Shown: piece after piece, positions 1 to 64,000 of the stretch
Layout of the letters: every line of letters begins with the position of its first letter
Position numbering within the stretch: position 1 is the stretch's first letter
NCBI GenBank assembly: GCA_905221605.1
Contig: CAJNDS010000722.1
Location: 16,914-80,913, forward strand
Direction: 5' to 3'
DNA: 64,000 nucleotides
DNA from: Symbiodinium natans
Taxonomy: Eukaryota; Sar; Dinophyceae; Suessiales; Symbiodiniaceae
Notes under the pieces: model-generated
Told to the model about the DNA's origin: nothing
Databases searched by the model: none
What the model saw: only the letters and a program-made list of their open reading frames with translations
Made by a program: the position numbers and the translations under genes

Positions 1-3000
1 CTTTCGCTTGCTATATTTTGCTTAGTGTGCTTCTTCGCTGGTGCGCGGTTGTTCTGCTTAATGGCTCGCTCGATGTGCGGTTGTTTTACACATTGGCGCG
101 TCCGCTTACTATGTGCGGATGTTTCTTCTTGGCGGGTGATTCTGGGCAATGGTGGGTAGTGGTCGGTAACAGTGGAAAAGTGGCTAGTGGCATGGTGGGG
201 TGATGCTGGGGATTGGTGTGTGTTGGTGGGCGATGGTGGCGCTGGTGGGTTGGTGGGTAATTTATGGGTATTGGTGGGGACAGTGGGTACTGGTGGGTAG
301 TGGTTTGGCAATAGCGAAAAGTGATGGGGTGACAAGTTTAGTCCCACCTTGCGCCAGACATCGGGAATGGCACAAGTGAAAAGCGGATGGAGTGATGCCA
401 GCCCTGTCGCACCAGACCAGGAAGGATAACTAAGTGAGATGAAGGTGAATGAAGTGCGCTCCCCCCAGCTACCCAGCCGTTGACCAGGACCCTCCCCATC
501 CCTCCCCACTGCTTGGTCCCCTGCGCGCCCAATGAGACGAACGAGTGGCTGAAATGCACTCGACTTTGTGGATATGGGTCACGTCCCCATGCAAGGCATC
601 CCCAAAGCCTCAAGACTCGCAAAGGACCTTCTCGGTGGGCTGGCGACCAAAGCAGATGCATCTGTGCTTCTGTATGCCATGTTCAGTCTGTACACACACT
701 CACACACAGAGCTACACACTTGAGGATCCGAAGCCCAAACAAGTGTGAAGCTCGCCGAAGACATTGTCCCAAACCATCAGTCCAACAAAGACTTTCGTCC
801 ACCGGAGCCACAGCAAAGCCAAGATGCAGCAGCAAGGACTGCACCCTCGAACGGTGGACGCCTGAAGGCTTACGTAAGGAAAAACTAATCACTTGGCAAA
901 AATGCCGCGTGTAACTCAACCTGTATGAAATTCAGACGGCGCCTCCTAGGCAGCAGGAGCAAGGCCCGTCGTGGCGGCGGCGCAGGAGAATCCGGGGACT
1001 CTGCGGGTGCCATCGCCATCGCCATTGGTCGATTCTGCCATGAGCTCAAGCGAAGCACTCGAGGATCGTCACCGGGAAAATTTCCCTCACTTCGAGCCTC
1101 CGAAGTCACACCTACATTGCCAAAGCCAGACATTGTCAAACATTGTCAAACATTGTCAAAGATTGTCAAACACTATCAAACATTGTCAAACCTTGCCAAG
1201 CAACACCTTTTTTGCATTCAAGCCCCCAGACCGCTCAGACCGGGGTGCGCCTTGGCACCTTTCAGGCCCTCAGGTCTCTGCACGAGCCCGTGCGAGCATG
1301 AACGGCTCCGCCAGCTGACAATGCAGACCTGCTCTGTTTTTTTCTGGGGGAAACAGCCTGCGAATTCAGAAGAGGTTGTAGCCTTGGCTGATCTTTCTGT
1401 GCTGCGTCTTCGTCACACTTCTATTGCATCTCCACCGCAATGGGCGCGGTTCGAATACTCCATGCAGCTGTGACACGGAAGGTGCTGGCACCGCAAACCA
1501 GGCAGGCCGGGTGCGCAGGCTGGCCCGCAGAGGCCTCTGTCCAAAGGAACATGCCAAACTAAAAGACTGCACATGCTTTGCAGGCAGTTTGCAGGCAGTT
1601 TGCAGGCTTCCGTCGTGCTATGAGTGAGTTCTGTCCGCGTCCCATGCAGAGCGACCTCGACTGTCCGCCCACATCGTCGACATCTGTCCTGGTACCAGCA
1701 CGTGCACGAGAGAACGTCCCACAGGGGGTCGAACGGCAGCTACCAGAATGACGGTGCTAAATGACCATCCGAGCACGCAGACGCTACGTGCCCACAGCAG
1801 CGTCCTGATATTTGATTGGCTCCACAGGTTCAAGAGAAGCCAAAAGGTTGCCAAACGTACGAAGGATGCCGGATGTGTGCTCCATCCTTCACAAGGCTTT
1901 GCTGATGAATAATCGGGACTCCGAATATGCCATGCAACCACGATTTCAGATGATGTAATCCTGCGACGACCGAATCAAACTGAAGCTGAGTGCCAAGCAG
2001 GGCTTTCTTGTGCCCCTGACAGAAGTAGGATTGAAGCCCTAGTTACGCTGCCATTGTCCTTTTGCTAGATCCATGGCTCAACTCTAAACCCTACTTGTCA
2101 AGGGCGTTTCAAAGACATCGTCTCCCGTATCTTTCAGGGGACAAAAGCTCAGAATTGTTTCGGGCTCACCCCGGGACCACAATGATACATCAGCCATTCA
2201 CAATCACAGACCGCGAGCTGAGAGTTTAGGGGCTGGGGTTGAGAATTCAATTTTTGGGTGAACCCTGGACCCCTCCCAGCTGTGTGCCAAGCTCAGGAAC
2301 GTCAATTGGAGTTCAGTGTTTTTGCTAGAGTTTGGGCTGCAGAGACGTGCCTTGACTGTGCAAGAAAGAACTTTTCATTGCGCATGCGAACGCCATTCGG
2401 GTCAAATGACTCTCTTTGATCATGCACATCAAACCCTTTACCCCTCAAATCTCAAAACAGGCTTAGGGCTCAAGGAACTCGAGGTTTAATCTCATTGTCT
2501 AGACCCCAAAGTTCTTCCGCGAGTCATTCGGGGTGTATACAAAAACCCGGAGAGTGACCCTCATCGATCTAATCGTTAACCCAATGCTCTTTCGTGAGAA
2601 AGTACGATATTTTCCCTCAAAGCTTTGCTGTGATGCGAGTCGATGGCAAGCGTGCCTCCTCAGCACGTCAGCACTTCAGATTCCACATTCCAGATGGTTC
2701 CATATGCGGCCGAGGCAGACGCGCGAAGCGAGAGAGAAGAGTCTTCTGAGTGTTCTGTTGATTTTCCTGTGCTTTAACATGTGCCCTGCTGGCACGCCGA
2801 CTAGCACAGCACTTTGCCAAGCACAGCTGGCCTTGCTCTTCACGTACCAGTCAAAGGCATCCTGGCAAGCTCAACGAGCGACACCAAAAGCAAAGTGACA
2901 GCAATGCGATGTAAAATGAAAGAACGCTCGCTGCAGAAGCCTTCCCTGACTCCCAGACAGACAGGTTGATCTCCTGGAGAATGGTGCAACATAACTCAGC

Positions 3001-4030
3001 TCAAGGCCGATTTCACACACTGCCAGGCACATGTCCGCCTTGGCCCACCCCTGATCAGAGCTGGGGAATACCATGACAACCTGGGCAACAGGACAAGGGC
3101 ACTGATCGCGGCGCACTGAACAACTGTCTGTCAGGTGGCATTTGCACAGAGACCTGGAAGCGTAGGGTCATGGAACTCTCCCCACACCTTAGACAACCAC
3201 ACCAAGCATTCCAGCTCAGACGCACGCGCGCAGGCAAACAACACATGCAAAGGCATGCTTCATGCATGGCAAGCAAACACGCAAACATGCAAACATGCGT
3301 TGATAGAAGAATGCACACGCGCGTGTTTTTTTGCATGCGTGCGGAGACGCATGCATGCATGCAGTGTCAGAATCAAAAATCATCACAAAAATCTAGAAGT
3401 GGCAGCTCGCAAAATCTCACCAATCTGGTCGTGCCTGTTTCGAGCTCCCATATTCACAGATATGCACTTGTCTGACTCCCCTACACGGCTGCTGCAGTTC
3501 TGGCTTCAAGCGATATTGCCCCACACGAAGCTGAGAGTTTGCCGAGGCGACTGGACGAAGAAGCTTCTGCAATTGCATGCAACTGAACGCCGTCAGGAAT
3601 GTCTTTGACCTGATGATGCCACAAACCCTGTGACTGAGATCGGCACGTCGACGAGCGTGTTCATGGTGTGCCTTTCAGTGATCAACCCTGATACCAACTC
3701 ATTACCGGATACGCCCTCCGAAATGGACCTGGGATGACCTCGGCAAGATCCCAAACAGCCGCAACCGGCTTCGAGGACCTGGCTGCAGATCCGTCATGCA
3801 GGACTCCACGATCTGACCTTCGCAATACCCGGACTTGTTCTTGGACTTGCCGCTCACTGTCACTTCTCACTCCCTTAAGCCCGAGGAAGCTCTTGTCGGG
3901 GGATTCGTAGAGTATAGTGCATCTATGCCCACTGCAGCCCACTATTCCATCTCCAACTCAGATTCCACGCCCCGATCCTTGCTATCACTTGTGAACTTAC
4001 TCCCACTCCATATGGGCCGGAGGGCCGGAG
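1..4030. other. No gene supported
   Basis: I see no recognisable domain or convincing splice structure here. The first ~330 bases are GTGG/TGGG-rich low-complexity DNA. Open frames of 60-180 codons exist on both strands, but none shows a family signature. Genes of this lineage can be split into short exons, so unrecognised small exons cannot be excluded. Confidence 0.5.
1131..1200. repeat. 10-bp minisatellite
   Basis: Seven consecutive 10-mers based on CATTGTCAAA: exact at 1131, 1141, 1151 and 1181, and variant at 1161, 1171 and 1191. It is a short degenerate tandem array with no sign of coding. Confidence 0.85.
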
Positions 4031-4053
4031 AATTAAATTAGGGTATTTTGGTT

Positions 4054-4169
4054 TTTTTTGGGAGTTTTTTAGGGTTTAGGGTTTAGGGTTTAAGGTTTAG
4101 GGTTTAGGGTTTAGGGGTTAGGGTTTAGGGGTTTAGGGGTTTAGGGGTTTAGGGTTTAGGGTTTAGGGT

Positions 4170-4201
<32 letters not shown>

Positions 4202-4304
4202 GGTTTAGGGTTTAGGGTTGAGGGTTTAGGGTTTAGGGTTTAGGGTATAGGGTAGTAGTAGTTGTACCAGTAGCAAGGACAAAACAAAAAAAACTCCCAA
4301 AAAA
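4054..4304. repeat. Interstitial telomeric block with inverted flanks
   Basis: From about 4068 to 4250 the sequence is TTTAGGG repeats with variants TTGAGGG and GTTTAGGGG, the plant/alveolate telomere type. The block is framed by an exact 17-bp inverted pair: TTTTTTGGGAGTTTTTT at 4054-4070 and its reverse complement at 4288-4304. The inverted flanks suggest a foldback insertion or a break-repair scar rather than a true chromosome end, since unique DNA continues on both sides. Confidence 0.9.
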
Positions 4305-4310
4305 TACTAA

Positions 4311-4915
4311 AAAACCAAACCTTTAAAACAATAGACCTCCCACTCCAAATCGTTCCACCTTCACAATTGATATGTACAAGATGTAATGATTTTCGGTTGT
4401 GGTTGCGTAGGGGTATCAAGAACTTTTGACAAGGACTCCAGTCCAACATACTTGTCCAAGCCGGCCAGCACGGCACTAAGTTCAAGTTGAGTCAATGCTG
4501 CATATCCAAATATGTTCTGCGTAAAGCTTCTAGTACGTCGATGGGATCGGCTCCGCAGCGCTGGCTTCAACTCGATCAATAAATTACATTTGGCTGTGAT
4601 CCGTAAGGGCGGCACCGACGTTGCAGACGAAGAAATTGGGCCTGCGACGGTCCTTTCCACGGGCCTTCACTCGTGGAAGTGGATCGGGACACAAGCGGGG
4701 CAGATCAAATGCGAGGAGATGAAATAGTGACAACTATTGGATCAAGCACCTTGATCCGCTTAGCCGGTTCATGTTGATCAACTGAAGCAGCCTTGGGCGG
4801 AATATACTGCGCTGCCAGGCCCATGGCCACCTGAATGCACAAGACAAGCATGATCGGAACCATCACATTCCTTGTCTTTGCAGCACCCGTACATTAAGGT
4901 GTATAAACAAGCGAA
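4311..4915. other. Unassigned DNA between repeats
   Basis: A minus-strand frame is open for about 99 codons from 4660 to 4361. It has ordinary amino-acid composition but no recognised domain and no supporting splice context. I cannot tell whether it is coding. Confidence 0.3.
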
Positions 4916-5091
4916 TATACATATATATATATATATACATACATATACAGACACACAAGCATACATACACATATGTGTATGTATGTATGTGTATATATAT
5001 ATATATATATCGATATATATATATATATATATATTTATTTATATTTATTTATTATATATATAATATATAATATAATATTATATTATATTAT
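4916..5091. repeat. AT/TA microsatellite
   Basis: Long runs of TA dinucleotides, mixed with CATA and GTATGTAT stretches, then TATTATAT. It leads directly into the 45-bp element at 5092. The same arrangement recurs in inverted orientation at about 11.58 kb. Confidence 0.9.
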
Positions 5092-5136
5092 AGGTTTGGA
5101 GGTAAAATGAGTCCGCTGCGTTTTTGTTGCTTTCTC
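5092..5136 (+). repeat. 45-bp element, copy 1
   Basis: Positions 5092-5136 are the exact reverse complement of 11539-11583. Both copies sit directly beside an AT microsatellite. It could be the end of a foldback or MITE-like element. Confidence 0.85.
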
Positions 5137-5317
5137 TTTCACTTGGCATGCAAATATGTCTTCCGCATCTTGAATCTATGCTCACTTGTGCCATAGTTAT
5201 ATGTGCTCGAAGTATTTCGACTATTTTGTCGTAGCAAAAGAGGCTTGCCATGGCAAGTTTTGTAGGGGATGAGGGTGGGCTGGATGGGACACTCACCTTC
5301 GACGAGGAAGTAATTAT

Positions 5318-6000
5318 GTAATAATTAATGAAATAATAATTAATTAATTAATAATTAATACTTAATGAATAATTAATTAATAACGACAAAATGATTTTAT
5401 AATTAAAAAAATTATTCATCAATAAGAAATTATCAATTAATTAATCGTGGAAAATCGTGGAAATTAGTTAATAAATAATTAGTACTTAAATAATAATGAT
5501 TAATAATTAATAAAAAATAATTAATAAGTAATAAGTAATAATTAATCATTAATAATTAATGAATAATGAATAATGAATTAATTAAGAATTCATAATTAGT
5601 TCACATTTAATAATTAATTAATAATAAATCAATTGATAATTATTACGTAACCACTTAATAATTAACTAATCATCAATTAATAAATTAATTCATACTATTA
5701 ATGATGAATCATTAATGAATATTGAATGATAATTTATTCATAATTAATTAATAATTAATTATTAATTATTTAAAAGTACTGAATTAAAATTAATTCATAA
5801 TTGAAATATAATTAATTAATAATCAATTAATAATTAGTTAATAATTAATACTTAGTTGATAATTAATAATTAAGAACTAGTCAATCATTAAATAGTAAAT
5901 AATTAATACTTAGTTTTCATTATTTAATAACTAATTAATAAACAATTAATTGTTAATTGATAATTCATAACTAATAATTAAGCAGTTAATAACTAATGGG
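5318..6000. repeat. AATTAATTA-type low-complexity DNA
   Basis: Nearly 700 bases built almost only from AATTA, TTAATAA and ATTAATT words, with very few G or C. No fixed period is visible. It is followed at 6000-6100 by degenerate telomere-like GGTTTAGG words. A similar block lies at 10970-11215. Confidence 0.9.
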
Positions 6001-6167
6001 TTTAGGTTAGGGTTTACGGTGTAAGGATAAGGCTTAGGAAATTACGGTTTAAGGTTTAAAGGTTAGAATTTAAGGTTTCGATTTTAAGTTTTAAGGTTAT
6101 CGCTACTGGCCAGCGCATTAATTGTTAATTCCCCACATCTTTGTGTGGGGTTCTTACTTTTGGGGCT

Positions 6168-6290
6168 GTCCCGCCTCCGCCTCCTCCTCCTTCTCCTCCT
6201 CCTTCTCCTCCTCCTTCTCCTCCTCCTTCTCCTCCTTCTCCTCCTCCGCTTCCCTCCTCCTCGTCCTCCGCCTCCCCGTCCTCGTCTTCC
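6168..6290. repeat. Polypyrimidine tract (CTCCTCCTT)n
   Basis: An almost unbroken pyrimidine strand built of CTCCTCCTTCTC words. Such mirror-symmetric purine/pyrimidine tracts can form triplex (H-DNA). The six-frame openness (poly-Leu, poly-Ser, poly-Glu/Gly) comes from the repeat and is not evidence of a gene. Confidence 0.9.
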
Positions 6291-6299
6291 TGTTCCTCA

Positions 6300-6385
6300 T
6301 GATGCACCATCACGCAGAGCACGCATCATGCATCACATCACGATCACGCACATCACGCATCACATCACGCACATGACGCAGTGTC
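6300..6385. repeat. CATCACGCA short repeat
   Basis: Imperfect copies of CATCACGCA/CATCACATCACG leading into the 95-bp array. A transition zone with no gene signal. Confidence 0.7.
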
Positions 6386-6389
6386 GTTT

Positions 6390-7876
6390 CTGCTGGCAGG
6401 CGCGGTACTGAGGGGCCTTGGACCCTTGCCGCGCGCGCGCTCGGGCCGCGGGAAACGCTGGCAGGCGCGACACAGGCGTCGTTTGGGCTGGCAGGCGCGG
6501 TACTTAGGGGCCCTGGACCTTTGCCGCGCGCGCGCTCGGGCCGCGGGAAACGCTGGCAGGCGCGACACAGGCGTCGTTTTTGCTGGCAGGCGCGGTACGT
6601 AGGGGCCCTGGACCCTTGCCGCGCGCGCGCTCGGGCCGCGGGAAACGCTGGCAGGCGCGACACACCGTGGACCTTTGCCGCGCGCACGCTTGGGGCGCGG
6701 GAAACGCTGGCAGGCGCGACACAGGCGTCGTTTGCGCTGACAGGCGCGGTACTTAGAGGCCCTGGACTCTTGCCGCGCGCGCGCTCGGGCCGCGGGAAAC
6801 GCTGGCAGGCGCGACACAGGCGTCGTTTGGGCTGGCAGGCGCGGTACTTAGGGGCCCTGGACCTTTGCCGCGCGCGCGCTCGGGCCGCGGGAAACGCTGG
6901 CAGGCGCGACACAGGCGTCGTTTTTGCTGGCAGGCGCGGTACTTAGGGGCCCTGGACCCTTGCCGCGCGCGCACTCGGGCCGCGGGACACAAGCGTCGTT
7001 TGGGCTGGCAGGCGCGGTACTTAGGGGCCCTGGACCTTTGCCGCGCGCGCGCGCTCGGGGCGCGGGAAACGCTGGCAGGCGCGGTACTGAGGGGCCTTGG
7101 ACCCTTGCCGCGCGCGCGCTCGGGCCGCGGGAAACCCTGGCAGGCGCGACACAGGCGTCGTTTGGGCTGGCAGGCGCGGTACTTAGGGGCCCTGGACCTT
7201 TGCCGACCGCGCGCTCGGGCCGCGGGAAACGCTGGCAGGCGCGACACAGGCGTCGTTTCTGCTGGCAGGCGCGGTACTGAGGGGCCTTGGACCCTTGCCG
7301 CGCGCGCGCTCGGGCCGCGGGAAACGCTGGCAGGCGCGACACAGGCGTCGTTTGGGCTGGCAGGCGCGGTACTTAGGGGCCCTGGACCTTTGCCGCGCGC
7401 GCGCTCGGGCCGCGGGAAACGCTGGCAGGCGCGACACAGGCGTCGTTTTTGCTGGCAGGCGCGGTACTTAGGGGCCCTGGACCCTTGCCGCGCGCGCGCT
7501 CGGGCCGCGGGAAACGCTGGCAGGCGCGACACAGGCGTCGTTTTTGCTGGCAGGCGCGGTACTTAGGGGCCCTGGACCTTTGCCGCGCGCGCGCTCGGGC
7601 CGCGGGAAACGCTGGCAGGCGCGACACAGGCGTCGTTTGGGCTGGCAGGCGCGGTACTTAGGGGCCCTGGACTCTTGCCGCGCGCGCGGTCGGGCCGCGG
7701 GAAACGCTGGCAGGCGCGACACAGGCGTCGTTTGGGCTGGCAGGCGCGGTACTTAGGGGCCCTGGACCCTTGCCGCGCGCGCGCTCGGGGGCTCGCGAAA
7801 CGCTGGCAGGCGCGACACAGGTGTTGTTTGCGCTGGCAGGCGCGGCACTTAGGGGCCCTGGGCCGTTGCCGCGCGC
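6390..7876. repeat. ~95-bp GC-rich minisatellite array
   Basis: About 16 head-to-tail units, usually 95 bp long. Each contains the core GCTGGCAGGCGCG twice, once followed by GTACTTAGGGG and once by ACACAGGCGTCG. Between the cores lie TTGCCGCGCGCGCGCTCGG and GGGAAACGCTGG. Some units are shortened, for example near 6660, 6985 and 7060. Ninety-five is not a multiple of three, so reading frame rotates from unit to unit; the long Arg/Ala-rich open frames on both strands come from the repeat and its GC bias. Confidence 0.95.
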
Positions 7877-9872
7877 GCACTGTGCACCGACCCTCTAAGT
7901 AGTACGCCGGGGACATCCGGAGCTTCTTCCGTGGCTGGAAAGTCGACTTTTCTAGTACAAATAGTACGCCGCGGACACGCGGAGCTTCCGTGGCTGGAAA
8001 GTCGACTTTTTGTAGTACAGACGTAGTACGCCGCGGACGCCCTGGGCGTCTGAAGACACCGCACATAGCATGGTAACGGACATCTGGGCGCCTGAAAAAC
8101 GCCGCAAATAGCATGGTAGCGGACATCTGGGCGCATGAAAACACCGCAAATAGCATGGTAACGGACATCTGGGCGCATGAAAACACCGCAAGCAAATATC
8201 ATGGTAACGGACATCTGGGCGCTTGAAAACACCGCAAATAGCATGGTAACGGACATCTGGGCGCTTGAAAACACCGCAAATAGCATGGTAACAGACATCT
8301 GGGCGCTTGAAAACACCGCAAATAGCACGGTGACGGACATCTGGGCGCTCGAAAACACCGCAAGTAGCATGGTAACGGACATCTGGGCGCTTGAAAACAC
8401 CGCAAATAGCATGGTAACGGACATCTGGGCGCTTGAAAACACCGCAAATAGCACGGTAACGGACATCTGGGCGCATGAAAACGCCGCAAATAGCATGGTA
8501 ACGGACATCTGGCCGCTTGAAAACACCGCAAATAGCACGGTAACGGACATCTGGGCGCTCGACGTCTGGGCGCTTGAGAACAGCGCAAAGAGCATGGTAA
8601 CGCTTGGAAACACCGCAATTAGCACGGTAACGGACATCTGGGTGCTTGAAAACACCGCAAATAGCATGGTAACAGACATCTGGGCGCTTGAAAACACCGC
8701 AAATAGCACGGTGACGGACGTCTGGGCGCTCGAAAACACCGCAAGTAGCATGGTAACGGACATCTGGGCGCTTGAAAACACCGCAAATAGCATGGTAACG
8801 GACATCTGGGCGCTTGAAAAACACCGCAAATAGCATGGTAACGGACATCTGCGCGCTCTGCACCGACCCTCTAAGTAGTACGCCGGGGACATCCGGAGCT
8901 TCCGTGGCTGGAAAGTCGACTTTTCTAGTACAAACGTAGTACGCCGCGGACACGCGGAGCTTCCGTGGCTGGAAAGTCGACTTTTTGTAGTACAGACGTA
9001 GTACGCCGCGGACGCCCTGGGCGTCTGAAGACACCGCACATAGCATGGTAATGGACATCTGGGCGCCTGAAAAACACCGCAAATAGCATGGTAGCGGACA
9101 TCTGGGCGCATGAAAACACCGCAAATAGCATGGTAACGGACATCTGGGCGCATGAAAACACCGCAAACAAATATCATGTTAACGGACATCTGGGCGCTTG
9201 AAAACACCGCAAATAGCACGGTAACGGACATCTGGGCGCTTGAAAACACCGCAAATAGCATGGTAACAGACATCTGGGTGCTTGAAAACACCGCAAATAG
9301 CACGGTGACGGACGTCTGGGCGCTCGAAAACACCGCAAGTAGCATGGTAACGGACATCTGGGCGCTTGAAAACACCGCAAATAGCATGGTAACGGACATC
9401 TGGGCGCTTGAAAAACACCGCAAATAGCATGGTAACGGACATCTGGGCGCTTGAAAAACACCGCAAATAGCATGGTAGCGGACATCTGGGCGCATGAAAA
9501 CACCGCAAATAGCATGGTAACGGACATCTGGGCGCATGAAAACACCGCAAATATCATGGTAACGGACATCTGGGCGCTTGAAAACACCGCAAATAGCATG
9601 GTAACGGACATCTGGGCGCTTGAAAACACCGCAAATAGCATGGTAACAGACATCTGGGCGCTTGAAAACACCGCAAATAGCACGGTGACGGACGTCTGGG
9701 CGCTCGAAAACACCGCAAGTAGCATGGTAACGGACATCTGGGCGCTTGAAAACACCGCAAATAGCACGGTAACGGACATCTGGGCGCTTGAAAAACACCG
9801 CAAATAGCATGGTAACGGACATCTGGGCGCTTGAAAACACCGCAAGTAGCATGGTAACGGAGTTCCGCGCGC
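7877..9872. repeat. Higher-order 42-bp minisatellite with ~185-bp spacers
   Basis: Two large blocks, each a ~185-bp spacer (7877-8070 and 8857-9045) followed by a tandem array of a 42-bp unit (8070-8857 and 9045-9872). The spacers are near-identical, and each holds two copies of a ~60-bp segment containing GTGGCTGGAAAGTCGACTTT. One 42-bp unit reads MVTDIWALENTANS in the forward frame. Because 42 is a multiple of three, every frame that lacks a stop in one unit stays open through the array, so the very long open frames here are not evidence of genes. Unit variants (ATGG/ACGG, CTTG/CATG/CTCG, GGAC/AGAC) recur in the same order in both blocks, so the whole ~980-bp block was duplicated. Confidence 0.95.
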
Positions 9873-9924
9873 GTGAAGACACGGGGATGTTTTTGTCTTT
9901 TCTCGTCGACAACCTCGCACACGC

Positions 9925-10238
9925 AGAGACACACACACACACACGGAGAGATACAGACACAGACACAGCCACAGACACAGACGCAGACGCAGACAGAGAC
10001 AGAGACAGAGACAGAGACAGAGACAGAGACACAGACACAGACACAGACACAGACACAGACACAGACACAGACACAGACACAGACACACACACACACACGG
10101 ACACAGACACGGACACACACATACACGAGCAGAGACACACGGACACACGGACACACGGACACACGGACACACGGACACACGGACACACGGACACACGGAC
10201 ACACGGACACACACACACGGACACACACACACACTTTG
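9925..10238. repeat. Compound ACAC/ACAGAC/ACACGG microsatellite
   Basis: Runs of ACACACAC, then ACAGAC, GAGACA, ACAGACAC and finally ACACGGAC repeated about eleven times. Typical compound microsatellite drift; the Thr/Asp- and Cys/Val-rich open frames are artefacts. Confidence 0.95.
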
Positions 10239-10239
10239 G

Positions 10240-10969
10240 CTTGGCATGAACTGATGCAGTGATCACGGTACCAACATGTACCAACCACCAGACCCACAAC
10301 ACACTCAAGAGGAGTCAAGAAGAAGGGAAGAAAGAAAAGGAGCATGGTTGCCTGCCTCGGGACTTCAGGGTACATGATGTCACAAGCAGTGTGGTATCCC
10401 ACTCTACATGCAGGTACGTCCAGGTGATCAGCCTGGATATCCTCCCAACTCATAAGCAGCTTCATTGGCAGTGAGCTTATGAGCGGGTCACTGCCCCCTG
10501 CAAATGGAAAAGTCCGTCACAGCGATCACCATGTTCAGGCGTTTACACACACACACGCCCCGAAGGGCGAAAGGACGCGAAGAAGCAAGCAGGTGTCAGC
10601 AAGCCAGTCATGAACAGCAACAAGAGAGGAGGCAGAGACAACAAAACAGGAACGACACCAGGAGGCAACAAGAAACGCGAAAACAACAAAACAGGGGGTC
10701 AGACAGCAACATGGGAGGACAGTCAATGACATGTCTGTTTAAGGATTCCGGATACCTTGAGCGCGTGCCTACCTGGTCCTCCTACCTGCACATGCACAGA
10801 CGATCTACCTGCACTCCTAGGGAAAGCACATGTTCAGCAAGCTGTCTCTACTGATCAACACACACACACAGACACACACACACATTCACACTCACACTTA
10901 CCCACGCACTTACTCGCGCACCTCTCTACTCTTTCTCAATGGATAAATTTGCATGTGGGGTGATCCGGT
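10240..10969. other. Unassigned DNA
   Basis: Mixed-composition sequence between a microsatellite and AT-rich DNA, with a second small CACACA tract at 10857-10890. No recognised gene. Confidence 0.4.
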
Positions 10970-11215
10970 CCTTTAATTATTTGTCAATGAATTAATTGAA
11001 TTAATTATCAATTAACAATTAATTACTTCATGATTAATGAATGATTAATGAATTACTTAAATATTAATAATTAATTCATAATTACTAATTAATCAACAAA
11101 TTAATAAGTAATAAATAAATAAATTAACAAATAATTAATAATCAAATTATAGTAAACCATAAAAAAAAAACTATTAATCAATAATGAATTAATAATTCAT
11201 TATTATTTCATTAAG
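10970..11215. repeat. ATTAATTA low-complexity DNA
   Basis: The same word composition as 5318-6000: TTAATTAATAA-type words with almost no G or C. With the 45-bp inverted copies outside them, the two AT blocks frame the minisatellite cluster symmetrically. Confidence 0.85.
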
Positions 11216-11282
11216 ACTTATATGATGTTGCAAATCATGCTTAGGCTCCTCTGCCACCCCTAGGGGTTGCAGCAGGGCTATA

Positions 11283-11515
11283 GAGATGCCGAAAACTGGA
11301 AAACCAAACACAGCCAAAACCAACAAAAAACCAAAAACTGAAAAACCAAAAAAACAAAACCAAAAAAACCAAAAAAAAACAAAAAAACCAATTTTGAGGA
11401 ACTTTTCGATGTAAGGGCTGATAATAAGCCACTTCCAGGAGTTCCCCAAAATTGGTTTTTTTGGTTTTTTTGGTTTTGGTTTTTTTGGTTTTCCAGTTTT
11501 TGGTTTTTTTTGTTG
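11283..11515. repeat. Long imperfect foldback (A-rich / T-rich arms)
   Basis: The left arm (11290-11404) is built of AAAACC and AAAAACC words, and the right arm (11438-11515) of the complementary GGTTTTTT words. At the tip, CCAATTTTGAGGAACT pairs with AGTTCCCCAAAATTGG, 15 of 16 positions, around a ~33-base loop. Single-stranded DNA or RNA of this stretch would form one long hairpin. It may be a MITE-like foldback element. Confidence 0.85.
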
Positions 11516-11524
11516 TGTGGGTAT

Positions 11525-11569
11525 AATGAGTTCGCTGCGAGAAAGCAACAAAAACGCAGCGGACTCATT
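11525..11569. repeat. Small hairpin overlapping the 45-bp element
   Basis: AATGAGTTCGCTGCG and CGCAGCGGACTCATT form a 15-bp stem with one mismatch around a ~15-base A-rich loop. The right arm lies inside the 45-bp element at 11539-11583, so the element may have arisen as half of a hairpin. Confidence 0.75.
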
Positions 11570-11583
11570 TTACCTCCAAACCT
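11539..11583 (-). repeat. 45-bp element, copy 2 (inverted)
   Basis: Exact reverse complement of 5092-5136. It is followed at 11584-11650 by a TA/TATG microsatellite, just as copy 1 is preceded by one. Confidence 0.85.
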
Positions 11584-11659
11584 TATTATATTATATTATA
11601 TATATATATATACATACGTATGTGTATGTGTGTATATATCTATATGGTGCAGCGTCGCT

Positions 11660-11666
11660 GCCCCCG

Positions 11667-11710
<44 letters not shown>

Positions 11711-11752
11711 AACCTCCTCGCCCCCCCCCATGAACCCCCCCCCCCCCCAAAT
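11660..11752. repeat. Poly-C tracts
   Basis: Homopolymer C runs, the longest about 40 bases, broken by short AAAACCTCCTCG and ATGAA words. Run length here is likely to be unreliable in the assembly. Confidence 0.9.
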
Positions 11753-11816
11753 TCTTTCCCCAACCCTTTCCTCTGTGGTTTGGGCCCCCCTGTGGGGCGG
11801 TGTGGTTGGGGTTTGG

Positions 11817-12105
11817 GTTGAGGGTTTAGGGTTTAGGGTTGAGGGTTTAGGGTCTAGGGTTTGGGTTTAGGGTTTAAGGGTTTAGGGTTTAGGGTTTCGG
11901 GTTTAGGGTTTCGGGTTTCGGGTTTAGGGTCCCCGCCCCGCCCCCCTGTGGTTTGGGCCGCCCTGTGGGGTGGTGTGGTTGGGGTGTGGGTTTGGGTTGA
12001 GGGTTAGGTTTAGGGTTTAGGGTTTAGGGCTTGGGGCTTAGGGTTTAGGGTTTAGGGTTTAGGGTTTAAGGTTTAGGGTTTAGGGTTTTAGGGTTTAGGG
12101 GGAAC
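11817..12105. repeat. Interstitial telomeric repeats
   Basis: GGGTTTA repeats with variants GGGTTGA, GGGTTTC and GGGTTCC. They are interrupted at about 11935-11995 by a duplicated GC-rich segment (CCCCTGTGG...GGGGTGTGG), also seen at 11770-11815. Orientation is the same as in the 4.1-kb block. Confidence 0.9.
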
Positions 12106-15100
12106 CATATATATGTACCCCCCCCCAAAGATCTACATGTTTTCATGGGTTGTCGATGCGAAGCTGGAGATTTGCTTGAGGGATCCCTAATCCTAAAGAG
12201 CAGTTTTGTAACCTTACGGGGCTGAAATCTTATTCGCTCATCCTAAACGCGCTCGAAGGAAAGGCTGGTGAAAAGGTGCTCCAGTCCCGATCCCGCGTGG
12301 GGTCTGGCTTGCTGGGATGGGGTGGCCTTTTGCCTTCCTCTGTGTGCGGGGGTTTGAGGGACTGAGTCTTGAATTTTCTGGTTTTAGCGTTTACTTATCG
12401 TTCATGGCAGAGTCTAAGGTTTGAGGGCTGGCTTTAGGACTGGTTGCGTAGGGTTGCTCCTACCCCTACGAGACCGTACCAAAGGGGGACGAAGGGAAGG
12501 CCGGGAAGAGCACAATCTTCACGCTTCGCTCAGCTTTGCACCTTCTCTCCGTAGTACGGAACCGGCGCCTTGTCAGAATGTCAAAAGCCCAGAGCCCAAT
12601 GTAGGCACGAAATGCCCCCCAAGCCTCGCAAGCGTAGACCCGAAGCTCTTCTGGAAGTATGGAAGTGATCACCTGCGACACCATGTCAAAACCCTTGCTG
12701 TTCAAAGCCTGGGTCCAGTATGATGTTGAGAGACAGAACTGTCCCAAAGCGACTCTGCTTCCGTTGCATGATATAGTCTGACAGGCATATGTGGTATAAG
12801 GCCCCGGCGTTCTGCAGATTGCACACGGTAGCCCTGCAGAGGGCAATTCCAACGCTGGAGCTCAAGCAACGCAGCGCATTGCAAAGTGACAAGCAACTGC
12901 CTTTAGCGTGTCAATGCTTGGCACTGCCTCCAGATGTAGCTCAAGAATGACACGCGACTGGTGTCCCAAAGCGCCTGGAAAGTGAGTCGAGTTGGGTCTC
13001 CTTCCTAAAGGTCCGATCCGCCTGTGCACCCAAGAAGTGCCACGGTAGTTCTGCAACTCGTCCAGCCAAGGCCGCCTGCGCTCCACGAATCACAATGATC
13101 ACGTGTGGCTCCTGTTGTAGTCGCTTGAGACTCTACTCACTAGCATGGACCATCCTGCACCGCTCCGGTCACGTTGGGTTGGGATTTATCGATTTATCCA
13201 ACACTACAGACTGCGAACCCTGTCCCCTGTCTCTGTCGAGAGGAGAGTTTTCCACATCTGCCCCCGTTGTGTTGGCATGCTGTTGCTCTCCGGCTATTCG
13301 GGGGAGTTCCTAAGGCCTTCGCTTGCCCAACATCCGTGATCTGAGCTTGGGGCTACTTCCCAGCTCCTCTTGTCGGGTTAACCCACCCTAATGGTGGTGC
13401 ACGGTTTCCCGGCGCAGGTAAGTCTTGTAGGGTTCGGCCATCTTGTGTAATGCTGCCGAACGGGCTAGACTAGATTGGCGATACAGTCACAGAGGCCCTC
13501 CAAGCCTGATCCAGTGCGGTGCGGTGCTGCCTGTCCAAGATGACAAACAGAAGTGCCGCACAGCACAATCTCATACATTTGCTTGCTGCATCGAGCGCTC
13601 AAAGCGGGCTTCAGAAAAGTCTGAGACACTTCCGGCGCACGAGGAGCAGGGCATTCGTATACCATTTTGTAATTCTGGGCAAACTCTGCGCATAGCATCG
13701 TGGCTACAATGCCTACATGCATGTCAGGCATGGCGGCATCATAGCACGTCTGCTGTGGAAATTCATCGGACGTCGTTTTGAGAATTCAACGCCACTTTTG
13801 TCATTTGATAAACTGGACGAAGGATTTCGTGTCCGAAGGTGGACATGATGGGCCTGCTGTTGGAGGGTCCTACTGCTTCGCAAACGCAATGATGTTCGCA
13901 GCATGCTTGCAAACTTTGTTCACATCGGAGTCGGCATTGCACCGTGCGGTTCCAGCTCTGAGGTTTGGCTTGGTTTATTGAGAAACATCTATTCGAAACG
14001 TTTCCGAGGCTCCTGAAAAGCCCTGCTCGTAAGTCCCCGCACATCCCCGAAACGCATCACGACGCCTCGAAATCCATGGGGTTTCCACAACGCGTGCAGC
14101 ATGTACCAATAGTGGAGACTACTACAGTGCTGCGCCCAGCATACACGACGGCGTACACAGCATGACGTGGTTTTCGAGGGCCTTGCCAGCTCCAAGAAGT
14201 GCAGTACTAGTGCCACTGCCAGAAGCCAGCGCCATCTGCACAGCAAGAGAAACTATCAGCTTATCCTCCCATGACCGCCTCTCTGCAGTCCCTGTGGCCA
14301 CATTCACATGGAGCAGGAGCCGACTGAACATATGGAAACTGTGCACACAAGTTGTGAAGAGCAGCCAGACAGGGCCAACTCTAGATCAGCAATTGCTGAG
14401 AACTTTGACAAGCCCTGCGCCTCGAAAGCCCGCAGCATACCAAGCTGAGCAAGCCGAAGGTGAAGGCCAAACCTGACACCGTTCTAGCACAGCCAACGTG
14501 TGCCTACTTCAAAGAAGAAACATGCGACAAAAGGTGGAGAAAAGGTGCAAGGCATTCCAAGAGAATCGCTAAACACAGAGCTGCTGCACGCACAAGCCAA
14601 TCTGAGTTCAATCTCATGGCTGGTGACTCACCCGGCGCCGGTGAGGACCGAGAGCCAGAGAGGGAGATGAACATCAAGAAAAGAGCGAGAGCGCCAGAAA
14701 AAGAGAGAGAGAGAGAGTGAGAGCAAGACATGAAAAACACCTTACAGGAATTGCCATAATCCTAAGCCTACGCAAACACTAGTCACGCTACATTTCAATC
14801 CATTGAGAAGTGGCTTTTTGACCTTTCACGAGGCTTGTAATCTGAGTCCCAAGCTGCGTGTGGCAAAACGGGGCGAGCACCGGACGGCCTCGAGCACCGG
14901 ACAGCCCCAGCCCGCAAAACATCCAAAACCATGAAAATCCTTGAAGTCGAGGTTGCCATACCATCCAAATGCTTTCCATTCGTATAAAGATTCGTAGATT
15001 ACCGTAGGTGTTCGAGCTTCCACTGTGCCGCTACCGACTGCCAAGCCAAACAAACGAATAAAATGCAAAAAGGTCTTGACCAAGAACAGCACCGGCAACT

Positions 15101-18100
15101 GCGAGCCATGGTGGAACGCAGCAAATCAAATGCACACGCGGCACACCTTGTGCAACCTTTTTACTGTAAGGCAGCAGCCATCCCCAGCAAAGCACAAATG
15201 GCGATCATGCTGGTGACGCTGGCAATGATGATGAGGCCTTGAGAGCTCGACAAGGTGCAGAGGGACATTCTTTTGTTGGGGGGTGGAGGGTGGCAGGGGT
15301 TCCTTCGCAGGCATCGCGGTTTTGAGGCTTAGCATGTTAAGGACTGGCTTAGCGAGTCAGGCCGAAGTCCCCGTTCAGGCTCTGGTTTCGGATGCTGAAA
15401 TCCAACAATTTGATCAAGGATCGTCCAACACAGGCTGTTGGGGCATGAACGGAAAGACTCAGCACACGAAGTGTTGCAGAGCCCGGCCGCACAGCACATG
15501 AAAAGCGCCAAGTATCCTGCCGACTGCTCTCAAGGGTGATGCCTCGGCAGCCAAGCAGCAGAAACAGCAAAAGAAAACGCGAAGAGGGCACAGCTGCTCA
15601 CCGGTCAGAGCACTTCTCTCAGCATCTTCCGGAGAGCACATCTGAGCACATCTGAGCACATCTGAGCACGTGGGCAAAGATTTGGCGGAGCTCGCTGGCA
15701 TCTGGCTGCATGGCCATGTAGACGCCCACCTGAGAGCAAGTGTCGAAGTGTCGGAGCTCAAAGAAACATCTCTTAAATTTTAAACTCAAAAGGTCGCGGC
15801 CGCTGCGGGTGCATAGAGCACCAGGAGGGCCAGGGCCCTCTTCACGGCATGGCCATCTGCCAGCCGCCTGAGAGTGGAGCTCGAACTCAAGAGCACTCTG
15901 ACTCCAAGACGGACACGGAGCAGCAACGACGCGGCGTTGGGAAGCAGGAAGCCGAGGGATGCGGCGTCGCCACCACCAGGAAGCCCACACAAGCCATGCA
16001 CCAACCCCACGGCACATACACACCTGAGTCACGCCTGCACGCTCAGCGTGCCGTGTAGTAGGACATCCGACATCTTCCGACACGTAAGGCTGAAACCTTC
16101 CTGCAGAAAGTGGGATGGTTGCAGGCCTGCAGCAGACCACTGGCGGACTCGCGAAATGTGCTGAGCCACATGGCTTTGCGCGGACTGCCCCTTCCGGCCA
16201 ACAATCCTCCGATGCCTCGATCATGCCAGCTGAGGAGGCAGAGAAGCGCGGGAAGCACTGGAGGTGTCGTGGCCTGGCAAGACGACAAAACAAGAAGACG
16301 AACAGCCGAACAGCCGAACAGCTTGTCAGAAGAAAAGCTAAAGGCATGTCCCGGCATGGTTGGGCTCTTTCGGTTTCTTCGGCTTCTGTCGACTTCTTCA
16401 GTGCTTGACTGCATGTCGCATAGTTCATATAGTTCGCTCACCGCGCATTGGAGGGCCCCCCTCACCTAATACAATGGCGCGATAAGGCGCGATCAGCTGC
16501 CAGAAGCGAAAAGCTCAAGAAGGTGAGGCAAAAGTCCGTACAGGTAGAAAGATACAGGCGGCCGAGGACTTCACAGAAGAGTCGAGGAGAGCACGGGGTC
16601 CCCTGCATCATGTCAGGAGGCCGGCCAAAGCCCACTCGCTGCTGTTGGCAGAGTTTGTAGGGTTTTCATTTGCAGCGGCGTACTCATGCGGAAACACAGA
16701 GACAGTGGCGCACTTTAAAAGTGATTCTCAATTAATCCCTTTTACCCCTCCAACAAGCGTGCAACTTGCAACTCCCAAAATTCTGGCAATCGGCCGGAGA
16801 AAGGATGAGCTCCACGGCCAGCAAGGCGACGGAGAGCCGCTCCAGGCCTGCAACCACACAGAACGACGGATCACCATGTTGTCATCAGATGTGATCGCAT
16901 GCGTGTCAGAATCCTTCCCTTCACCATCCTTCGCCCTTCATCTTTCTTCTTGCAAACTACGAGTCTCTTGCCCGCTTGCGCCACTGACACACGTGAGGCG
17001 GGCGCACCCTCGGGAGCTGCGTCGACCATTGCCGCCGTCATTGTGGAGGAAGCACCGGGAATGGCTCCGTACAAGCCAACAATGCAGACTGCCTGAGGGA
17101 AGCTGCTGAGCGGATCTAATGAATCTCAAGACCACACGTCGCCATCCAAAAAAGCAGACATCCACCAAGCTTCAAGCAATGATGTGGGCATGCCTGGAAC
17201 ACCATGCTTGAAGCAAAGGACGCTCTTGCAAACATTCTGGGTAAACCGCAGCAACTCGGGCTAAGGCCAGCCCGAGCCTGTGCCACAGGCTGAGGCTGTG
17301 CCGAGAAGACGCCTTGCAACATCAACAGTGCGAGCATGTGCGCGAGCCCTATGTGAGTCCTGTGTGTTCAAAATTGAGACCACGCCCAAGACAGCCCTGC
17401 CTCACGGGCAGAACAAGGCCGAAAGCTGCAGCCTGAAGTGTTGTCAGATCCCTGCAGAGCCTTAAGAGGTGAGAGGCCCTGAGCAGGAGACGGCCACTGC
17501 AGCCAGCAGCCCGCAGAGTGGCCCAGGGCTCCGACCAGCCTGACCCCGAACTAGAAGCCGACGATAGAAGCCAGAAGCTGGCATGAATCGGAATCCTCCC
17601 AATCCAGGGCCCGGCACCGCGTCTCGCAAAGGCGCGTCTGGCACATGTTGGAGGAAGGCCTCCAAAGCAGCGCAAGCGAGGAAGAGGTCCAAAAGCATGC
17701 GCTCAGAGCGGTGCTCAGAAGGTCAACTCTCCATTTCCTCTGTAAGGCGCCTGGAAGCCGACGGCGCCCAAGCTCAAGCTCGGCAGGGCAAACTGAGTCA
17801 GTGAGCCATGTGACCCCCGAGATGTTCTTTCAGAGAGGGCTTTGTTAGACTCCCCGCTGCTAAATGTCAATGACAAATGGTCTTCAACCTTGTAAACCAC
17901 TCAAATGGAATGCCAAGAGTGCGACAGTCAGCAGCCTTGGAATGAGCATGTGCTGACACGTTTAATTCACGTGACAACAAAGTCGGCGACAACAATTTCA
18001 GGTGGGGACTTCTCAAATGACACGTTAGCGTTTGCAAAAGGAGCCTTCGCATCGCCTCCTCCTCCAATGGATGTTCGAAGATTCCTTAGAAATCGCATCT

Positions 18101-19680
18101 CAAAGGCCTTCCTATGCTTCTATGGCCCGCACTTCAGGAGAAGCAATGGGTGAACCAAGAACTCCTTGGGGGTGCGACGATACTCCCGCGGTGGAAGCCT
18201 CAAGGCACCAACCTGCCATCTTCAACACCCGGTGCTGTACCAAGCAGCAGCGCACGGCAGGCTTTGCTGCAAGGGCCGCTCACCACCTTCTCTACGCGAA
18301 TCCTTTGCAAATGCTGCAAGGGGACCTGATATCTGGACACGGAGGCCTGAGAACCACAGAGGGAAAACTGATGTCATGTCAACTGCTTCTCTGCGAAGGT
18401 CCAGGCAAGAGAAGAGTGGAGAGCCGGGCAGGCCTGCACACGACGAGCTGCTCACAAGACCAGTACGGGAAGATCCACAGCTCCGGTTACTTGCTGTTCA
18501 GTTGCTGAGCCTGCTGAAACTCGCCAGTGGCATCCTTGCCTCAAAGAGTCAAAACTTTGACACATCCTAACAGCCTCACTGGTCTAGTTCTACCTTTTTG
18601 CCTCTCTATGCTTGAAGCCGAGCCTGCAAGCTGACGCAGCACTTCCACACCTGGCCACGTGGGCACATAGCCACATGTGCCACACTTCCACGCTTTGCTG
18701 CATCTGGCCGTGCAGAGCAGGGCAAACTATGGGGCGAACCTCCTGGGTGCTCATGCCAAAGCCTGGAAGAGAGGACTCTCTGTCAAAGACCGACCCACGT
18801 TGGGACAATTGGGGCGCCCACGAAAGGTCGTAGACCACGCCTTCAATCACCAGCCTCACGAGGAAGCGCCAAAGTTAAAACCCATCGCTGGTGGCTTGGG
18901 AATCCTCGAGCAAAAATGGTTCTAGAATATTCTGGAATGCCGTTGTGTGCGCGGATCCGACCCCCAACAGAGATCAGCGATCAGTATTCAAACAACCGTG
19001 TCTCACGCTCATCTGGGTTCAAAGCCAAAGAAGACCACTGTCTGCTTTGGACGCCAGGACCTCCGCTTGCAGGCTCTTCTCGCCAAGCTTGGCAAAAGAA
19101 ACTCGGTGCAAGCTCTCACTACATACTCTATCATTCTCACCCATCCGAAATCAATGTACTAGGGGTTGTCAGAATACGGCCGATGCATGTTGACACGCTT
19201 TCTTCAGCTAGCACCAAAACCACTCTAGCAAAGAGCAGAGTGACGGTCTGGACAGACACCATATCCCCCGGAGTCCCTGATGCGGCAAGCCTTCCAAGTG
19301 TACCCTCGCCAAACCCAGAGACCCCCCAATTTTTCAAAGCCTCCGCGTCGACCTCGTAGAGCGCTGCGGCCTTTTGGAAACGTTTGAATGGATTTCAATG
19401 GTGTCAGCTTTCTGCTTACACATTCGAGGGAAGGCAGCGCACTAGAAAACTGCATGAGACAACTGCCCCAAACTGCCTGCTGAAACAAACCCCGTTTGCC
19501 TACGTGAGAAGACTTGCACCAAGCACCAAGTAGGATGGTTGGAACAATGCCCACTACACTTCCAAATCCTCATCCGGGAAAACACGGAAAGGAACATGGA
19601 ACAGCAGGGATGAAGGACACAAAACGAGGGTCAGTGTGCACTGCAAATGTTCAGAATCCCCTACCCGGCCCTACCCAAGC
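12106..19680. other. ~7.6 kb without an identifiable gene
   Basis: Base composition is ordinary and many frames of 60-270 codons are open on both strands, but I find no domain, motif or convincing exon chain. The longest, minus strand 16428-15619, begins inside unremarkable sequence and crosses a short 12-mer repeat. Small repeats include TCTGAGCACA at about 15640-15668 and GAGAGA at 14703-14718. Introns, intergenic DNA or fast-evolving exons are all possible. Confidence 0.45.
15640..15670. repeat. 12-mer repeat TCTGAGCACATC
   Basis: Three adjacent copies of the word TCTGAGCACA(T/C). Short and probably incidental. Confidence 0.7.
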
Positions 19681-19684
19681 TTGG

Positions 19685-19815
19685 TAAAACCCTAAACCCT
19701 AAACCCTAAAAATCCCTAAACCCTAAAACACCCTAAACCCTAAAAATCCCTAAACCCTAAAAGTCCCTAAACCCTAAAAATCCCTAAACCCTAAAAATCC
19801 CTAAACCCTAAAAAC
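19685..19815. repeat. Interstitial telomeric repeats, CCCTAAA strand
   Basis: CCCTAAA repeats alternating with AATCCCTAAA, so a higher unit of about 17 bp (CCCTAAACCCTAAAAAT) dominates. Orientation is opposite to the 4-kb and 12-kb blocks. Confidence 0.9.
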
Positions 19816-21970
19816 AAGAGATCACACAAAAAACCCAGCTCTTTCCCAACCAGGCAAGCTGATACCAGGGCTCGAGAAAGAAAACGCGTGTAGAAGCTCA
19901 ACGCCGCAAACAACCAGAAGACAACAAGCTTGCATGCTGCACAGAAGACCGAAAGAACCCGCTTTGCTGCACACACGTGCGGATGCACGGCAGATGAACC
20001 GCGAATTTAGGGCTGCACCCCACGTGGACCTGACATGCAACTCCGCCTCAGGCTCTTGAGGTGTTTGAGGTGTTTCCGCACCAGGTCCAGGCTGTTCTGG
20101 GTCCTTGCGATATGGGGCACGCAAAGCTGACGACAAAGTTCGACAAAAGGCTTGGTAGCAGCACCATTGCAATTTGTGTCAAAAGCAAGCTGCGAAAAGC
20201 AAATATGTTCCCTATGGCTGAACTAGATCCTCCTCGAAGAGCTCTGGAAGTGCGGCCGCCTGGAATCATGGCAAGAATCGGCAAGACAAAAGCACCATAT
20301 GGACACAACATGACACAATGCGAAATAGATTGGAAAAATGTTCGCCGGTCCGAGACGCTGAGGCGGCTACGACATCGGCCCGGCACCATGCATCCAGCAC
20401 AGACAGGAAGGTGTAGTTCCTTCGAGACAAGTGATAGTCTTGTGAAAGCTGCAAAAGAAGAGAATCTCATACGGACAAGGGCTCGCGGTGGCTGTTGGAG
20501 GTCGAGAAACGCAGGCTCGAAACCTCCGAGGAAAGGGCCAAACACCGAAGAAGATGCAGGTGCTGTGGTACAGCAACCTTCAGGAAACGTTCGGAACTTC
20601 AGGCAGTCAGCAGAACTGGCCCATGCACGGAGGCACGCTTCTACCCTGCACGTGCTTGCAAAGTCCTCACACCGAGCGGTTGGCAGTTCAGGCAGCTGCA
20701 GCTTGGCCAGATCATCCTGGAACCTGAAGTCAGGCAGCCGGGCCTTTCTTCTTGGCAACAGCACTCTGGCTTCAGTTTGCAAAGGATCAAACAACCCCAT
20801 CTCTTGGGTAAATCGAGGCGAGCTGCCATAGCACGGAATACACCTAGGCTGACTAGGCATCAGATTCGGCAGGTGGCAGTTCGTGGCATGGTATGGGCAA
20901 TCTATGGGTCTAGGCTCCACACATAAGCTGCCATCGGTCCCCCTCGGCCCACGAGGAACAAAATGTAGGTGTATCGCCTGGCAACAGAAGATACATGACT
21001 GTTCCAGATATGCTGGTATGCTCCAGCTGCAGCTTTCAACGGCTCAGTTTCACGCCAGTGCTCGCTGACAGAAGTCCGTTCCGACATCCACCTCCGCAGC
21101 TGCAAAGCATACTTTGAAGAGCTACAGGGGACGGGGGTTAGCTATGACTGACAGATGTTGTTCACGCTAAAATGTTCTCAATGGTTTGTTGCTGCTGTTG
21201 CCGATGTCTTTTCGTTGGCGGCGATAGCCTTCGGAAAGTCTCAGCGTTGCTCTTGCTAGTGCTGATGGGTTCCAACACTGATGCGAAAGACGTATTCGTA
21301 GCGAGTATTCGTTTACGATGCACACATGCCACGATGGTTCGAGTTCGTGCAACAAGCGATCTCATCCATGACGCATGCTCAAAACGATTGCGTTACGTTC
21401 GTGGTTTCCTGAGCAGGCCACAACACTGATGCCAAAATGTGCCTGCGGGGCATCTGTTGGAGCAGACGTGCATCAAGCAACCCCAATGTACCCACGAAGA
21501 CACGAAGTCAGTGGGAAACCCCCCACGTGAGAGCGCAGTGTCTCACAAGACACACAGTCAAGATCCAATAAGCCTCAAGCGTAGCTCCACAAAAGCTCTG
21601 TCAAAGAAACAATGTACTAAAGCAGATGAAAAGGAAAGACTCATTACGCTACCTACTACGCTTGCTTTCGTTAGCATCCTCTGCTGTGCCACAGCACTCT
21701 CGCCTGGACCAAGCAGCCTGCCGCCCGACAACCCGTGACAACTCGCGACGAGCTAGGAGTGGCACCTCCGGGCAACGGCCGTGAACAGTGTCCACAAAAG
21801 TCTCCACAAGCATATTCACAAGAGTCTCAAAAGAAGCTTCACAAGAATCCCGACAAAAGCTCCATCAGAGTCTCCACAACAAGATCTCCACAAGAGTCTT
21901 CACAACAAGAGTACCAAGAAGAGTCCACACCCCCATGTGGAGGCGCCGGCAGCTCGAAGAGGAGTCCCAG
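19816..21970. other. Unassigned DNA with mirrored open frames
   Basis: Between about 20050 and 20920 one frame on each strand stays open for over 250 codons (plus 20061-20831, minus 20920-20048). Neither translation resembles a known family, and the two overlap almost completely, so at most one could be real. No other feature is supported. Confidence 0.35.
21785..21930. repeat. Degenerate TCCACAAGAGTCT repeat
   Basis: About ten imperfect copies of a ~15-base word (TCCACAAAAGTC, TTCACAAGAGTC, TCCACAAGAGTC). The spacing is often a multiple of three, so all three plus-strand frames stay open; coding is not implied. Confidence 0.6.
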
Positions 21971-21991
21971 CGTTCCCACACAGCCCAGCCC

Positions 21992-22462
21992 TCACTGAGT
22001 TTCTTGGAAAACATCTTTAGGTGCTTTAGCTGCGCTGCTCGAGACTGGTTGATTTCCATCTAAGCTCGCGGGCGGTAGCGAAGGAGGGCGGCATAGCTCA
22101 CTCCAGCCGCCAGGTGGTGGAGAAGAAAGCCCTGAAGTACAAAGTAACTCCTGAAATGCTTCACGATTGCTTAACAACTCGTTCGCCTGAAAAAGAATAG
22201 TGGAAGGATCTCGGATTCCGGGAAGAGCCTCAGACTTGGCAAAGCCGCGCACAAGGAACCGCACCAGCATTGCCACTGCCGTGACAATGAGCACCACACA
22301 GAGCACTGCTAGGAGAAGAATCCAACAGACACCGCAACGACAATTGGCATCTGGATGCCTTGCTGTCCAGTCCGCCGCCCATGAAGCCACTGCAATTGAG
22401 ATCCTGCAGAGAGAGTGCGTTGCAGGTCCTGCATCTGTCATTTTTGTCCATTCTATGTACAT
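21992..22462 (-). CDS. Candidate single-pass membrane protein (unknown)
   Basis: From the ATG at 22462 this frame gives 156 residues. A strongly hydrophobic stretch of about 23 residues, starting with WILLLAVLCVVLIVTAVAML, follows a Cys-rich CRCGVC motif and is followed by RFLVRG, as in a transmembrane helix with a basic cytosolic boundary. The tail is Pro/Ser-rich (SSPPPGG, SLPPASL). I do not recognise a family. It may be one exon of a larger gene: splice sites are not evident and neighbours are unassigned. The helix is the only positive evidence. Confidence 0.35.
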   Translation of the reverse strand: MYIEWTKMTDAGPATHSLCRISIAVASWAADWTARHPDANCRCGVCWILLLAVLCVVLIVTAVAMLVRFLVRGFAKSEALPGIRDPSTILFQANELLSNREAFQELLCTSGLSSPPPGGWSELCRPPSLPPASLDGNQPVSSSAAKAPKDVFQETQ

Positions 22463-22519
22463 TGATGTTGATGCCAAAGTTGTTGTTTGGGCAGCGCCTC
22501 GAAGAAACTCACGATCCAA

Positions 22520-25500
22520 TGTCCGAACGCCATGCTAAACAGTACCTGCCACGAGCATGCAGCCCGCACGTTCACCGCACCCTCACCATGCCTGATGATG
22601 CGAAGTGAAGTCCAAGAGAAGGTCCTGTGACAGCACTGCGCATTGACAAGGTCACTGTTAGCGCAGCACCTACTGACTCAAAGTAGATTTGATGCAGTGC
22701 GCTTTCGATTGTCTCTCTACGACCTTCACAACACTGGGCGATGTCACATGCCACATGTCCTTCTCACTTTCACTACGTAAAATTGCCAACTACCAAGATG
22801 AAAGCTGGAACAGGGTCTTGCGAAAGGCAGCAGTGGGCCGATATCAGCCCGGCGGCACCGACCTGGGGCTCAGAGAACACTACCACTATCACACGATTCG
22901 ACAGAAGCAGTCTGTAAATGTGCAAAATAGCTTTGCCAGACGATGCCGTACGGGCCATAACGCAAGCATCCCTCGGGCACAGGCCAGGCTCAAAAGGCAG
23001 AAGAGCTGGCTACGGCAGAGTCGCCTCACGTAAACCTCAGCAGAGGTCAAGTCATGCCAAGTTCAACATGTTTACCACCTCGACGAGCCGAAAGCCCCTC
23101 TGCGCGGACCCACACTCCGTGTGGCGTTTACATGCGTTCACTGTGGGTTCCACGGAGCGCTGTCTCTGCCCACCATGCTTCGCCTCCACAGACATTTTTC
23201 CACTGTGCTTGCACCACTGAATACCACTGTCATGGGACTGTTGCGACTGCCAAGAAGGAAGCATCTTGGGTTCCACCTGTGGATCATTGACCATCATGCC
23301 TTGGGTTCACTTCGCGCATCACATGGGATATGGCCTCTCGCATCCCTCCTACAATTCGGAGATCAGCAAAGCTGGCGCAATCATGTCTGAGCTATGGCAA
23401 CTACGTATGCGATGTTGCGGAGCTTGGCTATGAAAGCGCAACCCCAACATTGCAGTTGTGTTTAGGACTGCGCTTGCATCGCAAAGCACGATGTGCCAAC
23501 ACAGTCGCGCTCGAGCGCGCCAGCCGGAACAGCCATCGCAAAGTGGCAGAGACTCCAAAAAACGACCTCAACTACTAAATGCACTGCACTACTACATTGA
23601 CTTGCCGTGCTATTTCTCCCAGTAGGCTAGGTTGTCCTGTGCAATCCAGTCCAAGCTGCCCAAACAAGGCAGTGTCCCACGACAGCTCCTTCGCTATACA
23701 GCCTGCGCGCAGACGCAAATGTGGCAAGCTTAACTTGCAAGGAAAGACGAATGTATATTGAAGCGCTGACTCGCTGCGATCGCGCCCGTTTCACGAGCGA
23801 ACTTGCTTGCACTACACTCACGATCTTGGACAGGTATCACAATCATGATCGAGCACAATCATCGCACAAAACGAGCCTGCTGCTGGTGACCTGGTCAACA
23901 AGTGTGCCATAAGTTGCCAAGGAACTCAAGGAACCATGGGCATTGCGGGGACGACCACATGACAAATTAGCAAGCCCGGGCAAGTCAAATCTTGTTAACA
24001 CACATCATTGTCACTGTATTTGCACGCACAGTGCAAGACACACCCGCAAGACCACAAGATAAGCTTGGGACATAGGACGTCATGATCAGTTCTTGCCTTG
24101 GCAACATGCATGTCATGATTAAAGCCTACAATGGTCAAACGAGGGCAACACGCAAACTCATCATGCTTCCCTGCTTGTTACAAGTCTTGTCACCCAACAC
24201 AAGTGCAGTCGAGCATCTTGCAGTCGGTAAGCAAACCTGCCAGTTAAAGCCACCTGTCGGCATCGTTGAAAAAACAAACATGTCAAGAACTGGGCGCAGC
24301 TTTGAATGCATTGCCGAATTTCTCTCTCTCTCTCTCTCTCGTTAGGTGCGCTCACTCCAACATGTCGAGAATCTTGTACATACTTATTCAAGCCTCGTGC
24401 TGGCCAGCTCTCAGCAGCAATAACCGCAGCCAGGCGATCTTGCGGTGGACTGGGTTGCTGGAAAGGCGAATCCTCACTTATCCGTGCCCTTTGCATGGTG
24501 CCATCGCATCTCTGATGGCGGACGAATCTGCAGCACGAGAAAGACCGGCTGCCGAGACGAGCTGCTGTGGACAGCCAAGAAGGGATGCTGATGTCAGGTT
24601 CACGATACCAATCCTCAGTGCAACGCAAAGAAACAAATGCACATGTCCCGACAACACATCCAACTTCCTATAAACTAAGCGTCTGGGAATTGCTTGTCCG
24701 GGTGCTCGCTGTCCTGCCCAACACTGGAAAGTTTGATTGTAGGCCAGGTCACTTGAGGAAACGCTCTTAGGCATCACCAAGTTCAAGGATCGACGAAAGC
24801 TGGTCACAGATAGGACACCGTGGAAGCTCCAGCTCTAGGCTGGGAGGATGACACAACTGCGATGTCCAACTGTGATGTGGCCTTCGCCCGATCCTTTTCG
24901 CACCGTCGGAGAAGCTCCTGCAATACAACTCGTGTAGAACATTCGCGACGACGCACGTGCAAAGATTCGGGTTCGCTTATCATCCAGGCACGTCGACGCC
25001 TCGAACTTGCGGTTGAGCTCGCGCAATTCGGAGTCAGTTGGTTGCTCCTGCCGTCAGACGCTCAACACAACAGCTACAACGCACGCTGAAGGCCTCAGAG
25101 ATATGAAAATGTGCTATGCGTGCATCAATTTGTCCTGCCCCACGTTTGGGTTGCCAGCCGGATGAGGATTAGCCATGGCGAATGACAAGACTTGAGCCGA
25201 AAACGACAGCAACACAAAGCAACACATGCCACTTTAGGCTCCAAGACACCGTTGGTTGCCGGAAACGTCCTCCGGAACTCCGCATGGAAACTTTCAGAGC
25301 CTTTGCACAAAATCACTCCCCAATGACATGGACGCTTTCAAGGAGAACGGAAAACGTACTTTATCCTGGCTGCTGCCTCGGCTCTCGCTTTCATGTCTCC
25401 GCGCACAAAAAACGGTGAAGGGACCCTAACCCTTTAAACCCCCAAAACCCTGAACACTAAATCTCACATTTGCCCCAGGACCGACTCCTTGGGTTTTCAC

Positions 25501-26030
25501 GGTTTACAAAGCTCAGAGTTCTTTGGGGGCAACTGACTGAAGAATTTTCGTGAGCAGGTTGACACTTTAGGCGGTATGTCTGGAAGTCGCTGTAAGCCTG
25601 AGTGGCATAGGGTATGTAGGGTTTTGTCATGCCTTCTTGGCTCAGACAGAGAGTCGGCTTTGAGGATCCCCGTAACTTCGTCCCAAACAAGAGAACTGAA
25701 GCGACTGCAACAAACTCCACTAAACTGCCAGTTCTTACCCGAAACCCTAAAAACCCTAAACCCTTACACCCCCCACCCCGCACCCCTCCCCAAGGCACCT
25801 CCCTACCCCAAGCCTAACTTCAGAACACTGAGCCCTACTCGGAGCATCAGTGCACTTCGTAACCCTGGTATAACTGTACGTTTAACCCAATTGTAACCCT
25901 CTGAGGGTACTTGAGGGGCTTCTGAGTGGGCTATATAATGGGTCCGGAATTAATTTAAGTATTTGTTTTGTGTTTTCCCGAAAGCATCGCGAAAGGTTCT
26001 TCCTTGCGGAGCCCTCTGACCCAACAACAT
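22520..26030. other. ~3.5 kb without an identifiable gene
   Basis: No domain or motif recognised on either strand. Contains a TC microsatellite at 24321-24340 and degenerate CCCTAAA-like words at 25424-25450 and 25738-25790. Confidence 0.45.
24321..24340. repeat. TC microsatellite
   Basis: Ten uninterrupted TC dinucleotides. Confidence 0.9.
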
Positions 26031-26035
26031 AGACT

Positions 26036-26288
26036 GAAGTGCATGGAGTCAAGTGCATAGAGTTAAGTACATAAAGTGAAGTGCATAGAGTTAAGTGCAT
26101 AGAGTGAAGTGCATAGAGTGAAGTGCATTGAGTGAAGTGCATAGAGTGAAGTGCATAGAGTCAAGTGCATAAAGTTAAGTGCATAGAGTCAAGTGCATAG
26201 AGTTAAGTACATAGAGTGAAGTGCATAGAGTCACGTGTATAGAGTGAAGTGCTCAAAGTCAAGTGCATAGAGTCAAGTGCATAAAGTA
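26036..26288. repeat. 14-bp minisatellite AAGTGCATAGAGTN
   Basis: About 18 tandem copies of AAGTGCATAGAGTG, with the final base varying G/C/T and occasional CATAAAGT or CATTGAGT variants. Several single copies of the same word appear in reverse complement at 28540-28630, beyond the ACT microsatellite. Confidence 0.93.
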
Positions 26289-26423
26289 GAATTCACAATT
26301 TTAGTACAATTTCATAGAATTACGAGATGTTAGTAGAATTTAGCCTTCGTACCCAGTCCTACATTTCTCAATTGCAATTACTCTTTTTAAGGCGGCGGGC
26401 TGGGTTGACGTCGTCAATCGGGA

Positions 26424-26765
26424 TTGCAACCCTCTGCAGGTTTCGGCGTGGTCGCGGTGCTGAAACCATCGTTTTTTTGCGTTTCTTGCTGTGCGCGGAC
26501 AACCCTCTGCCGGTTTCGGCGTGGTCGCGGTGCTAAAACCGTCGTTTTTTGACGTTTCTTGCTTTGCGCGGACAACCCTCTGCAGGTTTCGGCGTGGTCG
26601 CGGTGCAAAAACTATCGTTTTTTGCACATTTTTCGTGCGCGCGTCAACCCTCTGCGGGTTTCGGCGTGGTCGCGGCGCCAAAACCGTCGTGTTTGACATA
26701 CAAACACAACCCCTGTGCGGGTTTCGGCGTGGTCGCGGTGCCAAAACCGTCGTGTTCTTGCGTTC
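26424..26765. repeat. ~73-bp minisatellite
   Basis: Five copies starting near 26427, 26500, 26573, 26645 and 26707, spaced 73, 73, 72 and 62 bp. Each has CAACCCTCTGC, then the invariant core TTTCGGCGTGGTCGCGGTGC (one copy GGCGCC), then AAACC(G/A)TCG, a T run and a variable tail. The array stops just before the candidate exon at 26772. Confidence 0.92.
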
Positions 26766-26771
26766 TTTGAC

Positions 26772-27062
26772 ATGCCAACGTTGTTGACCATGGCCAGTGC
26801 GGGTTTCGAGTTCAGTGTCGACGAAGTCGGGGAAGCCGTTGCGGCCAAGCTTTGTGCATGCATAGGTGACTTTGCCTCAACAGCCACAGGCATCAAAGTC
26901 GAGGCGGAAGAGTTGGGCAACGACGTCAAGTTCAAGGGGTTGACAGAGGTTGCAGTCAACCCTCTCCAGTACTGCCAACGACCGGAACATGCGTTTTCGC
27001 GATGGGAGCTGCTGGAAAGTCTTCGATGCAATCGAATCAAGCCGACTACCTGCCTCCGCTGA
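26772..27062 (+). CDS. Candidate exon/short protein, unknown
   Basis: The ATG at 26772 opens 96 codons starting MPTLLTMASAGFEFSVDEVG, with a balanced composition unlike the repeat-derived frames nearby. The frame at 27002-27223 (KVLKLGSDLITLDHRSVWRY...) also looks protein-like, so two exons or a frameshifted gene are possible. No family recognised. The start lies only a few bases after the ~73-bp minisatellite, which could serve as its upstream region. The opposite strand is also open over most of this stretch. Confidence 0.3.
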   Translation: MPTLLTMASAGFEFSVDEVGEAVAAKLCACIGDFASTATGIKVEAEELGNDVKFKGLTEVAVNPLQYCQRPEHAFSRWELLESLRCNRIKPTTCLR

Positions 27063-27599
27063 AAGTCTTGAAACTGGGAAGCGACCTCATAACCTTGGAT
27101 CACCGAAGTGTGTGGCGCTATAAGGAATTCCAGCACGAAGCTACCCACAAAGTGACAGCTATGGCCAATGTATTTGAACTTTCTCCGCCCAAGCCTTCCA
27201 TCGCCTGCAGAGGGACTCTGTAGCCGACGAGTTTCTGCGGAAGTACTACCATGTGCGACCTGACGTAAATTAAGCAAAACAGAGAACAGCAAGCTTCATG
27301 GACCCTGGACAGCCATAGCTTGGCTGTTTCCAGGAGGTTTCTGTACTAAGACTCGATGGAAAATGCAGAGTGATTCATCGCTGCCATTTCCACAAGGCAT
27401 GGTGCTTGGCTGGTTTGTACGCACTTGAGTTGCCCTTTTTCTGAATCGATTCCAGGGGACTTGATTGACACGTACACAATTTTTCGCGTTGCAACCCGAG
27501 ACATTTAGCTTGTCGTCAAGTCAGAACCTAGGTGCCTGTGCTCCCCCCCCGCCCCCAAAGCCCAAACTACCCCTAAACCAAACCCATAACCTGCCGTAA

Positions 27600-27770
27600 G
27601 ACCCAAATATCGCGGGACTCGAATTCCTCGAAAACCTCGCAAATATCGTGGAACTCGAAGTCCGGTGCCTCGACAACCTCGCAAATATGGCGGGGCTCGA
27701 ATTCCGGGATGTCGAAACCGAAACAGCCCGGTTTTCCAGGATGCAAGTGCCCGGCCGTCTGATCCGTGGC
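27600..27770. repeat. Left flank of ACT tract: CTCGCAAATATCGTGG repeats
   Basis: Three imperfect ~50-bp units containing CTCGCAAATATCG(T/C)GG and CTCGAATTCC. The same unit recurs in the same orientation on the other side of the ACT microsatellite (28640-28795). Confidence 0.85.
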
Positions 27771-27773
27771 GGC

Positions 27774-28462
<689 letters not shown>

Positions 28463-28639
28463 TTGACTACAGAACAAGGAAAACAGAAACTAGTAGACGA
28501 TTGGCCCGAAAGCATCGATTTGCCGTGCGTTGACTCTGTGCACTTCACTCTATGCACTCGAACTGTGTGCACTTGAACAACTGTATGCACTGACATGGTT
28601 GCATACTCTGTGCACTGCACTTCTCTGCATTTCAATTGC

Positions 28640-28795
28640 GTCTCGCAAATATCGTGGGACTCGAATTCGGGGGTGTCGATACCCTCGCAAATATCGAAAC
28701 CATCGCAAACGTCGTGGAACTCGAACTCCTGCCTTGCAAATATCGTGGGACTCGAATTCCGGGACTCGAAAACCTCGCAACTATCGAAGCGCAGA
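28640..28795. repeat. Right flank of ACT tract: CTCGCAAATATCGTGG repeats
   Basis: Three to four ~50-bp units of the same family as 27600-27770, in direct orientation. This suggests the microsatellite grew inside a pre-existing minisatellite. Confidence 0.85.
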
Positions 28796-28799
28796 GAGT

Positions 28800-29590
28800 C
28801 TGTGCCGAACCTCAAGCGAGGAGCTTCCAGCCCGGTCAAGCCCGAAGCAACCAAGACTGGAAGGAACAAGCTTCCGGCGGAGGAGCGCGGGCGGGCCAGA
28901 CGCCGGCAGGGTGCAGGGCCGCCTTAGCGCAGCGGCGGAGTAAGCGAGATTACTCGCCTGAACTGGTCACTCCTCTTGATGATCTCCATGAACAGGAGAT
29001 GCGGCGAGAGCTTTTCATGAGAGCCGAAATTCGAACTGGCGCCCACGTCAAATTGGGGGCGGGGTCGGCCGAGCCCGCCAAGGAAGAAGGCAGTGGATGC
29101 CGCTAAGGCCCAGGGCCTAACGTCGCTCACGGACCCGGTGGCGGGCTCCGCCGCTGGAGTCGTCGCCAAAGGCAGGGCGGCGGTGAGTTTGGAGAAGAGC
29201 GACAGCTGTTTCTCCCAACTGGCCGCAAAGAGCCGCGGGCTCTTCTGTTTTCAGGGGCTTGCGGGTCGTGTCCAGGCCGCAGCACCCACAGCACCCGTGA
29301 GCATTCCCACGCTGGCCGACACTGCCCACAGAGGAACGGCCAAAACGATTACCACACGTACGCCAGGCCGGCGTAACAAAGGTTCTACGGTCAGTCGCGG
29401 CAATGCGCTCGCCTGCGGCACAAGCCATGTGCGCGGCTCTTGCTGAGTCCGGTAGGGGTAGTTCCAGATAGGTCAGTAGCCGTAGCCGTGGCTTAGGACC
29501 GGTAGTACAGGGGAGGCCCACACACACGAAGCCAGAATTGCCTAGATTTTTCGACCCCAGATTTGGAGGTGACAGAATCACAGCTGCAAG
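28800..29590. other. Unassigned, GC-rich
   Basis: A plus-strand frame ending at 29106 (LVTPLDDLHEQEMRRELFM near 28990) looks protein-like but has no recognised family. The opposite strand is open at 29680-29117. Undecided. Confidence 0.3.
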
Positions 29591-31035
29591 CCTCACGCGC
29601 ACACTGCCTTCTGCTTCTACTATCTGGCACACTTCCAGCGAATAGTCACGTGCTCTTCCCGCAACTGCACCCCTGCCCACTTACACGGCGTCACTAATTA
29701 AGATTAGAGGGGCACCTACTGTAGCTCTGGCGAAGTTGGCGTGACAAGCCTTGGCGGAGTCGGCGGAGTCCTCGCAAATTGCAATTTACCAAAAGAGTGC
29801 CTGGAGTCCTAGGTTTCCCGATAACAAAACAATACAGCGACTCCGCCGTTCGCGGGCAGACTCACCACCTTGGTCCGTTTTGCTAAGACTACAGGGGTGG
29901 AGGGCCTCCATCGCAGGAACTCGTCTCTTAGCACTTGCTGTGGATCTTCAAAACACAGCCAAGCCTCCCTCACTCCAACTCTTTTGAAAGAGGTTAAACC
30001 CAACCCAGCCCCTTTATAGCATGGTTAAACCCGCCCAAGCCCACCCCAAGCCCACCCGAAAGCTACCCTCAGCGCCTTCAAAAACACGGTCAAACCCATC
30101 CAGCCCTCAAAGCACGGTCAAAACCACCCCAAAGCCATTCCACCTTCAAAACACGGCAAATCCACCCCACCCACTGCACCCCTTCCAAACAAGTCCAACT
30201 TACTCCAAGTTCCAAATCCACGCCAAACCCACCCCAAACCCACCCGCTATTCTCAGTCCCTTCAAAACATGGTCAAACCCACTCCAAACCCACGTGCACA
30301 ACTCTGTCGCTGGGAACATTGCCCTTTCCAAAATCTTCTTCTTCATTGAGCGTATGGCAACTTCACATTCGGGCTGCACACGCTCAAATATCTTTGCTGT
30401 TCAAAGCCCAAGCCTCAAAAAACAACTAACAGGCCAGCATTGCCAGAACGAAGCCCAGTTACAGGCGACCGGGTTTTCAGGGCCGCAAAACAGAACTTTT
30501 CCAGAATGATCTCTACAGTTGCAGTTGGCAGCATTGACAAAGACAAGCATGCAGCTGCTTTGGACAAGCCTCCGCGCCCACGATTGCTTCTACAGGCTCA
30601 ATTGAAGGGCCAAAAAACGGACCGTCTTGCAAAAATGGAGCCGCAAAGCACTTCCCCAGCGAATAGTTACGTGCTTTCCGCAACTGCACTCCTGCCACTT
30701 ACGTTGCTAATCAAGATTGGAGAGGCACCTAGAGCTCTGATGGAATTGACGTAACAAATCTCACAAGTTGGTTCTGCAAATTGCAATTTGCCAATGTAAG
30801 CCCAGGTTTCCGGAATAACAAGCAATATTCCGAAACACAGCGACGTTCGCAGGTCACCACCTTCGTTTTGCTAAGACTCTACAGGGGGTGGAGAACCTTC
30901 ATTACGCAGCCAAGCCCCAAGACCAGCAATCCCAGCCGTCAAAGCACGGTCAAAACCACTGGAGCCCCACCTTTAAAACACAGTCAAACCCTTCACCACG
31001 CACGTCGAACCCACTCCAAACCCACCCGCGATTGA
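29590..31035. repeat. Old ~1.07-kb direct duplication
   Basis: The stretch 29635-29920 resembles 30658-30900. Both have GCGAATAGT(C/T)ACGTGCT, then CGCAACTGCAC, GCAAATTGCAATTT(A/G)CCA, CAGCGAC...GTTCGC and TTTTGCTAAGACT followed by an ACAGGGGGTGGAG-like word, in the same order with many indels. Both are followed by Pro/Lys-rich CCAAACCCACCCC or CAAAGCACGGTCAAAACCAC repeats (30040-30300 and 30925-31030). No coding frame survives across it. Confidence 0.75.
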
Positions 31036-31602
31036 CCAAAGTTGAGGCTCCAGTGCACAGACCACTACTACAGCAACTCTAGCATCTCTCAACCAAATTT
31101 GCAAAACTGAACATGCAAAATGAAGCCACAAGGTGGTACCGAGTTCTACTGCATCACGATGCACTTCATTTCATTTTGTCCCAGCCAAGAGACTTCAACC
31201 CAGAAGAGTGAACGTTTGTCGCGGCTTTGGGCGCAGCCCGCAAACAAGGCCACGTTGGTCTTCTTAGAGCTTGAAGCGTAACTTCTATCCATAGAAAACA
31301 CCAACAAACCTGCAGCTGAACTGGCGGGCCAGCAGCATTGCGAAGTCGAAGTTACGGAGAAGTTGGACAAACTCTGGCTTCACCAGCGGGCCTTCACAGC
31401 AGTGCACAGTGTACCAGACCAATGCCAATTTGGCAAAGTACCACTTGTGCCTTTGAGCAACGGTAGTTTCGAACATTAGCTCTTAGGTTGTTGTGCCGTC
31501 CACTTAGAGCACAGAGCGGACCCGAGAAGTCCGAAAACAGCGTGGCCAGCCTGCGTTTGCAAGACCAGTGACTGCAACTTTTCAAGAGTCGTAATAGCAC
31601 GA

Positions 31603-32271
31603 GTCTGTGAAGGTCAGGAGCTTCCCTGCCTTTTCGCTCAATTTTGCTGCCCCTCATCTTGGTTTCAGATTCTCCAGGTTTTGGTGCAAGGCCTGAAGAA
31701 GGCAGAAGAGGAGAAAGAAGGGTGCAGAGTCAACAAGAACACTTGAAGATGCAACATGTTTTTTTTGAAATGGCTCGGTGGAAACTGCAGCTTGGAAAAG
31801 TTCAATGCTTTGAAACAAGTGTTTTTGAAAGCCTCTGACAGTGCCGTTTGGACAGAAATCAACTGCAGGACGAGACGAGTTCAACCGTGGTGTTGATTCG
31901 TTAAGGTTGCGCGCGACGCCCAAGCCAAACCACTTGAAAATTGCAAAGTGTATTTCCAGAATGTGAATAAGTGCGAGCGAAGCAAGCGAATCACCAGAGT
32001 AAATTCAACAAATTTAACTGATTAAGTGTTGATTTTGAGGGTTTTCAACATTTTTCGGAAACTTTAGAAATTTTGAAAATTCGTTGCATGGTGCTGAATC
32101 CAGGGAAGAATTGCAACACGCAACCAAAAACGAAAGACAAGGAATTGAGGGCACCCCAGCCAGAAAAGCAGAGTTTCTTTTTTCTGTCCTTGAATTTGTG
32201 TTTGGGAAGTCAAATGGAAGGAAAACAAGCTCTCAAGTCGGTCTGGCCATGATGAGAGGTCAGTGTAATAT

Positions 32272-32308
<37 letters not shown>

Positions 32309-35300
32309 NNNNNNNNNNNNNNNNNNNNNNNNNNNNNNNNNNNNNNNNNNNNNNNNNNNNNNNNNNNNNNNNNNNNNNNNNNNNNNNNNNNNNNNNNNNN
32401 NNNNNNNNTCTGGCCATGATGAGAGGGTCAGTGTAATATGTTTTTTTTTAATGTTTTGTTTTTAACTTTGGAGAAATCGAGAAAACACTGGAATCCAGTT
32501 GTAAAACTTGGACAATGTTCTTTAGATTTAGCAGCAGATTTATACACAGCAACATTTTTTTGTTTTCTTCAGTTCAAATTGCCTTTGTCCGTCCAAGCAG
32601 AATTTTTCTCTAGCTTTCAGAGAGTTCCGAGAAACCGCCCAGAACCAAAACACAAACAGATTGTTTAGCAAGTGTTTTGGTGAGTGCTGCTAGCCTGTTA
32701 AGCTGTCGATTGACCAGAAAGACAGTGAAAAAATTGCAATCGGAACTGAAAGACATTCATAAGAATGAGAATGTGCGTGTTGTGGTTTCGGCTGTTTTTT
32801 TTTTCTGAGGTGCATGTGCAAGAGTGTTGTGGATGTGTGTGTGTGTGTGTGAGCATTTGTGGTTGCAAAGTGGATTGGTTTGCGGGTGCGTGTCTTTGGC
32901 TTTTGTGTGCAAGAAAAGTGTTAGTGTGGGTAAGGGTGGAAAGGCATGGAGTCTTAGAAGTGACACCTTGCAGTGGTGTCTTTGTGTGTTCACCTGGGTT
33001 TTATTGTAAAATGGGTGTGGTGTGTTGTGGTTTCGATGTTTTGTGGGTTAGAAAGTCGTGTGTGTCATGGAGTGTGGGTGTGTGTTATTTTGTGGGTGCA
33101 AAGTGGCTTCGTGTGTTTGCGTGTGTGTCGGCTGGGTTCTGCTGGCTGTTCAAGTGTGGAAGTCGGGTGGTGAAAGGTGTGTGGATTTGGAGAGACAAAA
33201 AGAGGGCAAGAAATCAACCCCAAAAAGGTAGAGAAGCCGAAGTGACCTCCACAGTGCGAGAAAGAACAATGCAAGACTGCTTTGTCTTAAATGCCAGCTA
33301 AAGACAAGTTTAGCAAGCCAAGAACACGCGTATCGACGGCGTTTTTTTGTTTTCCTTGATGCAAACAGTATCGAATAGAAAAAATCTTGTTTGTCTGTAA
33401 GTTGATTTTAATTATTATTGAACTCAAATGGGTTCCAAAAGCAGCTCAATTCTGGGCACCGAAAACGGGCCCTAGATTTTGGATTTCCTGTGTAAACATA
33501 CAAGGCCACCAAGGTTGGAGCCTCAAATTTGGAACCCAAGTTTAGGAGCCATTTTTGGGCCCAGTTGCGGCATTTTCTTCACACACGGGAAGCCAGATCT
33601 GGCTTTCACAGCTTTTCGTGGCGAGTAAGACAAATAAGCCTCTCAGTCGGTTCCAGTCTAAGTCTTGTGTCAGTCTTCCCCCAAAATTAGAACAGCAGGC
33701 AGCAAGGCGGCAAAGTGTGAACTTGTTTGGAACCGGAACTCTCTCTAACTGTGGAGGTCACTGGAGCTTCCCTACCTTTTCGATCAATTTTGCTGCCCCT
33801 CATCTTGGTTTCAGATTCTCCAGGTTTTGGTGCAAGGCCTGAAGGCAGAAGAGGAGAAAGAAGGGTGCAGAGTCAACAAGAACACTTGAAGATGCAACAT
33901 GTTTTTTTAAAATGGCTTGGTGGAAACTGCAGCTTGGAAAAGTTCAATGCTTTTGAAACAAGTGTTTTTGAAAGCCTCTGACAGTGCCGTTTGGACAGAA
34001 ATCAACTGCAGGACGAGACGAGTTCAACCGTGGTGTTGATTCGTTAAGGTTGCGCGCGACGCCCAAGCCAAACCACTTGAAAATTGCAAAGTGTATTTCC
34101 AGAATGTGAATAAGTGCGAGCGAAGCAAGCGAAACACCAGAGTAAATTCAACAAATTTAACTGATTAAGTGTTGATTTTGAGGGTTTTTCAACATTTTTC
34201 GGAAACTTTAGAAATTTTGAAAATTCGTTGAATGGTGCTGAATCCAGGGAAGAATTGCAACACGCAACCAAAACGAAAGACAAGGAATTGAGGGCACCCC
34301 AGCCAGAAAAGCAGAGTTTCTTTTTTTCTGTCCTTGAATTTGTGTTTGGCCATTTTGGAAAATCAAAGACAAGAGAACCCCAAAGCTTTGTTAAAAAAAG
34401 TCAAATGGAAGGAAAACAAGGCTAGGCGACTCTCAAGTCGGTCTGGCCATGATGAGAGGTCAGTGTAATATGTTTTTTTTTAATGTTTTGTTTTTAACTT
34501 TGGAGAAATCGAGAAAACACTGGAATCCAGTTGTAAAACTTGGACAATGTTCTTTAGATTTAGCAGCAGATTTATACACAGCAACATTTTTTTGTTTTCT
34601 TCAGTTCAAATTGCCTTTGTCCGTCCAAGCAGAATTTTTCTCTAGCTTTCAGAGAGTTCCGAGAAACCGCCCAGAACCAAAACACAAACAGATTGTTTAG
34701 CAAGTGTTTTGGTGAGTGCTGCTAGCCTGTTAAGCTGTCGATTGACCAGAAAGACAGTGAAAAAATTGCAATCGGAACTGAAAGACATTCATAAGAATGA
34801 GAATGTGCGTGTTGTGGTTTCGGCTGTTTTTTTTTCTGAGGTGCATGTGCAAGAGTGTTGTGGATGTGTGTGTGTGTGAGCATTTGTGGTTGCAAAGTGG
34901 ATTGGTTTGCGGGTGCGTGTCTTGGCTTTTGTGTGCAAGAAAAGTGTTAGTGTCTGTAAGGGTGGAAAGGCATGGAGTCTTAGAAGTGACACCTTGCAGT
35001 GGTGTCTTTGTGTGTTCACCTGGGTTTTATTGTAAAATGGGTGTGGTGTGTTGTGGTTTCGATGTTTTGTGGGTTAGAAAGTCGTGTGTGTCATGGAGTG
35101 TGGGTGTGTGTTTATTTTGTGGGTGCAAAGTGGCTTCGTGTGTTTGCGTGTGTGTCGGCTGGGTTCTGCTGGCTGTTCAAGTGTGGAAGTCGGGTGGTGA
35201 AAGGTGTGTGGATTTGGAGAGACAAAAAGAGGGCAAGAAATCAACCCCAAAAAGGTAGAGAAGCCGAAGTGACCTCCACAGTGCGAGAAAGAACAATGCA

Positions 35301-37316
35301 AGACTGCTTTGTCTTAAATGCCAGCTAAAGACAAGTTTAGCAAGCCAAGAACACGCGTATCGACGGCGTTTTTTTGTTTTCCTTGATGCAAACAGTATCG
35401 AATAGAAAAAATCTTGTTTGTCTGTAAGTTGATTTTAATTATTATTGAACTCAAATGGGTTCCAAAAGCAGCTCAATTCTGGGCACCGAAAACGGGCCCT
35501 AGATTTTGGATTTCCTGTGTAAACATACAAGGCCACCAAGGTTGGAGCCTCAAATTTGGAACCCAAGTTTAGGAGCCATTTTTGGGCCCAGTTGCGGCAT
35601 TTTCTTCACACACGGGAAGCCAGATCTGGCTTTCACAGCTTTTCGTGGCGAGTAAGACAAATAAGCCTCTCAGTCGGTTCCAGTCTAAGTCTTGTGTCAG
35701 TCTTCCCCCAAAATTAGAACAGCAGGCAGCAAGGCGGCAAAGTGTGAACTTGTTTGGAACCGGAACTCTCTCTAACTGTGGAGGTCACTGGAGCTTCCCT
35801 ACCTTTTCGATCAATTTTGCTGCCCCTCATCTTGGTTTCAGATTCTCCAGGTTTTGGTGCAAGGCCTGAAGGCAGAAGAGGAGAAAGAAGGGTGCAGAGT
35901 CAACAAGAACACTTGAAGATGCAACATGTTTTTTTAAAATGGCTTGGTGGAAACTGCAGCTTGGAAAAGTTCAATGCTTTTGAAACAAGTGTTTTTGAAA
36001 GCCTCTGACAGTGCCGTTTGGACAGAAATCAACTGCAGGACGAGACGAGTTCAACCGTGGTGTTGATTCGTTAAGGTTGCGCGCGACGCCCAAGCCAAAC
36101 CACTTGAAAATTGCAAAGTGTATTTCCAGAATGTGAATAAGTGCGAGCGAAGCAAGCGAAACACCAGAGTAAATTCAACAAATTTAACTGATTAAGTGTT
36201 GATTTTGAGGGTTTTTCAACATTTTTCGGAAACTTTAGAAATTTTGAAAATTCGTTGTGAATGGTGCTGAATCCAGGGAAGAATTGCAACACGCAACCAA
36301 AACGAAAGACAAGGAATTGAGGGCACCCCAGCCAGAAAAGCAGAGTTTCTTTTTTTCTGTCCTTGAATTTGTGTTTGGCCATTTTGGAAAATCAAAGACA
36401 AGAGAACCCCAAAGCTTTGTTAAAAAAAGTCAAATGGAAGGAAAACAAGGCTAGGCGACTCTCAAGTCGGTCTGGCCATGATGAGAGGTCAGTGTAATAT
36501 GTTTTTTTTTAATGTTTTGTTTTTAACTTTGGAGAAATCGAGAAAACACTGGAATCCAGTTGTAAAACTTGGACAATGTTCTTTAGATTTAGCAGCAGAT
36601 TTATACACAGCAACATTTTTTTGTTTTCTTCAGTTCAAATTGCCTTTGTCCGTCCAAGCAGAATTTTTCTCTAGCTTTCAGAGAGTTCCGAGAAACCGCC
36701 CAGAACCAAAACACAAACAGATTGTTTAGCAAGTGTTTTGGTGAGTGCTGCTAGCCTGTTAAGCTGTCGATTGACCAGAAAGACAGTGAAAAAATTGCAA
36801 TCGGAACTGAAAGACATTCATAAGAATGAGAATGTGCGTGTTGTGGTTTCGGCTGTTTTTTTTTTCTGAGGTGCATGTGCAAGAGTGTTGTGGATGTGTG
36901 TGTGTGTGTGTGAGCATTTGTGGTTGCAAAGTGGATTGGTTTGCGGGTGCGTGTCTTTGGCTTTTGTGTGCAAGAAAAGTGTTAGTGTGGGTAAGGGTGG
37001 AAAGGCATGGAGTCTTAGAAGTGACACCTTGCAGTGGTGTCTTTGTGTGTTCACCTGGGTTTTATTGTAAAATGGGTGTGGTGTGTTGTGGTTTCGATGT
37101 TTTGTGGGTTAGAAAGTCGTGTGTGTCATGGAGTGTGGGTGTGTGTTATTTTGTGGGTGCAAAGTGGCTTCGTGTGTTTGCGTGTATGTCGGCTGGGTTC
37201 TGCTGGCTGTTCAAGTGTGGAAGTCGGGTGGTGAAAGGTGTGTGGATTTGGAGAGACAAAAAGAGGGCAAGAAATCAACCCCAAAAAGGTAGAGAAGCCG
37301 AAGTGACCTCCACAGT
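31603..37316 (+). repeat. Tandem array of a 2,027-bp unit
   Basis: Copy 1 is about 31603-33763 (with gap and deletions), copy 2 is 33764-35790, and copy 3 is 35791-37316 (truncated). Copies 2 and 3 are almost identical, differing by a few single-base and short GT-run changes. The unit contains a GTGTGTG-rich stretch and scattered 80-170-codon open frames, some broken between copies, so I do not annotate a gene in it. Copy 3 stops abruptly after CCTCCACAGT at 37316, where foreign sequence begins. Confidence 0.95.
32309..32408. other. Assembly gap (100 N)
   Basis: Exactly 100 Ns after a long poly-T run. The ~40 bases before the T run (TCTGGCCATGATGAGAGG, then CAGTGTAATATG) are repeated directly after the Ns, so the contig ends probably overlap and the gap may be artificial. 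Confidence 0.98.
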
Positions 37317-37351
37317 AGTATTCATAGTACTAATTTATACGAGTCGTATTA

Positions 37352-37352
37352 A

Positions 37353-37411
<59 letters not shown>

Positions 37412-37422
37412 ATAGTAGCAGT
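37352..37422. repeat. TAG microsatellite at element edge
   Basis: About 20 TAG repeats, just inside the point where the third 2-kb unit is interrupted. It separates the host repeat from the RNase H-like coding remnant. Confidence 0.9.
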
Positions 37423-37474
37423 GGTAATGTGTCATTGCGGCACTGCACCTTAAAGTTACGGCATTAAGGCCAAT

Positions 37475-38089
37475 CCCTGCAGGTACTCCACTTATTGTTA
37501 AGTTACAACCTGATACCCACCTTGTTGCTCAATTTGACGGCAGCTGCCACGTGCAAGAAGGTATTAGTGTTGCGGGTGGTATCGTATGGTCGCCCAAACC
37601 AGTTCCGGTAATTCTTGAAACAATTGCCATCCCACTCCAGCCTTGTCCAGATTCTATGTTTGCGGAAATATGCGCCGCTGACGCAACGTTAGACAAGGCA
37701 TTATTTCTAGCTGCTAGCAATCAAATTAGGTGCGAAAACTGGACAACATGTGGCAAAAGTTAACGCACACACCCATTACAGTGCATTGGTCATACGTCCC
37801 TCGCGTCGGCAACAAAGTCGCTGATCACCTGGCAGGACTCCGCTACAAAGCACCCCTTCATGAAGATGTCTTCTTTGACTCGGGTGAGGGTCAGCCTTAT
37901 ATGCAAATAAACACTGAGTGCTTTCCGCCTATTCTGTTGCCTTCCAAGCAATGGCACCTGCAAGCTATACAGGATTTGCATTCCGGAGAGCTGAAACTAT
38001 TTTTCTTGAAGCCCCCCCCCACTCTGGAATCCGGAACTACTTTTGCGGTTTTGGCTCTACAATCGGATCAAGCCTCCCCCCAAGCTTGA
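37475..38089 (+). pseudogene. Broken RNase H domain (retroelement-type)
   Basis: One frame reads VAQFDGSCHVQEGISVAGG, then AEICAADATLDKAL. These match the first strand (catalytic Asp codon 37536) and helix A (catalytic Glu codon 37665) of type-I RNase H. After a stop at 37763 the protein resumes in another frame with ITVHWSYVPRVGNKVADHLAG, the C-terminal signature with the last Asp at 37823. The segment normally carrying the third acidic residue is missing, so the enzyme is dead. Such domains normally follow reverse transcriptase; none is visible upstream because the host 2-kb repeat ends at 37316. The frame continues past the domain towards the polymerase-like ORF downstream, after another frameshift near a C run at about 38075. 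Probably one long original ORF. Confidence 0.7.
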
Positions 38090-39065
38090 TACAACGTGGC
38101 CAGGGCTGGTCCAGTATCAAAGGCCATCTTTGCACCCACAGGGTAGATATTATGCCATACGGCACTGGCAAACGAGTAAAAGGCTAACATGTTTCTTGGC
38201 CATCGGACCGAACGCAATTGAAATCGACATGAAAGGTGCGCATTATACGCTTTTGCGCCTCCTTACATGTCACAGCCCTACTCACCCACCCCTCCCAACG
38301 TTGCTTGAAGCCAGGGAGCTATTTAGTAGTCACCTTGCACGCGCGCCCAAAGCACAAACAGTGCAAACCAAGCACTTGTTGCAAAGAGCAGTTGGAATGG
38401 ACAGCAATGCTTTCCTTCGGCATGTTTATGAAGGTAGTATTGCTGCTTATGCCATCCCCCCTGCCTTGGCAAGTTTTCTTGCACATTTGGTGCAGGCTAA
38501 AGCTACCCTCCAGGTTATGATCCAGCAAGGAATCCCTTTTTACCAACCGGATGCAAGGGTCAACAACAGGAATTGGGCAACTTTTGCACTTGAAGCTGCG
38601 GAAAGCTTCGTAATGCGAAAAGGGCTCGCTGCAATGCTCCCGTACTGCGCAGGCACAGTGCTTTGGGTACATGACGGGGTGTACGTCAAAAATAGAAACG
38701 CAGTTTCGCCCTTCATCGAAGGGGCTACTGAAGCGTTGGTTCAGCTCATCCAGGTGGGGCAGCACTGTCATCCACAGGTCACACCTAACCAGGAATTTGC
38801 TAACCTACAAGATGTCTTTGCTATTACCACCACGAAGAGTGAATTTAATGCGGCAGTTGATGCGTTAAACGCTGCGGGTATCGCGTGTCATAGCCCTGCT
38901 CTCCCAAAGCGCCCAAAGGCAACCACCAACAGGGTGTCCAAGCGCCTTATCCTGGAAGTTCAGGATATACTAGAGGTCGAGAGGCAAAGAGACGATAAAA
39001 GGAGACGCGTTGATGTTACAGCTGTTCCGCGTAGGGGATTGTGGGTAACACCCCCCTCGTTGTGA
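38060..39065 (+). CDS. Polymerase-palm-like protein, partial
   Basis: About 335 residues with no ATG at the left edge; the frame is entered by frameshift from the RNase H part. Counting from codon 38043, residues 33-48 (QGRYYAIRHWQTSKRL) and 58-71 (AIEIDMKGAHYTLL, Asp at 62) look like a fingers-to-motif A region. Residues 206-214 (TVLWVHDGV, His-Asp-Gly at 210-212) look like motif C. The order GR-x-Y, basic helix, D-x-x-x-x-H-Y, then HDG resembles replicase-like proteins of viruses and mobile elements, but I cannot assign a family. The C-terminus is basic (RRRVDVTAVPRRGLW). A role in copying the element is inference. It could instead be a distant family-A-like polymerase or an unrelated protein with chance motifs. 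Confidence 0.5.
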
Positions 39066-39157
39066 TGCGTGTAGTCCCCATTTCAACCACCCTCCCTCTT
39101 TCGTGATGGCGGCACCTTTGGCTCAGACCAGTTGTGAACGCCCGGGCACAACCAAAC

Positions 39158-39739
39158 ATGCTGGCCGCCACACGCTGCCTCCTGGCTTGGCGTTACCATG
39201 AAGCCATTGGTAGTCATTCCAGCACAGCTGACTTCGAACTCACAGTTCTCCCTGCTGCAGCGGGAGCGATCCTCGTGGCTCTCTTAGAGGAAAGCAAGTC
39301 GAACGAAGCCCTTTCCCCGTACCATAAGGATCGTTTATATCGAGGCGTCTCCTTTGGTAATCCACTGATCATTCACGAGATTGTCGAAGATCTGGATGAG
39401 GAAAAACTCCTACTTGCATGGACTCTCATTGAAGTCATTGCAAGGCTGGACGCTGCCACTCAACCTCGCGCTACCGTGTCAATGCTATGGAAAATAAGTG
39501 CACCAAATCTCCGTGCCATCTCGTGCGTTGGAGAACGTGCGCTTGCCCAATCACTTTCGGAGCACTTTTCTTTGACCCCCAAGTGGTCTTCACGAGTTGT
39601 CGGGGCTTTAATCGGGCACAAAACTGGATGGGGTAGGGTAGAGGCATTGCTCCAGGTCTTAACGCCAAGAGCAACAGTCATTGCCCGTGAACTGTGTGAG
39701 TGTGAACAATTCCCCTATCACTTCTTTTGGCCGTGGTAG
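39158..39739 (+). CDS. Unknown protein, 193 aa
   Basis: An ATG at 39158 (MLAATRCLLAWRYHEAIG) opens 193 codons. The frame can be extended slightly upstream only with a GTG. It is Leu/Ala-rich and probably helical: EIVEDLDEEKLLLAWTLIE, then GERALAQSLSEHF. No family recognised. The segment PLIIHEIVEDLDEEKLLLAW faintly resembles PIIVHRQED...HLLLAW in the 227-residue ORF at 44257, so the two may be distant relatives. It is unspliced and in the same direction as its neighbours. Confidence 0.45.
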   Translation: MLAATRCLLAWRYHEAIGSHSSTADFELTVLPAAAGAILVALLEESKSNEALSPYHKDRLYRGVSFGNPLIIHEIVEDLDEEKLLLAWTLIEVIARLDAATQPRATVSMLWKISAPNLRAISCVGERALAQSLSEHFSLTPKWSSRVVGALIGHKTGWGRVEALLQVLTPRATVIARELCECEQFPYHFFWPW

Positions 39740-39989
39740 TCATACCTTGTTTCTTCTCACACAATAGATCCAGAGCCACGTTATTGGCTTTAATGCCCCT
39801 GGCTGGACCCACCTCACTTTGGCCATCTGTTCGCAGACAGTGGAGCTATGTGCCAATGTGTCCACTGAGTGAGGGTGTGGTTGCCCCTTGTACTTTGTGC
39901 TCGGTGGGCTTTATTGCCGCTTATGGTACTCGTACCTTTACGTGCTCCTCTGTTATTTGCTTCGTTGTTTGATCACTGCTAACATTGTG

Positions 39990-41439
39990 ATCACCTACCC
40001 CTCCCCATCCGAATATAGTTGGCACATGCGTGACAGTTATTTTGCTCAAGCGCTCGTTATGGGAGCACTGACCCTTAACCCGCGCAATGGCCTTCTGTCT
40101 GGATTTGGCGCCGGATCATCTTAGGAAGATTCTTGGCTCTTCCATCCATACTTCGCCCTGCCTCTTCTCGTATGACAACAAATTCTGCACCGTGGAGTCC
40201 AGTATCGCCTTTTGCATTATGCAGCTGGCTGGCACGGTCTCCATTCGTGCACACTTGGATGCCGATGTAAAGTCCTCCGAATTGGTTGGGGCTGCTCTCC
40301 AGCTTATCCACCGCTGTTGGTCCAAGGGACTTGCCCTCCAGTTAAGGGAGATAGATGGATGCGGATGCCTTGAGTGGCAGCAATGGGGGTTGCAAACTCT
40401 GCGCGCTATGGGTTCAGTGAGTGTGGCGTGGCATAATGTACTTGCTGGCCACATCGGGCAGGCGTATATAAAATTGCGCTCCCGGTAACATTGCATGCAT
40501 CTTGCAGAATTGCCACTACCACCCTGGGCAGCTACGAGGTGTTTTTTCTTCGGTTGAGCTCGCTGTCCTGTCTGCCTGTTTTCCGTCTTCATGCACCTCT
40601 TCTCGCATACCAAAGGTCACCTCCCACCCTGCTTGCTCGTGCCACCCACCATGGTTTTTGGCCTGGCGTTCTTAAACGCCCCTCTGGGCCCCTCCCAGCC
40701 GAGAATGGCGCCGGTGCGCCACGAGTGCAAGAGTACCAGTTCACCACCCAAACGGCCTGCGCCTTTCACGAACAGGGTCTTGGTGCGACCTGTGCTTTCG
40801 TTGGCCAAATCGCCACCTTCGTCCTCGTTGAAGTTGGACTCGAGTTTGGATGTATGCTCAAGTACACCATGTGTTGCTCACCCTACACGCACGGAGAGTG
40901 GTACCTCCTCGACTCTACCCAACTGCGCTGAACTTCTTCCGCTCCTCCTGGAAAACATGGCCTTCCGACTTGATCTCAATCTGGTGCAAATCCAAGTAGT
41001 TGTCCAGGGACTGACTTTTGCTGTCCCTCTAGTCAGCTTTCTTGTTGATTGGCCTGTTGGCACGGTCTTTATTGCTGTTGCCTTCCCCTCCTTTGAGCAC
41101 ATGGTAGAGGCGCATCCGGTCCTGGTAGGGTCTTACTTTAGTAGGCGCCTCTGTATTGTCAATCCGCCTGATGGGATGCTCCCTCTCAATCTCACAATCG
41201 ATCCAATGCTGCCGGTCCTAATGCTGCAAATACTAATTGTGCAACACATGCGGCAACGGAGTGGTTACCTTGAAAGTCGGGCTTTCGTACTTTGCGATGA
41301 ACAGGGCTTTGTTGCGGACACGTGCACCAAAATCCAAACAGCGTTCCATGAGGATGCGAGGGTGCTTCTTAAGTACAAGTGCCTCACCTTCGAAGGTCAC
41401 CTGTTTAGATTGGTCTCCGCCTCCCACAGCCTACTTTGA
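39990..41439 (+). pseudogene. Paralogue 1 of the LVDWPVGT family, frameshifted
   Basis: Four frame pieces can be laid end to end against the intact neighbour at 41603. Around 40010-40090: SYFAQALVMGALTLNPRN. At 40087-40488: LDLAPDHLRKILG ... CLEWQQWGLQTLRAMGSVSV. At 40491-40931: FVGQIATFVLVEV ... GCMLKYTMCCSPY. At 40932-41439: LVDWPVGTVF ... HMRQRSGYLESRAFVLCDEQG. Each piece matches the corresponding stretch of the neighbour in order. At least three frame changes (near 40087, 40488 and 40930) break it. Function unknown. Alternatively, some breaks could be sequencing indels. Confidence 0.65.
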
Positions 41440-41602
41440 TGCTAGGACGGCTGGCTTTGCTGCATTGGTAACGCCTTCTTGCCGCCTTTTGGCTCACACT
41501 AGCGTAGTAGTGCTTTGGCTCATGGGAGTCTGAGGCTGCCCCGCGACGTCACTTTCCTGCCGCCACACTATACGACTCGTTGCCTTGCGGCCCAACTTGA
41601 GC

Positions 41603-43003
41603 ATGTCAACAGAGGAAGATTGCCTTGACAGCGACCCAAGGCAGCTTGAGTACGCCCGTACTCTTGCTCTGCCGCAAGCTCTGTCCTTGGATTTGTCCCC
41701 GGTGGCCTTGACGCTGGTCCTAGGCAATGACCCTCTAATTCCTCTTTGCGGAGGTGGAGAGGACCCTGTGCAAAGACTGACATCGTCAGTCGCGCAACGC
41801 CTTCTTGTGGATCTCTGCAACATCAAGGTTGTTCTTGCCCTGCCATTGCAGAGTGTTCATGGCACTGAAAATGCCGCTGATGCCTTCCAGGCTTGGCTTA
41901 GTTGGAGCATAAGACAAGAAATAAAGATCGGCCAGGTCTCGGGCGGCTTAGACTTTCATTGGCACATGCTTCATTGGTGCCAATTGGCTATCCAGTCTGT
42001 GGCCTGTCTTGCATCAGTTAATTCGCACTGGTTCCGACTTCTCTTGGAAGGTCTGAGGGGAATGCCCTTCTTTGCGATTCCCACGGGGGAACACGCCGGA
42101 GCGTTCTTTGGAGTCACGCCTCTTGACGAATGCACTTACGACGTCCATGCAGTTGGAGACTTCCCACTCGCGAGCCTCCGCTTCCTCCGACTGCGTTCAC
42201 CGTTTACAGCTGACTTTGCCAATCAAACTCCTGCAAGGCAGCTCCTGGGCGGGCGACTTGCTCATGAGCATCATTGGCCTGCCCAAATGGATTCTCCTCA
42301 CCCGCAGGCAGAGGGCCACTGTGGCAGTCTATGGCCTCGCACACAGTCCACCTTGCAGCGTCACGTGCCTGCCCCTTGGTCAGTCCGTGAAGCAGCTTCT
42401 CGTTGTAGGGTAAGGTATGCTGGCCTTGTTGCCAATCTCACCCTTGTGCGCGTTACTCAACATCAAGGCTGTATGATTCAAATCGTTTGGTGCGTTGCCC
42501 CCTTTCGACAAGAAGCTCTTGAAGGGGATACTCTCCAACTTACCACTCAACTTTTCCCTGCCTTATGTGCTTTGTGCCCGAACCGCCTGCAGCCAGATCT
42601 CCTTGGGGTCTTCGCTGTTTCGCAACTTAGTCACCTACCTGTCCCTCCGTGCTGTGCCCTGGTAGATTGGCCGGTGGGCACACCGTTCACTGTATATGCC
42701 TACAATGATCTCCTGGCTGTAAGGGCTGCGCATCCACCCGTCACTGTTGGCTGGCCGTCCTGGCACCTGCAGCTCCTCAACCCAAGCGATTGGAATGACC
42801 TACCTTGCCCTGTTTTGGCTTCTTGTAGCTGGCCTGTGTCCCTGTTGATGGTCAAATGCGTGCAAGCGATGAGAGAACGCAGTGGGCACCTCGAGTGTCG
42901 ATCTTTTGTCCTGGCCGACTCACAAGGGGCAGTTGCGAGTCCTGCGTCGGCAGTACTCCGAGCTTTTGCTCCGAATGCAAACATACTCCTGAAAATGCAG
43001 TAG
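41603..43003 (+). CDS. Paralogue 2 of the LVDWPVGT family, near-intact
   Basis: The ATG at 41603 gives 466 residues (MSTEEDCLDSDPRQLEYART...). The C-terminal third carries the block shared with paralogue 1: LVDWPVGTPF, AHPPVTVGW, AMRERSGHLECRSFVLADSQG and a final LLKMQ. Between about 42190 and 42413 another frame (LLMSIIGLPKWILLTRRQRA...CLPLGQSVKQLLVVG) looks more protein-like than the open one, so two compensating frameshifts may be present. No known domain. The gene is unspliced, in the same direction as all neighbours, and about 1.62 kb after paralogue 1, as expected for a tandem duplication. Confidence 0.55.
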   Translation: MSTEEDCLDSDPRQLEYARTLALPQALSLDLSPVALTLVLGNDPLIPLCGGGEDPVQRLTSSVAQRLLVDLCNIKVVLALPLQSVHGTENAADAFQAWLSWSIRQEIKIGQVSGGLDFHWHMLHWCQLAIQSVACLASVNSHWFRLLLEGLRGMPFFAIPTGEHAGAFFGVTPLDECTYDVHAVGDFPLASLRFLRLRSPFTADFANQTPARQLLGGRLAHEHHWPAQMDSPHPQAEGHCGSLWPRTQSTLQRHVPAPWSVREAASRCRVRYAGLVANLTLVRVTQHQGCMIQIVWCVAPFRQEALEGDTLQLTTQLFPALCALCPNRLQPDLLGVFAVSQLSHLPVPPCCALVDWPVGTPFTVYAYNDLLAVRAAHPPVTVGWPSWHLQLLNPSDWNDLPCPVLASCSWPVSLLMVKCVQAMRERSGHLECRSFVLADSQGAVASPASAVLRAFAPNANILLKMQ

Positions 43004-43200
43004 GGACCCCGCCCCTTCACTAATGCTTGGCCTTGGAAGCATGAGGGTCTCGTTCTCCAGTTTCACACTGCTTTCGCGGTTTTGCATTCTAGGGAATGTG
43101 TTGGCGGGACTTTTTCATGGGTGCTGTGCAGTGCTGGCTCAGGTCAACTCTGTAGATCCGAGGTAGTCCACCGCCTTCCCCTCAGGAAGGCATCACTGAC

Positions 43201-43821
43201 ATGGTTGAGGCATCCAGCCCTCAAATCCATATGGAACGTCTTGCTCCGCTGCTTGTGATTGTCTCGCAGTTGAGCCCTACGTCGGCCTACTGTAGGCCCG
43301 CCTCCAGGCACAGCGATAGACACCTTCACGACTGCCCATTGGATGCATTGCGTTGTATCCTCTTTGATGCGTGCACTGTGTGCTTGAGCCTGTGGTTAAT
43401 TATAGAGCCGCGCGAAGGCCTCTCTGAGCCTCCACAAGTGTACCTCTGGCGGCAACAACAGTCGAATTGGGGTTGTTGTTATACTCGCCTCCCTCACGTC
43501 GCTCCTGGAGTCGAGAATTATAGGGTTGCCCTCCCGTCCCTGAGGGAAACCGCGAGAGTGGCTGCTGTTTGTCGGCGCTGGGGAGGTATCATCGGGGCTT
43601 GGGCATCGCGCAGGCGTTTTGTGACATCGACGTCAACCTTCGCCAGTACACAGCGTGTTGTGCCCGTCGTGCGTGTGAACTGCACCCATTTCAAATTGCA
43701 GCTTCATGTTACGGAATTGATGGACTTGGGTGTCGCGCGAATGCGAAACAATGCTATACTCTTCCCCTCCTCTAGCCAGGCTAGGACCCCAGTCACTGGG
43801 CAAGTGGAGGAGGACGGTTGA
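43201..43821 (+). CDS. Unknown protein, 206 aa, possible third paralogue
   Basis: The ATG at 43201 opens 206 codons. The segment LDALRCILFDACTVCLSLWL can be aligned loosely with SSVAQRLLVDLCNIKVVLAL of the 466-residue neighbour. A downstream Trp/Arg region (AVCRRWGGIIGAW) sits where that protein has ASVNSHWFRLL. The C-terminal shared block is absent. If homologous, it is a strongly diverged or truncated copy; otherwise unknown. A perfect hairpin follows the stop by 15 bases. Confidence 0.4.
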   Translation: MVEASSPQIHMERLAPLLVIVSQLSPTSAYCRPASRHSDRHLHDCPLDALRCILFDACTVCLSLWLIIEPREGLSEPPQVYLWRQQQSNWGCCYTRLPHVAPGVENYRVALPSLRETARVAAVCRRWGGIIGAWASRRRFVTSTSTFASTQRVVPVVRVNCTHFKLQLHVTELMDLGVARMRNNAILFPSSSQARTPVTGQVEEDG

Positions 43822-43835
43822 GTTGCTCATGCCAC

Positions 43836-43855
43836 GTGAGTGCGCCCGCACTCAC
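43836..43855. promoter_or_regulatory. Perfect hairpin GTGAGTGCG-CC-CGCACTCAC
   Basis: A 9-bp perfect stem with a two-base CC centre, just after the stop at 43821. An identical 20-mer lies 231 bases downstream. It has no U tract, so it is not a bacterial-type terminator. It could be a protein-binding palindrome or an element-specific recognition site. Confidence 0.8.
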
Positions 43856-44256
43856 ACGGCGGTGTAGGAACCTGCATCTCTTCTCAAGGCAGTAGATCCA
43901 TTTACGTTCTCTGTACAAGTTTGACGAGCAGTGACCCCTCACCGCAATTTCCGAGCAGGGGCTCGGTGAAGCGGCTCAGGAGCTCCCGTTCGGGTTGCTC
44001 CCTTGCTCCCGAGTATTACCTGCGGAGAATCTTGTGAGGGTGCGGGAGTGATTTGATGTTGGGTACGTGAGTGCGCCCGCACTCACACGCCCTAGTCCCC
44101 CGCATGGATTGACAGTTTGTTCCTGTGGCTCATAGCCCTCTCAGCCGCGAACATAAAGGAGTGATGGTATTACCCGCTAACTTGCCCCCTTGTTCTGTGC
44201 CGCCAGGGCTCACAGGAGCAGGCGCCCGCTTGCCCTCCCCGAACTAACTGCCCGGC
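43856..44256. other. Intergenic region with duplicated palindrome
   Basis: About 400 bases between ORFs, with no protein-like frame. The only structure noticed is the second hairpin copy at 44067. Confidence 0.6.
44067..44086. promoter_or_regulatory. Second identical hairpin
   Basis: Identical to 43836-43855 including the following ACACG, in the intergenic space upstream of the ORF at 44257. The immediate flanks otherwise differ (GGGTACGTGAG against GCCACGTGAG), so the palindrome is the conserved part. Confidence 0.8.
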
Positions 44257-44940
44257 ATGGCTGCTTCGTTGGTCATTGGTGGCAGCCTTTACACTGCTGT
44301 CAATGGAGATGGCGACAGTGACTGGGAAAGATGCTACCCTTACGAACACCCGGAGATCTTTTCCAGCGAGCCCATCCTCGAAGGCCACGGCCACACTTGT
44401 AGTGCTGGCTGGATATCGCTCACCAAGCTCCTCGTACTGCAAGGAATCCGCGATGCCTCGGCAGCCCAAGGACGTCCTAATCAACGGACCCTCGCCATGG
44501 TTGCTGCGGCCGAACTCGCGCACTCTGTTGGAGGTCATCGTGCCTGGCTTGCACACCACCTTCGAGATCTTTCGCAGGATTTGAGGAACGAGCTTGCCCA
44601 GGAGTACGGGGCGTTACTGGCTATGTTCAGACGTCCGCCTGGACCACAGCAGAATGCCCTTTTAGCCTGGGCCAGGCCAATCATTGTGCATCGCCAGGAA
44701 GATTTTCCAATTTACCTCATAAAAGCGCATTTGGAGCAGCATCTTTTGCTTGCATGGCGTTTCACTGCCGATAAAGTCAATTTGCTTTTGCAAGCGGCTG
44801 TCCCCAATGATAATGCCGTCATTCTGGAGTGGGTAGCGTGCTTCCTCGATGAACGTATTGCTACCGACATTCTCGAGCATTTAGATGACGAGACCATGCA
44901 TCTGCTTGAGGACAATCGGCATTCGGATAGTGACATCTAA
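44257..44940 (+). CDS. Unknown protein, 227 aa
   Basis: The ATG at 44257 opens a clean 227-codon frame (MAASLVIGGSLYTAVNGDGD...). The C-terminal half is Leu-rich and helical (LIKAHLEQHLLLAWRF) and ends very acidic (DILEHLDDETMHLLEDN). No known domain. It may be a distant relative of the 193-residue ORF at 39158. Unspliced and collinear with the others. Confidence 0.45.
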   Translation: MAASLVIGGSLYTAVNGDGDSDWERCYPYEHPEIFSSEPILEGHGHTCSAGWISLTKLLVLQGIRDASAAQGRPNQRTLAMVAAAELAHSVGGHRAWLAHHLRDLSQDLRNELAQEYGALLAMFRRPPGPQQNALLAWARPIIVHRQEDFPIYLIKAHLEQHLLLAWRFTADKVNLLLQAAVPNDNAVILEWVACFLDERIATDILEHLDDETMHLLEDNRHSDSDI

Positions 44941-45238
44941 CGCTGACCTTGTGCGAATACGGAACAAACGACGGCCTAGTACATCGGTCGTTATCCATGG
45001 TCATGCGGCATTCCTGTAATGTCATGCTGTTGTCTTGACCGATTTGGAAAGTTGTAACCATTGATCATGTTATACTGCTGATGTAGTCTCCAACTGAAGG
45101 GAGCTGAGTCAGGGGAAGTTGGGAGCAAGCTTGTTGTTGTGTGACATTCTTTGCGCTGGACGGCACGGCTCTCAGGCAAGACTGCCCAGTCTTCCTCTAC
45201 CTTGCCCCATCAATTGGGTAGGCTGCCTCTTCTTCGCC
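44941..45238. other. Intergenic region
   Basis: About 300 bases with no recognised feature. The part from 45180 (upstream of the ATG at 45239) has decayed copies at about 52300-52370, so it was duplicated with the gene. Confidence 0.5.
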
Positions 45239-46108
45239 ATGGCATTGCAAGAGCCCCTTGGCCTGGAGAACCTGCAGCCTCCTCCATTGGTCGCCCCTCC
45301 GCTCGTAGCTGGGCGTGAAAACACCTGGATTACGGCGAGCCATGGCAGTTCAACCCTCCCCTTTGTTGTATCCCGGCCGAGTGCGGATGCAGGGGAAGCC
45401 AACTCGATAGTGCTTCTCCTCCCTGGTTGTGGACATTTCTATGTGGAGAATATGCACCCACTGCCTTGGCAAGGGGCCATCGAGTATCTGTGGAACAACC
45501 TGGCTTTCAAAAAGGCCGTCATTGCCTGCGCATGGCCTGTGGCGGGACAAGCAGGCTCACCGCCTGCCTGGATGCTGCCTGACGGTGCTGCCTGGACCAA
45601 GGCAGTGTATACAATGGAAATTCTACCGCTCCTACTGGCCGTCCAACGTGATGCGAGCCCTCGCATCTCCTTGCCCACATATCTCATGGGCCTTGGCTCT
45701 GGAGGAACCATCACCTACCAGATTGCAATTTCCGAGGCCCATGCGACCTTCCGGGCTTGTGTTTGCATGGGCCCCATTAGGCTGCCTTCTTTGCTGCCAG
45801 CCCCAACGGGCGGGGAGACACGAATTTTAGTCTATGGCGGACGAAAGGACGTAGAGACCTTTCAGCACCACCTTCGGATGTGCTACTCGGTGCGGGGCAA
45901 TCATCGCGTGCCTCCTGTCACAGAAGCCCTTTCCGAAGACTCACACTTTACCGCCTTCAAGGGCTACGGACGCACGCAGTACCCCTGGGCCCCCGGCCTC
46001 ACAATCCGCCAGGTGGTTATCGGCAAGGACCCGGAGCATGTGGTGTGGCCTGCATTGCTGAGCGATCCTGATTGGCTGCTGGCGGACCATATCGAGCTCC
46101 CGGAGTAG
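45239..46108 (+). CDS. Alpha/beta-hydrolase-like protein lacking the nucleophile
   Basis: The ATG at 45239 gives 289 residues; an upstream TTG would add 40 less plausible ones. The fold order fits an alpha/beta hydrolase: SIVLLLPGCGHFYVEN (first strand and oxyanion loop), PTYLMGLGSGGTITYQIA (nucleophile elbow and following helix), RILVYGGRKDVETF (acid loop, Asp204), SEDSHFTAF (His236). In the elbow pattern G-x-S-x-G, the central residue is Gly153 (G-L-G-S-G), so the catalytic Ser is absent and the protein is probably not an active esterase unless Ser154 substitutes. The sequence RDASPRIS is encoded by a perfect DNA hairpin (45650-45667). Decayed copies of the gene lie at 52.0-54.4 kb. Family assignment is by pattern only. 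Confidence 0.55.
   Translation: MALQEPLGLENLQPPPLVAPPLVAGRENTWITASHGSSTLPFVVSRPSADAGEANSIVLLLPGCGHFYVENMHPLPWQGAIEYLWNNLAFKKAVIACAWPVAGQAGSPPAWMLPDGAAWTKAVYTMEILPLLLAVQRDASPRISLPTYLMGLGSGGTITYQIAISEAHATFRACVCMGPIRLPSLLPAPTGGETRILVYGGRKDVETFQHHLRMCYSVRGNHRVPPVTEALSEDSHFTAFKGYGRTQYPWAPGLTIRQVVIGKDPEHVVWPALLSDPDWLLADHIELPE
45650..45667. promoter_or_regulatory. Hairpin GATGCGAG-CC-CTCGCATC inside the ORF
   Basis: A perfect 8-bp stem with a CC centre, within the hydrolase-like ORF. The decayed copies at 52036 and 52700 have GATGTGAG-CC-CTCACATC, a paired C-G to T-A change that keeps the stem. Confidence 0.8.
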
Positions 46109-46632
46109 TCGTCGGGGCAGGGTAGAGAGTGCCTTCCTTTTTCCATTTTAATCGATTTATGCGCGCCGGCCCTTGTGTTGCCGCTACAAACAGACCAGCA
46201 ACCGAGGTACGCCTGCATTCTGGTGCTACTACTGTGCACGGACAAAGTAAAGGATGCCATCGTCTCCAGGTCATTGCTTTGTACATGCAGCACATTGCAG
46301 CCACAAGTAACAGCCACCTGCGATGACACGCTGCATCCCTTTTCAGGTTGCGCGTTGGATGTGCCCTGGCTCAAGCTAAGGGTGGCTGGCTGACTGAACG
46401 AGGAACCCATTGTGTAGAGGGTTGTAACGCTCCTGACTGGTTTTTTCTCGCCTTTCTGCTTCTTCTCTCCTGTGTGTTGTGCTTTTTGTTTGGTCCTCCC
46501 TTTCCTTGAGTCCCTCCCTAGTTTTTGTAAGGGCTTTCCAGGGATCTTGGTGTCTGGAGGTTGCCTCGTGGTTCTCCGCTGCCTGTGGGGTAGTCACATG
46601 AGTTTGGCCTGCCATGTTCGGTGAGTGATGCC
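46109..46632. other. Intergenic region
   Basis: About 520 bases. Pyrimidine-rich around 46440-46530 (TTTTTTCTCGCCTTTCTGC...). No protein-like frame and no repeat noticed. Confidence 0.5.
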
Positions 46633-47409
46633 ATGGAGTCGTATGCCTGTCAACCGTACGCGATCCGGGTTGGAGCGCAAGTGCTCCAAGTCCACGTTGC
46701 CAGGAGAGGGCAACTCACTGCACTTGCCACTTTAGGGACCAGTGATGTCGCAATGACCAGGCAGATGCAAGCCGGCGTCATCCTGCCTCACGAACTCGAT
46801 GCTGCCGGTTGGTGCCGATACTTTCCGCCGGAAATACAACCCTTGTTGTGTCTGGACCATTCTGCCTTTTTGAGAAACAGCAACGCCGTCTGCTTCGCCC
46901 GGCAACCCACGGTTCGCTGTTTTCTCCTGCATGCATGGAGGCCAGGCATCGGCATCATGCCGCATAGCAGTGCCCTCATGGGGCGAGCGGTGTCCACGCA
47001 CAGTGCTTTGCCTGGTGACGCGATAGACCTTCCCCCTTGGGCGAGTGTTGTCACCGAACAAGGAGCGGGTAGGGAGACAGCCCTGTCTCCCGGGCCCTGG
47101 AAAACTCCATCACCTAATCCACCTAGGGTCTGCTGGCCGGATAATAGTCCTCGCCCTCCCATACCGCCGATTCCTCCACGTGTTGGAGAATACCCAGTGA
47201 GTGAGGTCAGTAGGATCGAGCCGCGAATTCCACATGGGAGGCCACCTCCCGCGCCAGTTGCAGCCGACCTGCCACTTGGCAGGTCCCTAGCCACCCAGGT
47301 CCACAGGTCCTTGCGGCGACCGCAATGCAGGCTATATGCCAGCTTCGCACTCTCAGTGCTGATCATGCGCCGGGGCCTCAGGAGCCTGAGGATCTCGCGC
47401 AGGCACTAG
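46633..47409 (+). CDS. Proline-rich unknown protein, 258 aa
   Basis: The ATG at 46633 (MESYACQPYAIRVG...) opens 258 codons. The first half is a plausible globular domain (QVHVARRGQLTALATLG, RYFPPEIQPLLCLDHSAFL). From residue about 150 it becomes a Pro-rich linker (PPIPPIPPRVGEYP, HGRPPPAPVAADLP). Its end overlaps the next ORF by 85 bases in another frame. The linker probably continued originally into that ORF, so 46633-49281 may be one gene with frameshifts. Family unknown. Confidence 0.45.
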   Translation: MESYACQPYAIRVGAQVLQVHVARRGQLTALATLGTSDVAMTRQMQAGVILPHELDAAGWCRYFPPEIQPLLCLDHSAFLRNSNAVCFARQPTVRCFLLHAWRPGIGIMPHSSALMGRAVSTHSALPGDAIDLPPWASVVTEQGAGRETALSPGPWKTPSPNPPRVCWPDNSPRPPIPPIPPRVGEYPVSEVSRIEPRIPHGRPPPAPVAADLPLGRSLATQVHRSLRRPQCRLYASFALSVLIMRRGLRSLRISRRH

Positions 47410-48866
47410 AAAGTAATCAGAATTTCCCTGAGCCCACCCCTAGCGGCGTACTGCCATTGAAACTGGCCTCGGGAGCCATTTCCGGCGAACCGCCTGAGCC
47501 GCAAGGTCTCCACCCAGAGATTGACTACAATGCATTACTCGGCTGCCTACTTCCACAGCTCCGGGCTGCTGAGTCCGCAGGAGCCCATGTCCTGCTCTTA
47601 GTCACGGATAGTCGCTGCTTCTTGTCTATTCCGCACTTCCCCTACTTTGTCCGGCATTTGGTAGCACGCATGCAGTGGGAAGGCCCGTTTAAGGAGAGGT
47701 GGTTTCCCATCTTGGTTAACACCAAGGAAGCGGGGCTAGCTTCTGTGCACTTTACGTGGGCGGGGCCCGAAATTCTGGCAGTCCTCAGAGTCCTTGCGCC
47801 AGGGGTGGTCTTGATGTTGCTTGACCATGACACCTTGTTCACTGCCAGGTGGGAAGCAGAAGAGCTGCGAAGGTTTGCAGTCCTCGATCTACTGCCCAAT
47901 ACCCTCTCGACGGAGTCACTGGGCAGCATGGAAGTCGAGACGGACGAGACACAGCCCTGTGGCTCGGTGCCAAACTCAATTGGCATGGTTTGTGCGTCCG
48001 AGGACCAGCTCGAAGCAAATGGGGGATTGGTCCTCTTCTACCCGAATGCTCCGGACGGCAAACATCCCCGGCCCCCTCGCTTCTGCATCCCTGGCAACGT
48101 CGCTAGTGCGGTGACCTCAATTGGTACTGCGTTGAGCCGAGCCCTGCAGCTAGTCATCATGCCCAGTGAAGTGCCCACTCCATTGCCTGGTATGCATGAG
48201 CAGGTGCCGTTGGACCAGATCCATTATCGGCAATGTCTACGCAACACCCCTCTTGCCGGAACCACTGCTCACAAGCACTCTGACTTTGTGTTTGCGTGGG
48301 CACTTTTAGGAAGATACATACATGAGGTTGCGTGGAAAACGGCCGACCTTACTGCTGGCCGGCCAGAGCCAGACATCCAGTTTGGCGCCTCCCCAGTCAG
48401 GCAGGTCAGAGGGGTCAAAACATGGGGACAAGGCCCATATGAACAGGGATTTCTTCCCTTGCTCATGGGTTACGGCGGCTCGCACTCCCGTTTGGCAATC
48501 CTGCCTGGTCCTGACTTATTCATGGCGAACCGATACGCCGAGGTTATACCCCCTCCTTTTGTGCATGGATATGGTGCCGTCGGTCTGGGGCAACGAGGAC
48601 TCCGTCCCTCTGTGGGCCTCTGTTGGGAAAAAGGGCAGTGGACCAGTGCGGCTCCAGCTCTTCCCTGGGGTCCTCATGTTTTGGAAGAAAGATGCCCTAT
48701 CTTCCTGCAGGGCCACCCCGAAATGGCGCAGTCGACCCAATACCCCAACTGGGCCGCTTGCTCTTCTTGCTGCCGCTGCGCATACATGGCCAATCTGCCT
48801 TCTCCATCGAGTTTACCCAAGGGCATCGGTCATGCTCCTTACACCGGAGTTGGCGGATGTCCCTGA
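47325..48866 (+). CDS. Glycosyltransferase-like protein with DxD motif
   Basis: The ATG at 47325 gives 513 residues, but true continuity with the upstream Pro-rich ORF is likely. Residues about 82-165 alternate strands and helices (SAGAHVLLLVTDSRCFLS, APGVVLMLLDHDTLFTARWE). The D-H-D after a hydrophobic strand resembles the DxD metal/sugar-nucleotide motif of GT-A transferases. Later parts, GFLPLLMGYGGSHSRLAILP and DLFMANRY...VHGYG, would suit the acceptor half of such a fold. I cannot name a family. The last ~90 residues look out of frame: from about 48600 the frame at 48322-49281 (TPELADVPDWAKKWFAVAG...) is more protein-like, implying a frameshift. Confidence 0.45.
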   Translation: MQAICQLRTLSADHAPGPQEPEDLAQALESNQNFPEPTPSGVLPLKLASGAISGEPPEPQGLHPEIDYNALLGCLLPQLRAAESAGAHVLLLVTDSRCFLSIPHFPYFVRHLVARMQWEGPFKERWFPILVNTKEAGLASVHFTWAGPEILAVLRVLAPGVVLMLLDHDTLFTARWEAEELRRFAVLDLLPNTLSTESLGSMEVETDETQPCGSVPNSIGMVCASEDQLEANGGLVLFYPNAPDGKHPRPPRFCIPGNVASAVTSIGTALSRALQLVIMPSEVPTPLPGMHEQVPLDQIHYRQCLRNTPLAGTTAHKHSDFVFAWALLGRYIHEVAWKTADLTAGRPEPDIQFGASPVRQVRGVKTWGQGPYEQGFLPLLMGYGGSHSRLAILPGPDLFMANRYAEVIPPPFVHGYGAVGLGQRGLRPSVGLCWEKGQWTSAAPALPWGPHVLEERCPIFLQGHPEMAQSTQYPNWAACSSCCRCAYMANLPSPSSLPKGIGHAPYTGVGGCP

Positions 48867-49281
48867 CTGGGCTAAAAAGTGGTTTGCTGTCGCTGGTAAA
48901 GTGCCGGCCAAGGGCACTGCTTTGCTGGTTACCTTGAGAGAAGACAAGGGGGATGTGGCCTACCCAGGCATGTTTATAGAGCTCCTTGCCCCGAAGAAGC
49001 TTTTCACCGGCCCTGGAGAAAGTAAGGCCATGCAGCCAGTCAATATAACCATTGCCCTGCTCTTGACTGATGAACAGCACAACCAATTCGCGCAACGACC
49101 CTCACTGCCGAGAGTCAGCCAGCTTGAGGTTCTGCCCGGAGGAGCCTCTACCCCGCTTTGGGGTGCTCTGTTACACATGCCTAGGGAAAGGCAGCATGTT
49201 GCATTGGGCGTTCCGCTAGAAGACTCGCCTCTTGATGCCATCCGGCAGCCACTGTGGTTGCCGGCCTTCCCACAGATTTAG
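48600..49281 (+). pseudogene. C-terminal part of the preceding gene, shifted frame
   Basis: This part of the frame (open from 48322) reads well: PDWAKKWFAVAGKVPAKGTA, LLVTLREDKGDVAYPGMFIE and NITIALLLTDEQHNQFAQ, ending at the stop at 49279-49281. No start codon of its own is convincing. I take it as the continuation of the DxD-containing ORF after an indel somewhere in 48580-48850. Unknown function. Confidence 0.4.
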
Positions 49282-49472
49282 TGCTTGTCCTCCTTATCGG
49301 GCTAGTGAGGGAACTGGCACGACACATGGGCACAGCTCATTCACCCGGAGGTCTGCCAAGTCTTCAGAGGCAAGCACGAAACGCAAGCTGCGCAGGCATC
49401 GCTTACTGCGGGTCCGGGGGCTTCCAACCCCTTGCAAAGCTTCCTCAACCTTTGGCTTGCGGAGGAACAATC

Positions 49473-50165
49473 CTATCGCAAAGAATGGACGCCAACGCTG
49501 CTGAGTGGCGTGTTAGCTACGCTGCCTGACTCTCCGCTGCCCGGCCAAGAGGACGCCCGGACTCCTGCGCTGTGGCATGCGGAGTGTCTACGCCTGTCCC
49601 ATGACTCGTTGAGCAACGAGCACGATCCGAGGACTCGAGCCAGCATCTTTGCGCTCGCGGTTGGTCCCGCCTTCCTTACGCGCCTCTGTGCTACAAGTAG
49701 CCCCCGGTACAAATCGTGCACATCAAAAGGGAGCTTATGTGTGTCCTTCTCCTTGTTACCCGGTATGCGAACGATGCGGCTGCGAACAAATTCATTGCTA
49801 GCAGTCGTGAGCCTATCAACCGCTTCGACATAGGCCCGAACCGATTCATTGCCATGAGCGGTGTACAGGGTGAGCCGGCTCGTCAGGCACGCAAGGAGTA
49901 CTCCTAGAAACGCGCAGGATCGTGTCTTCCCGCTGCCGGGCGCACCCGTTATGAATACAGAAGTACGATTAGCGGCCAGGCCGTACGAGCACGCTCCCAG
50001 CAGCGCTGCCAGGTGTCCGTCCGCCCCCCAAAAGGTATCACAGCCGCTGTCCAAGCTCGCAAGGAAAGTCGGCCTCTCGCTTTGGACGAAGACGGCTCTC
50101 AGCAGCTGGAACCACCAAAAGCCAAGCCTCGAGGGCCTAGCGAGCCCAGCGGCACCCGCGATCAT
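49473..50165 (-). pseudogene. UPF1-like SF1 helicase fragment (N-terminal motor part)
   Basis: On the minus strand, ATGs at 50198 or 50165 open about 230-241 residues. Counting from 50198, residues 81-92 read VFITGAPGSGKT, a perfect Walker A. They are followed by LTLYTAHGNESVRAYVEAV, which fits motif Ia of UPF1/DNA2-type superfamily-1 helicases (usual form APSNxAVD). The frame ends at 49473 without Walker B or any later helicase motif, so only the beginning of the first RecA domain remains. It is the only helicase signal in the block and points away from the 597-residue ORF, whose ATG at 50164 overlaps it. It could be a fragment of an independent insertion. Confidence 0.6.
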
Positions 50166-51954
50166 GCAAAGCAACACAGTCTCGGTCTGTGATCTCATGT
50201 GGCGCGCACTTGCAGCGGGACATCACTTTGGTAAGAATGTCAAACCTCGGCCCTACATGAACCTGCGTGACTCGCAACACCTCACAACACACTGCCAGCA
50301 GCTTCGGGCATATAGGGCCTATGAGGTGTTTTTGAACGGCATACCGAACCAGCTGCAAGACTCGGGTATGCTGATCGGAATCGCTGACACGCTACTGCAT
50401 CTGCCTGAAACGTTTCCGGCAGCGTATTTGAAGGTTTATGACCCTATCATCACGCAGTGCCTTAGATTGTCGGGGGCATTGCAGCATTTCGACCTTGCTG
50501 AAATGTTGGATTGCCCGGTCCCGCAGCTGGACAAAGCAAGGCTTTCGGAGTCCCTGGTGGGGTATGGCTTTCTTACCACAGCGCAGTACATCGCGGATCT
50601 TTTCTCTGCGGTGTCGGACTTGCCGAGTGTCATCAATGCCAGTTTTCCTGCAATGCTCAGCTACGCTGACCCAGATTATTGGCTGGGTGCACTTCTGCTC
50701 GCATTCGAGTCCCACCAAAAAGGTCCCCTGGAGCGTACGGCAGGGCTGCCCATTGTTATTGGTTTTCCTGAATCTGACAATAAAATTACTGACCTGCAGA
50801 TCAATGTGCCGCCTGCAGCCATGGTGGCCTTCTTGGCTGGCCGCGCTTATCGGTGTCCCAAGTGCCCTACTACCAAATATGTGATGGACGCGCACAGTGG
50901 ACTGCCACAAGTCACTGGCCAAGCCTCCCAAGAAGCCTTGCAGGCATGGGCCGCAGCTGCTAAGCACACGGACGTGGAAACGGCCAGGCTTGCCCAGCCC
51001 AGCCTGAATACGTTCCTAGGCATCACGCTGCAGGGCACACAGACACTTGGGCAAAGGCACTATCAAGAATTTAGGCCGGACCTCCCCCCTGCCCATTTCC
51101 TTGACGCCATCCGGCTTGCTCTTGCGGCCTCGGTGGCCAACCAAAACATTGAACATTTTTGGTCAGTTTTTAACTTGGAATGGCCTGACACTTCTCACAG
51201 AATGGCTGTTTTTCTACGGCGAGTGTTGCCCCTAGAGTGCTTGCTCTCCTCGCCCTGTGCTGCGCCTGTGGAAGCGAACACTGCAGCAACCTCGCCGGAG
51301 GTCGTCAGCATCTCTTCCGAAACCTCTCCCTGCCCGATGGATGACATGTCAGACGCGGAGGACGAACCCGAGGCACAGGTGAATGATTGGCGCTTCTCGG
51401 AGCTGCGAACCACTGACCTTGCAGCTTTGCGAGAAGTGGATGTCTCCGCCCCTTTCCGGCTGCCAGTCATCTTTGATGCGCATTGGAAAGGGATCAGCAC
51501 CACACCCACCAAGCATGGGCCCCAACGTCCCCAAAATGCGTGGTATGACGCAGCCACTGCTCATTGGGCTGCCATTAAGGGGCTCATGCGAGCCAAACAT
51601 CCAACCAAGCAGCGCCTCAACAGCTTCTGGTTTAGGATGTACTGTCATGGCACCCCCAAGGACCCTGATCCTTCGGCCCTGCGTGCTGCAGTTACCTCCT
51701 TCCCCTTTCAGTATAAGGACGAAGGTGTTGTGCAGTACAGGCAAATCCAGGAAGCTGTCCGGGTGATGTGGCACGCGGCCCAAACCTCAATGACAAGATA
51801 CATGCGTATCCCCATTCCGGACGGCATCCCTGAGTGGGGGGTTGATGAGCAAGAGCTGCCTCCAATGCAGGTCATGCCCAGCCGTACGCGTTCCCATACC
51901 ACCTCAGCTGGCCATCGCTCCCGGCGTCCGGACTGGGATGGCTCCTGGCAATAG
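50164..51954 (+). CDS. Unknown protein, 597 aa (intact)
   Basis: The frame is open from 49861, but the first ~100 codons lie over the antisense helicase. The ATG at 50164 (MQSNTVSVCDLMWRALAAG) is the natural start. It is the longest clean ORF of the block. Visible parts: a helical N-terminal half (IADTLLHLPETFPAAYLKVY, LVGYGFLTTAQYIADLFSA); a YRCPKCPTTKYVMDAHSG segment with one CxxC; AASVANQNIEHFWSVFNLEW; an acidic Ser-rich linker (SISSETSPCPMDDMSDAEDE); and a basic tail (SRTRSHTTSAGHRSRRPDW). No known family. It could be a nucleic-acid-binding or structural protein of the element, but nothing proves this. Confidence 0.55.
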   Translation: MQSNTVSVCDLMWRALAAGHHFGKNVKPRPYMNLRDSQHLTTHCQQLRAYRAYEVFLNGIPNQLQDSGMLIGIADTLLHLPETFPAAYLKVYDPIITQCLRLSGALQHFDLAEMLDCPVPQLDKARLSESLVGYGFLTTAQYIADLFSAVSDLPSVINASFPAMLSYADPDYWLGALLLAFESHQKGPLERTAGLPIVIGFPESDNKITDLQINVPPAAMVAFLAGRAYRCPKCPTTKYVMDAHSGLPQVTGQASQEALQAWAAAAKHTDVETARLAQPSLNTFLGITLQGTQTLGQRHYQEFRPDLPPAHFLDAIRLALAASVANQNIEHFWSVFNLEWPDTSHRMAVFLRRVLPLECLLSSPCAAPVEANTAATSPEVVSISSETSPCPMDDMSDAEDEPEAQVNDWRFSELRTTDLAALREVDVSAPFRLPVIFDAHWKGISTTPTKHGPQRPQNAWYDAATAHWAAIKGLMRAKHPTKQRLNSFWFRMYCHGTPKDPDPSALRAAVTSFPFQYKDEGVVQYRQIQEAVRVMWHAAQTSMTRYMRIPIPDGIPEWGVDEQELPPMQVMPSRTRSHTTSAGHRSRRPDWDGSWQ

Positions 51955-52035
51955 ACAGCAAACTGTCATCTGAGGGCTCCTACTGACGCCATGCGAACGC
52001 ACCATTGAGTCCTTTCATGGCATGCTGCCTAGCGT

Positions 52036-52053
52036 GATGTGAGCCCTCACATC
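52036..52053. promoter_or_regulatory. Hairpin GATGTGAG-CC-CTCACATC
   Basis: Perfect 8-bp stem, CC centre. It lies in the exact 31-bp block shared with 52698-52728, in otherwise decayed sequence. Confidence 0.8.
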
Positions 52054-52699
52054 TCCTCGCCGATACATGCCGCAAGACTACCTCGGGATACTCTTGGTTT
52101 GGCAACCCTCTCGTGGTCTATGCCACGGATTGGATCGTGCTTGTCTTTTGTGTGCTTACAGCTTGCAGCTGTGAACACCCTTCTGGGTCGGCCCCGCGGT
52201 GTGCCTGTGGGAACGGGGGGCCTTTCTTTCGTGGTTGCTCCACTGGCCATCTGCCACGGACTACCCTGGACCGGTCCTGCCTGGATGTTCCAGCTTTGTC
52301 ATCGGTAAAACGGCCAATCTTCCTTTCCTCTGCCCCCTCTAGGTGGGCAGGTTGCCCGCTTCTATGTGCTACGACCGTGTGTGAACCCCTCGGACTTGAG
52401 TGTTGACCATCTCTCGTCTGGACGGTGACACCCCCGTGTCGTACAACGGCGTCATGCCAATTGGGAGAGACCAGCTAGGGGATGCTGCTTCTGGGCTGTG
52501 GACACTTCTACGCGGAGATCAGGTTTCCACTTCCCTGGCAATGTGCCATCGAGCACCTGTGGACAACCTGGCCTTCACGAGAGCCATTCTCGCCTGTGCT
52601 TGGGTTGCTGCGGGGTTCCCTGCCTGCTTGGGTGTATATCTCTGCTTGCGTCAAAGCAGCCATACATGACTACCTCCCCATCGGTAGGTGGCCAAGCGT

Positions 52700-52717
52700 G
52701 ATGTGAGCCCTCACATC
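52700..52717. promoter_or_regulatory. Hairpin GATGTGAG-CC-CTCACATC, second copy
   Basis: Identical stem and centre to 52036-52053. A third, imperfect copy at 53567-53584 (GATGTGAG-CC-CTCCCATC) has one mismatch. Confidence 0.8.
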
Positions 52718-52957
52718 TCCTCGCCGACGTCTGTCGGTTTGGGCATGGAGGGTCTGATTCTGGTTATTGAACCCTCAACCCTCACCGTTGCTTGGCCTTG
52801 AGTGCGAAGTTTCGACTGGGGGACTCTCCCGCTTCCTGCGGGGCAGGTGGGGTCCCCGCCTGCTTGGGTTTACCTGATGGCTCTGATTGGAACGAAGCAG
52901 TCAAGCCTGCTTTGGCCGTCGGACGAGACTCTTGTGAGTCAAAAGAACGTTGCGCCT

Positions 52958-54146
52958 TGTGCTCGGAGAGGCTCCACTGGCTGACCACCATGGAGTGCTC
53001 TGGGCTGGTCCTACCCTTTGTTCTTGCCGTTAAGTCCCCACTGGCTGACCACCATGGGGCAACTTTATACTTCGGATCAAGAAGGTTGACACCTGCAACG
53101 TCCCGTGCCAAGGCACGACTATGCCCCACCTGTGATGGCGGACTTGTGAACCTTCTCGTGAACGGCCTTGGCTGGTGCTGAATGTAGTCGCATCGGTGGC
53201 TGCATGATGGTGGTTTTGTGAATCTGGCAACGTCGCCTTTTGCGACGCACCTGCGCACTCGGTGCTACATGTGTGCTCCCGGCCTCTTCGACGATTTCGA
53301 GTACTGAGTGCACAGGGTGACCTAGCAGTTCGGCGCGCTGGCTGTGGACACTTCTACGTGGAGATTATGCACCCGCTGACTTGGCAGGGAGCCATTCCCC
53401 ACTTGTAGAACAACCTGGCCCTCTTGAGACTCTAGAGGGTCACCCTCGTCTGAGCTTGGCCTGCGGCAGGGCAAGTGGGCTCCCCGCCCGCGTGGATGTT
53501 ACCTGAAGGCTCTGATTGGATCAAAGTAGCAATACCATGGAGATCCTTGCACTTCGGCACCAATGTGATGTGAGCCCTCCCATCTCCTTACCGACGTACC
53601 TCGCGGGTTTGGGTTTGGAGGGACCTGATGCGTGCCGATGCGCAGGCCAGCGCCAAGGTTGCGTGGCCTTGTGTGAGATGCCTGGACTGGGAGGTTCCTC
53701 GTTGTCATTATAAACCCTGTGGCGTTAAGGGTTTGGTAACTCGCTGTGGACTCTCCCCGTGGAATCGGTAGCTGCAGCTACTCTCGCCCCCCCTCTGGCC
53801 GTGCGCGGGCACCTCTCTGGGTGGGCACTTGTACGCCAGGTTGACTGGAGAACCCTGTGCTCGGAGCTACTCCACTGGCTGACCACCATGGAGTGCCCTG
53901 GGCCGGTCCTGCTTTGATTGTTCTTGCTGTTAAGTCCCCACTGGCTGACCTCCATGGGGCATATGCCCCCTGTGCCGGGCGCGGACACCTCTCTGGGTGG
54001 GCACTTGTACGCCAAGGTGAATGGAGCACCCAGAGCTCGGAGCTACTCCACTGGCTGACCACCATGGAGTGCCCTGGGCCGGTCTTGCCTTGATTGTTCT
54101 TGCTGTTAAGTCCCCACTGGCTGACCACCATGGGGCATATGCACAT
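52958..54146. repeat. Repeat with paired CACTGGCTGACCACCATGG motifs
   Basis: Three copies of a ~100-bp segment, near 52958, 53860 and 54036. Each holds the 19-base motif (or a one-base variant) twice, about 65 bases apart, with GTTCTTGC(C/T)GTTAAGTCCC between. The last two copies are 176 bp apart. Confidence 0.8.
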
Positions 54147-54568
54147 CTTTCATCCCCCTAGGGAGTCTGACTTGCAACATCCTTTCGCCATTGAGTGTCG
54201 GTTGTCTGTCCTTGACAACGAGTACGTGATCCGAACCTCTTCTGATGACCTCGGTTTGAATAACCGCTGTCGCACCAGTGGCTACATGATGGTGGTTTTG
54301 AGAATCTGGCAATGTCGCAATTTGCGATTCCCCCACAAGCTCTGTGCTTCCTTGTGAACCGGGACTTCATTGACGACCTCGAGTACTGAGTCCGTGGGGT
54401 ATCTAGTAGTTCAGCGCGATTGCTCGCTTTGTTTCTTTGGTGTTTGTTTGCTTGGTGGTTGCTTGTTGTGTCTGGCGGATTGTGTGCGCTGACTTTGTTT
54501 CACCCTTTACGTCGAGCCCAACAAGACCGGCCTACTGTGCTACTGATGTAGTAAAGAGGCGTCAGTCC

Positions 54569-54580
54569 AAAAAAAAAAAA
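54569..54580 (+). other. 12-A tract at right edge of the ORF block
   Basis: Twelve consecutive A directly before the first unit of the 1.8-kb CTGCAG-rich array. A poly(A) end at a boundary is what LINE-type retroposition of a plus-strand transcript leaves. This is inference, since no target-site duplication can be tested: the left border lies in a different host repeat. Confidence 0.5.
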
Positions 54581-55509
54581 GCCAAGGGGCCTACAAACCC
54601 TGCAGCTGTAGGCTTGCTGCAGGGGTCTGCAGGCTTGCTGCAGGCTGCTGCAGGGCCTGCAGGCTTGCTGCAGAGCCCGCATGCTTGCTGCAGGTCTGCA
54701 GGGTCTGCAGGTTGCTGCAGTGTTACATGCAGGGTCTGCAGAACGCAGTAAGCAGCGCAGCCCGAGCTTGAGAGCTACCTTGAAATTGCAAGGGCTTGGA
54801 GCCTGAAGAGCCTCGAAAAGGATGCTTGTCTCCGGTCATAAGCCCTTGCGTGTGCCCCCGAGCCCCCAATGGCAATGTTGGACGCTGAAGGTCGGTCTGA
54901 CATGACCAACGTGTTGCAACATTGCCATGGGGGAAAGGGGATTTTCAACAACATTTTATTGATTTGGGACAGGCCCTTTGCCTGGGGGTTTGGAGAATGT
55001 GCCTCGAGTGAAGCCAAATCAGACCCCAAAAAGACACAAGAAGCGTAGGACACGTTTGAGTGCCCCCGCAGTTGCAATTCAGCTTGTCATGTGCAATACT
55101 TGTTCCGTTATAATGCTATTGCCAACAGTTTTAAGCGACCGCTGACTATCTTTGCGCCCGACCCAACATGTGGTGCATGCTTTGCGTGTCTCCGCAAAAT
55201 TGAAAGCACACTTGCCATGTTTTACGGCCCATTCTAGGGTCACATTTTTGGGCCCCAAAGCGAAGCCCGAAATGGGATCTTTTCTAAGAGTTTCGAATCA
55301 GGCAGACCCAGTTTTGGGACCCAATTTCTGGCCTCAAAATGAGGGCCAAAAACTGTGCGATTTCTGATGAGAAGACACACTTTTGAAGCTCGCCAAAATT
55401 TTGCCCGACGTGAGGACCGCTCCCGACATAAGACAATAAAAATGCACCGCTGCGTGGCAAGCGGTCGGTGGTGGGCCTGTACTTATTCATATAGGCGCCA
55501 TTCAGGTTG

Positions 55510-55681
55510 CCACAGTTGCAATTCAGCTTGTCATGTGCAATACTTGTTCCGTTATAATGCTATTGCCAACAGTTTTAAGCGACCGCTGACTATCTTTGCG
55601 CCCGACCCAACATGTGGTGCATGCTTTGCGTGTCTCCGCAAAATTGAAAGCACACTTGCCATGTTTTACGGCCCATTCTAG
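55510..55681 (+). other. Possible short coding segment in the 1.8-kb unit
   Basis: In copy 1 (55510-55681, and its twin at 55066-55237) a frame reads CNSACHVQYLFRYNAIANSF ... PTCGACFACLRKIESTLAMF to a stop, with a CGACFAC cysteine motif. In copies 2 and 3 one extra A (CCCAAACATG against CCCAACATG) breaks this frame. It might be a terminal exon after the pyrimidine/AG at GCCCCCGCAG. Equally it may be non-coding. No family recognised. Confidence 0.25.
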
Positions 55682-56299
55682 GGTCACATTTTTGGGCCCC
55701 AAAGCGAAGCCCGAAATGGGATCTTTTCTAAGAGTTTCGAATCAGGCAGACCCAGTTTTGGGACCCAATTTCTGGCCTCAAAATGAGGGCCAAAAACTGT
55801 GCGATTTCTGATGAGAAGACACACTTTTGAAGCTCGCCAAAATTTTGCCCGACGTGAGGACCGCTCCCGACATAAGACAATAAAAATGCACCGCTGCGTG
55901 GCAAGCGGTCGGTGGTGGGCCTGTACTTATTCATATAGGCGCCATTCAGGTTGCCACTGGGGGGGTGCTCTGATGCGTCCTATGTTTCTCGTCGTTTGTC
56001 GGTCCTGAATGTGGACCCGCGCGATGTCACGTTTTTCAGCGATTTTTCCAACGGGCAGCCCGCAAAAGTTGGAAAAAAGGCCCTGGGAGGTCCTGATGAG
56101 GTTTTGGAGCCCTTGAAGGGGACTGTGAGGCCTTACTTGAGTATTTGAAAGACTGGTAAACCGTATAACCCTTGAGAAAGCGCGTGTAGCAGACCTGTGC
56201 ACGAGTACTACACTCAAAAAATGTGGGAAAACAGCGTGTAGTACCTTGATTCCAAGCAGAAACATTACATGAACCTTAAAGTTTTGAAAAAACTATGCA

Positions 56300-56490
56300 T
56301 TCATGTAGTACACTGTGGTTTTTGCCCAGCGCGGAGCGTGTAGTACCAGTTTTGATGAAATTACACCTGAGGCGAAATCCAGCTTTTCCCACAGCGCGGA
56401 GCGTGTAGTACTAGTTTTCATGAAATTAGACTGGCCGAAAAATCGAGCTTTTCCTACAGCGCGGAGCATGTGTGACACCTGGTTTTTAAT
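56300..56490 (+). repeat. ~65-bp repeats GCGGAGCGTGTAGTAC within the 1.8-kb unit
   Basis: Three adjacent copies of (C/A)CAGCGCGGAGC(G/A)TGT-(AGTAC), followed by AGTTTT(G/C)ATGAAATTA-type sequence. The same set recurs at 58104-58294 in the next unit. Confidence 0.8.
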
Positions 56491-56639
56491 TTGCAGTTCT
56501 ACAGGTCAGGGGCTTTCAAGCTTCCTGCAGACTCTGGGGCCTTCAAGCCTTTGTGTTTAAAAGGGGAAATGGACTCCGTGTGAAAGCAGGAAAATGTCCA
56601 AGTAATTGAGGACTGGAAGCCATCCAGGCTGGGGGGAGA

Positions 56640-56990
56640 GGCAGCCAGCAGGTTTTGCAGGCTTGCTGTAGGGTCTGTAGGGGCGGCGTGCGGCAGGGTC
56701 TGCAGGTTTGCTGCAGGATCTGGGTCTGTAGGGTCTGCAGGCTTGCTGCAGGGGTCTGCAGGCTTGCTGCAGGGCCCGCAGGCCCTGCTGGCCTGCAGGC
56801 TGCTGCAGGGTCTGCAGGCTTGCCGAGGGGGCCTACAAACCCTGCAGCTGTAGGCTTGCTGCAGGGGTCTGCAGGCTTGCTGCAGGCTGCTGCAGGGCCT
56901 GCAGGCTTGCTGCAGAGTCCGCATGCTTGCTGCAGGTCTGCAGGGTCTGCAGGTTGCTGCAGTGTTACATGCAGGGTCTGCAGAACGCAG
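56640..56990. repeat. CTGCAGG minisatellite within the 1.8-kb unit
   Basis: Many imperfect copies of GCAGGCTTGCTGCAGGGTCT. Further copies lie at 54597-54750 and 58436-58790. The length differs between units (copy 3 lacks a short stretch after GGCTTGC), so this is where units vary most. Confidence 0.9.
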
Positions 56991-59570
56991 TAAGCAGCGC
57001 AGCCCGAGCTTGAGAGCTACCTTGAAATTGCAAGGGCTTGGAGCCTGAACAGCCTGGAAAAGGATGCTTGTCTCCGGTCATAAGCCCTTGCGTGTGCCCC
57101 CGAGCCCCCAATGGCAATGTTGGACGCTGAAGGTCGGTCTGACATAACCAACGTGTTGCAACATTGCCATGGGGGAAAGGGGATTTTCAACAACATTTTA
57201 TTGATTTGGGACAAGGTAGGCCCTTTGCTTGGGGGTTTGGAGAATGTGCCTCGAGTGAAGCCAAATCAGACCCCAAAAAGACACAAGAAGCGTAGGACAC
57301 GTTTGAGTGCCCCCGCAGTTGCAATTCAGCTTGTCATGTGCAATACTTGTTCCGTTATAACGCTATCGCCAACAGTCTTAAGCGACCGCTGACTATCTTT
57401 GCGCCCGACCCAAACATGTGGTGCATGCTTTGCGTGTCTCCGCAAAATTGAAAGCACACTTGCCATGTTTTACGGCCCATTCTAGGGTCCCATTTTTGGG
57501 CCCCAAAGCGACGCTCGAAATGGGATCTTTTCTAAGAGTTTCGAATCAGGCAGACCCAGTTTTGGGACCCAATTTCTGGCCTCAAAATGAGGGCCAAAAA
57601 CTGTGCGATTTCTGATGAGAAGACACACTTTTGACGCTCGCCAAAATTTTGCCCGACGTGAGGACCGCTCCCGACATAAGACAATAAAAATGCACCGCTG
57701 CGTGGCAAGCGGTCGGTGGTGGGCCTGTACTTATTCATATAGGCGCCATTCAGGTTGCCACTGGGGGGGTACTCTGATGCGTCCTATGTTTCTCGTCGTT
57801 TGTCGGTCCTGAATGTGGACCCGCGCGATGCCACGTTTTTCAGCGATTTTTCCAACGGGCAGCCCGCAAAAGTTGGAAAAAAGGCTCTGGGAGGTCCTGA
57901 TGAGGTTTTGGAGCCCTTGAAGGGGACTGTGAGGCCTTACTTGAGTATTTGAAAGACTGGTAAACCGTATAACCCTTGAGAAAGCGCGTGTAGCAGACCT
58001 GTGCACGAGTACTACACTCAAAAAATGTGGGAAAACAGCGTGTAGTACCTTGATTCCAAGTAGAAACATTACATGAACCTTAAAGTTTTGAAAAAACTAT
58101 GCATTCATGTAGTACACTGTGGTTTTTGCCCAGCGCGGAGCGTGTAGTACCAGTTTTGATGAAATTACACCTGAGGCGAAATCCAGCTTTTCCCACAGCG
58201 CGGAGCGTGTAGTACTAGTTTTCATGAAATTAGACTGGCCGAAAAATCGAGCTTTTCCTACAGCGCGGAGCATGTGTGACACCTGGTTTTTAATTTGCAG
58301 TTCTACAGGTCAGGGGCTTTCAAGCTTCCTGCAGACTCTGGGGCCTTCAAGCCTTTGTGTTTAAAAGGGGAAATGGACTCCGTGTGAAAGCAGGAAAATG
58401 TCCAAGTAATTGAGGACTGGAAGCCATCCAGGCTGGGGGGAGAGGCAGCCAGCAGGTTTTGCAGGCTTGCTGTAGGGTCTGTAGGGGCGGCGTGCGGCAG
58501 GGTCTGCAGGTTTGCTGCAGGATCTGGGTCTGTAGGGTCTGCAGGCTTGCTGCAGGGGTCTGCAGGCTTGCCCGCAGGCCCTGCTGGCCTGCAGGCTGCT
58601 GCAGGGTCTGCAGGCTTGCCGAGGGGGCCTACAAACCCTGCAGCTGTAGGCTTGCTGCAGGGGTCTGCAGGCTTGCTGCAGGCTGCTGCAGGGCCTGCAG
58701 GCTTGCTGCAGAGTCCGCATGCTTGCTGCAGGTCTGCAGGGTCTGCAGGTTGCTGCAGTGTTACATGCAGGGTCTGCAGAACGCAGTAAGCAGCGCAGCC
58801 CGAGCTTGAGAGCTACCTTGAAATTGCAAGGGCTTGGAGCCTGAAGAGCCTGGAAAAGGATGCTTGTCTCCGGTCATAAGCCCTTGCGTGTGCCCCCGAG
58901 CCCCCAATGGCAATGTTGGACGCTGAAGGTCGGTCTGACATGACCAACGTGTTGCAACATTGCCATGGGGGAAAGGGGATTTTCAACAACATTTTATTGA
59001 TTTGGGACAAGGTAGGCCCTTTGCTTGGGGGTTTGGAGAATGTGCCTCGAGTGAAGCCAAATCAGACCCCAAAAAGACACAAGAAGCGTAGGACACGTTT
59101 GAGTGCCCCCGCAGTTGCAATTCAGCTTGTCATGTGCAATACTTGTTCCGTTATAACGCTATTGCCAACAGTCTTAAGCGACCGCTGACTATCTTTGCGC
59201 CCGACCCAAACATGTGGTGCATGCTTTGCGTGTCTCCGCAAAATTGAAAGCACACTTGCCATGTTTTACGGCCCATTCTAGGGTCCCATTTTTCGGCCCC
59301 AAAGCGAAGCCCGAAATGGGATCTTTTCTAAGAGTTTCGAATCAGGCAGACCCAGTTTTGGGACCCAATTTCTGGCCTCAAAATGAGGGCCAAAAACTGT
59401 GCGATTTCTGATGAGAAGACACACTTTTGAAGCTCGCCAAAATTTTGCCCGACGTGAGGACCGCTCCCGACATAAGACAATAAAAATGCACCGCTGCGTG
59501 GCAAGCGGTCGGTGGTGGGCCTGTACTTATTCATATAGGCGCCATTCAGGTTGCCACAGTAGGCTCGCCA

Positions 59571-60258
59571 AAGAGCTGCAACCACTCTGCCTCCTTGGCG
59601 GCAAGCTTCCGCTCTTCTACCTCAGACAGGTCCACGGGCTTCTCGGCGAGATTCTTGGGCACCACCGTAACTCTGCAGACTTCCATGAGGGTTTCCTTGG
59701 CGCGGTTGGCCAGACAACTTCGTGAACCTCGACCTCCTGGCCAGACTTTTGCACAATGACCTTGAATGGAACGTCGGTGTTGTTGTAGTTGTTCACCTTG
59801 ATTATGAACGTGCCCACCTGATTTAGCGAGATGTTCTCTGCTGGGTTCATCTCACTTTAGAGGCGTTTGCATCAAAGTCCAAGCAGCAGTTTTCGACCTT
59901 CTTGTTCGCGTAGTAGAGCTCCTTGCCTTTAACGCAGGTGTGCAGGTCAAGGTCTGACTGACGAGGTTGCCATCAAGACCTTAGACAAGCGTCACTGTGC
60001 ACAAGGACTTCACTTGCTTTCCCGCAGCAGCTCGGCCACGCGCGAGACCATGTACGTTTCTGGGTTGCTTCGGTTATCCATCATGGTCACAAGGCCATCC
60101 ACATTGGTGGCGCTGTCCATGAAGTCCACCAGATTGCTAGCCTGCTGCATGTCCAAATGGACATTGCCATAAGCTCGTCCAGTGAGCATCGCGTAGATCA
60201 TCACATGGAACTTCTCGTGGAAGGCAAGTTGCTCCCAGCCCTTGCCGTAAGCCAACAA
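59571..60258 (-). pseudogene. Broken 3' part of minus-strand unknown gene
   Basis: Read leftward, protein-like pieces lie in several frames. At 60258-60010: LLAYGKGWEQLAFHEKFHVM ... TYMVSRVAELLRE. At about 60006-59975: QVKSLCTVTLV. At about 59960-59870: DLHTCVKGKELYYANKKVEN. At 59850-59720: NPAENISLNQVGTFIIKVNN ... VIVQKSGQEVEVHEVV. At 59720-59570: LANRAKETLMEVCRVTVVPK ... KEAEWLQLFGEP. Small indels separate the last pieces (for example at HEVV/LANR the frame slips without intron-like sequence), so this is a pseudogene or poorly polished sequence. It runs directly into the 1.8-kb array at about 59560. Family not recognised. Confidence 0.55.
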
Positions 60259-60332
60259 AGTTCACTACCCATCCGACCCCGCCCGCCAGTGATCGGGGCG
60301 AACCAGACGGGGAATTGCATCCTGGATAACTT

Positions 60333-60893
60333 TCAAAGAGGGTCATCTACCAAGCGCTGAAATCGATTTTCAAAGGAGCTGTTCAGGTACAGCTTGAGTT
60401 CTTTCAGCCTCCGAGAAAGGCTGGCGTCCGAGAGATCGTTGAACGTGAAGTGCACATGGTTGAAGGGCCCAACGCTCACGGGATACTCCTTGACAAAATC
60501 CTCATCAATCACGACAACATTGAATTGGGATGCGCTCTGGATCCCCTTCAAGTGCTTCTGGCGCATCTCACGCAGCTTCTGAACATTCGGCTCCTTGACA
60601 TCTTGCTGGAACGCGATGAATCTGCCACCCTCGCCTATAGCTTGCGCGAACTTTGGCATGCGGTGCATGCAGGTGTTGCCCCGTCCAGCGAGGTTAGATG
60701 CGCAGAGCCTACTTTCCTCCTTCGGCAACGCTTCACGAGGCTGGAGAAAGAAGAACAACTCCTTGTCCTGCACCTGGACGGTGCATGCCTTCATTGGGTT
60801 GCTCTCAATCTTGTCGTAGGCCGCCCTGGAAGGGTCAACGCTGTCAAGGCACTCGCCGACCACCTCCCAGCACTCATCTCCAGAGCCAGCCAT
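60333..60893 (-). CDS. Unknown gene, 5' exon (186 aa)
   Basis: The ATG at 60893 (MAGSGDECWEVVGECLDSVD) opens 186 codons. Parts: SRAAYDKIESNP, VQVQDKELFFFLQPREALPK, a Cys/His segment (CASNLAGRGNTCMHRMPKFA), then VKEPNVQKLREMRQKHLKGI, SQFNVVVIDEDFVKEYPVSV and VHFTFNDLSDASLSRRLKEL. The frame stops shortly after NRFQRLVDDPL. The donor-like GTAGAT at the Val codon there may begin an intron leading to the piece at 60258, but no clean acceptor in the right phase is visible. A second, more decayed copy lies at 61693-62135. Function unknown. Confidence 0.5.
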   Translation of the reverse strand: MAGSGDECWEVVGECLDSVDPSRAAYDKIESNPMKACTVQVQDKELFFFLQPREALPKEESRLCASNLAGRGNTCMHRMPKFAQAIGEGGRFIAFQQDVKEPNVQKLREMRQKHLKGIQSASQFNVVVIDEDFVKEYPVSVGPFNHVHFTFNDLSDASLSRRLKELKLYLNSSFENRFQRLVDDPL

Positions 60894-61129
60894 GGCGATC
60901 CAATGCTGATGTTCTCGTGATATGGGCAGCTTTGAGCACTTCTGAGTTGGAGTTCCCCCTTGTACTAACAGTCTCAAGAATGATGAAAGCACACCCCTAT
61001 TCTAATCCCTAGTAAGGACTGTTAGTCTGAGGGGGAACATGCCAAGTTGGAGACGTTTGGCTTCCCTATCTTGCAAAGTTGCTCTTGTCCTCAGGCCCCA
61101 TGCATTCCATGCATCCCCCGCTGGCTGAA

Positions 61130-61215
61130 CCCTAAACCTTAAACCCCTAAACCCCTAAACCCTAAACCCCTAAACCCGAAGCCCCTAAACCCTAAAACCC
61201 CCTAAACCCTGAATC
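61130..61215. repeat. Interstitial telomeric repeats (CCCTAAA)
   Basis: CCCTAAAC and CCCCTAAA repeats with GAAGCCC interruptions. Confidence 0.88.
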
Positions 61216-61311
61216 TCCGACCAGGCGCCGCACCAGCTTCCGCTTCAGCGTCAGGCGCCCCGCTGCTCAACATCTCTCGCACCTGCACTCCCAACTGGCC
61301 CTAAGGGTCCA

Positions 61312-61360
61312 TGGTTTAGGGTTTAGGGTTTAGGGTTTAGGGTTTAGCGTTTAGGGTTTA
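61312..61360. repeat. Interstitial telomeric repeats (TTTAGGG)
   Basis: Six TTTAGGG-type units (one TTTAGCG), opposite in orientation to the CCCTAAA block 100 bases away. Confidence 0.88.
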
Positions 61361-61597
61361 CTCCACTAACAAGCTGAGCAGGTCCTGCAGAAACAAGAAG
61401 ACTATGAGGCGCCCCAACAACGTGGGAGAGCATCTCAGAAAGTCAAGCCTGTTGCCTGACAACGCATCTAGAACTTGCACTAGCTGTGGTAAACGCCATG
61501 GAGGAACCGAAGACATCAACCCTCAAGCCCGGAAAACGTTGTAAGGCACTGGGCGGCTGGCACTGATCATCTTTACAATCGGTTCGCGGTTTCGGGT
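61361..61597. other. Unassigned DNA between telomeric blocks
   Basis: About 240 bases of ordinary composition between two TTTAGGG blocks. Nothing recognised. Confidence 0.5.
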
Positions 61598-61692
61598 CTA
61601 GGGTTTAGGGTTTAGGGTTTAGGGTTTAGGGTTTAGGGTTTAGGGTTTTATGGTTTGGGGTTTAGGGTTTAGGGTTTAGGGTTTAGGGTTTA
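61598..61692. repeat. Interstitial telomeric repeats fused to a gene copy
   Basis: About thirteen TTTAGGG units ending in GTTTAGACAGGCTTGC, where the truncated minus-strand gene copy begins without a spacer. Confidence 0.9.
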
Positions 61693-62135
61693 GACAGGCT
61701 TGCATCCGAGAGATCATTGAACGTGAAATGCACGTGGTTGAAGGGCCCAACGCTCACAGGATACTCCTTAAGAAAATCCTTATCAATCACGACAACGTTG
61801 AATTGGGATGCGCTCTGGATTCCCTTCAAGTGCTTTTGGCGCATCTCACGCAGCTTCTGAAGATTTGGCTCCTTGACATCTTGCTGGAACGCGATGAATT
61901 TGACACTCTCGCCTATAGCTTGCGCAAACTTTGGCATGCGGTGCATGCAGGTGTTGCACCGTCCAGCGAGGTTAGATGCACACAGCCTGCTCTCCTCCTT
62001 TGGGCAACGCTTCCCAAGGCTGGAGAAAGAAGAACAACTCCTTGTCCTGCACCTGGACAGCGCATCGGGTTGCTCTCAATCTTGTCGTAGGCCGCCCTCG
62101 AAGGGTCAACGCTGTCAAGGTTCTCGCCGACGGAA
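61693..62135 (-). pseudogene. Second, truncated copy of the 60.3-kb gene
   Basis: Read leftward, the protein matches the 186-residue exon at 60893-60333: LDSVDPSRAAYDKIESNP, VQVQDKELFFFLQPWEALPK, then MHRMPKFAQAIGESVKFIAF and SQFNVVVIDKDFLKEYPVSV. A short deletion after KIESNP (loss of MKACT-type residues) and an indel after EALPKGG break the frame. The copy ends at a TTTAGGG tract on one side (61692) and at the copia integrase fragment on the other (about 62130), so both ends are recombination junctions. Confidence 0.75.
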
Positions 62136-62520
62136 AACCTCTTCGTAACCGCAAAAGTTGAGAAACTTGCAGATCTTAGCAACTTGGAAACGGGACACCA
62201 CTGACCCACCTTTCGAAGGCGTGGGTATGGCACAAACAGCACCCGCATGGCTGTCCTTGAGCACAAGACAGATTAGCTTGCTTCCAGCTTTACCAGTGGC
62301 ACGCTCAGTGTAGCAAAAGTCGAAGCAAAGGGTGCTGCAGGTACGTGCGTCGACCGATGACGCATATGACGGTCTGACCTCGCCTGGTAGGCAACGCAAT
62401 GGGGGCAGTAAGGCTGGTATGGTATGTGAGACAACATGTGTCGTCGAAGCTCTTCTTCGCTAGGGGCAACCACGGGAGTCTGTTCAATAGGAAGAGTTTT
62501 ATCACCTGGATGAGCCAATG
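62130..62520 (-). pseudogene. Ty1/copia integrase fragment
   Basis: Read leftward from about 62520: EEELRRHMLSHIPYQPYCPH, then CVAYQARSDRH. Here H-x3-H and C-x2-C form the HHCC zinc-binding motif that opens retroviral and copia integrases. A frame change follows, then TLCFDFCYTERATGKAGSKL and ICLVLKDSHAGAVCAIPTPS, the first core strand with the first catalytic Asp (FDF). The fragment is cut at about 62130, before the remaining Asp and Glu. It points away from the reverse transcriptase that starts at the same junction on the plus strand. Confidence 0.75.
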
Positions 62521-63867
62521 AATCTTGATTTCGGAGACGAAGTGCTGTGTGAGCTTGATGCTTACGATCAGGCGCTTGACCAGTCGCTTGATTCCTTTGC
62601 AGATGGAGTGTCCACTTCCGATGAGATCCCCGCGTGCTTGACTCGCGAATTTTCAGAGCTTGAGCCCGAGTTAACACCGGAAGGCCTAGCCGAGGTCGAC
62701 CGGGTTGCCATGCTGTATGAGGTTCGCAGGCTTGTTGGCATCGACGTCATTGAGGAGGTCTCAGGGCCACAGGTTGATCATCGCAAGCTTTCCACACGGT
62801 TCGTGTGGAAGGAGATCAACGGGCGACTTTGCTGGCTCAGAAGAGCCCGTCTCGTTGCGCGAGAGTTCGCGTTTCTCGACCCGGGGCGCGAGGACCTGTA
62901 CTCGCCAGCTTCAAGTTCGCTTCAGAGCAGAGTGATCCCTTCGCTGTTCATGAGCAACCGAGGTCAAGGCTGGTGCATGTGCAGCCTTGATGTTTCTGAT
63001 GCCTACTTCAATTGTCTTCAGGGCGAGCCGACATGCACTTCCGTGAGGATCGGGGATCAGGTTGTGTGGTTTCGTTTGCTCCGGTGCCTGCCTGGGCAGC
63101 GCGACGGATCGGCGCGGTGGTTTTCAAAGTTCAGCGAGACTTTGCAGACTGAAGCCGGGGCAGAACTGATGCCCGAATTGCCATCTCTGTTCCGCCTCAC
63201 CGACGGCAGTGGCAAACCGCATGCAGCGGGCCTCATCCATGTTGATGACATGCTGAGCGCCGGAAGGAGAATGGCCCTGGAAGGCATGATCGAGAAGTTG
63301 AAAGGCCAGTTTCAACTGCGGGTTGAGTGGATCTGCAACACAGGAGATGAAATCCAGTTCCTAAAGAAACGCCATTTTCTTTTGTCTGACCATGAACTGA
63401 TCATTCAGGTCAATGGCAAGCACCTCAGCAAGTTGCGAGACCTCACAGGGAACCCGAAGGTTCGGAAGTCCCCTTTACCTTCAGGAAGATGCGAGACTGA
63501 TGGCCCGAGCTTGGAACCTGAGCGTGCCGGTCTGTACCGGCAGTCAGTCGGTGTGTTGTTGTACTTGCAGGCTGACATGCCCGAGTCACAGTTTGCTATT
63601 CGGCTCCTGTCGACATGCGTGTCGAACCCGACTGTGCCAGCCTGGGCATTGCTTCGACACTTGGTTGGCTATTTGACACATACGAGTGGGCACTGCATTT
63701 GTCTTGAAGCCGGTGAAGTCGGCGTGGGCCTGAAGATTCAAACCCCTGGTGAAAACGTGATTGAAGGCTTTAGTGATTCGATCGCCAGTCCAGAAGATCC
63801 GTGTCATCTTCAGCCATCCTTTGCAACAAGCATTACATCCATGGGTCCTCCAAGACACAGAAGGTAG
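62518..63867 (+). pseudogene. Ty1/copia reverse transcriptase
   Basis: The ATG at 62518 gives 449 residues. Copia RT landmarks in order: STRFVWKEINGRLCWLRRAR and LVAREFAFLDPGREDLYSPA (start of the domain); CSLDVSDAYFN (motif A, Asp codon 62989); RLLRCLPGQRDGSARWF (motif B region); LIHVDDMLSAGRR (motif C, Asp codons 63244 and 63247; His replaces the usual Tyr); then PLPSGRCETDG and QSVGVLLYLQADMPESQFAI (connection). After GFSDS, where GFSDSDWA is expected, a short deletion shifts the frame and the ORF stops at 63867. Gag and protease are missing, and the N-terminal ~40 codons have no copia similarity. The enzyme itself could still be folded, but the element is not autonomous. Confidence 0.85.
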
Positions 63868-64000
63868 TCGCACTATCTTCGGCGGAGGCTGAATTCCACT
63901 CAGCCGTCAGTACCAGCATTGACTGCATTCTTGTGAAGGCAATGTACGCTTTTCTGTCCCCTGACCGAACTGGCAGTCCGCACATCCTGGTGGATAACTC
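63792..64000 (+). pseudogene. Ty1/copia RNase H, continues beyond window
   Basis: In the frame shifted from the RT, the sequence reads RSVSSSAILCNKHYIHGSSK, TQKVVALSSAEAEFHSAVST and finally HILVDNS at the window end. TQKVVALSSAEAEF is the copia RNase H hallmark with the catalytic Glu; LVDNS carries the next Asp. The rest lies outside. A few codons are lost between GFSDS and RSVSSS at about 63780-63792. Confidence 0.85.

Follow-up and report, generated by a model that had tools for sequence, protein, structure and literature searches.

The window analysed here is a stretch of 64,000 nucleotides (C722:16914-80913) from the genome of the dinoflagellate Symbiodinium natans, whose assembly comprises 759,417,921 bases in 2543 contigs. 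Two host tandem arrays are found in this window, the left one stopping with its third 2.03-kb unit at position 37316 and the right-hand one matching from 54586, and between them lies a gene-dense, mostly plus-strand block (37427-54580) terminated by a run of 12 A. The ten longest stop-to-stop ORFs of the block (698, 550, 489, 351, 336, 323, 293, 271, 249, and 230 aa) exceed, rank by rank, those of all six third-order Markov simulations, in which the longest ORF measured 205-365 aa. The dense, same-direction block that a sequence-only reading had described between the two arrays is thus real, although several of its attributes need amendment. Its right limit at 54580 holds, whereas on the left, where the block had been started at 37317, similarity to other copies of the element sets in only near 37427, once a (TAG)n microsatellite (37342-37426) has been passed; the intervening zone shows no homology to any of the other copies that were read and is therefore taken to lie outside the element. 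The gene density had been called unlike the rest of the window; long ORFs are also present in the flanks (331 aa in 12000-27000 and 458 aa in 54586-64000). The long ORFs counted as about ten protein-like ones do exist, but several are fragments of longer frames that are interrupted in the window copy: the ORFs at 46594, 47214, 48310, 49309, and 49858, together with the minus-strand AAA ORF, correspond to parts of a single 3121-aa frame in copy C1745. TTTAGGG repeats occur in the window as well. The features of the block are collected in Table 1.

Table 1. Features of the element copy and its left junction, in window coordinates
Feature	Position	Strand	Remark
Junction zone with (TAG)n microsatellite	37317..37426		no homology to other copies read
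RNase H part of Pol, 5'-truncated, frame-broken	37427..38009	+	RVT_3 E=4.7e-11 in copy C902
C-terminal extension of Pol	38010..39065	+	"palm-like" by eye only
Cargo gene g210	39107..39739	+	
Cargo gene g317 region	40437..41439	+	paralog of g489; frame-broken in window copy
Cargo gene g489	41534..43003	+	
Cargo gene g221	43156..43821	+	
Cargo gene g233	44248..44940	+	
Cargo gene g336	45098..46108	+	hydrolase-like by eye only
Broken remains of ~3120-aa frame HEL	46594..51954	+	
Inverted 354-bp piece of HEL with Walker A motif	49690..50043	-	exactly inverted relative to copy C1860
3' non-coding region	51955..54568	+	decayed g336 fragments and 2 x 176-bp repeat
Poly(A) tail, element 3' terminus	54569..54580	+	

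The copy in the window is degraded. Within the RNase H part, 78 bp of the other copies are missing at 37730, while the HEL region carries small gaps at 47966, 48578, and 51887, lacks approximately 970 bp near 48790, and has lost 2462 bp beside the inverted piece. This inversion places a helicase-like motif on the minus strand and accounts for the strong AAA-like ORF found there. Introns were considered as a source of the small gaps between copies and rejected, since the inspected inserts are coding-like and devoid of GT-AG ends. Other copies extend about 13 kb upstream beyond the portion present in the window; the window copy, apparently 5'-truncated, internally deleted, and starting inside RNase H, is not a working element.

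Further copies were sought in the assembly with a 1944-base probe taken from its central part in the window block (g233/g336), which gave 246 candidates, and the 40 places scored among them, window included, are 95-100% identical. Five other copies (C902, C1745, C1879, C1860, and C114) were read in stretches. The window copy and four of these share a common 3' end followed by 10-12 A and then by differing flanks, whereas the contig of C114 ends short of the element 3' end, this copy being more likely interrupted by insertions than truncated. C902, C1745, and C1879 extend upstream beyond the start of the window copy, and C902, the longest copy without a large nested insertion, measures 32,855 bases from its 5' start, which it has in common with C2187, to the conserved bases before the tail. 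C1745 shows an 84-base inversion at its 5' end, and 5'-end inversions are frequent in LINEs. C1745 and C1879 contain nested insertions, about 9 and 10 kb long, that explain the wider gene spacings of these two copies; in the window copy, which had been suspected of comprising several nested elements, no nested insertion was seen. None of the copies read is intact over its whole length, and the order of the unit, established from several partly damaged copies, is, in one direction, ORFA, Pol, g210, g317, g489, g221, g233, g336, HEL, and poly(A), the region after Pol spanning about 19 kb with about seven cargo frames.

The first frame, ORFA, is open for 1887 aa in C1745, where an inversion closes it; in C902 it extends some 223 aa further but is split upstream. 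Its motifs, which we take to be those of C5-DNA-methyltransferases, are conserved down to a relative of 32% identity, which itself matches PF00145 only at E=0.067, while the protein of ORFA itself matched no profile. Pol is split in C902 into endonuclease-like, RT, and RNase H pieces, in that order. The RT matches RVT_1 (E=1.1e-13; 51.8 bits against a cut-off of 29.6) and, in NCBIfam, a group II intron RT family (E=3.5e-6), and upstream of it, at the place expected for an apurinic-type endonuclease, two endonuclease families, PF14529 (E=1.6e-4) and PF03372 (E=3.1e-4), score below their curated cut-offs. The RNase H piece noticed in the block is borne out by the RVT_3 match in C902 and by a PDB match of this region (E=0.0016). 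A 2217-aa open frame surrounds the RT in at least nine copies (82 scored of 363 RT candidates), which is the length expected if the Pol pieces form one protein, these frames having been located rather than read through. The "palm-like" piece turns out to be the conserved C-terminal extension of Pol, and no profile or PDB match marks it as a second polymerase; it has five relatives in public data (identity up to 50%), one of which also carries RNase H.

Among the cargo, g317 and g489 are paralogs (38% identity over 169 aa). HEL is the 3121-aa frame open in C1745. Putative SF1 helicase motifs lie at its residues 1565 (Walker A), 1680 (DEAQ), and 1706 (GDxRQ). To the helicase-like character proposed in the block correspond these motifs and AAA_22 (E=1.1e-4) and AAA_19 (E=2.3e-4) matches that stay below cut-offs; the C-terminus of HEL has 14 relatives in public data, with identities up to 41%. 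The hydrolase-like character of g336, in turn, was assigned by eye and found no counterpart in PDB or NCBIfam. In PDB, searched up to E=10, the methyltransferase-like, helicase-like, g336, and Pol-extension proteins and profiles gave no match except a weak one of the Pol extension alone (E=0.066), and NCBIfam returned nothing for the first three. Predicted structures were of low confidence, with a mean pLDDT of 34.9 for the Pol extension and 33.5 for the ORF at 50164.

The ends of the element were compared among copies. All six copies whose 3' end was read carry the tail of 10-12 A, and the 5' and 3' ends of C902, the one copy tested for terminal repeats, do not match each other. In C1879 the unit begins within the first ORF and closes with poly(A); it is flanked by a perfect 12-bp target-site duplication and is thus 5'-truncated at that duplication, whereas the window copy and C1860 appear truncated at other points. 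The search for termini and duplications thereby yielded a poly(A) 3' end and a shared 5' start, but a duplication in C1879 only out of five both-ended copies, none being found for C902, C1745, C1860, or the window copy. The element is slightly depleted in CpG (0.69 and 0.68, versus 0.75 in the flanks). Spliced-leader relics in the window are at chance level. The 5' end of C902 contains a leader-like match at an edit distance of 3, closer than any other on both strands of the 262,230 bases examined, and 20 shuffles of C902 produced one leader-like match of distance 4 or less; C2187, with the same 5' start, lacks such a match, which in C902 is a hint only.

Selection was estimated as pN/pS by comparing the other copies with one reference frame at single-change codons, so that the comparisons share the reference frame; the ratios are 0.20 for ORFA, 0.00 for the endonuclease (4 silent and 0 replacing changes), 0.47 for RT, 0.38 for RNase H, 0.18 for g210, 0.21 for g489, 0.43 for g221, 0.40 for HEL (74 silent and 90 replacing), and 0.73 for g317, with tiny change counts in g233 (1 and 1) and g336 (2 and 2). 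The ratios run higher in the window copy and in C1879, with HEL at 0.57 and 0.62, respectively. Frame-shifting gaps are common among copies, with 4-8 in HEL per copy compared. Most cargo frames thus show purifying selection.

The unit that begins with the methyltransferase-motif ORF, continues with Pol and about seven cargo frames, and closes with poly(A) is repeated on many contigs at 95-100% identity, so that the gene order sought elsewhere in the genome is indeed found repeatedly. Together with the definable ends, RT, RNase H, and poly(A), this bears out the large mobile element suspected at the locus. By its sequence features, the element is a non-LTR retrotransposon (LINE) that spread recently and is present in many copies, the longest one read measuring about 32.9 kb, and we consider it very probable (about 0.9) that the block is one degraded copy of this giant LINE.

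A different account would divide the unit into two elements, an ordinary methyltransferase-LINE lying beside, or having once transduced, an unrelated 20-kb repeat. It draws on copies found apart: 55 of 78 RT copies are on contigs without a scored g233/g336 copy (40 of 246 scored), and 43 of 68 HEL copies (of 722 candidates) have no listed RT within 60 kb. However, only 40 of 246 g233/g336, 82 of 363 RT, and 68 of 722 HEL candidates were scored, and HEL copies without RT are already predicted by 5' truncation. Among the 40 scored g233/g336 copies, RT is upstream on the same strand in 22, at a distance of 9.1-10.6 kb in 12 of these, and on the opposite strand in none, 18 having no listed RT. Relative to the 68 scored HEL copies, g233/g336 is upstream on the same strand in 14 (6.4-7.3 kb away in 13 of them), downstream in one, opposite in one, and absent within 60 kb in 52, and RT is upstream on the same strand in 20, downstream in one, and opposite in four; these absences and exceptions speak against a single unit. 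The gene g210 was present at its predicted spot after Pol in all six tested copies with the 2217-aa RT-bearing frame; the test took six of nine copies, leaving out two for lack of contig and C83, whose cargo match was already known, and the HEL match of C224 was known beforehand. Less favourable to one unit are the five second stretches read where g233 was predicted: one has it in place, one has it inverted, one contains the 3' region in its stead, and two do not match. The 12-bp duplication enclosing the whole C1879 unit, the position of g210 after Pol, and the constraint on most cargo frames argue against two separate elements, which we regard as a very unlikely composition.

The many unfamiliar genes, the helicase-like and methyltransferase-like proteins, and the operon-like order would also suit an integrated virus or virus-like element using a LINE-type RT, and a viral derivation had been suggested for the block. 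Nevertheless, three queries against viral contigs gave no confirmed relative, the Pfam results for the block and C902 include a single row named after a capsid, a noise-level Smaco_capsid match (E=0.35) in the AAA-like piece, and the ends are those of a LINE. The viral derivation thus gains no support, and we consider such an origin highly improbable.

For the giant LINE, the ends, the truncation, and the domains are consistent with a long RNA being inserted by target-primed reverse transcription. The whole unit would be transcribed as a single RNA, the endonuclease would nick the target DNA, and the RT would copy this RNA at the nick, beginning with its poly(A) end, with early stops of reverse transcription leaving 5'-truncated copies, that of the window included. 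Trans-spliced mRNAs are usual in dinoflagellates, and the separate frames may be translated from such mRNAs. The cargo could work for the element itself during its life cycle: the helicase-like protein may resolve structure in the RNA so that long cDNA can be made, and new copies may be marked by the methyltransferase-like protein. The fuller model of a multigene, operon-like LINE replicon, in which one 33-kb RNA is both transposition template and source of about nine spliced-leader trans-spliced mRNAs and the cargo is needed for spread, is put forward tentatively, as one we judge somewhat less probable than an even chance.

LINEs are usually compact, with one or two ORFs. None of comparable size or cargo was found in our searches of open-licence literature, and the combination of LINE size and constrained cargo appears to be new. 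If this holds, target-primed reverse transcription would be able to deliver very long multigene units, and dinoflagellates would have a concrete means of capturing genes and enlarging their genomes. The identity of 95-100% among the 40 scored copies (of 246 candidates) also bears on the statement, in the part of PMC8045281 consulted, that an ancient expansion left the LINEs of Symbiodiniaceae as highly divergent remnants.

The nearest known systems, in the portions of the sources consulted, are SymbioLINE-Dnmt and Terminons. De Mendoza et al. 2018 (PMC5890265) describe SymbioLINE-Dnmt with two ORFs, conserved UTRs, target-site duplications, and no poly(A). Compared by description only, both are Symbiodinium LINEs in which a methyltransferase ORF, in the new element one with methyltransferase-like motifs, precedes an ORF for endonuclease (endonuclease-like in the new element), RT, and RNase H, whereas the new element differs in its longer first ORF, about 19 kb of additional genes, and tails of 10-12 A; because of these tails, set against the described lack of poly(A), it is not classed as SymbioLINE-Dnmt (PMC5890265). 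As in L1 3' transduction, additional sequence 3' of the RT is mobilised with the element; however, L1-transduced pieces, according to the text consulted, are seldom longer than 1 kb in humans or 3 kb in mice, whereas here about 19 kb is common to many copies and mostly constrained (PMC6431247). Terminons, giant Penelope-like elements of up to 40 kb, resemble the new element in their accessory ORFs and mostly 5'-truncated copies, but they are depicted in the same excerpt as endonuclease-deficient, telomeric, and equipped with hammerhead motifs, in contrast to the LINE-type RT, endonuclease-like domain, RNase H, and poly(A) found here (PMC6431247). A 33-kb cargo LINE would thus parallel Terminons and Polintons, as these are portrayed there, by another route (PMC6431247).

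One internal stretch of the giant LINE copy in the window matches contig C598 with a reported identity of 100%, which indicates either a very recent sister copy or a duplicated stretch. Older RT relatives in the same genome, at 73–87% identity and with stop codons, are located on C501, C1959, C583, C80 and C2170, and these probably represent decayed sister subfamilies. The coding frames of the window copy contain copy-specific gaps of ~59–100 bases, as does the HEL (helicase-like cargo) frame of other copies. Its 3' region contains diverged repeats, among them a pair (2 × 176 bases), together with decayed fragments of g336, a cargo gene upstream of HEL.

Coordinates (bases) in the window and in other contigs of the genome
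Contig (stretches)	Coordinates	Feature
Window	44257–46200	Stretch matching C598
C598	98432–100375	Stretch matching the window
Window	52961–54424	Repeats and g336 fragments in 3' region
Window	37730, 47966, 48578, 51887	Gaps in coding frames
C1745 (L014, L013)	about 1120040–1129080	~9 kb insertion interrupting RNase H frame
C1879 (L026, L027)	about 1042815–1052700	~9.9 kb nested insertion
C114 (L021, L022)		Intervening Ty1/copia-type RT and RT-like frame

Other copies are, or in the case of C114 probably are, interrupted by further sequences. The insertion in C1745 contains a further RT-like frame (RVT_1 E=9.4e-4, under the cut-off). That in C1879, perhaps an LTR element, has a frame of 2701 aa, and close to its edges lie the two copies of a 19-base direct repeat, 9.5 kb apart. 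In C114, where the copy's own RT is located farther upstream, a Ty1/copia-type RT (RVT_2 E=4.5e-16) lies between parts of the giant LINE, as does a frame with weak resemblance to RT (RVT_1 E=0.046).
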